Positions 1 to 64,000 of a stretch of DNA of 64,000 nucleotides are shown piece after piece. Under the pieces are notes generated by a model. That model did no database searches and had not been told where the DNA came from. It worked only from the letters and a program-made list of their open reading frames with translations. The stretch is from contig NZ_LT960612.1 of assembly GCF_900233005.1 (NCBI RefSeq), forward strand, positions 558,001 through 622,000. Direction: 5' to 3'. The DNA is from Vibrio tapetis subsp. tapetis. Its GTDB lineage: Bacteria > Pseudomonadota > Gammaproteobacteria > Enterobacterales > Vibrionaceae. Made by a program: the position numbers and the translations under genes. The stretch's first letter is position 1. Each line of letters opens with the position of its first letter.

Positions 1-946
1 CCATATAGGTGTTGATGGTAAACGCCGTCGCTTCCATCGCTTTACACATGTCTGAGACTTTTTCTACGTAATGCTTCACCTCATACAAGCTCATTGCCGC
101 GTCTTCACGACTTTTCACCAAAGCGCGCACATTCGCCGGATTATTAGGATCTTGTGCGTGTTTTGCGCTGCATAAGTTCAACTGCTGCTTGCGTGAATTT
201 AAGATCTCTACTGACTGCTTTAATTTATAAAGGTTACGCTGGATCTTCGGCCCCAAATCCGCAATGTCTTTCGACTGCCATTTGGCTTTTTCTCGGTTAT
301 ATTCTTGCTTACCCAACTTGGCTTCAAGCATCTGGCGATTGCCATCTGAGGTATATTCGTTTTTCTTACGATCTCGCCTTGCACCAGCAAATTTCCCGAC
401 CACATATTCGCCACCTTTAATGGCAAACTTAGCGACTTCACCTAATGGCACAATGCTCAATGGGACTTTTGCGACCTTGATAGGGTTCTTTTTCAAGCCA
501 CGCGCTTTGTCTTGCAATTTGCGCTGCATCTTATAGAAACGTTCACCCTGATGCTTTTTGTAAATGCCTTCTGCACCACTTAGCCAATCTTGGCCTTTTT
601 TCCCTTGAAGTGCGCCGCGTCGGTCTTTAGATAACACCGTTGGCGTGGTAAACGCAGAAACGGAGTTGGCAGTTTTTTGGCTGACATAGGCATGGAATTT
701 TTGCTTTACGGTTTCGACAACCTTGGTCTTTTCAATTTTGCCGAATCCGCCTTCTACTAATTCAACCGGAATATCAATGGCCTTTCCTAGCGGCGTGCTA
801 TCAAGTAGGCCTGTGCCCAAATCAAACGCACCCTCTCCAATTGCCAAACCATTCAAACTAGTTTTTGAATCGCCGTCATTTGCATTGCCGATTTCGTCGT
901 ATAAAGTTTTACCAAAAGAGGTGGCGTTACTAATGTTGTCGAGCAT
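1..946 (-). CDS. Unknown T6SS-cluster protein, C-terminus beyond window edge
   Basis: An open frame reads leftwards from an ATG at 946-944 to the window edge without a stop, giving at least 315 residues. A good ribosome binding site (AGGAG, 954-958) sits 7 bases before the ATG. It is the gene after tssM on the same strand, 110 bases downstream, so it probably belongs to the T6SS operon. The protein starts MLDNISNATSFGKTLYDEIG and has no signal peptide. A glycine/alanine-containing stretch (about residues 185-205: SIVPLGEVAKFAIKGGEYVV) is followed by a lysine- and glutamine-rich, helical, highly charged C-terminal half. I do not recognise the family. An effector, an adaptor or an accessory cytoplasmic protein are all possible; the missing C-terminus prevents a better call. 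Confidence 0.8.
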   Translation of the reverse strand, partial: MLDNISNATSFGKTLYDEIGNANDGDSKTSLNGLAIGEGAFDLGTGLLDSTPLGKAIDIPVELVEGGFGKIEKTKVVETVKQKFHAYVSQKTANSVSAFTTPTVLSKDRRGALQGKKGQDWLSGAEGIYKKHQGERFYKMQRKLQDKARGLKKNPIKVAKVPLSIVPLGEVAKFAIKGGEYVVGKFAGARRDRKKNEYTSDGNRQMLEAKLGKQEYNREKAKWQSKDIADLGPKIQRNLYKLKQSVEILNSRKQQLNLCSAKHAQDPNNPANVRALVKSREDAAMSLYEVKHYVEKVSDMCKAMEATAFTINTYM

Positions 947-1056
947 GTTGCTTCTCCTAAATGAAGTATCGAGCGGTGTCGGCCATGATGTAGCTCCTCA
1001 TGACCTTCACACTCTCATTCGCTGGCAGAAAAAATAGCCAGTGTTAAATCATAAAC

Positions 1057-4000
1057 TTACAAATGTTTGGGCAGCGCAAAACTGGTAAACAATGATTTAT
1101 CCAGTGTTTGGTTTGAATCCCGTAGGGTGTAATCAATTACGATGCGATTGTCGTTAAGCTTATAATTGAGCTTCCTGACTAAACGAGTCGCTGTTTTGGT
1201 TGAATCGCCATCAAATAGCGCTCTGAACAGAGCCCATTGCCCTGTATAAGATCGGGTCGCTACGCGATTTTCACCTTGATAGAAGTTAGTCGTCAGGTAT
1301 CCCTCAACCCCCGTAGTAGGCCAACTCACTTCCGTCCAAACTCGTGGGCCGTGACGGTAGTCGAACACACTCTCTGCTTCGCGAATTTGAAACTGAGTGA
1401 CTGAGGTGTTCATCGAGCTCGCTCGAAGTGCAAATTTGAGTGCCAACTCCTGACCTGTTGGCCCAAAGAAAGTCTGACTTAACTTACGAGCTTGGCGAAG
1501 CTGGTTTCTTGCTTGACCACTTAACGGCAAGGTTAACCCGTCGACTTCGTTGAGTTTTAACGTCCCGTTGTCCCAATAAACAAAAGGTTTCAACATCTCG
1601 TCAATGAACTGCTCTACCCGGCCTTGCGGTTTAAAGAAGGACGCGAAATCAGTTAAGTCCACTTCTCCACGGCCATGCTTAGCAAATGGGAAGCGTCCTT
1701 CAATCGCTGCGACATAAAACTGATACACTCGCTCATCCCATTGCTGATTGAGGTAACCAACGCTGCCAGAGACGACTTGACGCCAAGCCTGCTGCGCCAA
1801 GTTCTTGGTCCATTTCGCCACTTGATTTGGCGCTTTACTGCCCTGTCTTTGAAATAACACAATGGCATCTTGGCTACCCGCAGCATGTGCTAACGCATAC
1901 GCGTGCATGGCTTTACCAGGATCAGCACTGGAAAGGGCGTCATCAAAGTAACCATTAAGAGAATCAAATTGTTGAATGAGCCCATCCAATGGCACGGAAT
2001 CTCCCGCCTTTCCTGTGCCATTGATGTAATTGGCGTAACCAATAAAGGCCTCATTTACGACAAAAGAAGGCTGTAAACGAATCAATTTCCCGCCTACAGC
2101 GCGGTTAATTTTGTCAGCTTTAGACAAGCCTTTAGCCACTTTTTTCAGCCCTAACTGACTTGCTACTCGTTTGTTGCCTCGTGTATCTGGCTGCTCTTCA
2201 ACTGCAAGAGTGGTATTGACCACCACAGCGCCAAGCACATCCAACACTGGGCTGGTGACTGGCTCACGGGCCGCTTTTAGCGCGTACGCAAACTCAACAG
2301 GTGAATTGAATTGTTTGATGTGAATGTTGTTCACCAAGTCTTTCCAGTAATAGATGTAGTCTGCAAAGTACAAACGCTGGATCTGCTTACTGAGGTCGGT
2401 TAACTCCGTTATGGAAGCGCCAGACATATCACCTTGAATCGATTTAAACTCACTCAACTGGCGGCGAAGCAATTCAGATTTGGCACTCAGATCCAACTGG
2501 CTATAACCTTGCTTGGTAAATATTTCCGGGATCAAATAGCCATGAAATCCTTCTGAAAACTCAAAGCTGGTGTCGAATTTATCTCCAAGCTGGCGGCGAA
2601 TATCAACTTGGCTTCGATATTGCGGCAGCCCTTTAATACGAGCATAAATAAGGCGCTCTGGCGACAAGCCTTCTAAGTTGTTTGCTGCGACCGAAATCAA
2701 GGCCGCGTTCGGCTCTAGACGGCTCGCATAATCGCTGTTAAATAAGTCTTCAATGAGCAACGCCAAAACGTTGATGTCATCTGAGGAGACATCGCCCTGA
2801 TCTTTGAGGTTATCCAACAAGTAACGTTGCATTTCATCAATGTTTAGTTGCTGTTTATCAAACAGCATTTGGTAATAACGCAAAATCTCGAAGACTTTAC
2901 TTGGGTTACCTAAATTGACGTAAACGTAGAGCTCCGAGCTGATCAGCTCTTCAAGCTTGGGCAGTAAAATGACATTTAACTGCTCTTGGTAAGTAGAATA
3001 AATGCGCTCTGCTGTATCACTTTGCTTGGTACTCACCAATTGATACCAGGCTTTAGGTTCAATCCCGGCCGCCGCAACACTACGCAGTTCATTGAGCACC
3101 GCAACCATGTCAGACAACGAATAGTTATTTTCCAAACGGTGAATATCAACGCCGTAAAGTCGCAGTTGCGTCATGGCATCCGCTCGCCACTGCTCATCTT
3201 GATTCCAGTTGTCTTTTAGCAGTAAACCAACGGAAGCAAGTGATGCGATCACCAATAGAATCATCATACTACGCGCCGCCAAATAACCCATATGGCGTAT
3301 CTGATTTACGCCTGTGATGCCACTTTCAGGCAGGATCACATGGCTAAACAAGCGGGTAGAAAAGTAGCTACGGCGGCTCGGAAACTGCTCACGAGTACTT
3401 TGGCTGTTAAATTCTGCGCGGTCAGCAACCACTTGAGTCAGCAAGTCATGTTCATTGCCTTTCTGACCACAAGACAGAAGGTAAGCACCCCTTAGCCATA
3501 CCGCTTCACGAACTCGGTTTTCTCGGCCAATATCCGTCAGCAGTTCGTTCACTCTTTCAAAGAAAATACGCAGTTGATAGGGCAATGCGATCACAGAGCC
3601 CGACTTTTCTTTGCTGATGTTCCGCAGCAGTTCAAATTGCTGCTCTGCCATGGATTTCACCAAGGCTTTGCTTTGTGCTTCAAATTTGTGTTTGTCAAAA
3701 CGACGCTGTGCATCACATGGGAAAGTGAGGCCAAATGGGTTTTCAACATCGCAACCCGAATAGCTTTCAAAAAACTCGACAAAATCAGCAATGGTATCGG
3801 CTTTCGAAAACACACTGTAAACAGGCAAAGTTAACTGCAAAGTGCTGCCCATAGATAGCACCGCTTCTTGATAGATACTGCTGAGCTTCTGGCGAGCTTT
3901 ACGATCCCCTTGCAGCAATCGGTCGCAGCCGATCACCGAGACAACACCATTCAACCCTTGGCGAGGGCGGTACTTAAGCAATTGGTGTGCGAGCACATCC

Positions 4001-4512
4001 CATAGTCGTTCATCCACCCCTTCACTATCAAAAAGACGATGCCCGACTTCCACGATCACCACATGATCGTTGCTCCAAAATTTCAGGTATTGCTCGGTAT
4101 CGCTGTCTCCCAAATGCTTGTCCAAAACGGGCTCTAACCCGTTTTGTTGTAAAAAGTAGCTCTTGGCGTCTTTCTCTCCGCCGATCACCAAATACCACGG
4201 CAAGCTATACAGGCTGTCTAACTTACTGCGCCCACGGCCACGAATTTTCTTACTAGCCAGCTTAAATAGCTGCTGAATGACCTTGGTGTCTTGTTTGAGC
4301 AATAACTGTTGATCGTGTTGCTCTTTTGGTTGATGGCTTTTTTTACGTTGCTTGAACCACCACACCACGACCACCAGCAATACCAATGCAGCCAGTGCGG
4401 TAACACTGTATTTAACAAGGTTCATTTCTGGTTCTGGGTAATACCACCAGCAAAACGCAGCAGCTATTATCATTAGAGCTGCGAATAGCATCGCGACTGT
4501 TTTCTTCATCAT
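1057..4512 (-). CDS. tssM: Type VI secretion inner-membrane protein TssM (IcmF/VasK family)
   Basis: TssM spans the inner membrane and, with TssL and TssJ, forms the membrane complex that anchors the T6SS to the envelope. Two N-terminal membrane segments are visible (about residues 5-22 and 32-52), then a cytoplasmic domain, a third membrane segment near residue 405 and a large periplasmic region ending in a beta-rich C-terminal domain. The length of about 1150 residues is normal. The start is placed at 4512, one base after the tssL stop; an upstream in-frame start at 4551 would overlap tssL. The nucleotide-binding loop looks degenerate: residues 111-118 read GGEKDAKS rather than GxxGxGKS/T, so ATP or GTP binding may be lost. 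Confidence 0.95.
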   Translation of the reverse strand: MMKKTVAMLFAALMIIAAAFCWWYYPEPEMNLVKYSVTALAALVLLVVVVWWFKQRKKSHQPKEQHDQQLLLKQDTKVIQQLFKLASKKIRGRGRSKLDSLYSLPWYLVIGGEKDAKSYFLQQNGLEPVLDKHLGDSDTEQYLKFWSNDHVVIVEVGHRLFDSEGVDERLWDVLAHQLLKYRPRQGLNGVVSVIGCDRLLQGDRKARQKLSSIYQEAVLSMGSTLQLTLPVYSVFSKADTIADFVEFFESYSGCDVENPFGLTFPCDAQRRFDKHKFEAQSKALVKSMAEQQFELLRNISKEKSGSVIALPYQLRIFFERVNELLTDIGRENRVREAVWLRGAYLLSCGQKGNEHDLLTQVVADRAEFNSQSTREQFPSRRSYFSTRLFSHVILPESGITGVNQIRHMGYLAARSMMILLVIASLASVGLLLKDNWNQDEQWRADAMTQLRLYGVDIHRLENNYSLSDMVAVLNELRSVAAAGIEPKAWYQLVSTKQSDTAERIYSTYQEQLNVILLPKLEELISSELYVYVNLGNPSKVFEILRYYQMLFDKQQLNIDEMQRYLLDNLKDQGDVSSDDINVLALLIEDLFNSDYASRLEPNAALISVAANNLEGLSPERLIYARIKGLPQYRSQVDIRRQLGDKFDTSFEFSEGFHGYLIPEIFTKQGYSQLDLSAKSELLRRQLSEFKSIQGDMSGASITELTDLSKQIQRLYFADYIYYWKDLVNNIHIKQFNSPVEFAYALKAAREPVTSPVLDVLGAVVVNTTLAVEEQPDTRGNKRVASQLGLKKVAKGLSKADKINRAVGGKLIRLQPSFVVNEAFIGYANYINGTGKAGDSVPLDGLIQQFDSLNGYFDDALSSADPGKAMHAYALAHAAGSQDAIVLFQRQGSKAPNQVAKWTKNLAQQAWRQVVSGSVGYLNQQWDERVYQFYVAAIEGRFPFAKHGRGEVDLTDFASFFKPQGRVEQFIDEMLKPFVYWDNGTLKLNEVDGLTLPLSGQARNQLRQARKLSQTFFGPTGQELALKFALRASSMNTSVTQFQIREAESVFDYRHGPRVWTEVSWPTTGVEGYLTTNFYQGENRVATRSYTGQWALFRALFDGDSTKTATRLVRKLNYKLNDNRIVIDYTLRDSNQTLDKSLFTSFALPKHL

Positions 4513-4513
4513 G

Positions 4514-5656
4514 TTATTTCTGTGCTCTTCTAATCGTCGCATTGAGACCAAAACGAACGTTCAATTCATTTTTCAGTTTTCGGATCAGGGTGAGGTTGTC
4601 TCCGGCACGTAAGTAGAGCTCAATGCCGTGCTCTGTCTCACGCGTGAATGACTCGTAACCCGCTTTTTGCAGCTCCGAGACAAGACGTACAGCGTCGGAC
4701 GAACGAGTTAAAACGGCTAACACGACCTCCCATTGCTGCGCCACCGGCACAACTTGAGTGCTTTGTGAGGTTTCCGCCTCAGCAGTGGCTAATCCTATGT
4801 CCGATTCCGTACTGACATACACCAATTCGTTGTTGGCTTTTTTCAAATTAACGCCAGACATATCGATGCTGCTAAACTGCTGTAAAATCGGTTGGCTGCG
4901 GTTGAAATACCAATACTCAGACGCTGCATAAGCACTGCCAAGGCACAATGTGGCTAACGTCAACGTTTTGGGTAAACTCAACATCCGCCAAGGCCGCTTG
5001 CCTTCAATCAGTTCAGGTGTTTTCGGCACTGGTAAAACACTTTCACCACGATAATGACGAATGACGGTGTAAACCCGAGATTGGATCTCATGTAACTCAC
5101 TCTCATCTTCGTGACGGTAACGCCCTTTAAAACCCAGCATCAACAACACGTATTGCAGCTCTAAGAAATCCACCAATTTGGCGGGTTGCTGGCTGGCTTT
5201 GTCTAATAAAGAGAAAAACGCTTCGCCACCATTTCGTTGTGAAAATACCGAACTTAATAGCGAGTGATTTTCCCAGCGTGCGCGTTCGCCCCAACTGGTG
5301 TAGAGAATCGCCTCATCAAAGGCGGCACAAAGCACAAAACAGCTTTTATCAATGATGCTTGGATGGTAGTCCAAATAAAGGCCACGCTGACGGAACGCAG
5401 AAATCGCATCCAATAAACGTTGGCGGAATCGCTCAATATCCCTTGGTTCTCCTTGACGCGGCAAAGTCACTAAAATACCGAACAGCTCCGTTGCGCCATT
5501 GAGCAACGGGCAACTGTACACCGCCAAGTTATCAATAAGGCGCTCGGTTCCTGAAAGGTCGACCCCACTGTTTTTCAACCCTTGAGGTTTGGCTTTAGGC
5601 TGTTCCTGCCGGCGGTGAATTTCCACCGTCGGCTCTTCATTAAATAGTCCAGTCAC
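4514..5656 (-). CDS. tssL: Type VI secretion protein TssL (DotU family) with C-terminal SPOR-like domain
   Basis: TssL is the DotU-type inner-membrane partner of TssM. The conserved cytoplasmic DotU domain covers about residues 35-205 (for example CAAFDEAILYTSWG and LMLGFKGRYR). One membrane segment lies near residues 228-245, and the rest faces the periplasm. After a spacer rich in S, T, Q and V, the last 75 or so residues (starting WEVVLAVLTRSSDAVRLVSE) show a beta-alpha-beta-beta-alpha-beta pattern like a SPOR peptidoglycan-binding domain. Many TssL proteins end soon after the membrane segment, and others carry an OmpA-like domain. It lies 7 bases after tssK. Confidence 0.93.
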   Translation of the reverse strand: MTGLFNEEPTVEIHRRQEQPKAKPQGLKNSGVDLSGTERLIDNLAVYSCPLLNGATELFGILVTLPRQGEPRDIERFRQRLLDAISAFRQRGLYLDYHPSIIDKSCFVLCAAFDEAILYTSWGERARWENHSLLSSVFSQRNGGEAFFSLLDKASQQPAKLVDFLELQYVLLMLGFKGRYRHEDESELHEIQSRVYTVIRHYRGESVLPVPKTPELIEGKRPWRMLSLPKTLTLATLCLGSAYAASEYWYFNRSQPILQQFSSIDMSGVNLKKANNELVYVSTESDIGLATAEAETSQSTQVVPVAQQWEVVLAVLTRSSDAVRLVSELQKAGYESFTRETEHGIELYLRAGDNLTLIRKLKNELNVRFGLNATIRRAQK

Positions 5657-5663
5657 TGTTCAC

Positions 5664-6980
5664 CTACCTGATCACGTGGAATTCAACGTGGACGTCTTCG
5701 ATTCGCTCATCAATGTGCAAAGCGATCGGTTCGTCTTTTTTCACCAAGCGTTGCCATAAGTCCGATTTGGTATCCACCTCAAAATAAGCAGCATCATGTT
5801 TCGATTTAAGCTCGGAAGGAGCGTAAGGAAGATTGCGCAGCGCAACACCTGATAATGCGTTACGCACCAAAGCAGCAATGTCACTGTTGCCCGCCAGTTT
5901 CGTCGCTTTAGGAAATTCTTCGCTCAATCGTGATGCCCCTATTGGCGATGTGGCCACCAAAATGAAACGCCCTTGGTTATAAACGCTACGATCTTGCACC
6001 AGCGTTCTTAACAATCTGCGGCTCACAAACAACTGGGTATCCCACACAAGGCTTGTCACGTTATCAATTTGAACTTCACGAAGTAGAACCAACAACTCTG
6101 AAAATACGGCAGAAAACACGCCATACAGATCGTGTTGGTTCCACGTTGCAAACGACTTAGGCATCTTCCCTTCCAGCCCCTGCATTTGCCCCGCCATTGA
6201 TAAACATTCCAAGTAGAGCTGCTTAGTCAGGAACGTTGAATCTTCATTCCATTGCTGCAATTTTGGCATCCAAGCACCCAAGGCTTGTAGCCACAAGTAA
6301 TCACGCATTAACGCTTGGTAGCTCTTACTTCCATCTTCGGCTTGTAAACGGGTCGAGATAGCACGCGCGCGGTATTGCACTTGCGCGTACACATCCGCAA
6401 CGCAATCTTTCAGATAATTAGAAACACCAAAATGCAGGCTCTGTGGAACAAAGGCTTGATTTAAAATAACCGCCCCTTCTGATTTGTGCTCACTCACATC
6501 CGCGATGGCAATCAGGGTGTAATCTTGCAGCTCTTCGCCTTCTAACTTGAGTTCAATATTCAACTCGGCCAATTCAAGCGGTACAGGATCACTGTGCTCA
6601 CGGCTGGTATCAAAAACAGAGTGTTCAATCGAGGCATGTCTCAGCCGTTGATCCTCTCCGACATCAACCGCTCCAGGTCTGGTGACAGGAAGCGCCAAAT
6701 AGACTTTTTTACTATGGGTGTTTTTATCGATCTCTAGTATCAGGCTCTGATTGATCTCAAACGGCGTACCATCAGGAAAAATGCCTTTTGCTCGACGCAC
6801 GGCCACTTTGCCAATGTTCAGCATCGAGCGATCTAAATCCAATAGAGTTAAGCCAAAGCACTGTGGCACCATTTGACCAGCAAATTCACGAGTGAATGAT
6901 TCAACGTAACGCTCTTGCTGCTGAAAATGCTGTGGCGAAAGAAACATACCTTCGCTCCAAACCACTTTTTTATTGTCCAT
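5664..6980 (-). CDS. tssK: Type VI secretion baseplate protein TssK
   Basis: TssK trimers connect the T6SS baseplate to the membrane complex. The N-terminal shell-domain signature (VVWSEGMFLSPQHFQQQERY, residues 5-24) is typical of the family (ImpJ/VasE), as are the length of 438 residues and the C-terminal beta-rich end. It starts 2 bases after the tssJ stop and is followed closely by tssL, the usual tssJ-K-L order. No anomalies were seen. Confidence 0.97.
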   Translation of the reverse strand: MDNKKVVWSEGMFLSPQHFQQQERYVESFTREFAGQMVPQCFGLTLLDLDRSMLNIGKVAVRRAKGIFPDGTPFEINQSLILEIDKNTHSKKVYLALPVTRPGAVDVGEDQRLRHASIEHSVFDTSREHSDPVPLELAELNIELKLEGEELQDYTLIAIADVSEHKSEGAVILNQAFVPQSLHFGVSNYLKDCVADVYAQVQYRARAISTRLQAEDGSKSYQALMRDYLWLQALGAWMPKLQQWNEDSTFLTKQLYLECLSMAGQMQGLEGKMPKSFATWNQHDLYGVFSAVFSELLVLLREVQIDNVTSLVWDTQLFVSRRLLRTLVQDRSVYNQGRFILVATSPIGASRLSEEFPKATKLAGNSDIAALVRNALSGVALRNLPYAPSELKSKHDAAYFEVDTKSDLWQRLVKKDEPIALHIDERIEDVHVEFHVIR

Positions 6981-6982
6981 GA

Positions 6983-7444
6983 CTAATCCTCTTCGCCTGT
7001 GACCGATAAATTAACGCCATCTAATTGGATATTGATGACCGATGAACCCAACACCACAGGCTGGTAAATAACTTTATTTTTTGCTTCACGGTAATCGGCG
7101 AACCCTGCGATCACGCCTATGTACTTAGTCTCAGAGGCCATAGGAACGACTTCTTTTCGGTTCTCACTTGGCAAGACACTGGCCAATTGACGCGCAATCA
7201 ACAATTCGGCTTTCAACACACCTTGGGCATCGCTGTATAACTGAATGAAGTCGGCTTGATTGAACGCCTGACTGTCACTAAGCTGGTAAATTCGGACTTC
7301 AACCGGAGACGGTTTGCCTTCCACATTTGGATTTATGTTGGCTGCAGCTTGAATATTGATCACCAATTGAGGTGCTAAGTCGTTGCCCCAAAAACTGCAC
7401 CCTGAAAGCAACGTGGCCAACAAAAGTAAACCGATCTTTCTCAT
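6983..7444 (-). CDS. tssJ: Type VI secretion outer-membrane lipoprotein TssJ
   Basis: A 153-residue lipoprotein. The signal peptide MRKIGLLLLATLLSGC has a lipobox LSGC, with Cys16 the predicted lipidation site. The mature part carries the transthyretin-like beta-sandwich features of TssJ/VasD (a VEVRIYQLSDSQAF strand-loop, and IGVIAGFADYREA). TssJ binds the periplasmic end of TssM and tethers the complex to the outer membrane. It overlaps the FHA gene by four bases (ATGA), indicating translational coupling. Confidence 0.95.
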   Translation of the reverse strand: MRKIGLLLLATLLSGCSFWGNDLAPQLVINIQAAANINPNVEGKPSPVEVRIYQLSDSQAFNQADFIQLYSDAQGVLKAELLIARQLASVLPSENRKEVVPMASETKYIGVIAGFADYREAKNKVIYQPVVLGSSVINIQLDGVNLSVTGEED

Positions 7445-8373
7445 GAGTTTTGCCCTCCATCTAAGTTACGCTGTAAGCGCATCGCATCATGAAAATAGGC
7501 ATGAAACTTTATTTGCCAGTCACGATTTTCTACTTGGCGAGTGAAGTAGCGTTTGTACATGTCCCAGTACTTGGGTTTACCGCCCCAAAACGTCGGCGCA
7601 GAAAGGTCATCAAACATGGTTTCAACAGCTTGCGGAGCGATGTCGGACAACAGGCGGTTTAGAGCCATTTCTAGCGCTTTGTCCGTTTGCTGCTGCAAGC
7701 GCTCTTCCGCATGCTGATAAGCGGCTAACTCGTGGCGAGATGAGGTAGTGTTATGAACGAGCGCTTCCATTGGAGTAGGCAAATTTGCGTGCAAATCTGT
7801 GTCTGCTAAAGGATCATCATCGATCGCAGAAAAGCTTAAGTTGAACTCGTTAGTTTCAACTCGACGTGGCGCAACATCACCTAGAAACGGGTCATCATCT
7901 ACAACGTCAAAAGCCGATGCCGTAAAATCCGGTTCAAGCTCGGTTTCAGTAAAAGGCGTCGCTAATGGCTCGTTATCGCTGCTAAACGGATCGTCGCCAA
8001 ATAGGCCTTGACGCAGGTTGGGCTCTTCACTTTTAACGCGTGCCTGTTCGGGAATAAAACACGAGACCAACAAACGGTAGCGGCCAACATCCAAGACGTC
8101 GCCATCACTTAATGTCGATTGGTTGCCTTTGCCTAACGGCGTATCTGAACCGTTGATATACAAACCATTCGTACTGTTATCCAGCACTTGATAACCACGG
8201 GAAGTTTTCTTGATCAACGCGTGAGAACTTGACACTTCTCTGCGAGCGTCACTCAACTGCATCGTCGCCCCAAAAGCGCGACCAATTTCGCCTCCTTCAT
8301 CTGGAAACGATTTATTCCATTCTGAAATGCTTTCGCCATCAGGAGAGCTAATAATTCTGATTGATAGAGGCAT
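7441..8373 (-). CDS. tagH: FHA-domain protein of the T6SS (TagH/Fha-like)
   Basis: A 310-residue cytoplasmic protein. The FHA domain covers about residues 20-110, with the phosphothreonine-recognition features GRAFGATMQLSD, VSSSHALI and DNSTNGLYING. A variable acidic middle (about 120-200) is followed by a C-terminal helical domain (about 225-300) typical of T6SS-associated FHA proteins (type VI FHA C-terminal domain). Such proteins take part in threonine-phosphorylation control of assembly with a PpkA-type kinase; no kinase or phosphatase gene is seen here, though one may lie beyond the left edge. It lies directly downstream of a periplasmic binding protein gene (1 base apart). Confidence 0.92.
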   Translation of the reverse strand: MPLSIRIISSPDGESISEWNKSFPDEGGEIGRAFGATMQLSDARREVSSSHALIKKTSRGYQVLDNSTNGLYINGSDTPLGKGNQSTLSDGDVLDVGRYRLLVSCFIPEQARVKSEEPNLRQGLFGDDPFSSDNEPLATPFTETELEPDFTASAFDVVDDDPFLGDVAPRRVETNEFNLSFSAIDDDPLADTDLHANLPTPMEALVHNTTSSRHELAAYQHAEERLQQQTDKALEMALNRLLSDIAPQAVETMFDDLSAPTFWGGKPKYWDMYKRYFTRQVENRDWQIKFHAYFHDAMRLQRNLDGGQNS

Positions 8374-8374
8374 A

Positions 8375-9082
8375 TTATTTACCCTTACATTGTGCGTTAG
8401 CGCGGTTAAATTCAGTTAAAAATTGCGGGTACTTTTCGGTAAATGACTTCGAAAAATAGACGCCTAAAGGCTGAGATTTCATCCGTGTTTTGGAGATAGC
8501 TCGGTAGCTTATGCCCATTTGTTTGATCGTCTCTTCAATCACGGCATCGTTGCCTAAGATGGCTCCAACCCCTCCGTTCAACATCAGTTTCAGCATGGCT
8601 TTAGCGCTGCGCGGCTTCATCGACACTCGATAGCCATTCTTTTGCAGCCAAAACCACTTGTTTGAACCAAATAACGCGGCGACTTCCACTTGATTTTTGA
8701 ACATCGCGCTGTTGACATCAGTGGCATCAGAAAGCGAAAACCAGCTCCAATTTTGCTCTGCCACGGCATCAGACGTGATCGCGTATTCGTCACGCTTGTT
8801 GTTGTTGTGAGAGGCTAAGAAAAATCCATGCTGGCTGCCGACTTCCGTCAACAGCTGGGCACGATCCCACTTAGTCATAGTGAATTGATATGGCTGGCGC
8901 ATCACCCGCATCACGCATTTGATTTTTTCAATGCCAACCCCTTTCATCTGTCCATTCTCTTGATACTGATAGGGAAACCATTCTTGGGTCGCTAACAACA
9001 AACGCTCTGGACGATTGAATGCGTGAGCAACGTTCAAGCTGCTCATCACCAGTAATAGACACATCACTATTGACGGCTTCAT
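8375..9082 (-). CDS. Periplasmic solute-binding protein, family 3 (SBP_bac_3-like), T6SS-embedded
   Basis: A 235-residue protein with a signal peptide cleaved probably after AHA (residues 1-21). The mature sequence begins with the family 3 binding-protein pattern (LLLATQEWFPYQYQENGQMKGVGIEKIKCVM) and keeps a bilobed layout. This type binds amino acids or similar small molecules, or acts as the ligand sensor of a signalling protein. It overlaps the upstream binding-protein gene by four bases and runs straight into the FHA gene, so it is cotranscribed with T6SS structural genes. No ABC permease or ATPase is nearby, so uptake by a classical ABC transporter is unlikely; sensing is an alternative. 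Confidence 0.8.
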   Translation of the reverse strand: MKPSIVMCLLLVMSSLNVAHAFNRPERLLLATQEWFPYQYQENGQMKGVGIEKIKCVMRVMRQPYQFTMTKWDRAQLLTEVGSQHGFFLASHNNNKRDEYAITSDAVAEQNWSWFSLSDATDVNSAMFKNQVEVAALFGSNKWFWLQKNGYRVSMKPRSAKAMLKLMLNGGVGAILGNDAVIEETIKQMGISYRAISKTRMKSQPLGVYFSKSFTEKYPQFLTEFNRANAQCKGK

Positions 9083-10221
9083 GGCTTGGTTTTCTCCATA
9101 CTCATACCGGCGGCTCGGATCATCTCGCCATCTTCGGCATAGATATCGCTGGCCATTTCGATCAAAACAAAAGGCAATTTGGCGTTAAGGCGGTCGGCTT
9201 GTTTAAAGCTGATAGAGATGTCCGGTGGCGATAATACGCCGACAGGCAACGCACTCGGTGACTTGCCATCACGCAATATTTGAATGCCATACAGCGCCGC
9301 TTGGTGAGCATTGTTTTCAAATCCGACCCCCACCGACATCAACGCACTGTTTGCGCTGCCATTAACGGCATCAGGTACCACAGTTAACAAAGGGGCTTGC
9401 TCCGTATAGGCGTAGATCTCTTCCATGCGCTCTAGCAAACTGGAACTGCCCGTTAACCAAAGAATCGAATGTTCTAGTTGAGGATCGGCTTGCTTAATCG
9501 CTAACATTTGCTGCTCCATAACCTCGCCTAAGCCCCCATTAGGGTCGTTTTCGTCGACTTCGAAGCCAAACACCGTAATGCCCGACTTCTCTGCTTGCGC
9601 TTTGAGGGGCAAATACTGAGTTACGTAAGCGCTGGTATTGCTTTTAGCGTATAAAATGCCGATTTGGCGCAACTCTGGATTAAAGCGTCTGAGGAAGCTC
9701 AACGTGATATCCGCTGGCAAATTAAGCGACGTATAAGCAAAGTTATTACCACGGGTACGGTAGTTATCGGTTAAACCAAGTAACACGGGATCTTTGGCAT
9801 TCACCGATACCACAGGTAAGGTTCCACCCGCATAAACATCATGCAATGCAACGGTCGCCTTAGAGCCAACGACATAGATCAAACTGGCATTACGCTCTGC
9901 TTGTTTTAACCAAAGACGCAACGCGCTAGGTGTCTCAGGAAGCAAAAACACTCGAAATGACGTTGCACTCAGCTCCTGCTTATACACTTTGAGCATGGTT
10001 GCAATTGCGGTGTCATAAGAGCGAGCTTTACGTGATACCAACACCCAAACACTCGGTGTTTCACGCACAGGAAGAAATGCTACTGAGTGCTCACTGCTAC
10101 TTACCTGCCAGGATGACGTTTGGTTTAAGTCCTGACCTAACCAACTCGGCCATTCCGCTCGTAGCTGACAAGACAGTAAAGCGACCACTAAACACAGACC
10201 GTAAATAGTGCGTTTTATCAT
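9079..10221 (-). CDS. Periplasmic binding protein, ABC_sub_bind (PF04392)-like
   Basis: A 380-residue protein with an N-terminal signal sequence (residues 1-22, MIKRTIYGLCLVVALLSCQL). The fold resembles the PF04392 / periplasmic-binding-protein type I group: a lobe with IYVVGSKATVALHDVY, then the segment IGILYAKSNTSAYVTQYLPL, and a second lobe with SISFKQADRLNAKLPFVLIE. Proteins of this group bind small organic ligands such as aromatic amino acids, but the ligand cannot be read here. Four-base overlaps with both the transporter gene before it and the family 3 binding protein after it show tight coupling. No permease or ATPase genes accompany it. Confidence 0.78.
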   Translation of the reverse strand: MIKRTIYGLCLVVALLSCQLRAEWPSWLGQDLNQTSSWQVSSSEHSVAFLPVRETPSVWVLVSRKARSYDTAIATMLKVYKQELSATSFRVFLLPETPSALRLWLKQAERNASLIYVVGSKATVALHDVYAGGTLPVVSVNAKDPVLLGLTDNYRTRGNNFAYTSLNLPADITLSFLRRFNPELRQIGILYAKSNTSAYVTQYLPLKAQAEKSGITVFGFEVDENDPNGGLGEVMEQQMLAIKQADPQLEHSILWLTGSSSLLERMEEIYAYTEQAPLLTVVPDAVNGSANSALMSVGVGFENNAHQAALYGIQILRDGKSPSALPVGVLSPPDISISFKQADRLNAKLPFVLIEMASDIYAEDGEMIRAAGMSMEKTKP

Positions 10222-12416
10222 GCTGCTACCTCACTGGCTTTTTGACGGTCCAATAGCAACATCAAGACACTGGCAAAAATGAAGAACACACCAATGGCCC
10301 AAAATGCATACAAGTGACCCAATGACGCCAGTAATTGACCCACCACAATCGCACCTGCAACATGGCCGAATCGTTCCAAAAATCGATACGTTGCTGCAAC
10401 AGAATTGGCATTGTGCCCTTCGGTTGCTTTCACCACGTGCGTCACAACCGGCGCATTAATCAAACCATGCGCCACGCCCATTACCAGCATTGAAATTGTC
10501 GCCAGTGACACCACAAATTCCGCTTCAACCAATGAAAAGGCAGCGCCTAACACCCCAAGAGACAATGCCGCAACGGCATTACCTAAACACAAGGCCCACT
10601 TGCTTGAACCAAATCGGTCGATAAGAGGCGAAACACGGCCACTGATAAACAGCACAGCAAACGCATAAGCCATGAGCACTTGGCCTATGCTTTCTTTCGC
10701 CACGCCTTTATCACTCAATAACAAAGGCACGGCGAAAGACACCACACCCGTTAGCATCATTTTGGTTGGCATACCAACTAACAACATGGTGCGCATAAAC
10801 GCAGGCACTCGAATCAAGGTTGCAGACTCGTGCATCATCCCTTTAATGTTATCAAGCAAGCTGTTTTGCCCGGTACACACCGCTTTCATGGATGGCAGTA
10901 ACATGCCGAACATCAACATCAAGCCTCCAATCAACGCTGATAACGCGAAAATGCCCTGAATACCTAATGTGTCTGCCAACAAAGCGCCGATTGCGGCTCC
11001 TGAAATAAAGCCAGCGTTAAAGCAAAAGACGATGATTCCAGCCGCTTGTGTTTTGTTCGACTGATCGCTAAAGCGCAGAATGTAGCCTTGCACAGCAATG
11101 AAGATGATGGCTTGCCCTACCCCTGAGATAAAACGCGCCACTAAAACGCTGGTCAAATGGCTGTCATAAGCTAAAAAGGCGCAGCCTAAGCTGGAAAGAA
11201 TCACCCCTGCACTCAACACTCGTCGAATATCAAACATTTCTATCAAGCGAGAAGCGGGCAACAATGTCGCAGCAAAGCCAACAAAATACAGGGTAAAAAA
11301 GTATGAAGACCACGCTGCACTGCCACCGTTATCCAACGCAATTTGCGTCAGGTATTGAGGCAAAACAGGCGCCATCAGGGACTCCATCAGGACGGTAACG
11401 AGCAAGAGCGGTTTCACTTGTGCCAAGACCACTTCTGAATGGCTCTGGTTTTCTGAGCGACTCAGCAAACGAATGAAAGCAAAACAGATGAAGGCACAGC
11501 CGGCAAAAAGAATGGCAAAGTTTTTCAGTATTTTGAGTAATTGAGAAAGCAGCACCTTAGGGTGGAAAGCAATCGTCACCTTGTTGCCACGCTCATCTGA
11601 AATTGGGAATTCCGCCATCCCTTCGACAGACATCAACGCTTGCTGTGCCTGACTGCTGGCAATTGTGCGCGCTTGCTGTTCAACAACAATGCTTGATACT
11701 TCTTTATTGGTTTGACGAAAGCCATCTAGCATTTCATCTACACCACTGATACGTTGCGGAGAAATACCCCACACCAAAACAGGAGCTAAACGCTGTGTCA
11801 CAATGCTAGCCATCGAGTTTGCTTTACTCTCAAGGCCCGATTTATAGAGCGCACCAACCATCAACATCACGCTTAATGACATAGTCAAAAAGACAATGCC
11901 AAACGCGGTAAAGTAGATGGCTCGATTATGCGCTCGCAATACCATGAATACGAACAAGCCGACTAAGATCCCCACCAGCCAAATCATTGGCACAAAGCGG
12001 GCACTGATCTCGCGCTGAACTTTTTCGTCACTGACAACAATCTCTAGCCGCCCCACTTGGGTAAACTTGTTGTGAAGCGCGATGCTAATCACGCTGCCTT
12101 CAAATTCACTGTCGGTGTAACGGTAAAGCTCTTGCTGTCCCGAGATCATTCGAATGTCGACCACCGCCTTATCAGACAATGCGATTGGTGCTAGCACCTT
12201 TTCTAGGCCAGCAATGTCATGTAATGGCACACCAGAACTTAAGATCTGCTCGATCCCCATTCTTGCGGCGTCAGTTTGCGCGATTACCGCATCGCGGCTT
12301 TGCTGCTGATAACTCTTTAGCGCCTGCGCATACCCCACCACAAAAATCAGGGATAAAGACAGCACCACAAGTAGGGCGCCCAGCAGAAGTCGACTGTGTT
12401 GCTTAATCGTATTCAA
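10218..12416 (-). CDS. MFS transporter with two N-terminal periplasmic sensor-like loops
   Basis: A 732-residue membrane protein. A first membrane segment (about residues 9-31) is followed by a periplasmic loop of about 110 residues, two membrane segments (about 143-192), a second loop of about 100 residues and another membrane segment near 297-316. After that, from about residue 330, comes a 12-helix major facilitator part (SRLIEMFDIRRVLSAGVILSS and FISGRVSPLIDRFGSSKWAL are MFS loop motifs). The two loops resemble Cache/CHASE-like sensor domains. It follows the ATP-grasp gene by 9 bases and overlaps the next gene by four. The substrate is unknown; the context suggests export or uptake of the ATP-grasp product or its precursor. 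Confidence 0.85.
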   Translation of the reverse strand: MNTIKQHSRLLLGALLVVLSLSLIFVVGYAQALKSYQQQSRDAVIAQTDAARMGIEQILSSGVPLHDIAGLEKVLAPIALSDKAVVDIRMISGQQELYRYTDSEFEGSVISIALHNKFTQVGRLEIVVSDEKVQREISARFVPMIWLVGILVGLFVFMVLRAHNRAIYFTAFGIVFLTMSLSVMLMVGALYKSGLESKANSMASIVTQRLAPVLVWGISPQRISGVDEMLDGFRQTNKEVSSIVVEQQARTIASSQAQQALMSVEGMAEFPISDERGNKVTIAFHPKVLLSQLLKILKNFAILFAGCAFICFAFIRLLSRSENQSHSEVVLAQVKPLLLVTVLMESLMAPVLPQYLTQIALDNGGSAAWSSYFFTLYFVGFAATLLPASRLIEMFDIRRVLSAGVILSSLGCAFLAYDSHLTSVLVARFISGVGQAIIFIAVQGYILRFSDQSNKTQAAGIIVFCFNAGFISGAAIGALLADTLGIQGIFALSALIGGLMLMFGMLLPSMKAVCTGQNSLLDNIKGMMHESATLIRVPAFMRTMLLVGMPTKMMLTGVVSFAVPLLLSDKGVAKESIGQVLMAYAFAVLFISGRVSPLIDRFGSSKWALCLGNAVAALSLGVLGAAFSLVEAEFVVSLATISMLVMGVAHGLINAPVVTHVVKATEGHNANSVAATYRFLERFGHVAGAIVVGQLLASLGHLYAFWAIGVFFIFASVLMLLLDRQKASEVAA

Positions 12417-12425
12417 CCTTGGCTC

Positions 12426-13580
12426 CTAAACGTCGCCAATCAGGTCGAATTGTTCATTCAAACAATGCGCCAATGCCATTGGACGTTTGGCTTTCAAAAA
12501 CGACAAACGATTAAAAACCAATGATTGAATGAGGTCGGTATAGCTCATCCCTTCACGTTGTAAATCATGACAAACTAAGCTGACCTTATCGCCTTCCGGA
12601 CGCTTTAGATCGGGCTTAGGATTGGTCTCTAACACATACAAATTGCCGGCGTTATCCATACGCATATCGACTCGAACCAAGGTTTGTAAACCCAATTGGC
12701 GGTAGATTTTCTGGCCAATTTCCGCCAATTGATCTCGCAATGGCTGTTCGGTAACGGCAATCAGTCGGTCTTGCGTAATGGGTTTAATATCCATCGAGGT
12801 GAAAATAGGTTCATCGGCGCCCAATACACGTTCGGTGATCGAAAAAGCCATCGGTTTGTCTGACTGAGTCAATTCGCCTTGTTTAAAGGTGTACTCTCCT
12901 GCCACTGCCACGACAAATTCACGCCCGCCAAGAAACGGTTCAATCATCACGATGTTATTACTCGCTTGACGCACTTTCTCAACCGTACTTGCCAGTTCAC
13001 TGCGATCAAACACTGGGTACACATGAATAGAAGCTCGCCCAGAAACCGGCTTAACAATGAACCCTTGTGGGAAACGACGTGCAATGTCGTCCAGTGCGCG
13101 CTGGTTGCTTTCACTCGCAAAATCTTCGTCGATACCAATAGTAATGAAAGGCGCGGTGGGCAGGCCGGCTGCTTTTATTTCATGTTTAAATAGGTGCTTA
13201 TTGTCTAACAGGCCTGCTGTCATTGGTGAGTGACCCACATACGGCACGCCCAACATTTCTAGCATTGAAGGTAAGTGACACATAGAATCAAAACCTTGCA
13301 GACCACCGCTGTTGGTGATCACCAAATCTACTTGCTCCTGACGCAGGGTTTCCGCCAGATAAATATCTTCGGCCAATACCGTAACCAGCTGGAAGCCGGA
13401 TTCACGCAGCGCGTTAGCAATATCGTGTGCCACGGCTTCATAAGTTTTGGTTGAACGAGGGCTCAGGTTTTCAAAAATAAAACCTCGAGGCTGTGCTTTG
13501 TCTCCACCGTGGATCACAGCAATTTTCAATTTGTTGCGAATCCAATTCAGTTGTGCAGGCGAAAAAATAAAGTTGGTCAT
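12426..13580 (-). CDS. ATP-grasp ligase related to D-alanine--D-alanine ligase, T6SS-embedded
   Basis: A 384-residue cytoplasmic enzyme. An N-terminal Rossmann-like domain (KIAVIHGGDKAQPRGFIFEN) is followed by ATP-grasp domains with the pattern LLDNKHLFKHEIKAAGLPTA, the ATP lysine loop FIVKPVSGRASIHVYP and the metal-binding end VLETNPKPDLKRP. This fits the D-Ala-D-Ala ligase group, which joins a carboxylate to an amine using ATP. The serine-rich loop usually read as GSSxGV is altered (GRASIHV), so the substrate may differ from D-alanine. It sits between clpV and the sensor-MFS gene. It is probably not the cell's essential Ddl, which lies in cell-wall operons. Confidence 0.85.
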   Translation of the reverse strand: MTNFIFSPAQLNWIRNKLKIAVIHGGDKAQPRGFIFENLSPRSTKTYEAVAHDIANALRESGFQLVTVLAEDIYLAETLRQEQVDLVITNSGGLQGFDSMCHLPSMLEMLGVPYVGHSPMTAGLLDNKHLFKHEIKAAGLPTAPFITIGIDEDFASESNQRALDDIARRFPQGFIVKPVSGRASIHVYPVFDRSELASTVEKVRQASNNIVMIEPFLGGREFVVAVAGEYTFKQGELTQSDKPMAFSITERVLGADEPIFTSMDIKPITQDRLIAVTEQPLRDQLAEIGQKIYRQLGLQTLVRVDMRMDNAGNLYVLETNPKPDLKRPEGDKVSLVCHDLQREGMSYTDLIQSLVFNRLSFLKAKRPMALAHCLNEQFDLIGDV

Positions 13581-13670
13581 CTTGTATTACCTATCAATGG
13601 GTTACTCTCAAAAAGTGGAGTAACAAGTTTTTACGATGTTGTTTTAATAGTGTTTGGGAACGTGTCATGT

Positions 13671-13703
13671 TTATCGGCAGGCTCCCATTCGACCTGCCGA
13701 TAA
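13671..13703. promoter_or_regulatory. 11-bp inverted repeat between clpV and the ATP-grasp gene
   Basis: TTATCGGCAGG and CCTGCCGATAA pair perfectly around an 11-base loop, just after the clpV stop. There is no clear T run on the minus strand, so it is not a textbook terminator; it could be an mRNA-stabilising or attenuating hairpin separating the structural genes from the ligase/transporter module. Confidence 0.6.
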
Positions 13704-13712
13704 GGTGTTGAA

Positions 13713-16334
13713 TTAACTGATATCAATAACAAACTGGCCCTGTTGTACAGAAACAGAAACCGAATGAATTGGCTGAGACATACTCATACGAACGATGCAT
13801 TTGTTCGCCAATTCAGGCATCAATTGTCGGTTGATCAATTGCTCAATCGCACGGGCACCCGTTTCTGGCGACAGGTTAAGGCTGACCAAAAGATCCACCA
13901 CTTGCGGGTCATATTGGAAAGTAGCGCCATAATGCGATTTCACACGTTTTTCGATTCGGCGTAGCGACAATTGCGCAATTTTTCCCATCTCTTCATCATT
14001 CAATGGGAAATATGGCACTATGGTCGCGCGACCCAAAAACGCAGGTTTGAAGAACTGTTGTAGCTCAGGGAAAATGGCTTGAGTCAGATCAGGAATCGAC
14101 GGACGGACGGTCGCACAGGCGTTCACCACCGCGCTGTCTGCCGCATTGGATGTCATAATGATGATGGTGTTGCGAAAATCTATCTCACGCCCTTCGCTAT
14201 CTGAAATCGAGCCTTTATCAAAGATTTGGTAGAAAATATCGTGCACACCTGGGTGTGCTTTTTCCATTTCATCCAGTAATAGCACCGAATAAGGATTCCG
14301 ACGCACGGCTTCTGTCAGCACGCCGCCCTTACCGTAACCCACGTAACCTGCAGGCGATCCCAATAGCATCGAGACTTTGTGCTGCTCTTTAAACTCGGTC
14401 ATGTTGATGGTGGTAATGTTGCGCTCGCCACCATAAAGCAGATCAGTCAAAGCCAAGGCGGTTTCCGTTTTACCAACGCCACTTGGGCCACACATCAGGA
14501 ACACGCCCACCGGTTTACGCGGATCCGTTAACCCAGCTCGTGCCATACGAATCGCTTGTGAGATTTCAGCAATGGGTGTGATTTGCCCAATGACTCGTTC
14601 ACCAATGTGATTTTCAAGGTGCATTAGACGCTCAACTTCCTGTTTGAGCATGTTGCCAACCGGTATCCCAGTCCAAAGCGAGATCACTTCAGCCACGGTT
14701 TGTTGGTTAACTTGTGGTAACACCAAAGGTTGTTCGCCTTGCATTTCGCGCAGCGCATTCATCTTGCTTTTCAGCAACGCTTTTTCTGGGTTTTGCTTTA
14801 GATCTTCCCCAGCGACAAACAAAGCATCCAACTGAGTTTGAAGCTCGATGATCTCGTTAACTAACGACTTCTCTTGCTCCCAACGCAGCTCAATCGCTTG
14901 ATGCTCGCTTTGCAATGCCGCCAGTTTTTGTTCAACAGCGTCACGACGCACGTCATCAATCGACCAAAGTGCCGCTTCGTGATTGAGTGTCTCGATTTCA
15001 TTTTCAACGTAACGAATTTGCTCAGCAATGGCTTCCAACTGGCGCGGCGCAGCACTTTGGCTCAGGCCAATGCGAGAACACGCCGTATCAAGTAAGCTGA
15101 TGGCCTTATCGGGTAGCTTACGCTCAGGCAGGTAACGTACAGAAAGCGCGACAGCAGCATCAATCGCTTCTTGCATCACTTTAACGCTGTGGTGTTTTTC
15201 TAGGCTTTTTTTCACGCCGCGTAGCATGTGAACCGCGTCTTCTTCACTTGGTTCACCAATAGATACGACTTGAAAACGTCGGGTTAACGCCGCGTCTGAC
15301 TCAAAATACTGCTTATATTCTGCCCACGTTGTTGCCGCGATAGAACGGAACTCGCCACGCGCCAATGCCGGTTTTAGGATATTGGCAGCGTCGTTTTGTC
15401 CAGCGGCACCGCCTGCACCGATCAAGGTGTGAGCTTCATCGATAAACATGATGATTGGCGTCGCCGACTGTTTGATCTCGTTGATGACGTCTTTAAGACG
15501 GTTTTCGAACTCGCCCTTAATACTTGCGCCCGCTTGCAAAGCGGATAAATCCAAACTGCGTAGCTCAACGTTAGCAAGCGCAGGAGGCACATTGCCATCA
15601 ACAATTTGTTGTGCGAGACCTTCTACAATCGCCGTTTTACCCACGCCCGGGTCGCCCACTAAAATAGGGCTGTTTTGACGGCGGCGACACAGAATGTCCA
15701 CCGCTTTACGGACTTCATCACCACGACCAGAAATAGGATCAAGCTCGCCGTTACGAGCGCTCTGCGTCAGGTTTTGCGAGTATTTATCCAGTGCTGGCGT
15801 GTTGCCATCGACGAACTCGCTATTGACCATGCTTGGGGAAGTCGGCTTTTGTGCGCTAGGAGCAGTATTTGCCAACGATTGAGAGCGTAACCATTCAGAT
15901 GACAAAGCGTTAAGCCAATGAGAGAGTGAGCCGTTGTATGCGCCTTGTTCGATTCTCTGCTTAAGCACCATGAGAAGATGATATTCATTGACCGACAGTT
16001 GCTTATGGTTAAGCGAGGCGATCATCCATGCGTCTTTTAACAGTTCAACTAAAGAAGGGGATAACGATGGCGATGTATTATTACCCTGTGCAAGCCCCGC
16101 CAAGTGATTATTCAGTTGCTCGATTAGCCCTTGCGGTGCTACACCCGCTTGCTGTAATGCTTGTTGCCAACCCATGGATGAGTTTTGCAGCAATTGAATG
16201 AACCAGTGCTCTAACTCTATGGCAAAATGACCACGATTCACGCACTCGCCAGCCGCAGATTCCAACGACGATTTTAGGTTTGGGGTTAGCCGAGTTACTA
16301 GGCTTTGTAATTCAATATTGATCATTTTATTCAC
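13713..16334 (-). CDS. tssH: T6SS sheath-disassembly AAA+ ATPase ClpV (TssH)
   Basis: ClpV strips contracted TssB/TssC sheaths so that the subunits can be reused. The 873-residue protein has an N-terminal Clp-N domain (about 1-160), a first AAA+ domain with Walker A GDPGVGKT and Walker B IIMFIDEAHT, a coiled-coil middle region, and a second AAA+ domain with Walker A GPSGVGKT and sensor motif TGARAIEQLI near the end. It overlaps tssG by eight bases. All ATPase motifs are intact. Confidence 0.97.
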   Translation of the reverse strand: MNKMINIELQSLVTRLTPNLKSSLESAAGECVNRGHFAIELEHWFIQLLQNSSMGWQQALQQAGVAPQGLIEQLNNHLAGLAQGNNTSPSLSPSLVELLKDAWMIASLNHKQLSVNEYHLLMVLKQRIEQGAYNGSLSHWLNALSSEWLRSQSLANTAPSAQKPTSPSMVNSEFVDGNTPALDKYSQNLTQSARNGELDPISGRGDEVRKAVDILCRRRQNSPILVGDPGVGKTAIVEGLAQQIVDGNVPPALANVELRSLDLSALQAGASIKGEFENRLKDVINEIKQSATPIIMFIDEAHTLIGAGGAAGQNDAANILKPALARGEFRSIAATTWAEYKQYFESDAALTRRFQVVSIGEPSEEDAVHMLRGVKKSLEKHHSVKVMQEAIDAAVALSVRYLPERKLPDKAISLLDTACSRIGLSQSAAPRQLEAIAEQIRYVENEIETLNHEAALWSIDDVRRDAVEQKLAALQSEHQAIELRWEQEKSLVNEIIELQTQLDALFVAGEDLKQNPEKALLKSKMNALREMQGEQPLVLPQVNQQTVAEVISLWTGIPVGNMLKQEVERLMHLENHIGERVIGQITPIAEISQAIRMARAGLTDPRKPVGVFLMCGPSGVGKTETALALTDLLYGGERNITTINMTEFKEQHKVSMLLGSPAGYVGYGKGGVLTEAVRRNPYSVLLLDEMEKAHPGVHDIFYQIFDKGSISDSEGREIDFRNTIIIMTSNAADSAVVNACATVRPSIPDLTQAIFPELQQFFKPAFLGRATIVPYFPLNDEEMGKIAQLSLRRIEKRVKSHYGATFQYDPQVVDLLVSLNLSPETGARAIEQLINRQLMPELANKCIVRMSMSQPIHSVSVSVQQGQFVIDIS

Positions 16335-17313
16335 TCGCGGTTAATGGCATTTCTACGAATTGCTGTTGATTGGTACGACTATTCATCCAAGCAGATTGAC
16401 CGACTTTCAGGCCGCTTTCAGCACTACTCGCGAGCTTAACGCGCGGTAAATAACGACTGTCTACTTTCATGTACAATTTGTATTTAATGTTGATTCCCAT
16501 GTAACTTCTTACTAGGTGCTCTATCGCTCGAATCATCTTTTGGTCACTTCGAATACTCAAATAATGACGGTAGTTCTTTGGGCACAATTTGATATTGAGT
16601 TTTTGACCAACCATTGGCGCATGTTTGCCCAACAATGCGCCCATTCCGAGCTGGCGGTTTTGGCCACGCCCCCCTAATTGAGTCAGAGAACACGGAGTTA
16701 ATGGCTGATATTCAAGGCCACTCGGTTCAATCACGAACTGCGCACCAAAATAATCCTCTAGCAGGTGCTTTAACGCATGAGGGCAAGTTAGCTTTAACCC
16801 CAACAAGCCGCTGTACTGAATCAAGTGTGATTTTGGTACTACGTCAGTGGCTTCATGTTGACCACCAAAGCTCGACAACATGGTGGTCACAGACTGTCTA
16901 TGCTGATTCCAACTGAAGGTTTCTTCTTCTAACTGGCTGCATAGGTCGTGCTTAAGCTCTGTCTGACAATACAAACGAAAATAGCGATTATTAAAGCTAT
17001 CGAAAAAGTCCAGTGCCGCCTCGTCACCAAGATCAAACTGGGCGGTCAAAGCCTGACGGTACATAGTACGAGGCATAACGCCGCGACTGCCCGCTAACGC
17101 CATCAATGGTGTTTTCATCACGTAGTGGCCTTGGATATCGCTCGAGACACTGGTCACTTGTGTTTGATAATGCGCAGGAAGAGATTCCGCACTAAAGCGT
17201 AATTTAGGACGAATGCCACGATGCTCCGCGCGATGCTTGAACATCTGCCACGCTTTATCGAGTTCTACATGAAATTGACCCGTCGCTAGGCGCTCTAAAG
17301 CAGACTTTTGCAT
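16327..17313 (-). CDS. tssG: Type VI secretion baseplate protein TssG
   Basis: TssG (ImpH/VasB family) forms the baseplate wedge with TssF, TssE and TssK. The 328-residue length and the region HYVMKTPLMALAGSRGVMPR followed by FFDSFNNRYFRLYC are family signatures. The gene overlaps the end of tssF by 19 bases and clpV by eight, the normal tssE-F-G-H order. Confidence 0.95.
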   Translation of the reverse strand: MQKSALERLATGQFHVELDKAWQMFKHRAEHRGIRPKLRFSAESLPAHYQTQVTSVSSDIQGHYVMKTPLMALAGSRGVMPRTMYRQALTAQFDLGDEAALDFFDSFNNRYFRLYCQTELKHDLCSQLEEETFSWNQHRQSVTTMLSSFGGQHEATDVVPKSHLIQYSGLLGLKLTCPHALKHLLEDYFGAQFVIEPSGLEYQPLTPCSLTQLGGRGQNRQLGMGALLGKHAPMVGQKLNIKLCPKNYRHYLSIRSDQKMIRAIEHLVRSYMGINIKYKLYMKVDSRYLPRVKLASSAESGLKVGQSAWMNSRTNQQQFVEMPLTASE

Positions 17314-19076
17314 CCAGCTCTCCTTGGGAAGGTCATGAACTGGCCATCTTGTCCTTCAAGTTTAATTTCAACCTGAGTAAAGCTGTTAAAGCCGGCAAAA
17401 TAGGAGAAAAATCGGTCAAGCAGATGGCTGAACAAAGTGACGCCACCATAAATGTTGCTGCCATCAAGCGTCACGGTAATTTTGGTACCATAAGCAAAAC
17501 ACGTTTTGCCCGATACGCGGATAGGAGCAACGACTTGCTCTTGCTCGATACCAACTATCGACTCGATGTACACATGGTTTTGCGAACTCTGATTATGGTT
17601 ATAAAGCTCGAACACGTTTTTTAATGTGGCTTTAGGATCATCGGTTCCCAAGATTGCGTGGTAGTTAAAATGCAAATGGCAAAGCAACGACCAGACGTTT
17701 CTGTTGGCGTCTTTACTGCGCATCGGTAAAGATGGACGACGCAACAATTCCATTTTTGCTGGAATGGTCAAAGACTCTCGGCACTCCACTTTACTGGTGA
17801 CCGGCAGATAGCCCGCTTTAATGCCGTCACTTACCGTGCCATTAACCAACCAAGTACGAGGCTCACTTTGAGCACTGATATGATCAAGGTCTGCCACTTT
17901 TAGGCTGCTCTCCAACCCACCACTTTCGTGCAATGTTTGCACCAGCTGCCAACGCAAACCCGAGTGGTTTGGCGAGAATTTCTCACCATAAACTTGGGCA
18001 ATACTGACAGGGGTGGCTTGGGTTACATCCAAAACGTCATCAACTGAAAACAGCTCTAAGTCATGATCTTGGCTCGCATCAAGCACGATTGGATAGTGCT
18101 TCTTAAAGAAGTCAATTTCGACAGCATCAGACACCGCTTGGTGCAAGTTAACAATCGGGGTGGTAAACAGGCAAAAGTGTTCTTCGCTCAAGGTTCTCGC
18201 CAAGTCGACACTCAATTCATCAATGAACAGTTGCAGCTTAAATTGATGGCCGCGAACTCCTTTCAAAGCATCAGAGAAATCAAATCGGAATCCGTTAAAA
18301 CGTTCTGAGAACATGAAGAATTCAGTCAATAACTTGAAGCCACCAAAGCTGGCTGCTTGATACGGTAATATGGTGTCGTCAACGTCGAAGCCGACGGGTT
18401 GCATCGCGTCTCGACCTAATTCAGATCGAGAGCCTTCACTCGCCACGCACACTTGAGCGGTGCCTTGTGACAACAGGTCGTACAATCGCAAAGCAAAACT
18501 ACTGTCACCCTTTAGGTGTACTTTAAGGCTATCAATATCAAGTTCAGATAATTCAACACCCGAGTCGATGGCTGAAATAGTAATTTCTATCAAAGCTTTG
18601 GCATGTTCGGCGCCACGAGGTTTCGCAAATTCGAATGGGGCAAACGCAACGTTCACTTTTTCAATTTTTAGTGGGTACAAAGCAACGTTTTCAGTGGTAC
18701 GAAAAATCGCACTTTCACCTTGTTCATCACGTAATTCGAACTCAGTACCGACTGGGATCTGGTGTGTCGCGTTCGCATCTTCATTGACAACAAAATCAAG
18801 CAAGCTGTACGACGGAATGGGTCGTAAATAATGAGGAAACAGTAAACGAATCAGGCTCTCTGTGAGCTCAGGAAACGACTCATCTAGACGCTGTTGAAGC
18901 TTGCCATTAAGCAGCGCCACGCTTTCTATCAATCGCGTAACTTGGGGGTCATCAATCCCATCTTGGTTGATCCCAAGAGAATTGGCCGCACCAGGATGAC
19001 GGGCAGCGAACTGCGACGCTTCATCACGAATGAAACGCAGCTCTTGTTCGAAATAGGAAAGCAAAGTATCAGACAA
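17295..19076 (-). CDS. tssF: Type VI secretion baseplate protein TssF
   Basis: TssF (ImpG/VasA family), 593 residues, is the main wedge protein of the baseplate. The N-terminus YFEQELRFIRDEASQFAARH followed by DPQVTRLIESVALLNGKLQQ and SLIRLLFPHYLRPIPS is the family hallmark. It overlaps tssE by eight bases. No defect was seen. Confidence 0.97.
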   Translation of the reverse strand: MSDTLLSYFEQELRFIRDEASQFAARHPGAANSLGINQDGIDDPQVTRLIESVALLNGKLQQRLDESFPELTESLIRLLFPHYLRPIPSYSLLDFVVNEDANATHQIPVGTEFELRDEQGESAIFRTTENVALYPLKIEKVNVAFAPFEFAKPRGAEHAKALIEITISAIDSGVELSELDIDSLKVHLKGDSSFALRLYDLLSQGTAQVCVASEGSRSELGRDAMQPVGFDVDDTILPYQAASFGGFKLLTEFFMFSERFNGFRFDFSDALKGVRGHQFKLQLFIDELSVDLARTLSEEHFCLFTTPIVNLHQAVSDAVEIDFFKKHYPIVLDASQDHDLELFSVDDVLDVTQATPVSIAQVYGEKFSPNHSGLRWQLVQTLHESGGLESSLKVADLDHISAQSEPRTWLVNGTVSDGIKAGYLPVTSKVECRESLTIPAKMELLRRPSLPMRSKDANRNVWSLLCHLHFNYHAILGTDDPKATLKNVFELYNHNQSSQNHVYIESIVGIEQEQVVAPIRVSGKTCFAYGTKITVTLDGSNIYGGVTLFSHLLDRFFSYFAGFNSFTQVEIKLEGQDGQFMTFPRRAGCKSLL

Positions 19077-19491
19077 GGTTCGATTTCCTTACATCTAGTT
19101 TGTTACGGCCAAAGTCCAAAAAGGAATCCAGTACAATCGCTTCATCCCCTAAACTGGAGTGCATGACAGCGGCGAGGCGAAATTTCAATTGATTGTGTTG
19201 ATAAGAATCTTCATCGACGTCAATTTCCACTTGAATTAAGCGAGGCTCAAAACGTGCGATCAGATCGGCAATATCAGCCACAATCACATCGCTGTTCGAT
19301 TTGCTTTGTGAACGTGTCACGTTACGCAGACCAATATTCACAATGGTTTTCTTCAATGCTTGGTCATTGGCTTCTGTTGCCCAAATAGGGGCACGGCTGG
19401 AAATCAAACCACATACATTTTCAATAATGGCGTCACGTTGGGCGTCCATATCTTCACGCCATGTCTGCGTGAGTTTGGCCATAAGACTCAT
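19069..19491 (-). CDS. tssE: Type VI secretion baseplate protein TssE (gp25-like)
   Basis: A 140-residue gp25/lysozyme-like baseplate component. The start at 19491 (MSLMAKLTQTWREDMDAQRD) overlaps the stop of the upstream tssC-like gene as ATGA and gives normal TssE length. The frame is open for another 49 codons upstream, but that stretch lies inside the previous gene and is low-complexity, so it is not used. Conserved features are VCGLISSRAPIW and the C-terminal beta strands with EIDVDEDSYQHNQLKFRLAA. Confidence 0.93.
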   Translation of the reverse strand: MSLMAKLTQTWREDMDAQRDAIIENVCGLISSRAPIWATEANDQALKKTIVNIGLRNVTRSQSKSNSDVIVADIADLIARFEPRLIQVEIDVDEDSYQHNQLKFRLAAVMHSSLGDEAIVLDSFLDFGRNKLDVRKSNLV

Positions 19492-20849
19492 GCGCTTTCC
19501 CCCACTTCTTGGTTCGAGACAGAGGTAGTCAGCACCACTTGCGCATCCATCATTTCGTACTGATATTGAGGTTGAAGCATGATCTGACATAGGTAACGAG
19601 TCTGATCGTGTGTGTCTTGTTCTATGCTCACTTTGCACGCCTTTAATGGATAGCGAGCCATGACGGAGTCCTCACCATAATCCACTTCACTGATATAATG
19701 TTGGAGCCAGTTTTCGAGCGAACGCTTACAATCAGAAGCACTGTCGTAACGACCAATTTGGTCGCGAATTTGCGCTTTGATGTAGTGACCAAATCGGCAC
19801 GCCATTAAGTTGGTTTGTAACATCCCCAACATACGAGCCGCTTCATTAGGGGCTTGCCATACCGACTGATTGCTAAAGAAACCTTTCTGCTCTGTAAGGT
19901 ATAGGCTGCTCAAAGGAACAAAACCTTGCTCGGCCCAAAAACCATCTTCTTCGCTGTACAGGTCGACTTTTGCAGTAAGCGATGTAGAGCCATCAACAAT
20001 TGCGCCATAAGAGCCGGTTTCGTTGTACGAACGCAAAAATCCAAACCAGCTGATCCGGTCAAACTCTCGAATCACATTCGCGGCCAGTAAGTAGCCACTG
20101 TTCCCCCACAAAGCATGGTCACGATCATTGGCTTGGTTATAAATAAACCCCGCAGTGTACTGACGGTATGGCTGGCGCATAAGAAACTCAGGCATCACCA
20201 AATGAAGAAAACGAGCAGAGGTTTTTTCACGCAATAGTTGCCAAGATCGGAAGTCTCGGCTGTCTAGAATCCGTTTAATTCTCGCGCTGTCGTGCAGTTG
20301 GCGATTGGGGTCATCACCGAAGAAAAACTCATCAAGGCCAAGTACCATTGGGCATAACGCACGCTCGCCTAGCTCTGATAACAGCTGCAAGGTATAAAGA
20401 TCATCATGGTCTTGCTCATCGCTGTAATCTGAGCTGACTTTGTGATCAACCAACACCAAGCCAAATGGCGTACCACCCGCCGTGTCAAACTCGTTGGAAT
20501 AGAGCTTTTTAAACAAAGCGGTTTGCTTTATGTCGAACGAGTAATTGAGATCGTTTGAAACCATGTCCCAACTTAGGTCAAGTGTTTTCACTTTGACTCG
20601 TCGCTGCGACACGGGCAGCTCAGTCAACATTTGCAGCCCTGACCAACTCGCTTCAAGTTGCTTAAAGTCGTTGTGTTGCATGACTTCAGATAATTGTTCA
20701 CTGATCGTTTGATCTAGCTGAACGATCAGTTGGGTTAAAAGTGCTTTGAATTGGACACTCTCATTCTCTTTTGCAAGCGGCAATAACTCATGCCAAGCGA
20801 GCTTGGCAAGTGCAGGGGAAATCATTGCTATTCGAGATTGAGTTATCAT
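19488..20849 (-). CDS. Second TssC-like sheath protein (TssC2)
   Basis: A 453-residue TssC/EvpB/VipB-family protein adjacent to tssC. Shared marks are the N-terminal helix with LDQTISEQLSEVMQHNDFKQ and LEASWSGLQMLTEL, the FDTAGGTPFGLVLVDH segment and the C-terminal RDQIGRYDSASDCKRSLENW region. It is clearly paralogous to the neighbouring tssC but shorter and divergent, and it lacks the canonical C-terminal sheath segment of TssC (PYLRPWLQMEELSTSLR-type). It could be a minor sheath or baseplate-proximal component. It is separated from tssC by a terminator and coupled to tssE. Confidence 0.9.
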   Translation of the reverse strand: MITQSRIAMISPALAKLAWHELLPLAKENESVQFKALLTQLIVQLDQTISEQLSEVMQHNDFKQLEASWSGLQMLTELPVSQRRVKVKTLDLSWDMVSNDLNYSFDIKQTALFKKLYSNEFDTAGGTPFGLVLVDHKVSSDYSDEQDHDDLYTLQLLSELGERALCPMVLGLDEFFFGDDPNRQLHDSARIKRILDSRDFRSWQLLREKTSARFLHLVMPEFLMRQPYRQYTAGFIYNQANDRDHALWGNSGYLLAANVIREFDRISWFGFLRSYNETGSYGAIVDGSTSLTAKVDLYSEEDGFWAEQGFVPLSSLYLTEQKGFFSNQSVWQAPNEAARMLGMLQTNLMACRFGHYIKAQIRDQIGRYDSASDCKRSLENWLQHYISEVDYGEDSVMARYPLKACKVSIEQDTHDQTRYLCQIMLQPQYQYEMMDAQVVLTTSVSNQEVGESA

Positions 20850-20890
20850 GCAGTGTCCAAATCAAAGCCGTTTAACGGTACACATCGTCG

Positions 20891-20918
20891 GAAAAAAATC
20901 GGGGACTGTCGCCCCCGA
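20891..20918 (-). terminator. Intrinsic terminator after tssC
   Basis: On the minus strand TCGGGG pairs with CCCCGA around a short loop and is followed directly by ATTTTTTT (20891-20898 on the plus strand is a run of A). It lies between the tssC stop and the second tssC-like gene, so part of the transcripts should end here. Confidence 0.75.
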
Positions 20919-20924
20919 ATTAAA

Positions 20925-22406
20925 TTAACCTGGGATGTTCGCTACCATGCGCAAGGAAGTGCTGAGCTCTTCCATTTGCAACCAAGGGCGTAAATACGCA
21001 ACTGCAGAATAGGCACCCGGTCGTCCGGCCTGCTCTTCTACGGTGACCTTCGCTTCAACAAGTGGGTGACGAGCTTTCGCTTCGTTGCCAATTGCGTTCG
21101 GGTTAACGTATTGATGAATCCAAGTATTTAGGTCTTTTTCTACATCGTTTGGATCTAGGTTTGAACCGATACGGTCACGTCCCATCACTTTCAAGAACTG
21201 AGCAATACGGCTGCTTGCCATGGTGTAAGGCAAGCGCGCTGAAATCGCTGCGTTCGCAGTCGCGTCAGGGTCTGTATAGGTCTTTGGTTTATGAGTCGTT
21301 TGAGCCCCCATAAATACGGCGTAGTTGGTATTCTTGTAGTGAACCAATGGTAGGAAACCAAGGTCGCTGAGCTCTTTTTCACGCTCATCAGTGAGATTCA
21401 CTTCTGTCGGACATTGCTGCAGCAAATCACCGGCATTCGAGTAGTAAGTAAAGTTAGATAAGTTCTCAACCTTACCGCCATTTTCAGTACCACGAATCGC
21501 CGTACACCAGCCAAATTGGGTGTACGCTTGAGTCAGCAGTAAACCGAATTCGTATGCCGCGTTGCTCCAAACAAAGTCTTGATCTGATTCAACGATTTGC
21601 TGACCGTTTTCACGTGTTTTCAGCTCCTCAAAATCAAACGACTTCACTTGCACAGTCTCAGAACCATAAGGCAAACGAGCAATTGTTTTTGGCAGCGTTA
21701 ACGCCACGTAACGTGAGTCATCACTTTCTCGGAATGCATTCCAGCTCGCATACGCAGGCGAATCAAAACCAGCCGCTACAGGTTTGCCATCAGCAAAGGT
21801 TGCAAAGGAATTGAAATCAAACATGCTTGCATTAGCAGCCGCAACGAATGGGGCATGAGAAGCAGAAGCCACTTCACCCATGTAACGTAGCAGAGCCACG
21901 TCTTCGTCGCCGTAACCAAATTCGTAATCACCGATAAGCGCACCGTACGGTTGACCACCAGCAGTACCAAACTCTTCTTGGTAAACCATAGTGAAGAAAC
22001 GGCTGCGATCGATTGCTGGCGCATCTTCAAACTGCTCTAGCAATTCGTCTTTGGTGTAATCGGCCAACTTAATCTTCAAATCCGGGCCAAGCTCACTATT
22101 TTTAACAAGCTTCTGTAGACCTAACCATGTGCCTTCCAGCTTTTGGAAGTCACTGTTTTTCATAACAGAAGACAGTTGCTCTGAAATTTTACTGTCCAGT
22201 GCACTAATGGCTTTCTCGATTGTTAGGGTTAAGTTTTTATCCCATGTGACTGTGCCTTCCAACGCTTGCGACGTCAGAATGCTCAATAATTCTTTAGTTG
22301 TATCCACCGGCGTTTGTGCCGTTGCAGTGATCGCGCGATCCAAAACGCTCAACGATGCTTGCGCTTCTACAGCACCTTCGGTAGCAGTTAGTTGCTCAGT
22401 AGACAT
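20925..22406 (-). CDS. tssC: T6SS contractile sheath large subunit TssC (VipB)
   Basis: A 493-residue main sheath subunit that polymerises with TssB around the Hcp tube. Family features include KLEGTWLGLQKLVKNSELGP, EEFGTAGGQPYGALIGDYEF, a central GFLPLVHYKNTNYAVFMGAQ and the C-terminal AYLRPWLQMEELSTSLRMVA. The stop of tssB and this start overlap (TAATG). A terminator follows it. Confidence 0.97.
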   Translation of the reverse strand: MSTEQLTATEGAVEAQASLSVLDRAITATAQTPVDTTKELLSILTSQALEGTVTWDKNLTLTIEKAISALDSKISEQLSSVMKNSDFQKLEGTWLGLQKLVKNSELGPDLKIKLADYTKDELLEQFEDAPAIDRSRFFTMVYQEEFGTAGGQPYGALIGDYEFGYGDEDVALLRYMGEVASASHAPFVAAANASMFDFNSFATFADGKPVAAGFDSPAYASWNAFRESDDSRYVALTLPKTIARLPYGSETVQVKSFDFEELKTRENGQQIVESDQDFVWSNAAYEFGLLLTQAYTQFGWCTAIRGTENGGKVENLSNFTYYSNAGDLLQQCPTEVNLTDEREKELSDLGFLPLVHYKNTNYAVFMGAQTTHKPKTYTDPDATANAAISARLPYTMASSRIAQFLKVMGRDRIGSNLDPNDVEKDLNTWIHQYVNPNAIGNEAKARHPLVEAKVTVEEQAGRPGAYSAVAYLRPWLQMEELSTSLRMVANIPG

Positions 22407-22915
22407 TATTCAGCTCCCTCTTTTTTCAAGCCAAGCTCATCAGCTAAACCTTGAATAGCATCAGCACTTTGTAAGACTTCTTTTAGCAAACGTTCTAAAT
22501 CGCGTGAGCGGTCTGCTTTACTCAGCAGAACTTTCAACTGGTTGCGAGTCTCTACCAGTTGCTTCAGCGGATCGATTTGCTCAACCACGTTCTCTGGGTG
22601 AAAGTCTTTCATTGAGCTAAAGTTCATGTTGACTTCAAATTGGCTGTCATCATTCGCCAGTTTGTTATCAACTTTGTAAGAAAGAGTTGGGTTAACTTGG
22701 CTCATTACAGTGTCGAAGTTATCTTTATCGATGCCTGTAAATTCACGCTCTTCCAAGTCCACTTTGTCAGACTCTGGTTTGTGACCAGAAAAATCGCCAA
22801 TAACGCCTACGACGAATGGCAACTCTTTGGTTTCAACTGCGCCGTTGGTTTCTACATCGTAAGTGATGCTCACGCGGTTTTTGCTGACGCGCTTATGTTG
22901 TGAATTCAATGCCAT
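22406..22915 (-). CDS. tssB: T6SS contractile sheath small subunit TssB (VipA)
   Basis: A 169-residue sheath subunit partner of TssC. It has the family pattern NRVSITYDVETNGAVETKEL, PFVVGVIGDFSGH and MNFSSMKDFHPENVVEQIDP, and ends in a charged helix. It is translationally coupled to tssC and preceded by the hcp terminator. Confidence 0.97.
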   Translation of the reverse strand: MALNSQHKRVSKNRVSITYDVETNGAVETKELPFVVGVIGDFSGHKPESDKVDLEEREFTGIDKDNFDTVMSQVNPTLSYKVDNKLANDDSQFEVNMNFSSMKDFHPENVVEQIDPLKQLVETRNQLKVLLSKADRSRDLERLLKEVLQSADAIQGLADELGLKKEGAE

Positions 22916-22945
22916 AGATGTGTCCTAATTAAGAAATTGCATCGT

Positions 22946-22978
22946 TGTAAAAAGGTACTTCGCCAAGACGAAGTACCT
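22946..22978 (-). terminator. Intrinsic terminator after hcp
   Basis: On the minus strand AGGTACTTCG pairs perfectly with CGAAGTACCT (six-base loop), followed by TTTTTAC. It lies between the hcp stop and tssB. It would end most transcripts after hcp and let a fraction read on into tssB, which fits the high Hcp demand. Confidence 0.85.
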
Positions 22979-22989
22979 CACTGTGCGGA

Positions 22990-23508
22990 TTATTTAGAGC
23001 CAGACAGCAACTTACCTTGAGGTAGGTTGTAAGTGACGATTCCGCCGTCTTTGATTTCGCCGCCTTCTAGTTCGTAGTTATGTTTCTGAGAAATCTCTAC
23101 GTAAGACAAAGAAATGCTTTCGAATGGTTGAGAGCCGTCGCTGCCGCTTACGTTGTAAGAAACAAGACGTGCTTTAGATAGCTTCACTTGGAAGTACAAT
23201 TTCGCGCCAGAACCGTCAGATTCTGGTTTAGTGAACGCGATTTCTACTGTCTTGCCTTCTTTACCTGGGTTAAATAGGTAAGAAAGCAGATCTTCAGACG
23301 CACCATCCACTTGTTTTGCGAGGTTAACTTCGCTTAAAGCCACCATGCCCGCATCGGCGTTGTTACCATTACCGATATCCATTGCAACGTTGCGCACACC
23401 GCCCCAAGAGTAAGAAGAGATAGCAAACCAACTGTTGCCTTCTAGGCCTTCAACTGTTGCGCCACCTTTAACGTCGACGCCTTCAATACGCATGTAAATA
23501 CTTGCCAT
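22990..23508 (-). CDS. hcp: T6SS tube protein Hcp
   Basis: A 172-residue Hcp that forms the hexameric inner tube expelled by sheath contraction. The start MASIYMRIEGVDVKGGATVE and the region WFAISSYSWGGVRNVAMDIG are characteristic, as is the middle part with IAFTKPESDGSGAKLYFQVK. It stands 31 bases after tssA with its own leader, and a terminator directly follows, which suggests strong separate control. No C-terminal extension, so it is a plain structural Hcp. Confidence 0.98.
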   Translation of the reverse strand: MASIYMRIEGVDVKGGATVEGLEGNSWFAISSYSWGGVRNVAMDIGNGNNADAGMVALSEVNLAKQVDGASEDLLSYLFNPGKEGKTVEIAFTKPESDGSGAKLYFQVKLSKARLVSYNVSGSDGSQPFESISLSYVEISQKHNYELEGGEIKDGGIVTYNLPQGKLLSGSK

Positions 23509-23539
23509 ATTTTTTCTTCCTTATTTGCAAAAAAGAGGA

Positions 23540-24922
23540 TCACCAACGAAGGGCTGTTGAGCCTGATGGTGAAGGTTTTTCACTTTGTTGTTTTAATGGA
23601 GTATCAGCAGTGGAAGACTCTGATACTTGTCGTTCAACACTGACGGGTTCCGGTTCAATAACCGGAGCCACTGGTGTTGAATTGTTTTTAATGTCGGTCG
23701 CGACAATCTCTACATCCGGCAGCAAAACCTGATCGAGGTGATTGAGCCCTGCGGCATTAAAAATTTGGTTAAGCTGATCACCTTGTTGCTCTGCCATCAT
23801 GTCTTGCAATAATTCAGGCAACGGCAGGTAGCCCCAGCGAATGGCTTTTTCGAGCAAAAATGACACCGGACTATGCGGCTCACTTTGGCGGAAATAATCG
23901 GATATTTCGCGTAACAGATGAAACGCGACATCACGATTCATGCTGTTAGTTTTGGCTGTCTGGGACAGGTTACCTGTCCCTAATGTCATGGGCGCTGCGG
24001 CTTCAACCGAAGAAGCAACGGTTTGGCTAACTCCACTTGATTCAGGCTGTTCAACGCGGCTCGATTCCAAGGCTTGATCTTGAGTTTCAGGAGCAGAAGC
24101 AACGGCTTTCAATTCAACCTTAACGCCCGTCAACTGCTGCAGCGCTGCGCTATACTTGGTCATCAGCCCTTTAACAAAATTGAAATTCGGACTGGCCACC
24201 CCAAGAGAATTCGCTTTCTCACGTGTTAAGCCAGCTAACCGCCCAATTTGCTCAAGACACAGCGTTAAGTTATTCAGCTTTTGATTAATTTGCGCTCGCT
24301 CGTGTCCGACGTGCGCGCTCGCTTGTTGCTTAAGTTGATTCAACTCCCCTTTACGTTCTGCACTCTGGTAGTCGTAAAAAGAAATATCGCCTACCAACGG
24401 CTGAAAGAGCATCGGCGCATAAAGCAAGCTGCTCTCTTCACTGTCACCCAACAGCTGAAAAAACGCCTTCACTTTGGCTTCATATTGCTCCGCAGCGCGA
24501 CCTGCTTCACCGTCACTCTTAAGCTTACTTTCCGGTAACACTGGGTTAAGCGCATCCCACTGTTGCTCGACGAGATCGCCCAGCCAAACTAAGGTATTTG
24601 ACAGAGCATCGAGTTGTTCATCAAGTACCACTTGTGACGCCATGAACCAACTCACCAACTCAATATCACGAGTCACCGTTTGAAACTGCTTCAACAGAGA
24701 TTGCGATAACTGTTCCCAATTTTCGTGATTCTGCTCTTGTAGTATTTCGCGTTCTTCTGCACTTGGATTTTGGCTTAATTTACGCATAGAAGTTTGCGCA
24801 ACATTAAATTCATTGCGAAGAGGACGAAACGCGCCTTTGTCAGACTTTAAGTAAACGCCACACACGGCATCATCTTGAATTGGAGACATTAGCTCCGATA
24901 TATATTTTTTACTGAACAACAT
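23540..24922 (-). CDS. tssA: T6SS assembly protein TssA
   Basis: A 460-residue protein with the ImpA-type N-terminal domain (about residues 10-130) and a longer coiled, Q/E-rich C-terminal region. TssA proteins prime sheath-tube polymerisation at the baseplate or distal end. The N-terminal signature DDAVCGVYLKSDKGAFRPLR is present. It is the first gene of the minus-strand T6SS operon and its start faces the AT-rich divergent control region. Confidence 0.9.
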   Translation of the reverse strand: MLFSKKYISELMSPIQDDAVCGVYLKSDKGAFRPLRNEFNVAQTSMRKLSQNPSAEEREILQEQNHENWEQLSQSLLKQFQTVTRDIELVSWFMASQVVLDEQLDALSNTLVWLGDLVEQQWDALNPVLPESKLKSDGEAGRAAEQYEAKVKAFFQLLGDSEESSLLYAPMLFQPLVGDISFYDYQSAERKGELNQLKQQASAHVGHERAQINQKLNNLTLCLEQIGRLAGLTREKANSLGVASPNFNFVKGLMTKYSAALQQLTGVKVELKAVASAPETQDQALESSRVEQPESSGVSQTVASSVEAAAPMTLGTGNLSQTAKTNSMNRDVAFHLLREISDYFRQSEPHSPVSFLLEKAIRWGYLPLPELLQDMMAEQQGDQLNQIFNAAGLNHLDQVLLPDVEIVATDIKNNSTPVAPVIEPEPVSVERQVSESSTADTPLKQQSEKPSPSGSTALRW

Positions 24923-25232
24923 ACGCGATAATCTTGTAGTGAATACTTACTTGAGCAATAAGAAAATTAAAGGTACAGAGATCAACAAAGGCTCTAGGGA
25001 GCCGAGTCGAACCCAGGGAGATATTAAACCCCGCCTAAATAAACGCCAATATAACTGTAAATTTTGTGATATTAAATCCAAATAAACAGGACGTAACCCA
25101 ATAAGAATCTACAAATTTAGACGACACTAAATTAGAGTTAATCTAGCTAAATAGGAGGATTAAAAATAACTTAACATTAATCGAATGTTATAAATTATAT
25201 CTTTTGAACTACTAAAAAAAAAGACCCGATTC

Positions 25233-25250
25233 TGTATTTATATAAATACA
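25233..25250. repeat. 18-bp perfect palindrome
   Basis: TGTATTTATATAAATACA equals its own reverse complement. It lies in the tssA-vgrG control region and is a candidate binding site for a dimeric regulator. The spacing between CTGT and ACA does not fit LexA. Confidence 0.8.
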
Positions 25251-25496
25251 ACATCGTACCTAATATATATCATGATTCGCTAAAAAATCGTAAACCATTG
25301 ATTAATAAGCACAGCAAACAATTGCAAATGTAACTAAATATTTCTCATCTTACCAGATAGGTATCTTAGCGAACCAAGATCAAGTGAACTTAATTGCACT
25401 GAAATTAATTATTCCGATTTGTTAAATATATATATGTTCCAAATTTGTTAATTTAGTGCTTTTACTCTATTCGCACATTACAAAGATAGGACAAAT

Positions 25497-25524
25497 AATT
25501 ACTTTACTTTCTACTAAAGTAATT
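25497..25524. repeat. Perfect 10-bp inverted repeat
   Basis: AATTACTTTA and TAAAGTAATT flank an 8-base spacer (CTTTCTAC), about 185 bases upstream of vgrG. Candidate operator. Confidence 0.7.
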
Positions 25525-25656
25525 ATAAAAAGGCGAGGTTAATAATATATACGGTGATAAATACAATAAATATGGAACTCATTTTGGGATATTTATTCAT
25601 TGTTTAATTTTGCTTCCGTGAACGCTCTACTATGTTATTACTTGCATCTAGTATAT

Positions 25657-25680
25657 ACCTTTAATGCCCACTTTAAAGGT
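25657..25680. repeat. 8-bp inverted repeat upstream of vgrG
   Basis: ACCTTTAA and TTAAAGGT are separated by 8 bases, 29 bases before the vgrG start; a hairpin in the leader or an operator. Confidence 0.6.
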
Positions 25681-25709
25681 ATTGATATTTATTAAAGAAC
25701 GCGGTGGTT

Positions 25710-27701
25710 ATGCCAAATAGTGAAATAAAGAATGAGACTCGCCCGCTCACAGCCAAACTGTCAGACGGTAAAACTTATATCGTGACACACTTAGAGTGCG
25801 AAGAACGCCTCTCTCACGGTGTAACCATGTCTTTTACTATTGCATCTAACAAGCAAATTTCGAGCAAACCTCTAGGTAAACCTCTTTGCATACGCTATAA
25901 ACAAGCCAGCGAAACTCGCCAGTTTTTAGGCCTTGTTTCCAGTATTGAGTTGATGAGTCATAGTGAAGAGAAATCTCTCTATTTCTACCAAGTACAAGCG
26001 GTTGACCCGCTATCACTATTAGCATATCGCCATAATCGCCAGATATTTCAAAATCTGACAACCAAGCAAATTATCGAAAAAGTCATCGGTGATTCTGACT
26101 TCAAAAGCTATTTCAAATTTTCTATTTCTGGCAATGGTCAAAAACACGAATATTGCGTGCAACTTGACGAGAGTGATCTTGCGTTTATGCAACGTTTACT
26201 TTCTGCTGAAGGCTGGCACTATCATGTCGAACACAGTGATAGCAAACCTATCGTCACTATTGCTGATTCTAACCAATCATTTAAGGCGATTGAACGCAGT
26301 ACTATCGCCTTTCAAAATGGCCTCCCAGATCCAGAAAGAGTCCTGAATCATTGGCAGCATAAAGCTCAAATCACGACCTCAAAATTATGTCTAGCGGATC
26401 ATAGCCAAGAATTGGCTGAAGTCTTTGACAGTGGTGAACGAAAAAGCGCAGCAGACGACACAATCAAATCGTTGGAAGACTATCGCTACGGCCAAGGGTT
26501 TGGTGACAAAAGTGTCATTCGCAAAGCTGCGAAGATCCAAATGGAAGCCCATGATGCCCTGCAAAGCATCGCAACGTCTCAGTCCTCAATCAGTGCTTTG
26601 GCCTGTGGCAAACGCTTCAAATTAAGCGATCACCCGGTTTCATCGTTCAATCAAGACTACTTCATCATCAAGATTGTGCATTCGGTAACGTGTGATGAGT
26701 CGGGCCAACAAACCCACTATAACAACCACTTTCAAGCCGTTAGTTACGCAACACCGTTTCGCCCAGGTGTCATTGATAAGCCCCATGCTAATGGTATCCA
26801 TACCGCGACCGTCACTGGCCCTAACGGGGAAGAGATCTACCGAGACAAAGTTGGCCGTATTAAAGTTCACTTTCACTGGGACCGAGACGGAAAGCCAGAC
26901 GAAAACTGTTCATGTTGGTTGCCCGTCTCGCAAGGCGCGGCCAGTAAAGGGTTTGGTATGCAATTCATTCCACGAATTGGTGATGAAGTACTGGTTCAAT
27001 ACATAGATGCCAATCCAGATAGGCCAATTGTCGTCGGTTCAATTTACAATAAAGCCAATAGCACGCCATACTCCTCAGCGACTCAAGCAGGAATAAAAAC
27101 TCGCTCGACGCCGAAAGGCAGCAGTAAACAAGGCAACGAATTACGCTTTGAAGATCAAAAAGACAAAGAGCAGGTCTTTTTGCACGCAGAAAAAGACTGG
27201 TTGCTCGATGTAAATAACGATTCAACATCAACAATTAAGGGCAAGGCGCTCACACAAGTTGAAAAAACACTCGATGTATCCAGCAAAGAAGCGTTCACCG
27301 TTAAAAGTGAAAAAACTCTGACCACCAATGCAAAAGATGATCTCTCGGCAGCAAGCGACAAAAACATTAACCTCGATGCCGGGTCCAACGCCTCGGTTAC
27401 TGCAAAATCTGCCGTAAAAGTTGACGGGAGCAGTATCTCAATTACGGGCAAGAGCAAAATTGAACTCAAAGTTGGCGCAAGTAAAATTGAAATCAGTGCC
27501 AGTGGTATAAAAATAGATGCGCCTCAGGTTTCGATCAGCGGAAAAGCCAAAGCAGAAATGAAAGCCGCAATGGTGACCGTTGAAGGGCAAGGAAAAGCGG
27601 ACGTTAAAGCCGCGATGGTGAGTATTAATGGAAGTGCCATGACCCAGGTTAAAGCGGGTGCGATGGTTCAAATTCAAGGGGCAATTGCAAAGGTAAACTA
27701 A
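25710..27701 (+). CDS. vgrG: T6SS spike protein VgrG
   Basis: A 663-residue VgrG that forms the trimeric spike on top of the Hcp tube. The N-terminal gp27-like domain spans about residues 15-330; the gp5-like OB part follows, with HTATVTGPNGEEIYRDKVGR, IKVHFHWDRDGKPDENCSCW and GFGMQFIPRIGDEVLVQYID. The C-terminal third is a repetitive beta-helix needle of alternating S, A, K and V residues. It stops with the needle, so there is no effector domain fused. An ATG at 25710 is chosen; a GTG two codons earlier is possible. The stop overlaps the next start (TAATG). Confidence 0.95.
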   Translation: MPNSEIKNETRPLTAKLSDGKTYIVTHLECEERLSHGVTMSFTIASNKQISSKPLGKPLCIRYKQASETRQFLGLVSSIELMSHSEEKSLYFYQVQAVDPLSLLAYRHNRQIFQNLTTKQIIEKVIGDSDFKSYFKFSISGNGQKHEYCVQLDESDLAFMQRLLSAEGWHYHVEHSDSKPIVTIADSNQSFKAIERSTIAFQNGLPDPERVLNHWQHKAQITTSKLCLADHSQELAEVFDSGERKSAADDTIKSLEDYRYGQGFGDKSVIRKAAKIQMEAHDALQSIATSQSSISALACGKRFKLSDHPVSSFNQDYFIIKIVHSVTCDESGQQTHYNNHFQAVSYATPFRPGVIDKPHANGIHTATVTGPNGEEIYRDKVGRIKVHFHWDRDGKPDENCSCWLPVSQGAASKGFGMQFIPRIGDEVLVQYIDANPDRPIVVGSIYNKANSTPYSSATQAGIKTRSTPKGSSKQGNELRFEDQKDKEQVFLHAEKDWLLDVNNDSTSTIKGKALTQVEKTLDVSSKEAFTVKSEKTLTTNAKDDLSAASDKNINLDAGSNASVTAKSAVKVDGSSISITGKSKIELKVGASKIEISASGIKIDAPQVSISGKAKAEMKAAMVTVEGQGKADVKAAMVSINGSAMTQVKAGAMVQIQGAIAKVN

Positions 27702-28264
27702 TGAAGTTAATAAAAATCCCTTATGAAAATGCAAAGCAGATCTTCTCATTCTATGACGCTAACAACGAAATCTGCCAACTCGCAACCGATGGCATGTCAC
27801 CTTACGAATTGATTCAATTGGCAATCGACGAAGAACTTTACGCGGATGCCATTACTTACCTTGCACACGGAATGCCCGTCAGAGAAGCGATTTGGTGGGC
27901 CAGTTGCTGTGCCAGCCAACGTCAAGATTGGAACGAACAAGAATTAGATGCCATTCGTGCGGCCAAAGCCTGGGTTCATACTCCGGATGAAACCAGTCGG
28001 CGATTTGCAGAGACGATGGCAGAAAGCGCCACATTGGATACTGGCGCTGGCTGGGTAGCACAAGCGGCATTTTGGAGTGGCGGCAGTATGACCAGCCCGA
28101 AAGATCCGATTGTTCCGCCTCCTGCCTATTTATATGCACAAGCCGTCGCGGGAAGCATTAACCTCACCGCTGTTTTGCCTGATGGTGAAGAGGCAAAGCA
28201 ACGTTACAAAAGCTATTTCGACATTGGTTTTAACATCGCCCAAGGCGGAAACGGGGAAATTTAG
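27701..28264 (+). CDS. DUF6931-like protein between vgrG and PAAR genes
   Basis: A 187-residue soluble protein with tryptophan-rich alpha-helical sequence (AIWWASCCASQRQDWNEQEL and DTGAGWVAQAAFWSGGSMTS). It resembles the DUF6931 family found beside VgrG and PAAR genes; I assign this from memory of the pattern, so the name is moderate confidence. It has no signal peptide. Its position, coupled to vgrG and 9 bases before the PAAR gene, suggests a role in loading or stabilising the spike tip, not a toxin. Confidence 0.8.
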   Translation: MKLIKIPYENAKQIFSFYDANNEICQLATDGMSPYELIQLAIDEELYADAITYLAHGMPVREAIWWASCCASQRQDWNEQELDAIRAAKAWVHTPDETSRRFAETMAESATLDTGAGWVAQAAFWSGGSMTSPKDPIVPPPAYLYAQAVAGSINLTAVLPDGEEAKQRYKSYFDIGFNIAQGGNGEI

Positions 28265-28273
28265 GATAATACT

Positions 28274-28570
28274 ATGTTACCAGCAGCTCGAGCCACCGAC
28301 ATGCATATGTGCCCGATGCAAACTCCGGCAATCGTTCCCATTCCACACGTCGGCGGCCCATTATTACCAATGCCAAGTACTGTGCTTATTGGTAACCTTC
28401 CGGCCGCAACCTTAGGCCAAATGTGCGTGTGCGTCGGACCTCCAGATAGCGTTGTAAAAGGCAGTGCGACGGTACTTATCAATAATAAACCAGCAGCTCG
28501 CATGGGCGATCTGACTGCTCATGGCGGCACGATCATTATGGGAATGCCTACGGTACTCATTGGCGGATAG
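28274..28570 (+). CDS. PAAR-motif spike-tip protein
   Basis: A 98-residue PAAR protein that sharpens the VgrG tip. It carries the PAAR-like repeats PAARATDMHMCPM and PAARMGDLTAHGGTIIMGMP with histidines and cysteines that bind the zinc ion. It has no C-terminal extension, so it delivers cargo only through adaptors or is purely structural. It converges with the hydroxylase gene, with 38 bases between them. Confidence 0.93.
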   Translation: MLPAARATDMHMCPMQTPAIVPIPHVGGPLLPMPSTVLIGNLPAATLGQMCVCVGPPDSVVKGSATVLINNKPAARMGDLTAHGGTIIMGMPTVLIGG

Positions 28571-28608
28571 TCTCTTCCCTATCTCGCCTTCACCATCGAT
28601 GAATTTGG

Positions 28609-29463
28609 TCACTCTTTATCGTTCGGTGGCGAGAGAAATATGCCGATTTGTTGCTTTAGCGATAAACGCTTGTCTTGCGCAGCTTGCAACATATCTCGCC
28701 ACTCAGAGAAGGTTACGGTAATCGGATTATCGCTGTTTACTGGCTTAGTAATTCCGTAGCGTACTGCCTCAACTTCTGGTGCGAAGGTACCGAAGATTTT
28801 GTCCCAAATGATCAGTACACCAGCGTAGTTTTTGTCGATATATTGCGGGTTTTTCCCATGATGCACTCTGTGGTGCGATGGCGTATTAAAAACTAGCTCA
28901 ATCAAACCTAATGAGCGAACCCACTGCGTGTGGACAAAGAACTGCAACCCTAGGTTGAGTAGTACCGCAAAAATCACCCATTTCGGCTCGAAGCCCAAGA
29001 TGACCAGAGGGACCCAAAATAGCCACATTCCCGCAATGGGATACATTAAGCTTTGGCGAAATGCGGTGCTAAAGTTCATTCGCTCTGAACTGTGATGGGC
29101 GACATGAGCGGCCCACATCCAGCGTATTCTATGACTTGCCCGATGAAACCAGTAATAGCAGAAGTCTTGTAAAATGAGCAGAGTGATAAACGACGTCACG
29201 TTCATTTCGATCTCTAATAGCTTCCAACCAAATAGCCACATATAGAGTTTTACTATGAGTAGTCCTGTCAGTAGATCGGCAAGTTGATGCATTCCCGCCA
29301 GCGAGAAGTTACATAACACTTCGGGCAATTTATAGGCTGAATTTTCTGGCAGTTTCCCCCGTCTTTGGCCAATAAAGTATTCTGCTAACATCAAACCGAC
29401 AAACAGTGGGGCAAGCAGCATGAGCAGCCACTCTGGATGATCAATAATTGTTTGAAATTCCAT
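28609..29463 (-). CDS. Membrane fatty acid hydroxylase / sterol desaturase family protein
   Basis: A 284-residue di-iron membrane oxygenase-like protein. The histidine clusters HRASHRIRWMWAAHVAHHSS and NTPSHHRVHHGKN are the diagnostic HxxxH/HxxHH/HxxHH iron ligands. Several membrane segments precede and separate them. The substrate class is a lipid; the exact one is unknown. The start at 29463 (MEFQTIIDHPEW) has a GGAG site 6 bases upstream. It is followed closely by, and cotranscribed with, the upstream DUF2804 gene. Confidence 0.9.
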   Translation of the reverse strand: MEFQTIIDHPEWLLMLLAPLFVGLMLAEYFIGQRRGKLPENSAYKLPEVLCNFSLAGMHQLADLLTGLLIVKLYMWLFGWKLLEIEMNVTSFITLLILQDFCYYWFHRASHRIRWMWAAHVAHHSSERMNFSTAFRQSLMYPIAGMWLFWVPLVILGFEPKWVIFAVLLNLGLQFFVHTQWVRSLGLIELVFNTPSHHRVHHGKNPQYIDKNYAGVLIIWDKIFGTFAPEVEAVRYGITKPVNSDNPITVTFSEWRDMLQAAQDKRLSLKQQIGIFLSPPNDKE

Positions 29464-29482
29464 TCTAATCTCCGAAAAAGAG

Positions 29483-30496
29483 TTACCACTTGGCAAAGTG
29501 ATCTTCAGTTAGCCCGAGTACGTTGTTCAGCTCGTGCTTTGCCCCATCGGTGTCGATAATAAAACCGCTAAAGTGACCGATAAATTGGCGAAAGTTGCTC
29601 TTAAGTAGCAGTAAGTTGAGTTTTTCGCTGCGTTGGTTGAGTGGCGTAAAATGAAGCTCGAGTCGACCATCCTCTGAGTGGATGTGCCAACCTTGCTCGA
29701 TATAGTCACGATCGAAGGTAAAGTGGACAGGATTAAGTAAGTGCCTACGGCCATCTACCCATAACGCATTTTCGCAGCTCCCGGTTTCGTTAACGCCTGC
29801 GGCCAAGTTTAGGCCCAATAGGCTGCCGTCAATTTGAGTGCTGAGACTTGCCCATCTCCAACTTGTCTCACGGCGCATATAGCCTGCTGAGAAGTCGTAG
29901 CCTGCCAAGGCATCTTCCAGTTCAATAACGACATCATCCACTTTTAGCGAGCCCTTTACTGAAAGCGCGTTATGTTTTTGGGTGTACGTCCAGCCTGAGT
30001 ATGCAGTAGGCGTACAGACTGACAATGGCATGCTTCCATCGCTTGGCTGTAAGTGAACGTCTAGCTCTAGGTGCTTGCCGTTCGCTTGTACGCGCCAAAG
30101 ACCTTGTTTGATTTCAAAACGCAGTTTGTTTTGACCCATATGGCTATCCCCTGAATAGGAAGAACTTGCCATTTTCTTACCAAATGACAGCGGCCTTAGC
30201 CAAGTCTTCTCAATGAGGGCATCATTTTCTATATCGTAGACGTAGCAAAATGAAGAGCCCAGATAACGAATATCAGCAATGGCAACACCAATGAGATATC
30301 GCTCGGTTCTTAGGCTCACAAACTGAAACTGTTTATAGTGGAAATATTTAGCCAGCTTGCCTGCGCTCTTATCCATACAATTTCTGTAGTCAAACCTCTG
30401 GGCGTTAATGTTTTCTGGAATGCCATCGAAGTGACCATAGATAGGCTTACCGTCTATCGAAATTAAACTCTCAGGAGCAGGACGTGTAGAAATCAT
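29483..30496 (-). CDS. DUF2804 family protein
   Basis: A 337-residue protein with the DUF2804 layout: an N-terminal part with LRTERYLIGVAIADIRYLGS and a C-terminal beta-rich part with SLSTQIDGSLLGLNLAAGVN and LWVDGRRHLL. The family is common near lipid genes and is thought to have a lipocalin-like or hydroxysteroid-type fold, but its function is not established. No signal peptide is seen. It lies 20 bases from the hydroxylase gene and diverges from the AraC regulator gene, pointing to a small lipid-modifying operon. Confidence 0.85.
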   Translation of the reverse strand: MISTRPAPESLISIDGKPIYGHFDGIPENINAQRFDYRNCMDKSAGKLAKYFHYKQFQFVSLRTERYLIGVAIADIRYLGSSFCYVYDIENDALIEKTWLRPLSFGKKMASSSYSGDSHMGQNKLRFEIKQGLWRVQANGKHLELDVHLQPSDGSMPLSVCTPTAYSGWTYTQKHNALSVKGSLKVDDVVIELEDALAGYDFSAGYMRRETSWRWASLSTQIDGSLLGLNLAAGVNETGSCENALWVDGRRHLLNPVHFTFDRDYIEQGWHIHSEDGRLELHFTPLNQRSEKLNLLLLKSNFRQFIGHFSGFIIDTDGAKHELNNVLGLTEDHFAKW

Positions 30497-30644
30497 AATT
30501 TTCTTTACAAATAGTTAACACTTACGTCAGTTTGATCTAATCTAGGCATTAATATCAGGTCATTATCGGACATAAAGTGATTGGTGATCACGAACATGGC
30601 TGAATGGGTCTGTATGGAGGGCAAAAAAACAGGGTGTCTTTACG

Positions 30645-31676
30645 ATGGAAGTTGTCGCGGAATACCGGTCTACAGACTATCGCCATCAATTGGGGGTAAT
30701 GGATATCGCCTTATTGTTAGAGGCGGTTGAGGGCCTTGGATTTAAACCTACCGCAATGTTGCAGGAGATTGGGTTAGGAGAGCTAGATTGGCAGGCTGAA
30801 AGCGCTCAAATGACTTATGCCGATAAGTTGATGCTATTTCGCAATATAAATCGTCACTTTCAGGGCTTGGGCGTTGGCTTGCTGGTGGGAGAGAGAGCAA
30901 AGCTAAATCACTTTGGCATTTTAGGCTATGCGATATTGAGTAGCCGAACTGTAGAACAGGCGATAACCACGGGGTTTAAATACCTGAACCTCAATGGGCC
31001 GGTTTTTTCAGTTAAAGTTATAAAGGACGATCAAACTGCAGCGATTGTGTTGGAAAATGTGCTCGATATCGGTGATTTGCTGCCGTTCTGTAGCGAGTAT
31101 TTTTATAGTGCCATTGCCTCTTTATTCGAAGAGCTAACAGGTGAAGTTCTTGCCGTTCGCTCATTGACTGTCCCTTACCCTAAAACGGATTACAGCCAGA
31201 AGTACAATGAACGGTTTGGTTGTCGCACCCAGTTTGAAGCAACAAGCCTTAAGCTTAGTTTTGATTCTTCACTGCTATCGATGCCCCTTAAGACTCATAA
31301 CGCAGATATGCTGAATAATTATCTTCAGTCATGTGAGTCGGTTATGGCTGCGTTGCAATCTCCTTACCTACTGACGAATCAAATTAATGCGATCTTATAC
31401 ATGAGTACGGGTAATTTCCCTTCGATAGAACTGATCGCCGTTCAGTTTGGTTGCTCGCCGCGCACGTTGAGAAGAAAGCTTGAGCAGAATCAAACGAGCT
31501 ATCAGAATCTAGTGAGTGAAGTGCGTGCTGATATCGCCAAAGAATTTTTAATCCAGACTAAGTTGACGATTGAAGAGATGGCGTTTCGGCTCGGGTACAG
31601 TGATACCGCCAACTTTCGTCGATGGTTTAAGCGCTGGACAGGTATGACTCCGCAACAATTTCGTGGGGGCAGGTAA
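30645..31676 (+). CDS. AraC-family regulator with Arabinose_bd-like N-terminal domain
   Basis: A 343-residue transcription factor. The N-terminal domain (about 20-200) matches the PF12625 arabinose-binding-like type common in regulators of lipid or choline-related genes (VGERAKLNHFGILGYAILSS). The C-terminal AraC domain has two helix-turn-helix units (VQFGCSPRTLRRKLEQN and IEEMAFRLGYSDTANFRRWF, ending GMTPQQFRGG). It is divergent from the DUF2804/hydroxylase pair, its probable target. Confidence 0.92.
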   Translation: MEVVAEYRSTDYRHQLGVMDIALLLEAVEGLGFKPTAMLQEIGLGELDWQAESAQMTYADKLMLFRNINRHFQGLGVGLLVGERAKLNHFGILGYAILSSRTVEQAITTGFKYLNLNGPVFSVKVIKDDQTAAIVLENVLDIGDLLPFCSEYFYSAIASLFEELTGEVLAVRSLTVPYPKTDYSQKYNERFGCRTQFEATSLKLSFDSSLLSMPLKTHNADMLNNYLQSCESVMAALQSPYLLTNQINAILYMSTGNFPSIELIAVQFGCSPRTLRRKLEQNQTSYQNLVSEVRADIAKEFLIQTKLTIEEMAFRLGYSDTANFRRWFKRWTGMTPQQFRGGR

Positions 31677-31710
31677 AAAAGCCAGCGAGTTTAGGTACTC
31701 ACTGGCTTTT
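31677..31710. terminator. Bidirectional intrinsic terminator
   Basis: AAAAGCCAGCGAGT and ACTCACTGGCTTTT form a nearly perfect 14-bp stem. It follows the araC-type gene on the plus strand and the GST gene on the minus strand, so it serves both convergent genes. Confidence 0.85.
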
Positions 31711-31737
31711 GTCCTTTTTTCATTCTAAATACAGAGA

Positions 31738-32355
31738 TTAAGCGTACTTGAGCTCTACAGCGTCTGCTTTATGAAAAGCATCGTGGGTAGCGAGTTGCTC
31801 AGCGTAACGTTTTAAATTAGCGAAGTGCTCAATAGAGCCATTGTTGACTAGGTTCTCGACAATGAATGACATCATGATATCCGCCCCTGAGAGCGTTTCT
31901 TCTACCAAGTAGGTTTTACCCACTAAGCTTTGGTCAAAGTAACTCAGTACTTTCATGGTCTCTGCATCCGCGTAGTCCGCTAAAAAGTTAGTTTCACAAC
32001 CATCTTTAGTGACAAACAGCTTTAATAGCAGCGGTAACATCGCCGAACTTTCCGCAAAGTGCAGCCATTGTGAATATTCAGTATACGCTTGCGTACCACG
32101 CTCTGGTGATAGCGCTCCCTTGCCGTATTTGTCGATCAGGTATTCGGTAATTGCCCCCGACTCCGTCACCACTAGATCACCGTCTTCAAGCACGGGTGAC
32201 TTACCCAAAGGATGCACGCTCTTTAACTCAGGTGGCGCAAGAAAAGTGACACTGTCTCTTTGGTATGGCGTAATTTGGTAATCTAACTCAAGCTCTTCCA
32301 GCAACCAAATAATGCGTTTAGAACGAGATTTATTTAAATGGTGTAAAGTAATCAT
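31738..32355 (-). CDS. Glutathione S-transferase family protein
   Basis: A 205-residue protein with thioredoxin-like N-terminal domain (LHHLNKSRSKRIIWLLEELE, with the HPLGKSPVLEDGDLVVTES GST motif) and all-helical C-terminal domain. It conjugates glutathione to electrophiles. It is cotranscribed with the upstream reductase gene (11 bases). The residue that activates glutathione cannot be settled here; the N-terminal region suggests a serine. Confidence 0.9.
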   Translation of the reverse strand: MITLHHLNKSRSKRIIWLLEELELDYQITPYQRDSVTFLAPPELKSVHPLGKSPVLEDGDLVVTESGAITEYLIDKYGKGALSPERGTQAYTEYSQWLHFAESSAMLPLLLKLFVTKDGCETNFLADYADAETMKVLSYFDQSLVGKTYLVEETLSGADIMMSFIVENLVNNGSIEHFANLKRYAEQLATHDAFHKADAVELKYA

Positions 32356-32366
32356 TGCCGTTGTCC

Positions 32367-33398
32367 TTATTTTGGTTGGTTCACTTGAATAACAAGCTTG
32401 CCGAAGTTTTTGCCTTCTAGCAGACCCATAAAGGCTTCTGGTGCTTGCTCTAAACCATCGACTAGGTGCTCTCGGTATTGCATCTTACCTTGTGCAAGCC
32501 ACTCACCCATTTCTTGCGCAAACTCGCCATAACGGTGAGCGTAGTCATCAAATATGATGAAACCTTGCATTTTAATTCGTTTCACTAACAGCGCGCCCAT
32601 CAGAGAAGACATGCGATCAGGGCCTTCAGGTAATGCTGTTGCATTGTATTGAGAAATCAAACCACACAGTGGCACGCGAGCCGCCGTATTCAATAGCGGT
32701 AGAACCGCATCAAACACTTTACCGCCTACGTTCTCAAAATAAACATCGATGCCGTTGTCACAAGCGGCCGCCAATTGCTCGGCAAAGTCTTCTGCTTTAT
32801 GGTCAATACACTCATCAAAGCCCAGTACCTCTTTTGCGTAACGGCATTTTTCTTCGCCACCAGCAACACCAACCACACGGCAGCCTTTTAACTTACCAAT
32901 TTGACCCACTGTTGCGCCTACTGCGCCAGTCGCCGCAGCAACCACGAGTGTTTCACCTGCTTTAGGAGCACCAATATCAAGCAGACCCATGTAAGCGGTA
33001 AACCCAGGCATACCCATGATGCCTAGTGCGAACGATGGATGAGCAGGGTTCTGACCGAGCTTAATTAACCCTTCGCCATTTGATACCCCATAGTCCTGCC
33101 AACCTGTGTAAGCTAAAACCCATTCGCCTACTGGAAAGTCAGCATTATTCGACGCTTCCACCTGACACACTGTTGCGCCAACCATGACGTCATCAAGCTC
33201 CACTGGATCGGCATAAGATTTGGCAGCGCTCATGCGCCCACGCATATATGGGTCTAATGACAAATAGATGCTTTTCAGTAACATTTCGCCGTCAGCAATA
33301 CTTGGAATTTCAGCTTGTTCAATGCGAAAATCAGCTTGAGTGGGTGCGCCAACAGGGCGAGAAGCCAGTACAACGCGACGGTTAGTAACTTGAGTCAT
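32367..33398 (-). CDS. NADP-dependent oxidoreductase, medium-chain (CurA/leukotriene-B4 type)
   Basis: A 343-residue zinc-independent MDR reductase. The nucleotide-binding segment is LVVAAATGAVGATVGQIGKL and the N-terminus starts RRVVLASRPVGAPTQADFRI. Homologues reduce alkenals and other enones, such as curcumin in E. coli CurA. It starts 42 bases downstream of a TAGAC-N5-GTCTA operator shared with the TetR gene, so it is likely the main target of that regulator. Confidence 0.92.
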   Translation of the reverse strand: MTQVTNRRVVLASRPVGAPTQADFRIEQAEIPSIADGEMLLKSIYLSLDPYMRGRMSAAKSYADPVELDDVMVGATVCQVEASNNADFPVGEWVLAYTGWQDYGVSNGEGLIKLGQNPAHPSFALGIMGMPGFTAYMGLLDIGAPKAGETLVVAAATGAVGATVGQIGKLKGCRVVGVAGGEEKCRYAKEVLGFDECIDHKAEDFAEQLAAACDNGIDVYFENVGGKVFDAVLPLLNTAARVPLCGLISQYNATALPEGPDRMSSLMGALLVKRIKMQGFIIFDDYAHRYGEFAQEMGEWLAQGKMQYREHLVDGLEQAPEAFMGLLEGKNFGKLVIQVNQPK

Positions 33399-33440
33399 TG
33401 GATTATTCCTTTATGTCGTTATTGACCAATCTTCATAAAT

Positions 33441-33455
33441 TAGACCAGTCGTCTA
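33441..33455. promoter_or_regulatory. TetR-type operator, reductase promoter
   Basis: TAGACCAGTCGTCTA contains TAGAC and its reverse complement GTCTA with a 5-base centre. It sits in a 22-base block identical to the one before the TetR gene. Candidate binding site for the TetR regulator encoded next door. Confidence 0.8.
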
Positions 33456-33545
33456 GTGTTCATTTCAAAAAATCCCGCCGTATTAAACAGCGGGTATTAT
33501 GTTTGTTATCTGGTTGAGCTACTTATCGTGCTTATCGGATAGCCA

Positions 33546-34133
33546 TTACTTATCGGACAGAAAGTGCTTGGTTGTCACCAAGGCTTGCTCTAAGCCGGTT
33601 TGATTTTGGTTCAACTTACTCATTAAGCTTGCCCCTAACCATAAGTGATAAATGGTGGCGGCCATTGACTCACTGTCTAAGGCTTTAATTGAGCCATCCT
33701 CAATGCCACTTTCTAAGCACTGACTAATGGTCGATATCACTTTATTGGCACCCAATAGTAAAGACTCTCGCATCGTTGGCGACAAGTCTGACACTTCGGC
33801 GCTGAGTTTTACCACTAAGCACTTATGGGCATTGCAGCTGCCATTCTCAATATTCAGCCAACGGCCAAAATACGCAAGTAGACGCTCACGACCATTACCG
33901 TCTCCCAATACTAAAACACCATTAATGCGTTCTAAGTATTGATGAAAGTAGTCTTCAATTAACGCCTCACCAAATTGCTCTTTCGATTTAAAGTAGTGAT
34001 AGAAAGACCCTTTGGGTACATCAGCGGTTTTTAATAGTTCAGACAAACCAACACTGGTAAAGCCTTTTGCTACCACAAGCTGGTAGCCGACATCCAATAT
34101 ATGCTGGCGTGTATCGTTGATTTTTGTATTCAT
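33546..34133 (-). CDS. TetR-family repressor (NemR-like)
   Basis: A 195-residue regulator. The N-terminal helix-turn-helix is VGLSELLKTADVPKGSFYHYFKSKEQFGEAL, typical of TetR proteins. The C-terminal ligand domain contains cysteines near the middle (GSCNAHKCLVVK) that could sense electrophiles, as in NemR. It is on the same strand as the reductase and GST genes and likely represses them and itself through the two identical operators. Confidence 0.9.
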   Translation of the reverse strand: MNTKINDTRQHILDVGYQLVVAKGFTSVGLSELLKTADVPKGSFYHYFKSKEQFGEALIEDYFHQYLERINGVLVLGDGNGRERLLAYFGRWLNIENGSCNAHKCLVVKLSAEVSDLSPTMRESLLLGANKVISTISQCLESGIEDGSIKALDSESMAATIYHLWLGASLMSKLNQNQTGLEQALVTTKHFLSDK

Positions 34134-34153
34134 AAGCCAACTGTAACCAAAAT

Positions 34154-34168
34154 TAGACCAGTCGTCTA
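34154..34168. promoter_or_regulatory. TetR-type operator, own promoter
   Basis: An exact copy of the TAGACCAGTCGTCTA site, 20 bases before the TetR gene start, consistent with autoregulation. The flanks match for 22 bases. Confidence 0.8.
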
Positions 34169-34302
34169 GTGATAATTATTGTGGCCGTTATTTGGCCTTA
34201 CCCAGAGTTAACGTAACGCCCACCATCGGCTTATTGCTGTCTGTCTTTGAGATCGGAAAAAGACTACAATGCGCGCCTTACAGAGCAAGTGATCATGAGC
34301 CA

Positions 34303-35007
34303 ATGAAAGAACGTAAACTGGGCAAACGACTAAAAAAAATTGAAGCCATGGTAGAGTCTGGTTACCAGCACATCTGGGATTGCTGCTGCGATCACGGGCA
34401 ACTAGGAGGCGCTTTACTGACTCGAAAAGCAGCCAAAATGGTCCATTTTGTTGACATCGTCCCTAACCTGATCGAAGAGTTAACCAATAAACTCAACCAA
34501 TTGATGGTAAAACAGGAAGCCCCTCATTGGCAGACTTACTGCTTGGACGTCACCAAAATTCCTGTTGCGAGCAAGCAAGGAAAGCAGCTTATTATCATTG
34601 CAGGCGTTGGCGGTGATCTCATGACGCATTTGGTTCAAGAAATCACACTGAACAATCCCGATATTGAACTCGATTTCCTACTTTGCCCTGTTCACCACAA
34701 TCACACATTAAGGCGCGCATTAAACAAATTAGATTTACGATTGAAAAAGGAAGTACTGGTAGAAGAGAATCGCCGGATCTACGAAATTTTATTCGTTACA
34801 AAGGCTCTGAAACAAGACCAACACTTACCGAAAATAAGCGCTGTTGGTGAGCAAATCTGGCAAACCGAATCGTTAGAGCAACGCCGTGTAGCAACACGCT
34901 ACCTTGCCACTACTCTCGCCCATTACCAACGAATGATGGCAGGAAAAAAGCAAGATATCGAGCCCATTTTTCACGCTTACCAGCAAGTCAGCATATCGGA
35001 ACTATAG
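34303..35007 (+). CDS. trmK: tRNA (adenine-N1)-methyltransferase TrmK-like
   Basis: A 234-residue class I methyltransferase of the TrmK family, which methylates position 1 of adenine 22 in tRNA. The N-terminus MKERKLGKRLKKIEAMVESG leads to the SAM-binding loop WDCCCDHGQLGGALL, which corresponds to the DIGSDHA-type loop. The middle has IIIAGVGGDLMTHLV and FLLCPVHHNHTLRRALN. The start at 34303 is preferred because earlier in-frame codons extend into unrelated sequence; the ribosome site is weak. A bidirectional terminator follows. Confidence 0.75.
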   Translation: MKERKLGKRLKKIEAMVESGYQHIWDCCCDHGQLGGALLTRKAAKMVHFVDIVPNLIEELTNKLNQLMVKQEAPHWQTYCLDVTKIPVASKQGKQLIIIAGVGGDLMTHLVQEITLNNPDIELDFLLCPVHHNHTLRRALNKLDLRLKKEVLVEENRRIYEILFVTKALKQDQHLPKISAVGEQIWQTESLEQRRVATRYLATTLAHYQRMMAGKKQDIEPIFHAYQQVSISEL

Positions 35008-35032
35008 TCTCTATTTAAAAATCACTCTGTAT

Positions 35033-35059
35033 AAAAAAAGCGGCTTAATAAGCCGCTTT
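35033..35059. terminator. Terminator shared by trmK and putP
   Basis: AAAGCGGCTTA and TAAGCCGCTTT form a compact hairpin. On the minus strand it is followed by TTTTTTT, so it ends putP; it probably also ends trmK. Confidence 0.8.
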
Positions 35060-35089
35060 CAATCATTCAAAAATCACAGTTAACACTGA

Positions 35090-36580
35090 TTAGTCCAGTT
35101 CAACCAAGTTCTTTTCAAATACTTCGTGTTGAGATTTCACTTCATCGCTTGGTTCACCGCTGATCTTACTGACAACAATGATTGCAATTGTCGAGAAGAT
35201 GATGCCCGGTACGATTTCGTACACATCAAACCAACCGCCTGTCAGTTGCTTCCAAACCACGATGGTAATACCACCAATAACAATACCAGCAAGTGCGCCA
35301 TTACGGTTCATACCAGACCAGTATAGGCTTAGAACAATAGCAGGACCAAACGCAGCACCGAAGCCAGCCCAAGCGTAAGAAACCAAACCAAGAACTGAGC
35401 TATCAGGATTCATAGCAAGGAACAACGCAACCAGTGACAAGCCAATAACCGCAACACGACCAACCATAACAACTTGTTGTTGGGTCGCATCTTTATTGAA
35501 TACTTGTTTGTAGAAGTCTTCTGCTAGTGCCGATGAAGACACCAACAATTGGCTATCTGCTGTACTCATGATGGCCGCTAAGATAGCTGCAAGTAAAATA
35601 CCTGCAATGACTGGGTGGAACATCGCGTTAACAAGCAACATGAAGATTTTCTCTCCATCGGCCAGTTCACCACCGGTTTTGGTTGTGTAAATTAAACCAA
35701 CCAAGCCGACTAGCATTGCGCCAAACATAGAAAGACCGGTCCAGATCACCGCGATACGGCGAGCCGTCGTCAAATCTTTGTTGCTACGAGTCGCTTTAAA
35801 ACGCGCCAAGATATGTGGCTGACCGAAATAACCTAGGCCCCAAGCCGCAAGTGAAATGATCGCAATAGCGGTAAGTGGCTCACCTTTCGTGTCATTCCAC
35901 AACGTGAGTAGCTCTGGGTTAATCGCGCTGAGATCCGATGTTAACTGGCCAAAACCACCGTCCATCGCCGCCAATGGGACAATCAGCAGCGCCGCTGACA
36001 TCAGTAGACCTTGTACTAAATCAGTCCAAGATACCGCAAGGAAACCACCAAATAGCGTATAAGATACGACACAGACCGTGCCTATCACTACGGCGATGCT
36101 GTAATCAAGACCAAATACCGTTTCAAACAATTTTCCGCCTGCTACCAAACCTGAACTGGTATAAAAGAGGAAGAACAAAAGGATAAAGAACGCAGAAATC
36201 GTTTGAATCAATTTCGAATTATCTTGGAATCGACGCGACAAGAACTCTGGCAGAGTCAAAGCATCCGTCGTAATACTGTAGGTACGCAGTCTTTTGGCAT
36301 TAATAAACCAGTTTGCCCAAGTACCAATTAATAGGCCACCCGCTAACCAAAATGCTTCAAAGCCGGCCGCGTAAGCATAACCTGGTAGCCCAAGTAGCAA
36401 CCAGCCACTCATATCTGATGCGCCAGCAGACAAAGCCGCAGGCCATGGACCTAATGAACGACCACCCAAAAAGTAGTCACTTGAACTTGATGTACGCTTA
36501 TAAGCAATCACGCCGATCGCTAGCATACCGATTAAGTACGCAATAAAAGTACCGGTAATAGCAAAGCTATTCTCGATCAT
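35090..36580 (-). CDS. putP: Sodium/proline symporter PutP
   Basis: A 496-residue SSS-family symporter with 13 predicted membrane segments. Family signatures include FLGGRSLGPWPAALSAGASD, SGWLLLGLPGYAYAAGFEAF and ALAEDFYKQVF. It imports proline with sodium. It lies downstream of putA and the PutA C-terminal domain gene in the same direction; a hairpin separates it from them. In vibrios proline also serves as a carbon source and osmoprotectant. Confidence 0.95.
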   Translation of the reverse strand: MIENSFAITGTFIAYLIGMLAIGVIAYKRTSSSSDYFLGGRSLGPWPAALSAGASDMSGWLLLGLPGYAYAAGFEAFWLAGGLLIGTWANWFINAKRLRTYSITTDALTLPEFLSRRFQDNSKLIQTISAFFILLFFLFYTSSGLVAGGKLFETVFGLDYSIAVVIGTVCVVSYTLFGGFLAVSWTDLVQGLLMSAALLIVPLAAMDGGFGQLTSDLSAINPELLTLWNDTKGEPLTAIAIISLAAWGLGYFGQPHILARFKATRSNKDLTTARRIAVIWTGLSMFGAMLVGLVGLIYTTKTGGELADGEKIFMLLVNAMFHPVIAGILLAAILAAIMSTADSQLLVSSSALAEDFYKQVFNKDATQQQVVMVGRVAVIGLSLVALFLAMNPDSSVLGLVSYAWAGFGAAFGPAIVLSLYWSGMNRNGALAGIVIGGITIVVWKQLTGGWFDVYEIVPGIIFSTIAIIVVSKISGEPSDEVKSQHEVFEKNLVELD

Positions 36581-36619
36581 GGTTTTCTCCTCATTTTATA
36601 ATAATGGCTCTTCCGTGAA

Positions 36620-36639
36620 CCTCCGCCCGTAAGCGGAGG
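36620..36639 (-). promoter_or_regulatory. Hairpin between the PutA C-terminal gene and putP
   Basis: CCTCCGC and GCGGAGG flank a 6-base loop. No T run follows on the minus strand, so it is more a processing or attenuation hairpin than a terminator. It may set the ratio of PutP to PutA. Confidence 0.5.
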
Positions 36640-36654
36640 CTTTTAGAAAGATGG

Positions 36655-37353
36655 TCAGTGGCCGTCGCTCCCAAGCTCTAGCAAGGTTGCATTACCGCCT
36701 ACTGCCGTAATATTGATGGTGCGCGTTCGTTCTGTTACAAAGCGCAAAGCGAGAACCGTATCTAAAGCGGTAGGTAGCCCCACCAAATCGGTCTCACTAA
36801 TAAACGAAACAATCGCGCCACTCCGTTGTGACAAACTGCGATTTAAATTAATTGCCTCACTTTCGCCCCCCACAAAACCTACGCAGCGCACATCGCACTC
36901 CAATAAGCTTTGCGCTGCATCTACCGGCACAATTTGAACCAAATTGGTTGGCAACGTTGCCCCTACAGATGCACTACTAAGTAAAGCATTAAGCTCTTCA
37001 TCGTCGCTTGCGACCACGACGCTATTGCCGGCCAATAAGCTACACGTCAATTGTGCAATTAACGCTTGTTGCGCCTGCTGGCCTATTTCGTCTTGAATTA
37101 ATAAACTCACTCCGCGTCCTGCGATGTAAAGTTCATTCGTTTCGCCAGTTGGACCTGGCATTAAATGGCAAGGGGATAAAATGGCATCCCCTTGTTCCAA
37201 ATGAAAAGTCATCACCTTGGCAATCGATAGGTCATGAAGCGCTACTTCGTTTTTAAGCGCCATCACGGTATCGCTGCGTTGTTGATAACCGGTTATGTTC
37301 CAATTTTCCCACACTGAGTAGGCATCAGAAAAACACGTAACTTGATGAACCAT
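36655..37353 (-). CDS. Stand-alone PutA C-terminal (ALDH-superfamily) domain protein
   Basis: A 232-residue protein with a Rossmann-like stretch (SLLAGNSVVVASDDEELNALL) resembling the cofactor domain of P5C dehydrogenases but without the catalytic cysteine motif. It matches the aldehyde-dehydrogenase-superfamily C-terminal domain that is fused to longer (type B) PutA proteins. Here it is a separate gene 11 bases after putA. A likely role is to complete the substrate tunnel or dimer interface of the shorter PutA; it is often misnamed a P5C dehydrogenase. Confidence 0.8.
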   Translation of the reverse strand: MVHQVTCFSDAYSVWENWNITGYQQRSDTVMALKNEVALHDLSIAKVMTFHLEQGDAILSPCHLMPGPTGETNELYIAGRGVSLLIQDEIGQQAQQALIAQLTCSLLAGNSVVVASDDEELNALLSSASVGATLPTNLVQIVPVDAAQSLLECDVRCVGFVGGESEAINLNRSLSQRSGAIVSFISETDLVGLPTALDTVLALRFVTERTRTINITAVGGNATLLELGSDGH

Positions 37354-37364
37354 AATGCTTCTCC

Positions 37365-40300
37365 TTATGCATAAACCGGTTGAGTAAATCGGAATAAATA
37401 GTGCGGACCGCCCGCTTTAGGCCCCGTGCCCGATAGACCTTGACCACCAAATGGTTGTACGCCAACAACCGCACCGACTTGGTCTCGGTTGATGTAGCAG
37501 TTACCGACACGGACATGTTTTTCAATCCAGCGGTAGGTCGTTTCGTTTCGGCTGTGGACACCCATAGTCAAACCAAAACCTGTTTGGTTAATCTCATCGA
37601 CCACTTTGGCAATTTCATTCGCCTTAAAGCGAACAACATGCAAAATTGGGCCAAAATGCTCTTTGCTTAACGCCGCGATACTGTCAATTTCAAACGCCGT
37701 TGGTGGAACAAAGTCACCGTGCTCACAACCATCAGGCAAAGCCGTTTGAGTAATGAGCTTTTGGGTAGAAGTCATGTGCTCAATATGATCAAGCAAGCCT
37801 TGTTTAGCCGCTTTATCAATCACAGGGCCCACATCCGTTTTATGTAAATGAGGCAGCCCCACGTCAAGCTGAGCCATCGCGCCTTGAATTAGGTTGATAA
37901 TTCGCTCAGCGATGTCTTCTTGAACATACAGGACACGCAATGCCGAACAGCGCTGCCCGGCAGACGCAAACGCAGAACGAATCACATCACGTACGACCTG
38001 CTCAGGCAACGCCGTGCTGTCGACAATCATGGCATTTTGACCGCCAGTTTCAGCAATAAACGGAACGGGCATACTGTCGCGGCTTGCCAACGTCGAGTTG
38101 ATTCGCTGTGCGGTTGCAGTTGAGCCTGTAAACACCACGCCAGCAATGGCAGGGTGAACACTGAGCGCGCCACCAATTTCTGCGCCAATACCCGGAAGTA
38201 ATTGGATAACACCCGCTGGGAAGCCTGCTTCTAGCATCATTTCAACGGCGCGTGCGGCCATTAGGCTCGTTTGCTCAGCCGGTTTTGCCACAACGGTATT
38301 ACCAGTCACTAATGCGGCAGTAATTTGGCCTAAGAAGATCGCCAGTGGGAAGTTCCAAGGGCTAATACAAACAAACACGCCACGGCCTTGACGGGTGATC
38401 TCGCGAGTCACATCATCGAAGCCTTTCACTGGCTGAGGAGTGAGTTCTAAAGCTTGATGCGCGTAGTAACGACAAAAATCGACCGCTTCTCGCACTTCAT
38501 CAATACTGTCATGAATGGTTTTACCCGCTTCTAAATGGCACAGAGCCACTAGCTCAGCTAAGTGCTTTTCTAGGACGTCTGCAAAATCAAGTAGATACTG
38601 ACCACGATCCTTGATAGACAAGCTTTGCCAGTCAGCCAAGCTGTGTTGTGCAAGATCGATCGCTTCGGAAACATGATCAAGGTTTGCCATCGCAACCTGA
38701 CCCACTAAGATCCGACGATCATGGGGCGCCGTGACGCTCACTGGCGTTTGATCTGCCTTGATCATGCTTTCGAATTGGCTAGCACCGCTTAGGATTGGCG
38801 CCGCTTGCCATTGATGCTTCATCCAAGTGTCCACTTCTGCTTCAAAAGGCAACGCTTCGCTCGCGACATCAATGTTCACCCCGATGGCATTTTTACGCTC
38901 AGGGAAAATAGCAGGAGGTAACGGTATCTTGGTATTGTTAATGGTTTCAAATGCCAATAACGAATCCACCGGATGGTGAGTCAGGCTTTCGACTGGGCAA
39001 CGAGCATCCACCAAGCGATGAACAAACGAGCTGTTCGCACCATTTTCCAATAAACGACGAACCAAATAAGGCAGTAAATCTTTATGACTACCCACTGGCG
39101 CATAAATTCGCACTGGCTGCTGATACGCTTCCATTGCATGGTTATATAACGAGTCGCCCATGCCATGTAAGCGTTGGAATTCGTAATCACTGTGCGAAGC
39201 CATCACCGCAACGGCGGTAACAGTATGGGCGTTGTGACTCGCAAACTGAGGGTAGATATTGCCACGCACTTGCGGGCTTAGTAAGAAACGTGCGCAGGCA
39301 AGGTAAGCCACATCGGTGGATTCTTTACGTGTATAAACAGGATAGTCATCGTACCCAGCTTGCTGAGACCATTTAACTTCACTGTCCCAATACGCGCCTT
39401 TAACCAAGCGCAATGGAATAGGGTCACCCTGCTGCTTAGCCACAGCAGTAAGCCATGTGAGTACCGGTAAAGCCCGTTTTGAGTACGCTTGAATCACAAG
39501 ACCAAACTTGCCCCAGCCTTTTACTGTTTCGCTGTTATACAGTTTTTCAAACAGTTTTAAAGACAGCTCTAAACGATCGGCTTCTTCGGCATCAATCGTA
39601 ATTGGCACATCCAATTCGCGGGCTCGTACCAACAAACTGCTAAGGCTTTCAAACATCTCGCCCATCACACGTTCTTGATTGGCCACTTCATAACGCGGGT
39701 GCAAGGCGGATAATTTGATAGACACAGACGGCGATGGACCAGAACCATTAGGTTCACGGCCTACCGCTTCAATCGCCATGATGTAATCTTTAAAGTACTT
39801 ATTCGCGTCCGCTTCTGTTAAAGCAGCCTCACCGAGCATGTCATAAGAATAGGTAAAGCCTTTATCGCGCATCTTGGCGCCATTTTTCTGAGCTTCTGCA
39901 ATGCTGCGACCAAGAACAAATTGATGCCCCATGATCTTCATTGCCTGATGCATCGCGTTACGTATAACAGGCTCCGACAGCTTGTTCACTAAACCATTAA
40001 TGGCTTGAGTAGAGCTGTTGGTTTTTGAATCTTTAAGGCCCACTACTTTACCTGTTAGCATTAATCCCCACGTTGAGGCATTAACAAAAACAGAATCAGA
40101 ATTCTTTAAGTGAGACTTCCAATCGGCTACCGTCAGTTTGTCTCGGATCAGAGCATCGGCGGTGGCTGCATCAGGAATACGCATCAAGGCTTCCGCAAGA
40201 CACATAAGCAAAATACCTTCGTGCGTATCTAAGCTGTATTCAAGCAGCAGCGCATCAATCATTTGAATCGACGTCTTGTCAGCGCGAATCGCTTCAATTA

Positions 40301-40478
40301 AAGCGGTTGTCTTTTGCTGCGTAGCCAGTTTCTCGGCATCGGTAGGCTTGGCTAAAGGCAGGAGTTGCTCTAGCCATTGGGTTTCATCCACCATATATAA
40401 TGGTGAGATCAACGACCATAGCTCATCAAGCGGTTGCTCGACAAACTCCGGCTTCAACACATCTGTTGCTGTAAACAT
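37365..40478 (-). CDS. putA: Bifunctional proline dehydrogenase / P5C dehydrogenase PutA
   Basis: A 1037-residue enzyme that oxidises proline to glutamate. The FAD-binding proline dehydrogenase barrel covers about residues 130-480 (LRLVKGAYWDSEVKWSQQAG), and the P5C dehydrogenase covers about 520-1030, with ETGGQNAMIVDSTALPEQVV and the catalytic cysteine in SAGQRCSALRVLYV. There is no N-terminal ribbon-helix-helix DNA-binding domain, so it cannot repress its own operon as E. coli PutA does; the AraC-type gene upstream likely regulates it. GAGGAAAACGC before the start is a good ribosome binding site. Confidence 0.96.
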   Translation of the reverse strand: MFTATDVLKPEFVEQPLDELWSLISPLYMVDETQWLEQLLPLAKPTDAEKLATQQKTTALIEAIRADKTSIQMIDALLLEYSLDTHEGILLMCLAEALMRIPDAATADALIRDKLTVADWKSHLKNSDSVFVNASTWGLMLTGKVVGLKDSKTNSSTQAINGLVNKLSEPVIRNAMHQAMKIMGHQFVLGRSIAEAQKNGAKMRDKGFTYSYDMLGEAALTEADANKYFKDYIMAIEAVGREPNGSGPSPSVSIKLSALHPRYEVANQERVMGEMFESLSSLLVRARELDVPITIDAEEADRLELSLKLFEKLYNSETVKGWGKFGLVIQAYSKRALPVLTWLTAVAKQQGDPIPLRLVKGAYWDSEVKWSQQAGYDDYPVYTRKESTDVAYLACARFLLSPQVRGNIYPQFASHNAHTVTAVAVMASHSDYEFQRLHGMGDSLYNHAMEAYQQPVRIYAPVGSHKDLLPYLVRRLLENGANSSFVHRLVDARCPVESLTHHPVDSLLAFETINNTKIPLPPAIFPERKNAIGVNIDVASEALPFEAEVDTWMKHQWQAAPILSGASQFESMIKADQTPVSVTAPHDRRILVGQVAMANLDHVSEAIDLAQHSLADWQSLSIKDRGQYLLDFADVLEKHLAELVALCHLEAGKTIHDSIDEVREAVDFCRYYAHQALELTPQPVKGFDDVTREITRQGRGVFVCISPWNFPLAIFLGQITAALVTGNTVVAKPAEQTSLMAARAVEMMLEAGFPAGVIQLLPGIGAEIGGALSVHPAIAGVVFTGSTATAQRINSTLASRDSMPVPFIAETGGQNAMIVDSTALPEQVVRDVIRSAFASAGQRCSALRVLYVQEDIAERIINLIQGAMAQLDVGLPHLHKTDVGPVIDKAAKQGLLDHIEHMTSTQKLITQTALPDGCEHGDFVPPTAFEIDSIAALSKEHFGPILHVVRFKANEIAKVVDEINQTGFGLTMGVHSRNETTYRWIEKHVRVGNCYINRDQVGAVVGVQPFGGQGLSGTGPKAGGPHYLFRFTQPVYA

Positions 40479-40498
40479 GCGTTTTCCTCAATCTCAAG

Positions 40499-40518
40499 AC
40501 CCGAACAAAATGTCGGGT
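40499..40518 (-). promoter_or_regulatory. Hairpin in the putA leader
   Basis: ACCCGA and TCGGGT pair around an 8-base loop, about 20 bases before the putA start. It could be the tail of an upstream transcript terminator for the AraC gene or a leader hairpin; T run is weak. Confidence 0.45.
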
Positions 40519-40663
40519 TCTTCCTCAATGGCTAGCAGTGTATTTTGAGCTTGAGAGAGATACTTGTCAAAAACTCCGAGTTTTTTGATAAAAAGTCGGA
40601 TAATTAACAAAAATAAAACATGATCACATAAATTAAATTAACCCTTGTGCACCTAGATGCAAC

Positions 40664-41497
40664 CTATTTAACACTAAATCGCTTTTTATATTGGGAGGGA
40701 GACAGCCCTTGAATACGAGAGAAAGCGTGAGTAAAGGCGCTTTGACCAGAGAAACCGGTCAATTCCGCAATGTGACCTAAGCTTAAATTACCGGCTTCAA
40801 TGAGCACTTTGGCCGCGTCGATGCGTTTGGTAAGGACATATTGGTGAGGAGTGACCCCAGTTTGTCCTTTAAAAAGCATATGAAATTGGCTTTCTCCTAG
40901 AAAAACACTGCTCGCAAGTTCACTCACCGAAATTTTACGGCTTAAGTGCGAATCGATATATCGGTCGACGCCTTCAAGATCCATCCGACTTTCTCTTTGC
41001 AGCGCATGATATGACTTCATGTGCTTCTGCAACAATGCCAATACCATCTCATTACACGAACGGCTGAGTAGGTCATTCTCCGGAGACTCAAGCATCTCAA
41101 CTGTCAGCATCTTAATTAACTGTTGGATAGATGCATCAAGCTGAAAATAGATATCTTTCCTACCAAGCTCATCAAGCCTCTCATGGACCAGAAAATCATC
41201 GTGTTTTTCTGCCAACATATTCAAAACCAAAATATCGGACTTACCCACCCCACCAAAGGCATGTTCCGTTGACGCCGTTACGACACAACCTTGCCCTTGT
41301 CCAATGAAATTCCCAACGCCTGAAACATCAAATTCAGCTTGCCCAGTAAGGCCTATCACAATTTGGGTGTAGTCATGAGAATGAATGTTCATTTCGCTAG
41401 ATAACGTCATCACTTGTGCAGGTTTGGGGCTAGAATCGTTACTTCCATGCTTTAAGTCCGGACAAGTGTTGATTGGCAAAGAGGAGGATGAAGTCAT
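40664..41497 (-). CDS. AraC-family regulator of the put operon (PutR-like by position)
   Basis: A 277-residue AraC/XylS-type regulator with an N-terminal cupin (MNIHSHDYTQIVIGLTGQAE) and a C-terminal double HTH (ISVSELASSVFLGESQFHML and LGHIAELTGFSGQSAFTHAF, ending GLSPSQYKKRF). It lies upstream of putA on the same strand, separated by 185 bases, and probably activates putA in response to proline. In V. vulnificus a regulator called PutR controls putAP, but whether this is its orthologue cannot be decided here. Confidence 0.88.
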   Translation of the reverse strand: MTSSSSLPINTCPDLKHGSNDSSPKPAQVMTLSSEMNIHSHDYTQIVIGLTGQAEFDVSGVGNFIGQGQGCVVTASTEHAFGGVGKSDILVLNMLAEKHDDFLVHERLDELGRKDIYFQLDASIQQLIKMLTVEMLESPENDLLSRSCNEMVLALLQKHMKSYHALQRESRMDLEGVDRYIDSHLSRKISVSELASSVFLGESQFHMLFKGQTGVTPHQYVLTKRIDAAKVLIEAGNLSLGHIAELTGFSGQSAFTHAFSRIQGLSPSQYKKRFSVK

Positions 41498-41887
41498 AGT
41501 GACACCAGGATTAATTTTGGGCCTATGTTACCTTTGCCCTTTTGTTGGAGTCAAAATCAAGTTCTCTGTTATTTTTTCTTCGGAACAATGATCAAGAGCA
41601 CATAAATTACGGCTTCTGTGGGTTCAATTTAAAATCAATGAAAACATCGTCATCCAATATCCCGTACCACCGCACCCATTTTATAGACTTATTCAATCCA
41701 ATCTTTTACTCATTTTCTAATCGGCTCAACAAAACTGAACCTGTAAAGCTGAATTTTTAGCAAAAAGCTGTTACAAAGCAGGTACAATTGATAAAAGATA
41801 AGTTATAAATCTAATATCTAGTTTATGCTTTCTTACCATACAATGGCCGGAAGCCTTTGTTTAACACCTATTTGAATGCAGGGAATT
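41498..41887. promoter_or_regulatory. Divergent intergenic region
   Basis: 390 bases with no credible gene, between the leftward AraC-type gene and the rightward PEGA gene. A short frame at 41542-41760 has no ribosome site and runs through AT-rich DNA. It must hold both promoters; none is clear enough to mark. Confidence 0.6.
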
Positions 41888-42997
41888 ATGATCAAACATC
41901 GAATCCCAGCGCTATTGCTTGCGCTAACACCTATTCTCATGTCTGCTAATTCGCAGGCCGAAGAGATACAACAAATTGACCCTGTAGCTGCCATTAATGA
42001 AAAAATTTCATTAAAGAAAGATGACATCAACGCCGTTGAACAAGATGCTGCGACTCAAACTACCCAATTAAACCGCTTACTGCAGAAGCAACAAAACCTG
42101 AAACAAGAAAGCAGTGAGTTCGCGACAAAGCGAAACCGTGCTAAAACCGCACTGGATAAGCAATATAATAGGCTGACCGACGAACCTGATATCGACTTGA
42201 GTAGCTTTCAAAAGCAATATCAAGAATCTTGGAAGTCAGTAAAAGAAAACCAAAAAGCGCAACTTGAAAATACTCAGTTGATCAGCGAAAACGAAATGCA
42301 ACTTTCTTTGCTTAAGCAAAAGAAGGCACGTTTGACCAGTGAACAGCAGAATTTACAAGAATCCAAAATAGAAGCGCGTGTTAAGCGACTGTCGACTGAA
42401 TTACGCGAAGGCTCTGTATTAGAAACTCACTATCAAACCACCTGTTCTACGACCATGACTTTAGGTGAGTGTGCTAATCAAGGTAAGTACTTAACTAAGC
42501 AAAAAGCGGTAAAAACATTTAAAAACCGTTTACTTGCCAACTTAACTGAATCAAATCTCGTTAAGCAGAACCTACAAGGTGTTCAGCTAAATATCCATGT
42601 GCAAGAAAGCCAGTTTATCAAAAGTGGCTTCTCTGGTAACAATGGCTACTACACTGAAATGCAAGCACAACTTCAAGCTAAGCCTGAATCTGTTGCCGCA
42701 TGTAAACTCCTTAATGTTGAAGCTCGCTACTGTTTAACCAACAGCAGCGCTAAAGGCAAAACCATTAAGAAAGACGACAAGCAGTGGGCAAACGTCACTG
42801 TGCGTTCTGATCAATATAACGACAACGTAACGATCAACGGCGTTAAGTACGGCAGCACACCGGTCGAGATTGTCCTTCCAACGGGTCGCCACCAAGTTAC
42901 CGTAGCTAAAGATGGCTACGAAACTTACAACCGAGCGATTACCGTCAACGGCAGTGACACCGTTTGGGTAAAACTTCGTCCTCAAAAAGACGGTTAA
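41888..42997 (+). CDS. Periplasmic coiled-coil / PEGA-domain protein
   Basis: A 369-residue protein starting MIKHRIPALLLALTPILMSA with signal peptide, cleaved near AEE. AGGGA lies 4 bases before the ATG. About residues 35-200 form coiled coils rich in Q, K, E and L. Cysteines in STTMTLGECANQG and CKLLNVEARYC may form disulfides. The C-terminal PEGA domain (about 300-367) is DNVTINGVKYGSTPVEIVLP, GRHQVTVAKDGYETYNR. It is a paralogue of the next gene without its SUMF1 domain. The function is unknown; PEGA domains are usually surface or peptidoglycan associated. Confidence 0.85.
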   Translation: MIKHRIPALLLALTPILMSANSQAEEIQQIDPVAAINEKISLKKDDINAVEQDAATQTTQLNRLLQKQQNLKQESSEFATKRNRAKTALDKQYNRLTDEPDIDLSSFQKQYQESWKSVKENQKAQLENTQLISENEMQLSLLKQKKARLTSEQQNLQESKIEARVKRLSTELREGSVLETHYQTTCSTTMTLGECANQGKYLTKQKAVKTFKNRLLANLTESNLVKQNLQGVQLNIHVQESQFIKSGFSGNNGYYTEMQAQLQAKPESVAACKLLNVEARYCLTNSSAKGKTIKKDDKQWANVTVRSDQYNDNVTINGVKYGSTPVEIVLPTGRHQVTVAKDGYETYNRAITVNGSDTVWVKLRPQKDG

Positions 42998-43060
42998 CTC
43001 AATAATACAGCTAAAATTCCGGTCAATTTCTGGTCGGAATTCACAAAGATCACCTTTAAA

Positions 43061-43113
43061 CGCCATTTTGTTGCCCAGTCGAGATACTAAGACTGCACAC
43101 AAAATGGCGTTTT
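43061..43113 (+). terminator. Terminator-like long inverted repeat
   Basis: CGCCATTTTGT (43061) pairs with ACAAAATGGCG (43099) over a 27-base loop, followed by TTTTAG. It sits in the 164-base gap between the two PEGA genes; a smaller hairpin (AATTCCG/CGGAATT) precedes it. Confidence 0.55.
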
Positions 43114-43161
43114 AGTATAAACTGGACAAATTAACTTCATTATCAAGATAGTAGTACTTCA

Positions 43162-44985
43162 ATGCGACATGGTTTACCTGCACTTTTGTTGACGCTTTTC
43201 CCTGCTTTAATGAGCACTTCGGCATTTGCAGATGCTGGAAACATTGGCAGTATTGAACAAGCAATATCAAACAAACAATCTGAGATTTCGACAGCCAGTG
43301 AAAAGGCTCGAGATACTCAACTGGATATTCGTCAATTCGAACAAGATCTTTCTAAGCTGGAGTCACTGTCTAAGACACTAGATAGCAAACGACTGTCGAG
43401 CAAGAAAGCGCTTGATCGCGAATACGGTTTGATGCTTGATAACCCCGATCTCGATATCACGATAACCCAACAGGCTTACCAAGATGCTTGGGCGCTGGTA
43501 AAGCAGAATCAACACAGTCGGCTAGAGAAAGAGCAGCAACTGCAAGAAGTATTAGCAAAGTTAGCCGCCGAAAAAGCGCAGTCTAGCAAGCTAAAAGCTG
43601 AACTCAACCAATTGAACCAAGACCACCTTCGTTCTCGCGCAGAACGCTTACAAAGCGAATTGAGCGTGCAAAATGAGCGCACGGTTCAATTTACTAATGT
43701 GTGTGACCAAAGCATGACATTAGCTCAGTGTAATGACCAAACCTCTAACTTAGCACTGCAAAAAGCGGTCAATCAGTTTCAAGCCGAGTTGGTGAGCAAT
43801 ACCACTGAGGCGGCAACCATTAAGCAAAACATGGCGAATGCTTCATTTAATATCCATGTATTGAACCACAAAACAAAAGACTCTGGTTTCTACGACGGAA
43901 AACGATTCAAGTCCGTTTTACAAGTAGCATTAGAAGCACGACCAGCCAAAAATCTTGCGTGTAAATTACTTGATATCGATTCAGGCTATTGTTTTGAGCA
44001 AAGCGATATTCAGCAGCAAGAAAAACAACAGCAAAAAGAAGTACGTTGGGTCAACCTTACTATTCGCTCCAATCAGCACCAAGACAGGGTAAAGATTGAT
44101 GGCGTAAATTATGGCACGACTCCGGTAGAAGTCATGTTACCTGCCGGTGCTCATATGGTCACGGTTGAAAAAGAAGGCTATCGCTCTTTCCATCAAGAAT
44201 TAACGGTGCGCTCCGATCATACTCTGCGAGCGAACTTGCGTGAAAAACAGAACCTACCAACCGCAGGAAAGGCCTTTGCCGACCAATTAACGTCGGGGTC
44301 TAAAGCACCCAAGATGATCGTCATCACTGAAGGTGAGTATTTGATTGGCGAAAACGGTTCACAGCAGTTCAACCTTGATCATGCTTTCGCTATCGCAGCA
44401 ACGCCAATCACCGTTGATCAATTCTCGACTTTCGTAAACCAAACGACTTATCAGTCGGATGCTGAACTGAAAAAGATTTGCACCACCATTGATAACGCCA
44501 AAGTGATCCCAGTTAAAGGCAGTTACTGGAGAAACCCTGGCTTCAAACAACAAAACAACTCTCCTGCCGTCTGCTTAAGCCAAAATGATGCTAAGGCCTA
44601 TGTTAAATGGCTTTCAGGCCAAACAGGTCATCAATACCGCTTACCTACTGAAGCTGAATGGGAAGTTGCCGCACGAGCTGGCAGTAAGTCTGCCTATTGG
44701 TGGGGCAACAGCATGGGTACAGGGCAAGCGAATACAGGCTGGAGTGGTACAACTTGGTCAAACAACAGCACATCTCCTGTTAATGCATTTTCTCCCAACC
44801 AATACGGCCTGTATGACATGGTCGGCAATGTTTGGGAATGGACGGATTCCAAACAAGGTAGCGTAAAAGGTGGCGCATGGAGTTTTGCACCCGCGAAAGC
44901 CGCAGCGCACGACAGCTTGGCCGTTTCAACAAACACCACAGCGAACTACATCGGCTTTCGTGTCATTAGAGAGCTCCGTAACTAG
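43162..44985 (+). CDS. PEGA-domain protein with SUMF1 / FGE-fold C-terminal domain
   Basis: A 607-residue protein with signal peptide (MRHGLPALLLTLFPALMSTS, cleaved near AFA), coiled coil (about 25-180), a cysteine-bearing middle and a PEGA domain (about 300-365, DRVKIDGVNYGTTPVEVMLP). The SUMF1-type formylglycine-generating-enzyme fold covers about 372-604: AFAIAATPITVDQFSTFVNQ, YRLPTEAEWEVAARAGSKSA, YDMVGNVWEWTDS and GGAWSFAP. The C-terminal end lacks the cysteine pair used for oxidation of sulfatase cysteines, so it is likely a binding module. A strong terminator follows. Confidence 0.9.
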   Translation: MRHGLPALLLTLFPALMSTSAFADAGNIGSIEQAISNKQSEISTASEKARDTQLDIRQFEQDLSKLESLSKTLDSKRLSSKKALDREYGLMLDNPDLDITITQQAYQDAWALVKQNQHSRLEKEQQLQEVLAKLAAEKAQSSKLKAELNQLNQDHLRSRAERLQSELSVQNERTVQFTNVCDQSMTLAQCNDQTSNLALQKAVNQFQAELVSNTTEAATIKQNMANASFNIHVLNHKTKDSGFYDGKRFKSVLQVALEARPAKNLACKLLDIDSGYCFEQSDIQQQEKQQQKEVRWVNLTIRSNQHQDRVKIDGVNYGTTPVEVMLPAGAHMVTVEKEGYRSFHQELTVRSDHTLRANLREKQNLPTAGKAFADQLTSGSKAPKMIVITEGEYLIGENGSQQFNLDHAFAIAATPITVDQFSTFVNQTTYQSDAELKKICTTIDNAKVIPVKGSYWRNPGFKQQNNSPAVCLSQNDAKAYVKWLSGQTGHQYRLPTEAEWEVAARAGSKSAYWWGNSMGTGQANTGWSGTTWSNNSTSPVNAFSPNQYGLYDMVGNVWEWTDSKQGSVKGGAWSFAPAKAAAHDSLAVSTNTTANYIGFRVIRELRN

Positions 44986-45007
44986 CAACTAGCCGTTAGA
45001 CTCTGAT

Positions 45008-45046
45008 AAAAAAACCTCGCACTCAAAAAAGGGCGAGGTTTTTTTT
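45008..45046. terminator. Bidirectional intrinsic terminator
   Basis: AAACCTCGC and GCGAGGTTT with flanking A and T runs form a stem around a 12-base loop. It ends the SUMF1-fold gene and, on the other strand, the DedA/LssY gene. Confidence 0.88.
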
Positions 45047-45068
45047 AACTCAAATTCTATTGAAACAA

Positions 45069-46328
45069 TTACGAAGTAGGTCGTACAACTAAAATTCGGC
45101 CATCGGTGTAATAGTCTCGTTTACCGCTTATCGTACTTGGCTCTACCAATGCAGACATCGACGGCTGCCATTGACTGTCTAGTTGTTTGATTTGATTCGC
45201 CAGCGCATCTCTCATCGCATCGACATTTGGATCAATCCTGTGAAGTATGGTTACGATCCCTGCGTAAGCGGTCAGTTTAAAACCGTCGTCATAGCTTATC
45301 GCTCCTACCCATTTAGGCTGCTTCGTTGCAGGATCTAAGCCTGAATACCACCACCGAATATGGCTTCGTTTGTCTAGCGTACCGGGCAATTGATAAGCCA
45401 GATTTTGCGGCTGCCCTTGCCAATACAAATCAGACACTGGCGGGGTATTGTTCCGCAATAGCGTTATGTAATCGAGCATTTCAATATCGTGTCGCGAAAA
45501 TGTGCGATTCTCAATCCAACCTAGCTGCTGCATAAGTGCGCTCGGGCTTTGTCCTATGTACACCACATTGACCGCTTGGCTCTTAAAGTATCCAGAGCGG
45601 CCTGGCCGAGCCTCAAACTCCAGCTGAGTGTTTTTAGTCACCGGATTCTGAACGGGTGATACATTGCCAATATCGTCACTGAACCAGAAAAAGTGGCTGT
45701 AGTTTATTGCAAGCAGGCTAACCAACAATACTCCCGCCGACTTAACCCACAAGCGTGACCATCTGCGCTTAATACCAATGTATGTAAACGCCATCGACAC
45801 CAATAAGGCGAGTAACAGATATTGATGCTCTACGAAAAACTGTTGCGCTGCCGCAAGGAAAGGAAGGTTCTCGATGCCATAAGAGAGCAAATAGCCCCAT
45901 AAAACGAACTGCCCAACCCCTAAAATCAATCCCAAAAAGGAATACAGACTAAATCGACGCCACGGTATTTGTTCAACCCCAGCGATAAAAGGCACAACCC
46001 ACGCAACCGGCCCGAGTAAGCGTGCAAACACCAGTACTATTCGGCCTCTTTTTTTCATCAACAGTTTGCACTTAGCAACGCTTCTGCGAGTTTTTGGTTG
46101 CCAACGCATTAACTTTTTTTGCAACCATTTACCATGGTGACGACCAATGCCATAACTGATTTGGTCACCTAGCCAACCGCCAAGTAAGACAGCAATGACA
46201 CCGTAAACAACACCTTGGTGAAGTTGATAGCCAGCAGCAAGAAGAAAAGGTTCACCTGGGACAAATAAATTAGGGCCAATCAGCGCATCTAAGAATGCGC
46301 CGATAAACAGGCCGAAGTGCGTCAACAT
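45069..46328 (-). CDS. DedA-family membrane protein with LssY-like C-terminal domain
   Basis: A 419-residue protein. The N-terminal half is a DedA (SNARE-associated, VTT) domain with typical LGGWLGDQISYGIGRHHGKW and FARLLGPVAWVVPFIAG. Membrane segments continue to about residue 220. The C-terminal part (about 225-415), with WIENRTFSRHDIEMLDYITL, resembles the periplasmic LssY-type domain. DedA proteins are thought to move phospholipids or to need the membrane potential; no specific role can be read. It overlaps nothing and follows the glycosyltransferase by 16 bases in the same direction, as a likely two-gene operon. Confidence 0.85.
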   Translation of the reverse strand: MLTHFGLFIGAFLDALIGPNLFVPGEPFLLAAGYQLHQGVVYGVIAVLLGGWLGDQISYGIGRHHGKWLQKKLMRWQPKTRRSVAKCKLLMKKRGRIVLVFARLLGPVAWVVPFIAGVEQIPWRRFSLYSFLGLILGVGQFVLWGYLLSYGIENLPFLAAAQQFFVEHQYLLLALLVSMAFTYIGIKRRWSRLWVKSAGVLLVSLLAINYSHFFWFSDDIGNVSPVQNPVTKNTQLEFEARPGRSGYFKSQAVNVVYIGQSPSALMQQLGWIENRTFSRHDIEMLDYITLLRNNTPPVSDLYWQGQPQNLAYQLPGTLDKRSHIRWWYSGLDPATKQPKWVGAISYDDGFKLTAYAGIVTILHRIDPNVDAMRDALANQIKQLDSQWQPSMSALVEPSTISGKRDYYTDGRILVVRPTS

Positions 46329-46344
46329 CCTGTCTTCCTAACGG

Positions 46345-47076
46345 TTATTTCTGTTCTGCGTAATGGCCAAAACGATAATTCATTTCGTTATTACGCATTT
46401 CTCCAAGAAAGAAACGACGCACATTGGCTTTTAGATAAGTGAAACCCATTTTGAAGAAACCATCTTGGTCTAGTCTTCTTGGATCAAATTCAAATGACAG
46501 CATAAGCATGCGGTAACGCCATGTCTGGCTGGCACGCTTTACATAATCACAGTCTTCGCACAATTTGATTTCTTCATCAAATCCACCGATTTCTTGGTGT
46601 AATCGCTTAGTGGAGAAAATACACGCGCCCACGGCGGTTGGGAAAAAGAACTGAGTGACAAATAAACCGGCATTAAACGCACCGTAACCTAACTTCTGTG
46701 CAACGGGCAGCTGCTTCGCTCCCATGTACACTCCAGCGACTTCAAGCTTACTGTCTGCAAGCTTAGTTAAGGCTCGTACAAGAAAATCGGGAGAAAGCCT
46801 AACATCAGCATCAAGAAACAAAATTCTTTCGTGCTTTGCCAATGAAGCGCCAGTATTACGCCCTAAACTGACGCCTTGCTGATCCATTTTGTGAATGGTT
46901 AATTCTGGCAAGGATTCACGATAGCCTTCGGCCACTTCACAGGTGTTATCGGTGCTATTTGAATCCACCAGCAACACTTCAAAATTTTGATGGCTTTGGT
47001 TAACTAAATCGCTGAGTAAGCGGCCAATGCGTTCTTGCTCGTTAAGGGTGATGACAACAATACTAATAGGGTTCAT
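46345..47076 (-). CDS. Family 2 glycosyltransferase
   Basis: A 243-residue GT2 enzyme. The signature PISIVVITLNEQERIGRLLS, the QQGVSLGRNTGASLAKHERI loop and the metal/sugar-binding FLDADVRLSPDFL are present, with no membrane segment, so it acts at the cytoplasmic face. The start MNPISI at 47076 has GGAGCC 4-5 bases before it; an in-frame ATG four codons earlier is weaker. Its neighbour is a DedA membrane protein, suggesting glycolipid or surface glycan modification. Acceptor unknown. Confidence 0.9.
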   Translation of the reverse strand: MNPISIVVITLNEQERIGRLLSDLVNQSHQNFEVLLVDSNSTDNTCEVAEGYRESLPELTIHKMDQQGVSLGRNTGASLAKHERILFLDADVRLSPDFLVRALTKLADSKLEVAGVYMGAKQLPVAQKLGYGAFNAGLFVTQFFFPTAVGACIFSTKRLHQEIGGFDEEIKLCEDCDYVKRASQTWRYRMLMLSFEFDPRRLDQDGFFKMGFTYLKANVRRFFLGEMRNNEMNYRFGHYAEQK

Positions 47077-47119
47077 ATCCGGCTCCATTTCATTATTTAA
47101 TCACAGCCTGTTTTCGCTA

Positions 47120-47160
47120 CTTACCGTTGTAAATTACCCATAACTTACTGTTGTAAATAA
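47120..47160. repeat. Short direct repeat upstream of the glycosyltransferase
   Basis: CTTACCGTTGTAAATTA and CTTACTGTTGTAAATAA recur with a 24-base period, 44 to 84 bases before the glycosyltransferase start. A candidate regulator site. Confidence 0.6.
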
Positions 47161-47224
47161 CCGACTGTTTGAATTCTGAAGCCATCATAGCGCTGAGCAA
47201 TTTAACCTAGCGTGAGTATTCTAT

Positions 47225-47500
47225 TCAGTTTGCGTTCACTTTTAGATCACCTTGATCATCTTTCCGGTTTTCATCATCCATTTTTGGTGCACATACCCAG
47301 GCGACAAACTTTCTAATTTGCGGAAGGACCGTCAAGTTCAGCCCCCATGCACAAGGCCATGCCACACAAAAACTCTGGAACCAAATGGCTGGCCACTCCG
47401 CGCTGAAACCCATTTTACTGCCAGAAATAATGCCCGACATCATCAGCGCCATTGTGACTGACGACAGTAAACTCGTTAACCAAAATTGTTTTCTATTCAT
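47225..47500 (-). CDS. DUF2798 small membrane protein
   Basis: A 91-residue protein with two membrane helices (about 9-26 and 38-60), including FSAEWPAIWFQSFCVAWPCA, as in the DUF2798 family. The tail is acidic and cytoplasmic. It diverges from a LysR-type gene 86 bases away, so LysR control is likely. The function is unknown. Confidence 0.85.
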   Translation of the reverse strand: MNRKQFWLTSLLSSVTMALMMSGIISGSKMGFSAEWPAIWFQSFCVAWPCAWGLNLTVLPQIRKFVAWVCAPKMDDENRKDDQGDLKVNAN

Positions 47501-47586
47501 TATTTTCGCTCATTTCAAAGATTGTTTTTTGATGTAAATAAGCTTATAACCATTCAATATTGAAAAAAATAGGCAGAAATAGAAGC

Positions 47587-48492
47587 ATGAATTCCATATA
47601 TGGAAATATCGATGATCTGTATTTATTTTGTGCCGTGGTGGAACACGGATCGTTACTCGCCGCCGCTGAATATTTGAATTTACCCGTTTCAACCATGTCA
47701 CGTCGGCTGTCTGGATTAGAGTCGCGCCTCAACATTCGGTTACTCGAAAAACAAGGCCGTGAATTGGTGGCAACCCAATTAGGTCAGAGTGCATTTGCGT
47801 CTTTGACCAGTGGTATGGAACAACTGGAGCATGCATTTTCTAATCTTCAAAGCGAAGCAAACGAAGTGCAAGGAAGCCTTAAATTGGCACTGCCTCATAA
47901 TTTGTATCAAGGGTTTGCGGGAAAGGTCATTGAGGAGTTTTTGCAAAGCTACCCAAAAGTGAAGTTAGAGTTAATATTAAGCCAGCAGCAAGTCACTCCC
48001 GAAACCGATCGAGACTTACTGATAACCTTTGATGTATCGCCAATGCAAGGAATGATTGCGAGGCCGTTATTTAATGCCAAACATGGCTTTTTTGCGAGCC
48101 CAACCTACCTTGCCAGACATGAGAAAATATCGAGCGCTGAAGATTTAAAGCGCCATAGTTGGGTCAATGTCGATCACATCACCTCTATTCCTATTTTTGA
48201 AGGCTGTGAGTTGGTCGATCAAATATCCATAAACCCTAAGCTTATCGTTAATGATATTTTGGCTGTCATTCGAGCTACAGAAGCCGGACTCGGCATCGCT
48301 TCTTTGCCTTTTAGGCATGTTTCACCCAGCGCTCATTTAGAACAAGTATTGCCTCAGTATCATCGGAGTGAGCGTCAAGCTTACTTAGTATATAAAGAGC
48401 GAACCTATCAACCAAAAGCCTTAACTCTGCTAATTGATGCGCTGCTTAACGGCATCCTCTTTATGCGAGATCCTCTCGCCAGTACAACATAA
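47587..48492 (+). CDS. LysR-family transcriptional regulator
   Basis: A 301-residue regulator. The N-terminal winged HTH (LYLFCAVVEHGSLLAAAEYL, TMSRRLSGLESRLNIRLLEK) is followed by the substrate-binding domain. The start MNSIYGNIDD at 47587 is preferred over an upstream ATG at 47560. It is divergent from the DUF2798 gene, which it probably regulates. The ligand is unknown. Confidence 0.9.
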   Translation: MNSIYGNIDDLYLFCAVVEHGSLLAAAEYLNLPVSTMSRRLSGLESRLNIRLLEKQGRELVATQLGQSAFASLTSGMEQLEHAFSNLQSEANEVQGSLKLALPHNLYQGFAGKVIEEFLQSYPKVKLELILSQQQVTPETDRDLLITFDVSPMQGMIARPLFNAKHGFFASPTYLARHEKISSAEDLKRHSWVNVDHITSIPIFEGCELVDQISINPKLIVNDILAVIRATEAGLGIASLPFRHVSPSAHLEQVLPQYHRSERQAYLVYKERTYQPKALTLLIDALLNGILFMRDPLASTT

Positions 48493-48639
48493 GGCTCGAA
48501 TAACGCCTCTTAACCCAAAGGTGACTCGCAAACTATAAGGTAACAACGAATAGAGAGGGGAATCCCCCCTTTTGCAAGTTAATGATATCCATTACTTTAA
48601 TATCAGTAGAGTTTAGATATTCAACTAAATACCTAACTC

Positions 48640-48740
48640 TCATGGTGTGCGCACTCAGACCCTGAAGTGCAACATGCCTCTTCTACACGTCGACAAGAAG
48701 TATCTTGTGTTTGCCAGCCCCCTCAGGCTGGCTTTTTTTT
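48640..48740 (+). ncRNA. Candidate small RNA with three hairpins and a terminator
   Basis: No gene ends here, yet a strong intrinsic terminator (GCCAGCC/GGCTGGC, 48713-48732, then eight T) is present 221 bases after the LysR stop. Upstream are a GCACTCAG/CTGAAGTGC hairpin (48651-48670, one bulge) and ACAAGA/TCTTGT (48693-48708). Reading order, size of about 100 nt and isolation suggest an sRNA of the Hfq type. The 5' end is approximate. I do not recognise the family; the terminator sequence is similar in type to RyhB's but the body is not. The frame at 48647-48994 is rejected as a protein. Confidence 0.65.
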
Positions 48741-48842
48741 ATACTCCCATCAATTTAAGTGATATTTCCCATAATAGTCATTGTGGTTTCAATTATGAGA
48801 CTGGTATCATTACTCATCACTTAAAAGCCTTAGAGCCCTTTA

Positions 48843-49550
48843 ATGGCGTTGGATACCACCTTTCAATCACTGTTCGAACAACTCCCTGGATGTTGGGGCT
48901 GCAAAGACAAGAATTCCACCTTTGTTTATGCAAACCAAGCCTATGGCAAGCTGATAGGCGTCGAGCATCACTCTCAATGCATCGGTCGCAGTGATTTCGA
49001 TATGCCAAGCCCTACCACCGAATGTGCCGCAGACTTTCAACGCCAAGATAAACGAGTGATGACAGAGCTAAAAACACTGCGTGTTCTGGATATTCACCCC
49101 TACCCTGATGGCCAGTGGCGGGCACATATTTTCACCAAAAAACCTTGGCTAAACGCAGAGGGGCAAGTGCAAGGCACCATCTTTTACGGTCAGGAATTAG
49201 AAGATACCGCGATACTAGAAGTCGGCCATTGGATATGCAGAGCCACGGGGTTAAGCCAATCTCGGCACGTATTTGGATCTAGCTTGACTCATGCGCCAGC
49301 GACACTTAACCAGCGAGAGTCCCAAGTACTATTTTTACTGCTTTACGGTAAAAAGCCTCAGTTTATCGCCAATGCCATGAGCATCTCAGTGAAAACCGTT
49401 GAAGGTCACGTTGCTAGGCTAAGAACAAAATTTGGTGCCAATAGTAAAAATCAGCTCATCGAATTAGCTCTAGATGCAGGCTACGGTTCAAGAATTCCAG
49501 AAAGCCTGCTAAGAACTCAGATATCGGTGATCCTCACTACCGTCGACTAG
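48843..49550 (+). CDS. PAS-LuxR family regulator
   Basis: A 235-residue regulator with an N-terminal PAS domain (about 10-125, KDKNSTFVYANQAYGKLIGV and GRSDFDMP) and a C-terminal LuxR-type HTH (about 160-220, LNQRESQVLFLLLYGKKPQF, ISVKTVEGHVARLRTKFGAN). It has no autoinducer-binding domain, so it is not a classical quorum-sensing receptor. It lies downstream of the candidate small RNA. A terminator follows it, shared with pdxH. Confidence 0.9.
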   Translation: MALDTTFQSLFEQLPGCWGCKDKNSTFVYANQAYGKLIGVEHHSQCIGRSDFDMPSPTTECAADFQRQDKRVMTELKTLRVLDIHPYPDGQWRAHIFTKKPWLNAEGQVQGTIFYGQELEDTAILEVGHWICRATGLSQSRHVFGSSLTHAPATLNQRESQVLFLLLYGKKPQFIANAMSISVKTVEGHVARLRTKFGANSKNQLIELALDAGYGSRIPESLLRTQISVILTTVD

Positions 49551-49584
49551 CCCGGCTTAAATTTCCGCTATCACTCGTTAACAA

Positions 49585-49614
49585 AAAAATGCACTCATCG
49601 TTGAGTGCATTTTT
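49585..49614. terminator. Bidirectional intrinsic terminator
   Basis: AAAAATGCACTCA and TGAGTGCATTTTT form a perfect 13-bp stem with the loop TCGT. It serves the PAS-LuxR gene and the convergent pdxH. Confidence 0.9.
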
Positions 49615-49663
49615 AATCAAGATTGCTTTTAGATAAGCAGATGAACGTAACTAAACAGAAGCC

Positions 49664-50299
49664 TTATGGAGCTAGACGATCGATATCCCAGCTTCCGTCT
49701 TGGTCGCTGTATAAGAAGCGATCATGTAAACGGTGCTCACCACCTTGCCAAAATTCAATACTGGTCGGTTTAATTCTAAAGCCACCCCAGAACTTAGGCA
49801 CGGGTATATCACCTTGCTCAAACTGTTCTTTCAGTTCCATGTATTTGCTTATGAGCATGCTACGGGCAGAAATTCGGCTACTTTGCTTACTCGCAATCGC
49901 TGCGATTTGGCTCTCTTTTGGCCTAGAAGTAAAATACTTCATGTTCTCAAGCGCCGTCAGCTTTTGAGCAACGCCCGTAATATGAACTTGGCGCTCTAGC
50001 GGGTGCCATGGGAAGTGCAAACTAATATTAGCATTATGCTCTAGCTGCTGCGCCTTACGGCTGCCTAAGTTTGTGTAAAAAACAAACCCATCTTTATCCA
50101 CATTTTTTAGCAATACAATACGTTGAAATGGCATGCCGTTTTGGTCAACCGTCGCGACTGTCATCGCTGTTGGGTCTGTCAATTTGGCTTCAACCGCTTG
50201 CTCAAGCCATAGATTAAACTGGTCGATGGGATCGGCTTTTAAATCATCTCGACGAAGACCACTTTTAAGGTACTCGCGACGGATATCTGTAAGTTCCAT
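49664..50299 (-). CDS. pdxH: Pyridoxamine 5'-phosphate oxidase
   Basis: A 211-residue FMN enzyme converting pyridoxamine/pyridoxine phosphate to pyridoxal 5'-phosphate. Family features are [60 protein letters not shown] and the C-terminal [15 protein letters not shown] with WDIDRLAP. The length and ends are normal. It stands alone between a terminator and the lap operon. Confidence 0.97.
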
Positions 50300-50390
50300 T
50301 TATGCTCCTTTTTATCTAAGCCAATTTTGCGCCTAAGCCCATACGAACTCAAGAGATAAATCCTACTATGATTTGGAAAGCAAATTGCAT

Positions 50391-50421
50391 TTAATTATCA
50401 TCAATGTCGCTTAATTATCAT
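50391..50421. repeat. 20-bp-spaced direct repeat before lapC
   Basis: TTAATTATCAT occurs at 50391-50401 and 50411-50421, two helical turns apart. A further inverted repeat (TTAACA-TCT-TGTTAA) lies at 50450-50464. Both are in the 237-base region before lapC and are candidate sites for its regulator. Confidence 0.65.
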
Positions 50422-50536
50422 ATCTATGGCCTATAATTACAGGATTAACTTAACATCTTGTTAAACAAATAATAAACTCAGAGTAATGAACACATTTTGG
50501 TGACGCTAGACACGCATCAAATATCAAGGATAACGC

Positions 50537-51928
50537 ATGGACAAAAAGAGCTTGAATAAGCTAGACAAACACGAGCTCGAATACGTTGATGATAAAACGG
50601 CGGCATTACTACTCAACACCCCCAGCAGCGCTCGTATTTTACTGTGGACCATGCTGCTGTTCTTTGCCTTAGCCATTGCTTGGGCGAGTTGGGCTCAAAT
50701 AGACAAAGTCACCGTGGGCCAAGGTAAGGTTATTCCTTCCTCTCAATTGCAGATTGTGCAGAACCTTGAAGGCGGATTAGTCAAAAAAATCTTGGTCTCC
50801 GAAGGCCAACATGTTGAAAAAGATCAACAACTGCTGCTTATCGATGACACACGATTTCGTTCAGATTTCCGTGAACGCGAACAGCAAGTGATCAACTTGA
50901 CTGCCAATGTCTTACAACTGACCGCTTCGATTTCTAGTGTTCGAGTCGATGAGTCACTAAAAGATGCCAATTGGCGTGACAGCGTCACACTCGATCGCAA
51001 TAAATTGGTCTTCCCTACCCAACTTGAAGAAAGTGCCCCCACTTTGGTGAGTCGCCAAATGGCCGAATACCGCAGTGACATTAATAATCTGCGCAACCAA
51101 CTTTCAGTACTGGATCAACAAGTAAAACAAAAACAACAAGACTTAATCGAAATCACCGCTCGGGTACAAAACTTAAAACGAAGCTATGATTTTGCCAACA
51201 AAGAATTGGAAATTACACGCCCGCTTGCTGATGAAGGCGTTGTACCAAAAATTGAACTGTTGAAACTGCAGCGACAAGTAAACGACACTCGCCGTGAGTT
51301 AACCTCTTCTCAGCTTAAACTGCCTACGCTTCAATCATCCATCGATGAAGCAAAGCTAGGCCGTATTGATATCGCATTGAAATTTCGCTCGGAGCAACAA
51401 GAAAAGTTAAACGCTGCACAAGACAAGCTTTCTGCCCTCACCCAATCGACGGTAGGCCTTGAAGACCGAGTCAACCGAACCGTGGTTCTCTCACCGGTAA
51501 CAGGCACCATCAAAAAGCTGTACATCAATACCGTTGGTGGTGTTATCCAACCGGGGATGGACTTAGTGGAAATTGTTCCTACCGAAGACTCTTTACTGGT
51601 AGAAGCGAAAATTGCGCCACAAGACATCGCGTTCTTATACCCTGGGCTCCCTGCTCTGGTTAAGTTCAGTGCTTATGACTTTACGCGATATGGCGGCCTA
51701 GAAGGTAAACTCGAACACATCAGCGCAGATACGATTCAAGACGAAGAAGGCAACAGCTTCTACCTTGTTCGCATACGCACGATTGAAGAACGGTTTGGCC
51801 ATTCCGATAAACTGCCCATTATTCCGGGAATGACCGCTTCCGTTGATATCATTACGGGCAAACGAACCATCTTAGATTACATGCTCAAACCAATAACCAA
51901 AGCTCGACAAACAGCGTTACGAGAATAA
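50537..51928 (+). CDS. lapC: Type I secretion membrane fusion protein LapC
   Basis: A 463-residue HlyD-family protein. One membrane helix (about 33-54), a biotinyl-lipoyl-like N-terminal half (QIVQNLEGGLVKKILVSEGQ), long coiled-coil hairpins (about 120-300) and a C-terminal beta barrel (RTVVLSPVTGTIKKLYINTV, TPGMD-like loop with GVIQPGMDLVEIVPTEDSLL). It bridges LapB and the outer-membrane channel to export a large adhesin. It starts the lapC-G-D-B operon. The adhesin and channel genes are elsewhere. Confidence 0.93.
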   Translation: MDKKSLNKLDKHELEYVDDKTAALLLNTPSSARILLWTMLLFFALAIAWASWAQIDKVTVGQGKVIPSSQLQIVQNLEGGLVKKILVSEGQHVEKDQQLLLIDDTRFRSDFREREQQVINLTANVLQLTASISSVRVDESLKDANWRDSVTLDRNKLVFPTQLEESAPTLVSRQMAEYRSDINNLRNQLSVLDQQVKQKQQDLIEITARVQNLKRSYDFANKELEITRPLADEGVVPKIELLKLQRQVNDTRRELTSSQLKLPTLQSSIDEAKLGRIDIALKFRSEQQEKLNAAQDKLSALTQSTVGLEDRVNRTVVLSPVTGTIKKLYINTVGGVIQPGMDLVEIVPTEDSLLVEAKIAPQDIAFLYPGLPALVKFSAYDFTRYGGLEGKLEHISADTIQDEEGNSFYLVRIRTIEERFGHSDKLPIIPGMTASVDIITGKRTILDYMLKPITKARQTALRE

Positions 51929-51931
51929 GCC

Positions 51932-52027
51932 ATGTTTTTGATTCTAAGCATGTCCTTACTCTGCAAACACTCAGCTAATTCACCGGCTGTTCGCATTGTT
52001 TCGCCTTTACAGAGTCATTTATCGTGA
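51932..52027 (+). CDS. Possible 31-codon leader frame before lapG
   Basis: MFLILSMSLLCKHSANSPAV..., ending with TGA that overlaps the GTG start of lapG by three bases (GTGA). It could couple lapG translation. The ribosome site is weak and no homologue is known to me; it may be only an untranslated spacer. Confidence 0.25.
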   Translation: MFLILSMSLLCKHSANSPAVRIVSPLQSHLS

Positions 52028-52689
52028 AGGCGTGGTTAGCGGTGATTTGCCTATTCTTAATAAGCAGTGCTTCGTTAGCACTCAATAAGCAGGAAGAGAA
52101 ATGGGTTTCTGCGGTATTGAACACCTACGGGGAGCGTGCCGCAAAAAGAGTCACCGCGTGGCGAGGTGTATTGGATCAATACAACGGATTACCTGAAACC
52201 GATCAACTTGAGGCGGTTAATCAGTTCTTTAACCAAATGTATTTCACCAATGACATCGAACTTTGGGGTAAAAAAGATTACTGGGCAACGCCACTGGAGT
52301 TTCTTGGAGCGGCCGCTGGCGACTGTGAAGACTTTACTATCGCGAAATATTTCTCTTTATTAGAGCTGGGCGTGCCCGATAAAAAGCTCCGCCTGATTTA
52401 TGTAAAAGCCATTGAATTAAATCAATTTCACATGGTTTTGGCCTACTACGCCAAGCCCAGTTCACAACCACTGATTTTAGACAATTTAATATTCGACATT
52501 AAGCCCGCATCTAAACGCCCAGATCTTTTACCTATCTACAGTTTCAACGGTAAAAACCTGTGGCTTATGAAAGAAAAAGGCAGCGGCAAACTGGCAGGGA
52601 AGTCATCACGCTTGAGCTTATGGAACGACCTACGCTCTCGTGAACAGAACCTAAAACTGAATACACCGATTATCAATTATGATGAGTAA
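52024..52689 (+). CDS. lapG: Periplasmic cysteine protease LapG (BTLCP family)
   Basis: A 221-residue bacterial transglutaminase-like protease. A signal peptide covers about 1-20. The catalytic triad is Cys101 (GDCEDF), His136 (QFHMVLAY) and Asp153 (LILDNL). LapG cuts the N-terminus of the surface adhesin, releasing it, when LapD is not bound to c-di-GMP. A GTG at 52024 is the start. It overlaps a tiny leader frame and ends 5 bases before lapD. The calcium-binding acidic residues expected in the family are present but not individually assigned. Confidence 0.93.
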   Translation: MKAWLAVICLFLISSASLALNKQEEKWVSAVLNTYGERAAKRVTAWRGVLDQYNGLPETDQLEAVNQFFNQMYFTNDIELWGKKDYWATPLEFLGAAAGDCEDFTIAKYFSLLELGVPDKKLRLIYVKAIELNQFHMVLAYYAKPSSQPLILDNLIFDIKPASKRPDLLPIYSFNGKNLWLMKEKGSGKLAGKSSRLSLWNDLRSREQNLKLNTPIINYDE

Positions 52690-52694
52690 GTAAC

Positions 52695-54608
52695 ATGACA
52701 CTATATAAACAGCTCGTCGCGTGGATGTTGGCAGTCTTTTTACTGCTAATTAGTTCAGTCTTTGTGATTGAATTTAACACCACTCGAAACTTCTTAGAGC
52801 AGCAGCAGCGCTCTGAAGTCAACAACACCATCAACACTGTGGGGCTCGCATTAGCACCCTACCTCGAATCGCAGGATCAAGTGGCGGTCGAGTCGGTCAT
52901 TAATGCGTTGTTTGATGGCAGTTCATACTCAGCAGTTAGGTTGACCTTTCTCAGCGACGACAACGAAATTGTTCGAACTTACCCGATCAAACGTCAAGAC
53001 GTTCCCGAATGGTTCTCTAACCTTGGTTTATTTCGAACCATTCATGACCGACGCGTTGTGACTAGTGGCTGGTTACAATTGGCCGAAGTCGAAATCATTA
53101 GCCACCCAGGTGATGCCTATTCCCAACTGTGGAAAGCACTCACAGGGCTATTAACCGCTTTCATTGGTATCTTCTTTATTGGCGCTTCAATCATTGCTCT
53201 TGTAGTTAAAAGTGCGCTTAAGCCACTGACTTTGATCATCAAAAAGATGGATGAAGTCGCGAATAACCAGTTTGGCTCACCGTTAGCCAAACCTAAAACT
53301 CGCGATCTCATCGCGGTGGTTAATGGCATTAATAGCATGTCTGCACAGGTAGAAAAAAGCTTCCAAGCTCAAGCCAAAGAAGCGGAACAGCTGCGTAAAC
53401 GCGCATACATGGATCCGGTCTCTCAGCTAGGAAACCGTTCATTCTTCATCGGCCAACTCAATACGTGGTTAAATGAATCTGCTATCGGTGGTGTTGCCAT
53501 CTTACAAGCCACCTTTATCAAAGAAACTTATGACGAAGAAGGCTATGAAGTGGGCGACGCTTTGGTCAAAGAATTGGCCGATCACCTAAGAGTGACCACC
53601 TCTTCACCGGATGTGACGATCGCCCGTATCAATACCGCGGAGTTTGGTTTTATTCTGCCGAATTTAGATGAAAGTGAGCTGCATATGCTGGCGGAAAGCA
53701 TCATGAATTACACTCAAGATGTTCGTCCAGACCCAACAGGAACAGCGCCAGCTCATGCTTACCTTGGCGTGGTTTACAATGAAAATAGAAAGAACACGAC
53801 CGAGATTTTATCCCTAGTAGATAACGCCCTGTCTACCGCTCATGCCCATCCTGATAAAGCCTACAGCATGGTGACCGATCAACAGAACCACGTATTACTG
53901 GGTAAACAGCAATGGCGTGGGTTGGTTGAAGAGGCCATTCTTAATAACTGGGTTGAGTTTAAATTCCAAAAAGCCATGCATTCGGATGGTAAGCCGTACC
54001 ACAAAGAAGTGTTCTCATCGATTGAGAAAGAGGGTGAACGCTACACGGCCAACCAATACTTGTTTGCACTGGAGCAGCTCAATGCGGGTCATATTTTTGA
54101 CCAATACGTGATCAGCACCATGATCGAAAAACTTGAGTCTGGAGAGCTTACACACAACTTGGCAATCAACTTAACCATCAGCAGTATTACCGAACCAAGC
54201 TTCATTCGATGGTTAAATCAGACGTTGACGAAACACCGCCCTGTGGTTGAAAAACTGCATTTCGAAATTCCTGAATCTTGTTTTATCAACCACCAGCACC
54301 ATACGGCGCTTGTGTGCCATGCCATTAGAAGTGCAGGAGCCGAATTTGGCGTTGATAACTATGGCCGCCATTTCCATTCTCTGGATTACATTAACGAATT
54401 TAGACCGGCTTATGTGAAGCTAGATTACCTATACACGCACAGCCTAGATGACGAGAAGCAACAGTACACTCTCACATCTATTTCTCGAACGGCGCATAAC
54501 TTAGGCATCACCACTATTGCCTCTCGTGTGGAAACTCAAGCCCAGCTCGACTTCTTGTCTGAGCATTTCATTGAAGCTTTCCAAGGCTTCATTGTAGATA
54601 ACAATTAG
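52695..54608 (+). CDS. lapD: c-di-GMP receptor LapD with degenerate GGDEF and EAL domains
   Basis: A 637-residue inner-membrane protein. Membrane helix 1 (about 9-27), a periplasmic LapD_MoxY_N-type domain (about 28-150) that binds LapG, membrane helix 2 (about 155-178), a HAMP segment, then a GGDEF domain (about 230-395) and an EAL domain (about 410-637). The GGDEF site is replaced by NTAEFG and the EAL site by KEVFSS, with other catalytic residues changed, so it binds c-di-GMP without making or degrading it. c-di-GMP binding sequesters LapG and keeps the adhesin on the surface. Confidence 0.95.
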   Translation: MTLYKQLVAWMLAVFLLLISSVFVIEFNTTRNFLEQQQRSEVNNTINTVGLALAPYLESQDQVAVESVINALFDGSSYSAVRLTFLSDDNEIVRTYPIKRQDVPEWFSNLGLFRTIHDRRVVTSGWLQLAEVEIISHPGDAYSQLWKALTGLLTAFIGIFFIGASIIALVVKSALKPLTLIIKKMDEVANNQFGSPLAKPKTRDLIAVVNGINSMSAQVEKSFQAQAKEAEQLRKRAYMDPVSQLGNRSFFIGQLNTWLNESAIGGVAILQATFIKETYDEEGYEVGDALVKELADHLRVTTSSPDVTIARINTAEFGFILPNLDESELHMLAESIMNYTQDVRPDPTGTAPAHAYLGVVYNENRKNTTEILSLVDNALSTAHAHPDKAYSMVTDQQNHVLLGKQQWRGLVEEAILNNWVEFKFQKAMHSDGKPYHKEVFSSIEKEGERYTANQYLFALEQLNAGHIFDQYVISTMIEKLESGELTHNLAINLTISSITEPSFIRWLNQTLTKHRPVVEKLHFEIPESCFINHQHHTALVCHAIRSAGAEFGVDNYGRHFHSLDYINEFRPAYVKLDYLYTHSLDDEKQQYTLTSISRTAHNLGITTIASRVETQAQLDFLSEHFIEAFQGFIVDNN

Positions 54609-54622
54609 AAAGGTCTGACTGG

Positions 54623-56737
54623 ATGCAAGATCCACTATTAAATGCGCTGGTATACGTTAGCCGTTACTACGGGCTATCGAATTCCCCTGAAGCGCTTATC
54701 AGCGGTTTACCGTTAGCGGATGGCAAACTCACGCCATTTTTATTCCCGAGAGCCGCAGAACGCGCCGGGTTAGTTGCCCGTGAAAACCGATCCAGCTTTG
54801 AAACGATCCCTGAGGTTGTGCTCCCTGCTATTCTGATGCTACGAGGAGGCGATGCCTGCGTTCTCGTCAGTATCAACAAAGAAACCAAAGAAGCGGAAGT
54901 CATCACCAGCGATTCGCACATGATGCCTATCTCTCTGCCACTGAGTGACTTGGCAGAACAGTACATTGCCCGATATTTCTTAGTTAAGAAACAATTTCGC
55001 TATGATGAACGCTCTCCGGAAGTCCTAAAAACACGCGATGGCCACTGGTTTTGGAGTACCCTCTTTGAATCCAAAAGCATTTATCGCGACGTGTTTTTCG
55101 CATCAATATTGATCAATATTTTTGCCATTGCCGCCCCGATGTTTACCCGTTTGGTGTATGACAAAGTCGTACCTAACCTCGCATTTGAGTCTTTATGGGT
55201 TCTGTCGTCTGGGATATTAGTGGTCTTTGTGTTTGATTTTATCCTCAAACTGCTTCGAAGTTACTTTATCGATGTGGCGGGGAAAAAATCTGACATTCTG
55301 ATTTCATCCAAACTGTTTGCCAAAGTCATGGGCATCCGTATGGAGTCGAAACCACCATCGGTCGGCGCATTTGCTCGCCATCTACAAGAATTCGAATCTA
55401 TCCGTGAGTTCTTTACCTCAGCGACCGTTTCCTCATTGATCGACTTACCGTTTGCCCTGTTGTTCCTTGTGGTTATTTGGCTAGTCGGTGGGCCGATTGT
55501 ATTAGTCCCTATCATTGGGATCCTCTTGTTGGTTATTCACGCCTTTGTTATTCAAGGGCCTCTGCGTAAAAGCATTGAAGAAGGCTCTCGTCTTTCTTCG
55601 CAAAAATACGCCAACTTGATCGAAAGCTTAGCGGGCCTTGAAACAGTTAAAGCTTTTGGTGCACAGAGCCAATTCCAATTCAAATGGGAAGAAGCGGTTG
55701 CCCACATGTCTAACTGGAACATCAAGACTCGCCGCATTACAGACTCAATTCAAAATTCCGCGGGCTTTGTTCAGCAGGCATCGAATATCGGTATGATCAT
55801 TGTTGGCGTGTATTTGATAGCGGAAGGCGAACTCAGCATGGGTGGACTTATTGCATCGACCATGTTGAGCGGCCGCGCCGTTGGCCCACTGGTTCAGCTT
55901 TCATTGCTTTCAACTCGCTACAATCAAGCGAAATCGGCCATGACTATCATTGAACAAGTAATGGAAATGCCAGACGAACAAGAAGAAGGTAAGCGTTATA
56001 TCCACCGCCCTATTATACAAGGGAAAATCGAATTAGACCGCGTGACCTTTAACTACCCTGAGGCTGAAATCCCATCCGTACGTGATGTGAGTTTAACCAT
56101 TAATCCGGGCGAAAAAGTCGCGATTATTGGTCGTATCGGTTCAGGTAAAACCACCATTGAGCGCTTGATCATGGGGCTATACCAACCCACCCAAGGTAAC
56201 GTACGAATAGACGATACCGACATCGCTCAACTTCATCACGTGGATGTGCGCCGTAACATAGGCTGCGTACCTCAAGACGTTACGCTGTTCTTTGGTTCTA
56301 TCCGAGACAACATTACGTTAGGTCAAACTCTGGTGGATGACCGCGAAGTATTGGATGCCGCCAACCGAGCAGGCGTTACCGTATTTACTCAGCAAGATCC
56401 GGCTGGCCTAGAAAGGCAAGTAGGTGAAGGCGGCCAAATGCTTTCAGGAGGCCAGAGACAAGCCGTTGCGATTGCTAGAGCCTTTGTTGGCAGGCCACCG
56501 ATAATGCTGCTTGATGAGCCAACCAGCTCGATGGATAACCGCTCAGAGATGCACATTAAACACCAACTGCACGCCATGAAGAAAAGTGAAACGCTTATCT
56601 TGATCACCCATAAAACATCGATGCTAGATATCGTCGATAGGGTCATCGTTATGGAAAAAGGCGTGATTATCGCGGACGGGCCAAAAGAAGACGTGTTAAA
56701 CGATTTGAAGCGAGGAAAAGTTCGCGCAGTAAACTAA
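54623..56737 (+). CDS. lapB: Type I secretion ABC transporter LapB
   Basis: A 704-residue transporter. The N-terminal C39-like domain (about 1-125) lacks the catalytic cysteine, as in RTX/Lap systems. The membrane domain spans about 150-430. The ATPase domain has Walker A GRIGSGKTT, signature LSGGQRQAVAIARAF and Walker B MLLDEPTSSMD. It exports the large adhesin through LapC and a TolC-like channel. It is the last gene of the operon and is followed by a strong terminator. Confidence 0.94.
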   Translation: MQDPLLNALVYVSRYYGLSNSPEALISGLPLADGKLTPFLFPRAAERAGLVARENRSSFETIPEVVLPAILMLRGGDACVLVSINKETKEAEVITSDSHMMPISLPLSDLAEQYIARYFLVKKQFRYDERSPEVLKTRDGHWFWSTLFESKSIYRDVFFASILINIFAIAAPMFTRLVYDKVVPNLAFESLWVLSSGILVVFVFDFILKLLRSYFIDVAGKKSDILISSKLFAKVMGIRMESKPPSVGAFARHLQEFESIREFFTSATVSSLIDLPFALLFLVVIWLVGGPIVLVPIIGILLLVIHAFVIQGPLRKSIEEGSRLSSQKYANLIESLAGLETVKAFGAQSQFQFKWEEAVAHMSNWNIKTRRITDSIQNSAGFVQQASNIGMIIVGVYLIAEGELSMGGLIASTMLSGRAVGPLVQLSLLSTRYNQAKSAMTIIEQVMEMPDEQEEGKRYIHRPIIQGKIELDRVTFNYPEAEIPSVRDVSLTINPGEKVAIIGRIGSGKTTIERLIMGLYQPTQGNVRIDDTDIAQLHHVDVRRNIGCVPQDVTLFFGSIRDNITLGQTLVDDREVLDAANRAGVTVFTQQDPAGLERQVGEGGQMLSGGQRQAVAIARAFVGRPPIMLLDEPTSSMDNRSEMHIKHQLHAMKKSETLILITHKTSMLDIVDRVIVMEKGVIIADGPKEDVLNDLKRGKVRAVN

Positions 56738-56767
56738 CCCACTTCTGTTTAAACCAGCCTATCAAAC

Positions 56768-56806
56768 GAAAAGGCGTGATGATTATAACGATCATTACGC
56801 CTTTTC
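56768..56806. terminator. Strong terminator of the lap operon
   Basis: GAAAAGGCGTGATGAT pairs with ATCATTACGCCTTTTC (16 bp, one G-T pair) around a 7-base loop, followed by TATTTTG. Confidence 0.9.
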
Positions 56807-57182
56807 TATTTTGTCCCCTCACCCACCTGTTCAAGCAACCAGCAATGTAAGAATACACAGCCATTCGAGATTAGAATGCAAAGCGCCCCCTTTCGCGACA
56901 TAGCTCTAGAGTAATTTGCTGATAATGCGCTGTTTCACATAGCCAAATGTGCTAATGTGCATATGCTATTTAAACCAGATAGATGGCGGTAGCTTGGAAG
57001 TAAACCGCGCTGTTGGCGGTTTAAAGACTGTTATATGAAATAGTCCCAAATTCAGGGGTTTAGGTATTCGTTCAGTGATCTTCGGCTATCAAGGTTCGGT
57101 CGTTGGTAAGTTCAATATCCATCAAGGATCGTGCTCATAAGGTTCTCTGTTCGCCTCATTTAATATCGTATTCGTGTGTTGA
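56807..57182. other. Left flank of the cassette region
   Basis: No credible gene. It contains a perfect 8-bp inverted repeat TAAACCGC/GCGGTTTA (57001-57023) followed by AGACTGTTATATG, which could be the edge of an attC-like or attI-like site, but the conserved boxes are not clear. Composition changes toward AT-rich cassette DNA. Confidence 0.4.
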
Positions 57183-57434
57183 ATGTCAGCCTGTTCAAAG
57201 TTGTTGTTAGTATGGGTTTCACGGGTATTATTGTTTGTGTTGCCAGTTTTCCATTGTGACTTTTGTTCTTTCAATAGGATTCTGTGCCAGTTGAAAATCA
57301 GTAATTCTTTGCTTCTTCAAGTCAGTGGAAACGGCGCTGAATCACGGTGGCTCGCAAAACCTGATTTAAAGCACGAGCTTCAGCATTTCAACATGTTACG
57401 GTGGTTGAACGAGAGCAAGTCGAACCGCATATAA
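57183..57434 (+). CDS. Possible integron-cassette frame
   Basis: An 83-residue frame ending at the following attC. It starts with a hydrophobic segment (MSACSKLLLVWVSRVLLFVL) and ends in a charged part. Similar frames are common in vibrio cassettes, often of doubtful translation. No ribosome site is convincing. Confidence 0.3.
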   Translation: MSACSKLLLVWVSRVLLFVLPVFHCDFCSFNRILCQLKISNSLLLQVSGNGAESRWLAKPDLKHELQHFNMLRWLNESKSNRI

Positions 57435-57550
57435 CAAGCGCTTCAAGTTGATTCGCAACGCATGGCATTTTTGGTTCAAATCAGTTTGGTGTTTACGGTG
57501 CAATGCAGGAAGTTCGGTTTCGTTGCTCACAACTTAAGCGAGCGTTGAAG
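57430..57550 (+). repeat. attC site (VCR/VPR-like)
   Basis: TAACAAGCGCTTCAAGTTG at the left and ACTTAAGCGAGCGTTGA at the right are complementary with a one-base bulge; the middle has CGCAACGCATGGCATTTTTGG. GCGTTGA fits the R' box with the cut between G and TT. About 120 bases, as typical for vibrio attC sites. Confidence 0.88.
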
Positions 57551-57564
57551 CTGTAGAATTTCTC
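57550..57564. repeat. Left inverted repeat of the IS
   Basis: GCTGTAGAATTTCTC; the reverse complement lies at 59358-59372 without mismatch. Confidence 0.85.
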
Positions 57565-57722
57565 GATTTTTCACCGATTTCCCATGTTTTTATCGTCATT
57601 AATCCTACTGGCAACGGCGTAAATACTGCTCGATGGTAGCGGCCTTTATCATGGTAAGGAAAGATAGAGCGACAGGATGAGAGTTAATTTGGGTTTTTCG
57701 CTGATTTTAGAGGTTTTACCCT

Positions 57723-59252
57723 CTAGATGATGCAATTCCGTAGCTTTTCCATGTTGTGAAGCATGCTGAACATCGCCCATTGGGCGTTCACTTTCTCTTG
57801 TCCTCTTAGCGTAAATCGATTCATCTGTTTGTTGACGGTGATGTTGCCAAAAACAGGTTCAACACACCCAAGCCGTTTACTGTATTGCCGCCTTCCTTCT
57901 GGGCTATCAATCTTGTCTTTCATGGCTTGCATGTGGTCAAAGTCTTTGGTGTTTTTGTAGATGAAGAAGACTTGTCGACCGACTTGCTTGCCAGGCGGTT
58001 TTCTCATGCACAGCGGTTGATGAACGCATTGTCTGCAGTCGTTTAGGTATCCACAAAACTGAGCACCACGCTCTCCACGGATGACGGCGTTCTTGCTGCT
58101 CAGCCGCATCATATTTCCTGCAGGGCATCGGCAAGTCATGTCGTCTTGGTTGAACTCGAACATAGAAATGGAGTAACAGGTTTTACCTGTTTTCGAGCGT
58201 TTCTTTCGTTTTTTCGCTTGCTCGGTCTGATAGGTTTCACTGTTTTGAAACAGCGGATTACGGCTGCGAAATCCAGTGTCTGCTATGTAACAATCATAAG
58301 GAGTCTCAGACAGGAACTTGAGGTTGGTTTTACTATGAAATCCGCTGTCTGCGGTGAACTTGGTGGTGCGCTTTGAGCTGTTGGGTAGCTTCTCTAATTG
58401 TTCTTTCAAAGCGAGCACTGCAGGCTTTAATGTTTGCTGTTCACCAACGCTTCCCCACACTTGGCTGTGTAAAATAATTTGGTGCTTGTCATCCGTGATG
58501 GCGATGCCGTTATAACCTTGAATCGTACCTTTTGAGGTGGTCATTTTAGCGCTGTCATTGTCCGTGATGTTGCTTTTTACGGGTTTTTTACTGCTGCCCA
58601 ATTTGTCTTTAGTGCTCGCCAGAAATGAACCTATTTTATCGGCGCTGCTATCAAGCTTTTGTTTTTGTCTTAGGTCTTGTTCGATAACTTCATTTGGGAG
58701 CGAATCTTGGCTTTGATGACGCTCGATAATTCGCTGGCTCGCCCGCTGTAGTTTTTCTTTTTTACGGCGAAGCTCTTCGTGTGTGCCACTCCATTCCTTA
58801 CTGGCATTGGATGAAATTTTACAGCCATCAATAGCAAACATGTTACGGCCTATTAGGCCTTGTTCATCGCATATCATGAGAACCTGAGTGAACAGTGGTT
58901 CGATGGTGTCCTTCATTTGTGCGATGAAAGCCGCGATAGTGGTGAAGTGTGGTCGCTCGTCGCCCGATAAGCACATGAAAGTGACATTGTTGATGCAGGC
59001 TCTTTCTATGCGTCGGCTAGTTAACATGCCGAGGGAATAGGCGTAAAAAATAACCTTAAGCATGATGGAGGGTGGATAAGCCGCCGCCCCGTTTTTGTCG
59101 TTGTGGTAGTGCGCATCAAAGGGCGAGAGGTCGAGGTGGTTATCGACAATGTGGGAAATCGCATACTCAATAGTTCCGGGGATGAGTTGTTCATCGATGA
59201 TGATAGGGACGAACATGTTTTGGTTCGAGTAATCGGTTTTGAAGTTGGGCAT
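57723..59252 (-). CDS. IS1182-family transposase
   Basis: A 509-residue DDE-type transposase. The N-terminal domain (about 1-120, DUF772-like, AAYPPSIMLKVIFYAYSLGM) is followed by the catalytic part with FAIDGCKISSNASKEWSGTH, a second acidic region FTADSGFHSKTNLKFLSE, and a C-terminal segment with cysteines (CRCPAGNMMRLSSKN, CRQCVHQPLCMRKP) and YSKRLGCVEPVFGNIT. The frame is complete, so the element could be active. Confidence 0.93.
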   Translation of the reverse strand: MPNFKTDYSNQNMFVPIIIDEQLIPGTIEYAISHIVDNHLDLSPFDAHYHNDKNGAAAYPPSIMLKVIFYAYSLGMLTSRRIERACINNVTFMCLSGDERPHFTTIAAFIAQMKDTIEPLFTQVLMICDEQGLIGRNMFAIDGCKISSNASKEWSGTHEELRRKKEKLQRASQRIIERHQSQDSLPNEVIEQDLRQKQKLDSSADKIGSFLASTKDKLGSSKKPVKSNITDNDSAKMTTSKGTIQGYNGIAITDDKHQIILHSQVWGSVGEQQTLKPAVLALKEQLEKLPNSSKRTTKFTADSGFHSKTNLKFLSETPYDCYIADTGFRSRNPLFQNSETYQTEQAKKRKKRSKTGKTCYSISMFEFNQDDMTCRCPAGNMMRLSSKNAVIRGERGAQFCGYLNDCRQCVHQPLCMRKPPGKQVGRQVFFIYKNTKDFDHMQAMKDKIDSPEGRRQYSKRLGCVEPVFGNITVNKQMNRFTLRGQEKVNAQWAMFSMLHNMEKLRNCII

Positions 59253-59357
59253 AACCGTGTCTTGTGGCGAATAATTTAGATTAGATCACAAGGAGTTAGT
59301 GCGTTCAAGTTCATATCGTGATGAAATGGCGGCAGGATCAGAATTGAGACGGGCGAG

Positions 59358-59372
59358 GAGAAATTCTACAGC
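59358..59372. repeat. Right inverted repeat of the IS
   Basis: GAGAAATTCTACAGC, the exact complement of the left end. Confidence 0.85.
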
Positions 59373-59495
59373 CTCGTTAGTAAGCCAGCTGTTTAAGTTC
59401 TCAATTTTTATGAGTGGTGGTTCATTTTGTGCTGCTATTTCGCGGGTTTCAAAGCGGATGTAATCGCTGGAATCTTGTAGGTTTCTTTGGTGCAA
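59373..59495 (-). pseudogene. Cassette frame truncated by the IS
   Basis: A minus-strand frame MHQRNLQDSSDYIRFETREI... enters the IS at 59372. Removing the IS (joining 57549 to 59373) lets it continue through the attC as NARLSCEQRNRTSCIAP and stop, the same ending as another cassette frame at 61697. This indicates that the frame was intact before insertion. Function unknown. Confidence 0.55.
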
Positions 59496-59685
59496 CGCCC
59501 CCGCTAGCTATTCAGGTTTTGTTTAGTTCATTTGTTCGGTGGTCTGTGCCTAACAGTAGTTTCGCTTTTGTGGACGCTCCGGTTTTGGTTACTCCTGAGT
59601 GCAGCTGGCCGGGTGTGGATAGTGTGTCATGTTTAGCAGAGATTCGTGATTGCTGAGAGATCAGCGTGCAACGGAACCCCCGTTA

Positions 59686-59788
59686 CTAACAAGTCACTCA
59701 AGCAGACGCTGTAACCTATGGCATTTTTGGTTTGAAGTTTTGTGGGCTTTGTAGGAGCAGCGTTTGCGCTACTTAGCTCTGCGTTAAA
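59686..59788 (+). repeat. attC site
   Basis: It begins TAACAAGTCACTCAAGCAG, has CTATGGCATTTTTGGTTTGA in the middle and ends CTTAGCTCTGCGTTAAATG. The conserved middle matches the neighbouring attC sites; the outer stems pair less well. The end overlaps the start of the next gene. Confidence 0.75.
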
Positions 59789-60636
59789 TGTCTAGTTTTA
59801 AAACAGGTGAAAAATTGAAATTTCTTGTTGCTGCAGTAACTGCATTCCTTATCGGAATTGGAGGACTATGGGCTCTTTGGTTAGAGAACAAAACGCCAAA
59901 TGTACTCTCATTTCTTACAACTATCTTTACTGGTTTTGCCGCTATAGGCACAGCATATGCAGCTTATGCTGCATCTGAGTCTGCGAAAATCTCAGAAAAG
60001 GCTTCTAATATTTGGAAGCAACAAATGTCTATAGACATTGAACTTGCAGAGGCTAAAGAGTTAAAGGTATGTCTTAATGATTGGCATAGAAGATTTATTG
60101 CTGAAGCATACAAGAAAAACCAAACCCTTAATGAGTTACTTCAGGGGGTCTTAGAAAGCCCCCATGCTATTAAACAAGTTCAGATTGATCATTTTCAAAA
60201 GTATATTGATGACTTAAATCTTTCTTGGAGCAATCTAGAGTCCGCATTTGATCGTGCGAATTTTGTTGGACATAGTTTTGAGCAAAGGCTTCGTCTGAGG
60301 CGCCTGCATATAGCGCATAGAAGAGCATTGAATAAATATGTGGAGTATCTAATGTTTAATAATAGGATGAACCTGCATCACGAAGGATTAATCGAATTAT
60401 TGACAACGATTTATCATATTAATGATTGGGCTCAACAGGATGTGAATGGACAACCATTATATCGAGTAGAAATTGAATTGATCGACGATAATGGAACACT
60501 TTCTCTTTGCAAAAAAGATGATGGTACTAGCGTCTATGATAGTTTGCATAATAGCGTAGAAGGTTGGATATTAAATACTAATGTTTACGTTGATCATAAA
60601 ATTGAAGAAATCAGAAGTCGTGTTATAGACATTTAA
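59788..60636 (+). CDS. Cassette-encoded membrane protein of unknown function
   Basis: A 282-residue protein with two N-terminal membrane helices (about 11-29 and 38-60, FLTTIFTGFAAIGTAYAAYA) and a long cytoplasmic, mainly helical part (from residue 70). Its AT-rich composition differs from the Vibrio core genes. The start lies at the end of the attC site, as usual for a cassette gene. I do not recognise the family; phage defence is one possibility for such cassette proteins but there is no direct evidence. Confidence 0.75.
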   Translation: MSSFKTGEKLKFLVAAVTAFLIGIGGLWALWLENKTPNVLSFLTTIFTGFAAIGTAYAAYAASESAKISEKASNIWKQQMSIDIELAEAKELKVCLNDWHRRFIAEAYKKNQTLNELLQGVLESPHAIKQVQIDHFQKYIDDLNLSWSNLESAFDRANFVGHSFEQRLRLRRLHIAHRRALNKYVEYLMFNNRMNLHHEGLIELLTTIYHINDWAQQDVNGQPLYRVEIELIDDNGTLSLCKKDDGTSVYDSLHNSVEGWILNTNVYVDHKIEEIRSRVIDI

Positions 60637-60656
60637 AAAAGCCATCAATACGACCA

Positions 60657-60756
60657 CCAACGCTCGGCATTCTAGGTCTAAATTCGCTGTGGTGTGTTCG
60701 GTGGTCTATCAACATTATCGTAATACGTTGTGGCGTATTATGGAGTGCGTTAGTTT
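60657..60756 (+). repeat. Probable attC site of another type
   Basis: It starts CCAACGCTCGGCATT and ends GTGCGTTAG, with central GTGGTGTGTTCGGTGGTC. The GCGTTAG box and partial outer complementarity fit attC, but less clearly than the others. Confidence 0.5.
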
Positions 60757-60775
60757 GCTACAGGCTAGCGGTTAA

Positions 60776-61273
60776 CTAGCCTAAGTTCGCTCTTACGTCA
60801 GAAATGGTAATAAAGAGTTTGTTTTCTGAGTCTTGAAACGTTTGGAATCCATAGCGCTCGTAGAAGTGTTTCGCGCCGTCTTTGGCGTCAACAATAACTA
60901 CAGGGAATGCGACACTATCACTGGCAGCTAGTAGCTTTCTGAGTGCATCAATCAGCAACCATTCGCCAAATCCTTTTCCTTTGTAGCGGTCATCGACAGC
61001 TAAGCGGGCTATTAAACCACCAGAGGTGGATGATTGGTGTTTTTTCTGTAGTTTGTCGGGTAAAGCTTTCAAATCAATTGGTGTCATTGTCAGCGTGTAA
61101 AAACCAATGATATGCGAGTTATCATTATCATCTTCTAAAACGAAAGTTCTGGTGTTGTCTTTCTTTGCTTGTTGACTCGCCATAATCTTCAGATAGTTAT
61201 TAAGAGCTTCAATGCCACAGTTGAACCGGTTTCTATCATGTTTTGCTTTTTCTAGAAGTACCGTGTTCATCAT
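60776..61273 (-). CDS. GNAT acetyltransferase toxin of a TacAT/AtaRT-like TA pair
   Basis: A 165-residue acetyltransferase with the acetyl-CoA loop VDDRYKGKGFGEWLLIDAL and the active-site region HFYERYGFQTF with a conserved tyrosine. Such GNAT toxins acetylate aminoacyl-tRNA and stop translation. The N-terminal NRFNCGIEALNNYLKIMASQ is typical. It overlaps the DUF1778 antitoxin gene by four bases. It is minus-strand in a cassette bounded by attC sites, with its own promoter. Confidence 0.92.
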   Translation of the reverse strand: MMNTVLLEKAKHDRNRFNCGIEALNNYLKIMASQQAKKDNTRTFVLEDDNDNSHIIGFYTLTMTPIDLKALPDKLQKKHQSSTSGGLIARLAVDDRYKGKGFGEWLLIDALRKLLAASDSVAFPVVIVDAKDGAKHFYERYGFQTFQDSENKLFITISDVRANLG

Positions 61274-61542
61274 TGAGTTTTGCTATCGTAGCGGTCAGAA
61301 GCAGCTTTCAATTTTGAGTTGATTGTTGAAGGACGGTCTAAAGCGTCCATAAGTAACATGGCATCAGCTTGGCTAAGTTTAAGTGCTTGCTCTCGTTCAA
61401 TTACTTGTTTGGCTTTTTCGATAGCAGCACTTAGAACAAATGAGTTAATACTAGACATACCAGCAATTGCAGCTGCTTTTGTCAGTAGGTTTTGTGTATC
61501 GACATCAACTCTAGCAGTGATGCGAGGTAAAGTATTAGCCAT
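61270..61542 (-). CDS. DUF1778 (ribbon-helix-helix) antitoxin
   Basis: A 90-residue antitoxin with an N-terminal ribbon-helix-helix part (PRITARVDVDTQNLLTKAAA) and a C-terminal tail (MLLMDALDRPSTINSKLKAA) that should block the GNAT toxin. GGGAG lies 7 bases before the ATG. It probably represses its own promoter through the two palindromic sites just upstream. Confidence 0.92.
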   Translation of the reverse strand: MANTLPRITARVDVDTQNLLTKAAAIAGMSSINSFVLSAAIEKAKQVIEREQALKLSQADAMLLMDALDRPSTINSKLKAASDRYDSKTQ

Positions 61543-61557
61543 AATGTGACTCCCTAT

Positions 61558-61629
61558 TGTGTCAAAATGTCACATGCGTATTATGGTCTTAAAATGAGCG
61601 TTAAGCAATCATTGTGTCACTTTGGCACA
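61558..61629. promoter_or_regulatory. Paired operators upstream of the antitoxin
   Basis: TGTGTCAAAATGTCACA (61558-61574) and TGTGTCACTTTGGCACA (61613-61629) both fit TGTGnCAnnnTGnCACA and lie 55 bases apart. They flank the likely minus-strand promoter and are good candidates for antitoxin/toxin complex binding. Confidence 0.75.
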
Positions 61630-61633
61630 CAAA

Positions 61634-61753
61634 ACTAACAATCGCTTCAAGCTGATTCTCAACGCGTGGCATTTTTGGTTCAAATCAGTTTAGTGTTTAC
61701 GGTGCGATGCAGATAGTCCGGTTTCGTTGCTCATAACTTAAGCGAGCGTTAAT
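61634..61753 (+). repeat. attC site (VCR/VPR-like)
   Basis: TAACAATCGCTTCAAGCTG... TAACTTAAGCGAGCGTTAATT; nearly identical to the attC at 57430, with the same CGCGTGGCATTTTTGG middle. Confidence 0.9.
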
Positions 61754-61903
61754 TTTGTATCGCCGATGATTCCGCACTTCTCTACCTAGGCGAGGAACTG
61801 ATAGGACACGGCGATGTTTAATGCTGTTGGCTTGGAAGTCAAAATGCCATTTGGCTTGGACTGCAATGAGGCCATTCCACCACATCATGATTTCAGCGAG
61901 CAA
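61697..61903 (-). CDS. Small minus-strand cassette frame, copy 1
   Basis: A 68-residue frame, MLAEIMMWWNGLIAVQAKWH..., ending in the attC as NARLSYEQRNRTICIAP. A second copy (63046-63273) has the same N-terminal 50 residues. Repeated conservation hints at a function, but the ribosome site is weak and the frame could simply follow repeated DNA. Confidence 0.35.
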   Translation of the reverse strand: MLAEIMMWWNGLIAVQAKWHFDFQANSIKHRRVLSVPRLGREVRNHRRYKINARLSYEQRNRTICIAP

Positions 61904-61998
61904 CGGATGCTCTTAACGTCATATAACGAAGTTGCTCACGAACATCAGAGCCATCAAGCACGCTCTTTGTGGCAAGTATCAGAGAATTAAGCCGTTAT
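61749..61998. repeat. Duplicated cassette, copy 1
   Basis: About 248 bases recur at 63119-63367 with about 16 mismatches by eye (roughly 94% identity). The last 90 bases, including the attC, are almost identical. Confidence 0.9.
61921..61998 (+). repeat. Short attC site
   Basis: It begins ATATAACGAAGTTGCTC and ends GAATTAAGCCGTTAT, with a TCTTTGTGGC middle. The same sequence occurs at 63292-63367. Confidence 0.65.
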
Positions 61999-62399
61999 AT
62001 TTTCGGAGCCTCATAATTACTCGAGAATTCGTGCGATCTAAGCTTATCTAAAAATGCTTCATCCATAATATTAAGCTCTAATTCACGAAAAGCATCTTTT
62101 GTGTCGAATAAGTAATCATATTCCGTTTCTATTTGAACTACCATATCAGAGCCAACAGTTTCAATAAGCTTTATTCTAAGTGCACTTATATCTTGAGAAG
62201 GTATTTCATTTAAACAATCATTTACGATTTTCGAAGATAAATAAAAGATAGAGTAGAATTGGAGCTCTGGTTCTACTTTATGTAACCAATGATCTTTGGT
62301 TATGGAAAACTTTTTTTCAGTTTCACAGTCTAAAGCAAAAACGCTCGAAAAAGGGAACAATAACAGCGCTATCAATAGGATGAGTTTACAAGCTTTCAT
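61995..62399 (-). CDS. Exported cassette protein of unknown function
   Basis: A 134-residue protein with signal peptide (MKACKLILLIALLLFPFSSV, cleaved near FAL) and an acidic, mainly helical mature part with two cysteines. The start ATG at 62399 is used; a GTG two codons earlier is possible. It overlaps the preceding small gene. It has no recognised family. Confidence 0.65.
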   Translation of the reverse strand: MKACKLILLIALLLFPFSSVFALDCETEKKFSITKDHWLHKVEPELQFYSIFYLSSKIVNDCLNEIPSQDISALRIKLIETVGSDMVVQIETEYDYLFDTKDAFRELELNIMDEAFLDKLRSHEFSSNYEAPKI

Positions 62400-62622
62400 A
62401 CACACACACCCAAAATTTAAGCTCTTTACCAGTTTTATTCGTGTAATGCCTCAAGGCTTCGTTCTTTATTATTTTCCTTGTAATAGCTGGAATGGAAGTC
62501 GCCCCGCGAGTGAAAGTTTCCCAGTCTGCAGTTGATATATTGTATGTGGTTGTTGCAAAAGTATTTTTAAAGAAAATTTGATATATTGCTGTTGAACCGT
62601 AGAGAGCACTCAAAAGTTTCAT
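62386..62622 (-). CDS. Small cassette protein of unknown function
   Basis: A 78-residue protein, MKLLSALYGSTAIYQIFFKN..., with mixed helical composition. It overlaps the start of the exported-protein gene by 14 bases, which suggests an operon of two. A GTG three codons upstream is an alternative start. The family is not recognised. Confidence 0.55.
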   Translation of the reverse strand: MKLLSALYGSTAIYQIFFKNTFATTTYNISTADWETFTRGATSIPAITRKIIKNEALRHYTNKTGKELKFWVCVYESL

Positions 62623-62767
62623 ATTCTGCACTTTTTAACTGCCATTTTATTCCCCTTAATAAAAGCTGTTATCGATGATACGTGTTCAAATTTGTGATTG
62701 TAGGTTGAAAGAAGAGAATTGCGAGTTGGCGCTCAAGATGTAGTCAATTTATCAGCCGTATAACTGG

Positions 62768-62998
62768 ATGTATAAACATAACAGATCAGGATTAAGCGTT
62801 GCGCAGCCAGCGTTAAATCCCGAGGAATCCTTTCCCGAATCAGGGCGCATTCCACCTGAGTTGGAACACTTAAGTTACCGTGAGGTTGTGGTCAGTCCTT
62901 GCCGTATTTTCTACAAATTTGATGGTAAATGCGTACATATTCTTTTCATTATGCGGGCTGAAAGAGATTTACGTAACTTCTTAATCAGTAATCAGTAA
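62768..62998 (+). pseudogene. RelE/ParE-family toxin fragment
   Basis: The C-terminal part, PESGRIPPELEHLSYREVVV with CRIFYKFDGKCVHILFIMRA and ERDLRNFL, is a good match to the end of RelE/ParE toxins. The first about 20 codons are unrelated and the N-terminal half of a normal (about 95-residue) toxin is missing. No antitoxin gene is beside it, so it is a remnant, perhaps fused by a deletion of cassette boundaries. Confidence 0.75.
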
Positions 62999-63014
62999 GC
63001 AATGGATCTGACGG

Positions 63015-63123
63015 CTAACAAATTGCTTAAGAGTGACGGCTAACCTCATAACTCCCCCAGCCCTGAATTGTGTGTCAGCCTTTCATATTCGAACATACCC
63101 CATTGGTCTTGAGATTCGTTAAT
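63015..63123 (+). repeat. attC site
   Basis: Starts CTAACAAATTGCTTAAGAG and ends GTCTTGAGATTCGTTAAT; the ends are complementary with mismatches. It follows the toxin fragment and precedes the second copy of the duplicated cassette. Confidence 0.65.
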
Positions 63124-63273
63124 TTTGTATTGCCGATGATTTCGATCTTCTCTTCCGAGACGAGGAACTGATAGGACACGGCGATGTTTAATACTGTTCG
63201 CTTGGAAGTCAAAATGCCACTTGGCTTGGACTGCAATGAGGCCATTCCACTGCATCACGATTTCAGCAAGCAA
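63046..63273 (-). CDS. Small minus-strand cassette frame, copy 2
   Basis: A 75-residue frame, MLAEIVMQWNGLIAVQAKWH..., sharing about 50 N-terminal residues with 61697-61903. The tail differs because each copy runs into a different attC. Translation is uncertain. Confidence 0.35.
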   Translation of the reverse strand: MLAEIVMQWNGLIAVQAKWHFDFQANSIKHRRVLSVPRLGREDRNHRQYKINESQDQWGMFEYERLTHNSGLGEL

Positions 63274-63367
63274 CGGATGCTCTTAGCGTCATATAACGAA
63301 GTTGCTCACGAACATCAGAGCCATCAAGCACGCTCTTTGTGGCAAGTATCAGAGAATTAAGCCGTTA
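63119..63367. repeat. Duplicated cassette, copy 2
   Basis: Second copy of the 248-base cassette, about 94% identical to 61749-61998. Confidence 0.9.
63292..63367 (+). repeat. Short attC site, copy 2
   Basis: Same ATATAACGAAGTTGCTC ... GAATTAAGCCGTTAT as at 61921-61998. Confidence 0.65.
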
Positions 63368-63486
63368 TTTGTGAATCGAGGGGCATTGGTTTTGTAAGGG
63401 TTGCTGTAGAATCTGAATATCGCGCATCGTGAGGGCATCCGCAAGAGCTTTGCGTTATATGTTTCATCAATTTGGGAGCTGTTTCA

Positions 63487-63903
63487 ATGTCATATTCTAA
63501 GGCTAGTTGTCTTTGTGGTGCGGTAAAAATCAAGGCTGAAAACATTAATCCTAAGTTTACGGTTTGCCATTGTCAGTCATGTCGAACTTGGGGAGGTGCT
63601 CCATTTTTCGCGGTGAAATGTGGTACTCAAGTAAAAATGGAAGGGATTGATAGCGTAAAAATGTACAAGTCTTCCTCTTGGGCTTCTCGAGGTTTCTGTT
63701 CTGAGTGTGGTACCCACTTGTTCTATAAATTCAAAGAAACAGGCGAGTACAATATGCCCGTTGGTTTGTTTCCAGATTTAGAAGGATTGGAAATGGACAT
63801 GCAGTATTTTAGTGACATGCGCCCAAGCTATTACTGCTTTGCGAATGAGACTAAGGAAATGACTACCGAAGAAATCATGACCTACTTTGCGGATAAGGTG
63901 TAA
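63487..63903 (+). CDS. GFA-family (glutathione-dependent formaldehyde-activating-like) protein
   Basis: A 138-residue zinc-binding protein, starting MSYSKASCLCGAVKIKAENI. The cysteine ligands are in CLCGAVKI, CHCQSCRTWGGAPFF and FCSECGTHLFYKF, the family pattern. GGGAG lies 8 bases before the ATG at 63487. GFA homologues are carbon-sulfur lyase-like enzymes; most, including this one, have no proven substrate. It is the cassette gene after the second duplicated cassette. Confidence 0.9.
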   Translation: MSYSKASCLCGAVKIKAENINPKFTVCHCQSCRTWGGAPFFAVKCGTQVKMEGIDSVKMYKSSSWASRGFCSECGTHLFYKFKETGEYNMPVGLFPDLEGLEMDMQYFSDMRPSYYCFANETKEMTTEEIMTYFADKV

Positions 63904-64000
63904 CCAAACATCCAACAAACGGCTATGCCGTCAATAGCGAATTTTAATCGGTAAAAGTAGCCTTGGAATAGGTCAGAATGCGCTAGTAAAACTGGAAAAG
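63904..64000. other. Partial attC-like end of the last cassette
   Basis: CCAACAAACGGCTATGCCGTC resembles the left part of an attC site; the right part lies outside the window. Nothing else is seen. Confidence 0.35.

Follow-up and report, generated by a model that had tools for sequence, protein, structure and literature searches.

Gene content and order of the block

The window analysed here, 64,000 nucleotides from Vibrio tapetis subsp. tapetis, contains a T6SS operon in which four genes fill the slot between clpV and the gene for an FHA/TagH-like protein, all on the minus strand. The upstream border is ClpV/TssH (13713-16334; TIGR03345, 1144 bits). It is followed by an ATP-grasp ligase of 384 aa (12426-13580), an MFS transporter of 732 aa with a TTG start, whose N-terminal half is predicted to contain two PAS/Cache-like domains on the extracytoplasmic side (10218-12416), PBP1, an ABC_sub_bind periplasmic binding protein of 380 aa related to TrpX (9079-10221), and PBP2, a small amino-acid-binding-protein-like protein of 235 aa (8375-9082). 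The FHA gene (7441-8373), which is the constant gene downstream of PBP2, and tssM, tssL, tssK and tssJ (1057-7444; named via annotated orthologues) continue the same operon on the same strand.

The original prediction, which was made from the DNA alone, had described the four genes as tightly coupled, and every spacing was confirmed: 9 bases lie between the ligase stop and the MFS start, the MFS/PBP1 and PBP1/PBP2 pairs overlap by 4 bases, and 1 base separates PBP2 from FHA. Its domain calls also hold according to Pfam and folds. Gene order was identical, and the ORFs were open and full-length, in all 27 relatives retrieved by a search with the ligase, a set that was thus selected for carrying it and that includes three contigs of one draft genome. 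Since order and intact ORFs recur throughout these ligase-selected relatives, in all of which the MFS-PBP1 overlap is again 4 bases, the arrangement is not due to chance.

We recognised neither an ABC permease nor an ABC ATPase among the listed ORFs in the first 30.5 kb of the window, as had been predicted for the permease; profile scans covered selected window proteins and the remaining ORFs were judged by eye. There was none either among the annotated features around the block on the V. crassostreae LMG 22240 plasmid (L038) and in the V. tubiashii p251 T6SS (L039), which carry the same four genes. An ABC importer was rejected because neither a permease nor an ATPase was recognised beside the binding proteins. 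No cytoplasmic output domain was recognised in any of the four block proteins, which counts against the signal-input role proposed below.

Correspondence to vtsABCD

The block is vtsABCD of V. anguillarum and Aliivibrio wodanis, and its ranking as the best candidate for an undescribed system does not stand, since these genes are already in print; they were first named in V. anguillarum in 2009 (Weber et al., as described in PMC8861277). The genes share the order ligase, MFS, PBP1, PBP2 from clpV to FHA in a T6SS3-like operon. We assigned vtsA, vtsB and vtsC to the ligase, MFS and PBP1 by this order, and vtsD to PBP2 via the annotation of its A. wodanis homologue. All four genes are found in the same slot at V. 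anguillarum locus L016, where the proteins are 62-80% identical, and we saw no essential difference between the block in the window and vtsABCD of V. anguillarum or of the A. wodanis T6SS3.

According to published reports, VtsA-D have roles in transport, in the stress response and in the expression of hcp, and the vts T6SS has been put forward as signal sensing. Host immune cells are a reported target of T6SS3-like systems, which are also reported from plasmids, and Cohen et al. name Ats3 as activator and H-NS as repressor of such a T6SS. A 19-gene V. tapetis T6SS cluster reported to be induced in biofilm maps one-to-one onto the cluster in the window. In the V. proteolyticus T6SS3, which is called anti-eukaryotic in print and said to be active, the slot is reported to hold just two genes (Ray et al. 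2017). V. parahaemolyticus T6SS2 was rejected as the parent system: its clpV (VPA1028) sits between hcp2 and tssG, so that the slot does not exist there.

The ligase is distinct from Ddl

The ligase matched Dala_Dala_lig_C (2.2e-21) but scored only 93 bits against TIGR01205, the Ddl family, for which the cut-off is 245.65; a separate Ddl is encoded elsewhere in the same genome (320.8 bits, C2:1724932). Residues R303, D305, E318 and N320, which we take from Ddl to be the nucleotide and Mg residues, were present in 24 of 24 alignment rows, and this conservation is consistent with a putative ATP-grasp enzyme, the fold family shared with Ddl and VanA. The columns that correspond to the N-terminal Glu of GGxSxE and to the D-Ala loop NTxPGMT of Ddl differ: the former has Glu in just 2 of the 24 rows, and the latter reads NPKPDL in all 24. 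This last motif, together with NPRSxKTY, DNKHxFK and FTSMDxKxIT, characterizes the family. Judged by its sequence, the ligase is Ddl-like but belongs to a separate family and is no true D-Ala-D-Ala ligase. Family cut-off and active-site columns also rule out a Ddl moonlighting in wall synthesis, and the hint in the original prediction at a modified wall fragment is likewise not supported.

Among the matches listed, cyanobacterial relatives of the ligase were 44-50% identical, and a plasmid search with one cyanobacterial ligase returned six Vibrio plasmids and nothing else. There were no further matches beyond the own genome in a sample of 369 gammaproteobacterial genomes (E<=1e-50), a sample that is thin since a relative from Sansalvadorimonas was listed in a separate homologue search.

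The transporter and the binding proteins

For the transporter (MFS_1, 4e-32; a homologue set of 87 sequences), the predicted structure had a pLDDT of 81. Fold searches, which covered residues 324-730 only, matched VMAT2, NorA, SotB and MdfA for this region, and the modelled 12-TM fold, closest to MdfA/NorA/SotB/VMAT, suggests a DHA1-type exporter. No convincing Pfam family was found for the sensor domains. Distances for the transporter correlated at 0.90 with those for the ligase, as compared to 0.70 for the ligase and ClpV.

PBP1 matched ABC_sub_bind (1.3e-11) and scored 48 bits against the TrpX equivalog NF041285, far below the cut-off of 390, which makes it a member of a related family only; its structural matches were 3lft, 6hni and 3lkv. 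The distance correlations of PBP1 were higher for ClpV (0.83) and FHA (0.82) than for the MFS (0.78) and the ligase (0.72), and inclusion of PBP1 in a travelling unit within the vibrios is therefore not favoured.

PBP2 was sub-threshold for SBP_bac_3 (PF00497; E 0.0012, 19.0 bits, cut-off 26.4), a match that some of its homologues carry as a precomputed annotation. Its predicted structure (pLDDT 94) has an ArtJ/GlnH-like fold (ArtJ 2q2a, E 2.3e-15, TM 0.62), so that it would be placed among the amino-acid-binding proteins by modelled fold but not by the Pfam gathering score. A putative ligand-binding Arg was assigned by motif. Relatives of PBP2 with about 28-36% identity, one of them in the own genome, occur without T6SS homologues nearby, and the superfamily is thus not T6SS-specific. 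Taken with the TrpX relationship of PBP1, the predicted fold of PBP2 preserves part of the original idea that a peptide-like molecule is made or sensed, in that the block likely senses or handles a small amino-acid-like molecule.

Layered presence and absence across T6SS clusters

We surveyed 51 related Vibrio clusters, comprising 11 T6SS3-like loci and 40 sister clusters. PBP2 was located directly before FHA in 50 of the 51. MFS and PBP1 co-occurred, both being present in 37 clusters and neither in 14, while the ligase was confined to one cluster type, with 9 of the 11 T6SS3-like loci and none of the 40 sisters. The sisters either keep MFS and PBP1 without the ligase (29 clusters) or retain PBP2 alone (11 clusters). 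Locus G137 has the ligase and PBP2 but no MFS and PBP1, and resembles the two-gene slot of V. proteolyticus. This locus and the 29 sisters with MFS and PBP1 but no ligase imply that no single strict circuit fits all clusters.

The make-up of the block is thus layered, and the four genes are not one unit as had been assumed; this layering is what is new here. Recurrence of the full set, on which the original prediction was staked, was seen in 8 of the 11 T6SS3-like loci but in none of the 40 clusters of the wider family. We know of no T6SS core, for T6SSs in general, that includes any of the four genes, in agreement with the prediction, although PBP2 is near-constant in the clusters surveyed here.

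A free-standing operon beside signalling genes

Outside the class, the ligase, MFS and PBP1 genes were found in one order and on one strand at all nine readable ligase loci; G992, with two ligase genes that are both located at contig ends, was left out of this count. The hosts probably belong to another class of Pseudomonadota, the Alphaproteobacteria. The three genes, their order and their common strand are shared with the block in the window, whereas PBP2 is missing and no T6SS gene was noticed at the nine loci. All nine have a signalling gene as the adjacent listed ORF on one flank: GGDEF-EAL (L126, L127, L128), a cyclase (L139), a histidine kinase (L140, L141, L143, L144) or a GAF-only protein (L142). 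The nine-of-nine figure is a raw count, and the neighbours to scan, 20 proteins, were picked by eye. The other flank contains metabolic genes (acyl-CoA dehydrogenase, dihydroxy-acid dehydratase in two loci).

The window MFS has a mean identity of 29% to the free-standing transporters versus 20% to those of the sister T6SSs, where a second, distant MFS-PBP1 pair occupies the same slot. In comparison with L128, identity is 30% for MFS and 32% for PBP1. One MFS-PBP1 pair without an adjacent ligase has a SpoIIE phosphatase and a TauD enzyme as neighbours, and is accompanied by a lone copy of the MFS sensor half in divergent orientation; the MFS search sample comprised 260 genomes, in which G992, if it was included, produced no MFS match. 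No published name for the free-standing operon turned up in searches of an open literature library, and the papers listed there for the ligase, MFS or SBP with T6SS, or for a sensor-MFS with a ligase, included nothing on the cassette, which may be described beyond that library.

Proposed role and alternatives

We consider it somewhat better than an even bet (probability roughly 0.55) that vtsABCD is a two-piece signal-input block of T6SS3-like (i5) systems, in which transport-coupled extracytoplasmic sensing of an amino-acid-like compound tunes the T6SS. This reading builds on gene content, order and intactness, on the way the genes come and go in layers among clusters, on the cassette that stands alone next to signalling genes elsewhere, and on the folds predicted for the proteins. 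The first piece would be PBP2, a candidate periplasmic sensor tied to the T6SS lineage by its site beside FHA. The second would be a mobile cassette of ligase, sensor-MFS and PBP1, and the fact that these three also form a separate operon beside signalling genes points to a chemical sensor of a plug-in kind. On the outer side of the inner membrane, the compound may be sensed by PBP1 and the two extracytoplasmic MFS domains; the transporter, of DHA1 type, may move it, most likely outward, and the ligase could make or modify it through ATP-driven amide formation. Sensing, jointly with PBP2, would raise or lower T6SS production or assembly, possibly via FHA and a small Ser/Thr kinase whose gene is situated near tssM. 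The block is a candidate for the outside signal input of a T6SS type that is reported to act on immune cells.

More speculatively, and with clearly less confidence, the three genes might represent a free-standing signalling cassette that makes, exports and reads a signal, occurs in another class of Pseudomonadota as well as in Vibrionales, plugs into varied outputs and has been docked onto the vibrio T6SS via PBP2 and FHA. If so, the enzyme would make a small amide, the double-sensor transporter would release it and the TrpX-like protein would read it back, with c-di-GMP enzymes, a cyclase, kinases and a partner switch as outputs. The free-standing relatives make the question of the ligand testable with purified proteins.

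Alternatively, the genes could be a make-and-export pathway for a small peptide-like compound secreted alongside the T6SS, with the binding proteins for recovery or self-protection. Bacilysin clusters likewise combine a ligase with MFS efflux, and the kept nucleotide and Mg residues, the exporter-type modelled fold and the joint travel of ligase and MFS are all as such a pathway would have them. However, the block offers a single candidate biosynthetic enzyme, a signalling gene flanks the free-standing copies on one side, and 29 of the 40 sister T6SSs have MFS and PBP1 but no ligase, which leaves this explanation unlikely.

We also find it improbable that the block is the front end of a threonine phosphorylation pathway, with PBP2 and MFS/PBP1 detecting envelope stress or contact and firing controlled post-translationally via kinase and FHA. 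The model would be TagQRST-PpkA-Fha1 of P. aeruginosa, where periplasmic input genes are also situated near FHA and a kinase. The PBP2-FHA adjacency in 50 of 51 clusters agrees with this, as does the Ser/Thr kinase, which is encoded near tssM in the own genome and directly adjoins it on the V. crassostreae plasmid. Against it, TagQRST has an ABC pair (TagST) in place of an MFS with binding proteins, as well as a lipoprotein (TagQ), and none of the four block proteins has a Pfam match to an ABC domain; no phosphatase was recognised by eye beside the kinase, and a published statement points to hcp expression.

Finally, that the genes are mere passengers, a nutrient or amino-acid handling cassette inserted into the operon and co-transcribed, deserves little credence: the ligase-MFS-PBP1 set is dispensable, being incomplete or absent in 3 of the 11 T6SS3-like loci, and the V. 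proteolyticus system, with just two genes in the slot according to Ray et al., is said to be active, but the genes are full-length at the same slot in all 27 ligase-selected loci from several genera, the sister clusters fill that slot with a distant second MFS-PBP1 pair (20% MFS identity), and an effect of VtsA-D on hcp expression is reported.

Organization and earlier descriptions of the operon

The window, G000:C2:558001-622000, belongs to a 5.7-Mb genome, and a reading of its ORFs reproduced every coordinate and junction given for the four genes in the original prediction. The operon lies on the minus strand and extends from TssA (23540-24922) through Hcp, TssB, TssC, a second TssC-like protein, TssE, TssF and TssG to ClpV (13713-16334). 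There follow a Ddl-like ATP-grasp ligase (12426-13580), which shares 100% identity with the V. tapetis subsp. quintayensis protein, a sensor-fused MFS transporter (10218-12416), the TrpX-related ABC_sub_bind protein PBP1 (9079-10221) and PBP2 (8375-9082), which resembles small amino-acid-binding proteins. Next come FHA (7441-8373), TssJ, TssK and TssL, and the operon ends with TssM (1057-4551). Components outside the domain scans were named after annotated orthologues on V. crassostreae LMG 22240 plasmid p2 and V. tubiashii p251, on both of which the four genes are annotated in the same slot between clpV and the FHA gene. Upstream of tssA, on the opposite strand (25704-28570), are genes for a VgrG-like, a DUF6931 and a PAAR protein.

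The block is not an undescribed system, as had been proposed, since it is already known as vtsABCD; the observation itself was confirmed and its interpretation found only partial support. A PBP2 homologue of A. wodanis is annotated as 'periplasmic solute-binding protein VtsD'. The abstract of Weber et al. 2009 reportedly describes in-frame deletions of vtsA-H, and VtsA-D are said there to have no link to the T6SSs studied until then. The block has no virulence role in V. anguillarum according to PMC8861277, which cites Weber et al. 2009 and likens the T6SS3 of A. wodanis to clusters of M. viscosa, V. anguillarum and A. salmonicida. A signal-sensing role was proposed by Weber et al., as told in PMC7273116, and VanT is modulated by Hcp (PMC3352281). 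A cluster of 19 genes in V. tapetis CECT4600 (b0557-b0575), among them TssC (b0571), TssB (b0572), Hcp (b0573) and VgrG (b0575), is up 1.9- to 138.9-fold in biofilm (PMC6313714). TssM to VgrG in the window likewise comprises 19 genes in matching positions, so that by our gene count PBP2, PBP1, MFS and ligase would correspond to b0562-b0565. The T6SS3 of V. proteolyticus is anti-eukaryotic, and species with T6SS3-like clusters include V. crassostreae and V. anguillarum (PMC9545535); we infer that these are the clusters of the two species read here and that the label T6SS3-like applies to them. The T6SS of p251-like plasmids is of subtype i5, near that of V. crassostreae (PMC12824646).

Content of the clpV-FHA slot

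To retrieve related clusters, we used the ligase as query, which biases the resulting 27 loci (Vibrio, Photobacterium, Moritella and Enterovibrio; three being contigs of one SWAT-3 draft genome) towards its presence. All 27 had ligase-MFS-PBP1-PBP2-FHA-TssJ on one strand, with four full-length block ORFs, a 4-base MFS-PBP1 overlap and a PBP1-PBP2 spacing of -4 to +2. One to three genes for proteins of 295-397 aa lay between ClpV and the ligase in 10 of 12 loci examined (L014, L024-L027, L029, L032-L034 and L037, from Photobacterium, Moritella and one Vibrio); the 12 had been chosen for a gap at this place, apart from two without one. The SWAT-3 contigs (L018, L019, L020) carry near-identical cluster copies, with T6SS genes interrupted in two, and may reflect either misassembly or a true duplication.

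For a census by TssK, the window protein was searched in 148 Vibrio genomes (E ≤ 1e-60), of which 46 matched with 51 loci, and all slots were read by tblastn (E ≤ 1e-4), that of G092 via L011 with identical contig coordinates. The loci split cleanly into 11 with TssK identities of at least 65% (T6SS3-like) and 40 with 37-42%. Synteny across related clusters, as expected under the original prediction, held in the near group, where 8/11 loci had the complete four-gene set, and not in the distant group, where the ligase was found in 0/40 by tblastn. PBP2 preceded FHA in all 40 distant clusters, and 29 also had an MFS protein of about 850 aa and an ABC_sub_bind protein, as assigned from scans or comparisons of three members per group. 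Among the other near loci, G137 had ligase and PBP2 only, joined directly by a 4-base overlap in the absence of MFS and PBP1, and G087 had PBP2 only; at the G027 locus none of the four genes was found in the fetched stretches, and neither was clpV. The ligase occurred in 9/148 genomes at E ≤ 1e-30. Under the assumption of independent loci, which does not hold, it was associated with cluster type (Fisher p = 1.8e-8), as were MFS and PBP1 with each other (37 both, 14 neither; p = 7.7e-13).

A distant cluster, its slot containing three genes, is present in G137 as well, and the two clusters of this genome match the description of V. proteolyticus T6SS3 and T6SS2. By numbering, the tags given by Ray et al. 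for V. proteolyticus (01820-01800 in T6SS2, 04890-04880 in T6SS3) amount to three and two genes, and variation in slot content was already remarked by these authors. The V. tapetis genome itself has a second i5-type T6SS about 20 kb past the TssM end (L085, G000:C2:522500-538500), the slot of which holds PBP2 only.

The cassette outside T6SS clusters

Ligase searches in a phylum sample of 398 genomes (E ≤ 1e-50) and in 289 genomes from the class of one of the hits, G787 (E ≤ 1e-80), together yielded relatives in 10 genomes outside the class of V. tapetis. One, G992, with two ligases at contig ends, was set aside. In all nine readable loci (L126-L128 from G787, G563 and G518; L139-L144 from six more genomes) ligase, MFS and PBP1 followed in this order on one strand, and no T6SS genes were noticed among the flanking ORFs by eye or by tblastn with the window TssK and ClpV. 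The adjoining listed ORF on one side was a signalling gene in 9/9, a raw count uncorrected for background, from genes that we picked for domain scanning: GGDEF-EAL directly after PBP1 (L126, L127) or before the ligase (L128), an adenylate/guanylate cyclase with dCache (L139), a histidine kinase (L140, L141, L143, L144) and a GAF-only protein (L142). The remaining flanking genes were metabolic or of unknown function, including acyl-CoA dehydrogenase (L126) and dihydroxy-acid dehydratase (L142, L143). Neither a layered slot nor a free-standing cassette beside signalling genes was described in the literature searched.

In the reverse search, 260 genomes of that class were queried with the free-standing MFS; nine matched, eight of them with the ligase operon. 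The ninth, G1071, had no ligase within the 18 kb read; its operon encodes PBP1, a SpoIIE phosphatase, a TauD-family oxygenase and MFS, with 4-base overlaps throughout. A divergent 375-aa protein (L176 2026-3153) carries only that half of the MFS which holds the double sensor (27% over 239 columns), matches nothing in Pfam or NCBIfam and adjoins HATPase and SpoIIE genes. This arrangement suggests that both the enzyme and the sensor half can be exchanged.

The MFS of the window type was 29% identical to the free-standing type (72 pairs) and 20% to the distant-T6SS type (132 pairs); for PBP1 the values were 32% over 381 columns and, against one distant T6SS PBP1, 22% over 269 columns. By these identities, the window cassette has a common origin with the free-standing operon, and a different, more distant MFS-PBP1 pair occupies the same slot in the sister clusters. 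Distance correlations, read without a formal test over 21 of the 27 loci after dropping six near-duplicates, were 0.90 for ligase-MFS, 0.70 for ligase-ClpV and 0.84 for ligase-TssF, while PBP1 correlated more with ClpV (0.83) than with MFS (0.78) or ligase (0.72). In a FastTree analysis of 24 ligases, eight from Vibrio, Aliivibrio, Photobacterium, Psychromonas, Grimontia and Thaumasiovibrio, including those of the window and L041, grouped with support of 0.992.

Predicted functions of the block

Among the best 120 of 1086 ligase relatives, those listed below about 52% identity were cyanobacterial, alphaproteobacterial, other or metagenomic, and several bear the name 'D-alanyl-alanine synthetase'. 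The window ligase scored 93 bits against the Ddl family (cut-off 245.65), compared with 320.8 for the Ddl of the same genome. Residues R303, D305, E318 and N320 are kept in 24/24 alignment rows, whereas the glutamate of GGxSxE is missing (Glu in 2/24 rows) and the Ddl loop NTxPGMT reads NPKPDL, so that the ligase is probably active on a substrate other than that of Ddl. In the MFS model (pLDDT 81.3, 50 rows), membrane helices flank two domains of mixed alpha/beta structure (about residues 60-130 and 225-285). C-terminal to these is a 12-helix MFS closest to VMAT2, NorA, SotB and MdfA, other MFS types being nearly as similar. The nearest solved chains to PBP1 by sequence were 3lft, 6hni and 3lkv. 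PBP2 (pLDDT 94, 68 rows) was closest in fold to Arg/Lys/His- and Gln-binding proteins; its R97, conserved in 90% of rows or more, aligned with an Arg of ArtJ (E = 0.011) and would hold an amino-acid carboxylate. A stand-alone PBP2 relative of 240 aa is encoded at G000:C2:379539-380240 (L162), and the 20 kb that were read there contained no T6SS homologue. Upstream of the p251 T6SS cluster (14355-18342; L039 33-4020), an annotated peptide-binding protein and aromatic amino acid transporter are in keeping with the amino-acid theme.

The components are consistent with an extracytoplasmic sensing block in which transporter and enzyme handle the sensed compound. DHA1 carriers are mostly exporters, and we therefore favour a circuit in which the ligase product would be carried outward by the DHA1-type MFS and read back by PBP1. 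Neither the ligase nor the MFS-PBP1 pair is indispensable, as G137 and the sister clusters demonstrate, so the block may instead do no more than sense an external amino acid.

Beyond TssM in the V. tapetis genome, a 333-aa protein without Pfam or NCBIfam match (L040 9945-10946, reaching window position 946) is followed by a 225-aa Ser/Thr kinase (L040 9261-9938; Pkinase E = 1e-13) and a 358-aa orphan (L040 7927-9003). A Ser/Thr kinase also adjoins tssM on the V. crassostreae plasmid, and from these kinases FHA could be the meeting point of block and kinase. The 333-aa and 358-aa proteins are both candidate effectors located at the edge of the cluster, and one type of the extra proteins encoded between ClpV and the ligase is, on visual inspection, similar to the 333-aa one. 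Near the same edge lies an ORF recognized by eye as a group II intron-type reverse transcriptase (L040 5848-7131; G000:C2:553848-555131).
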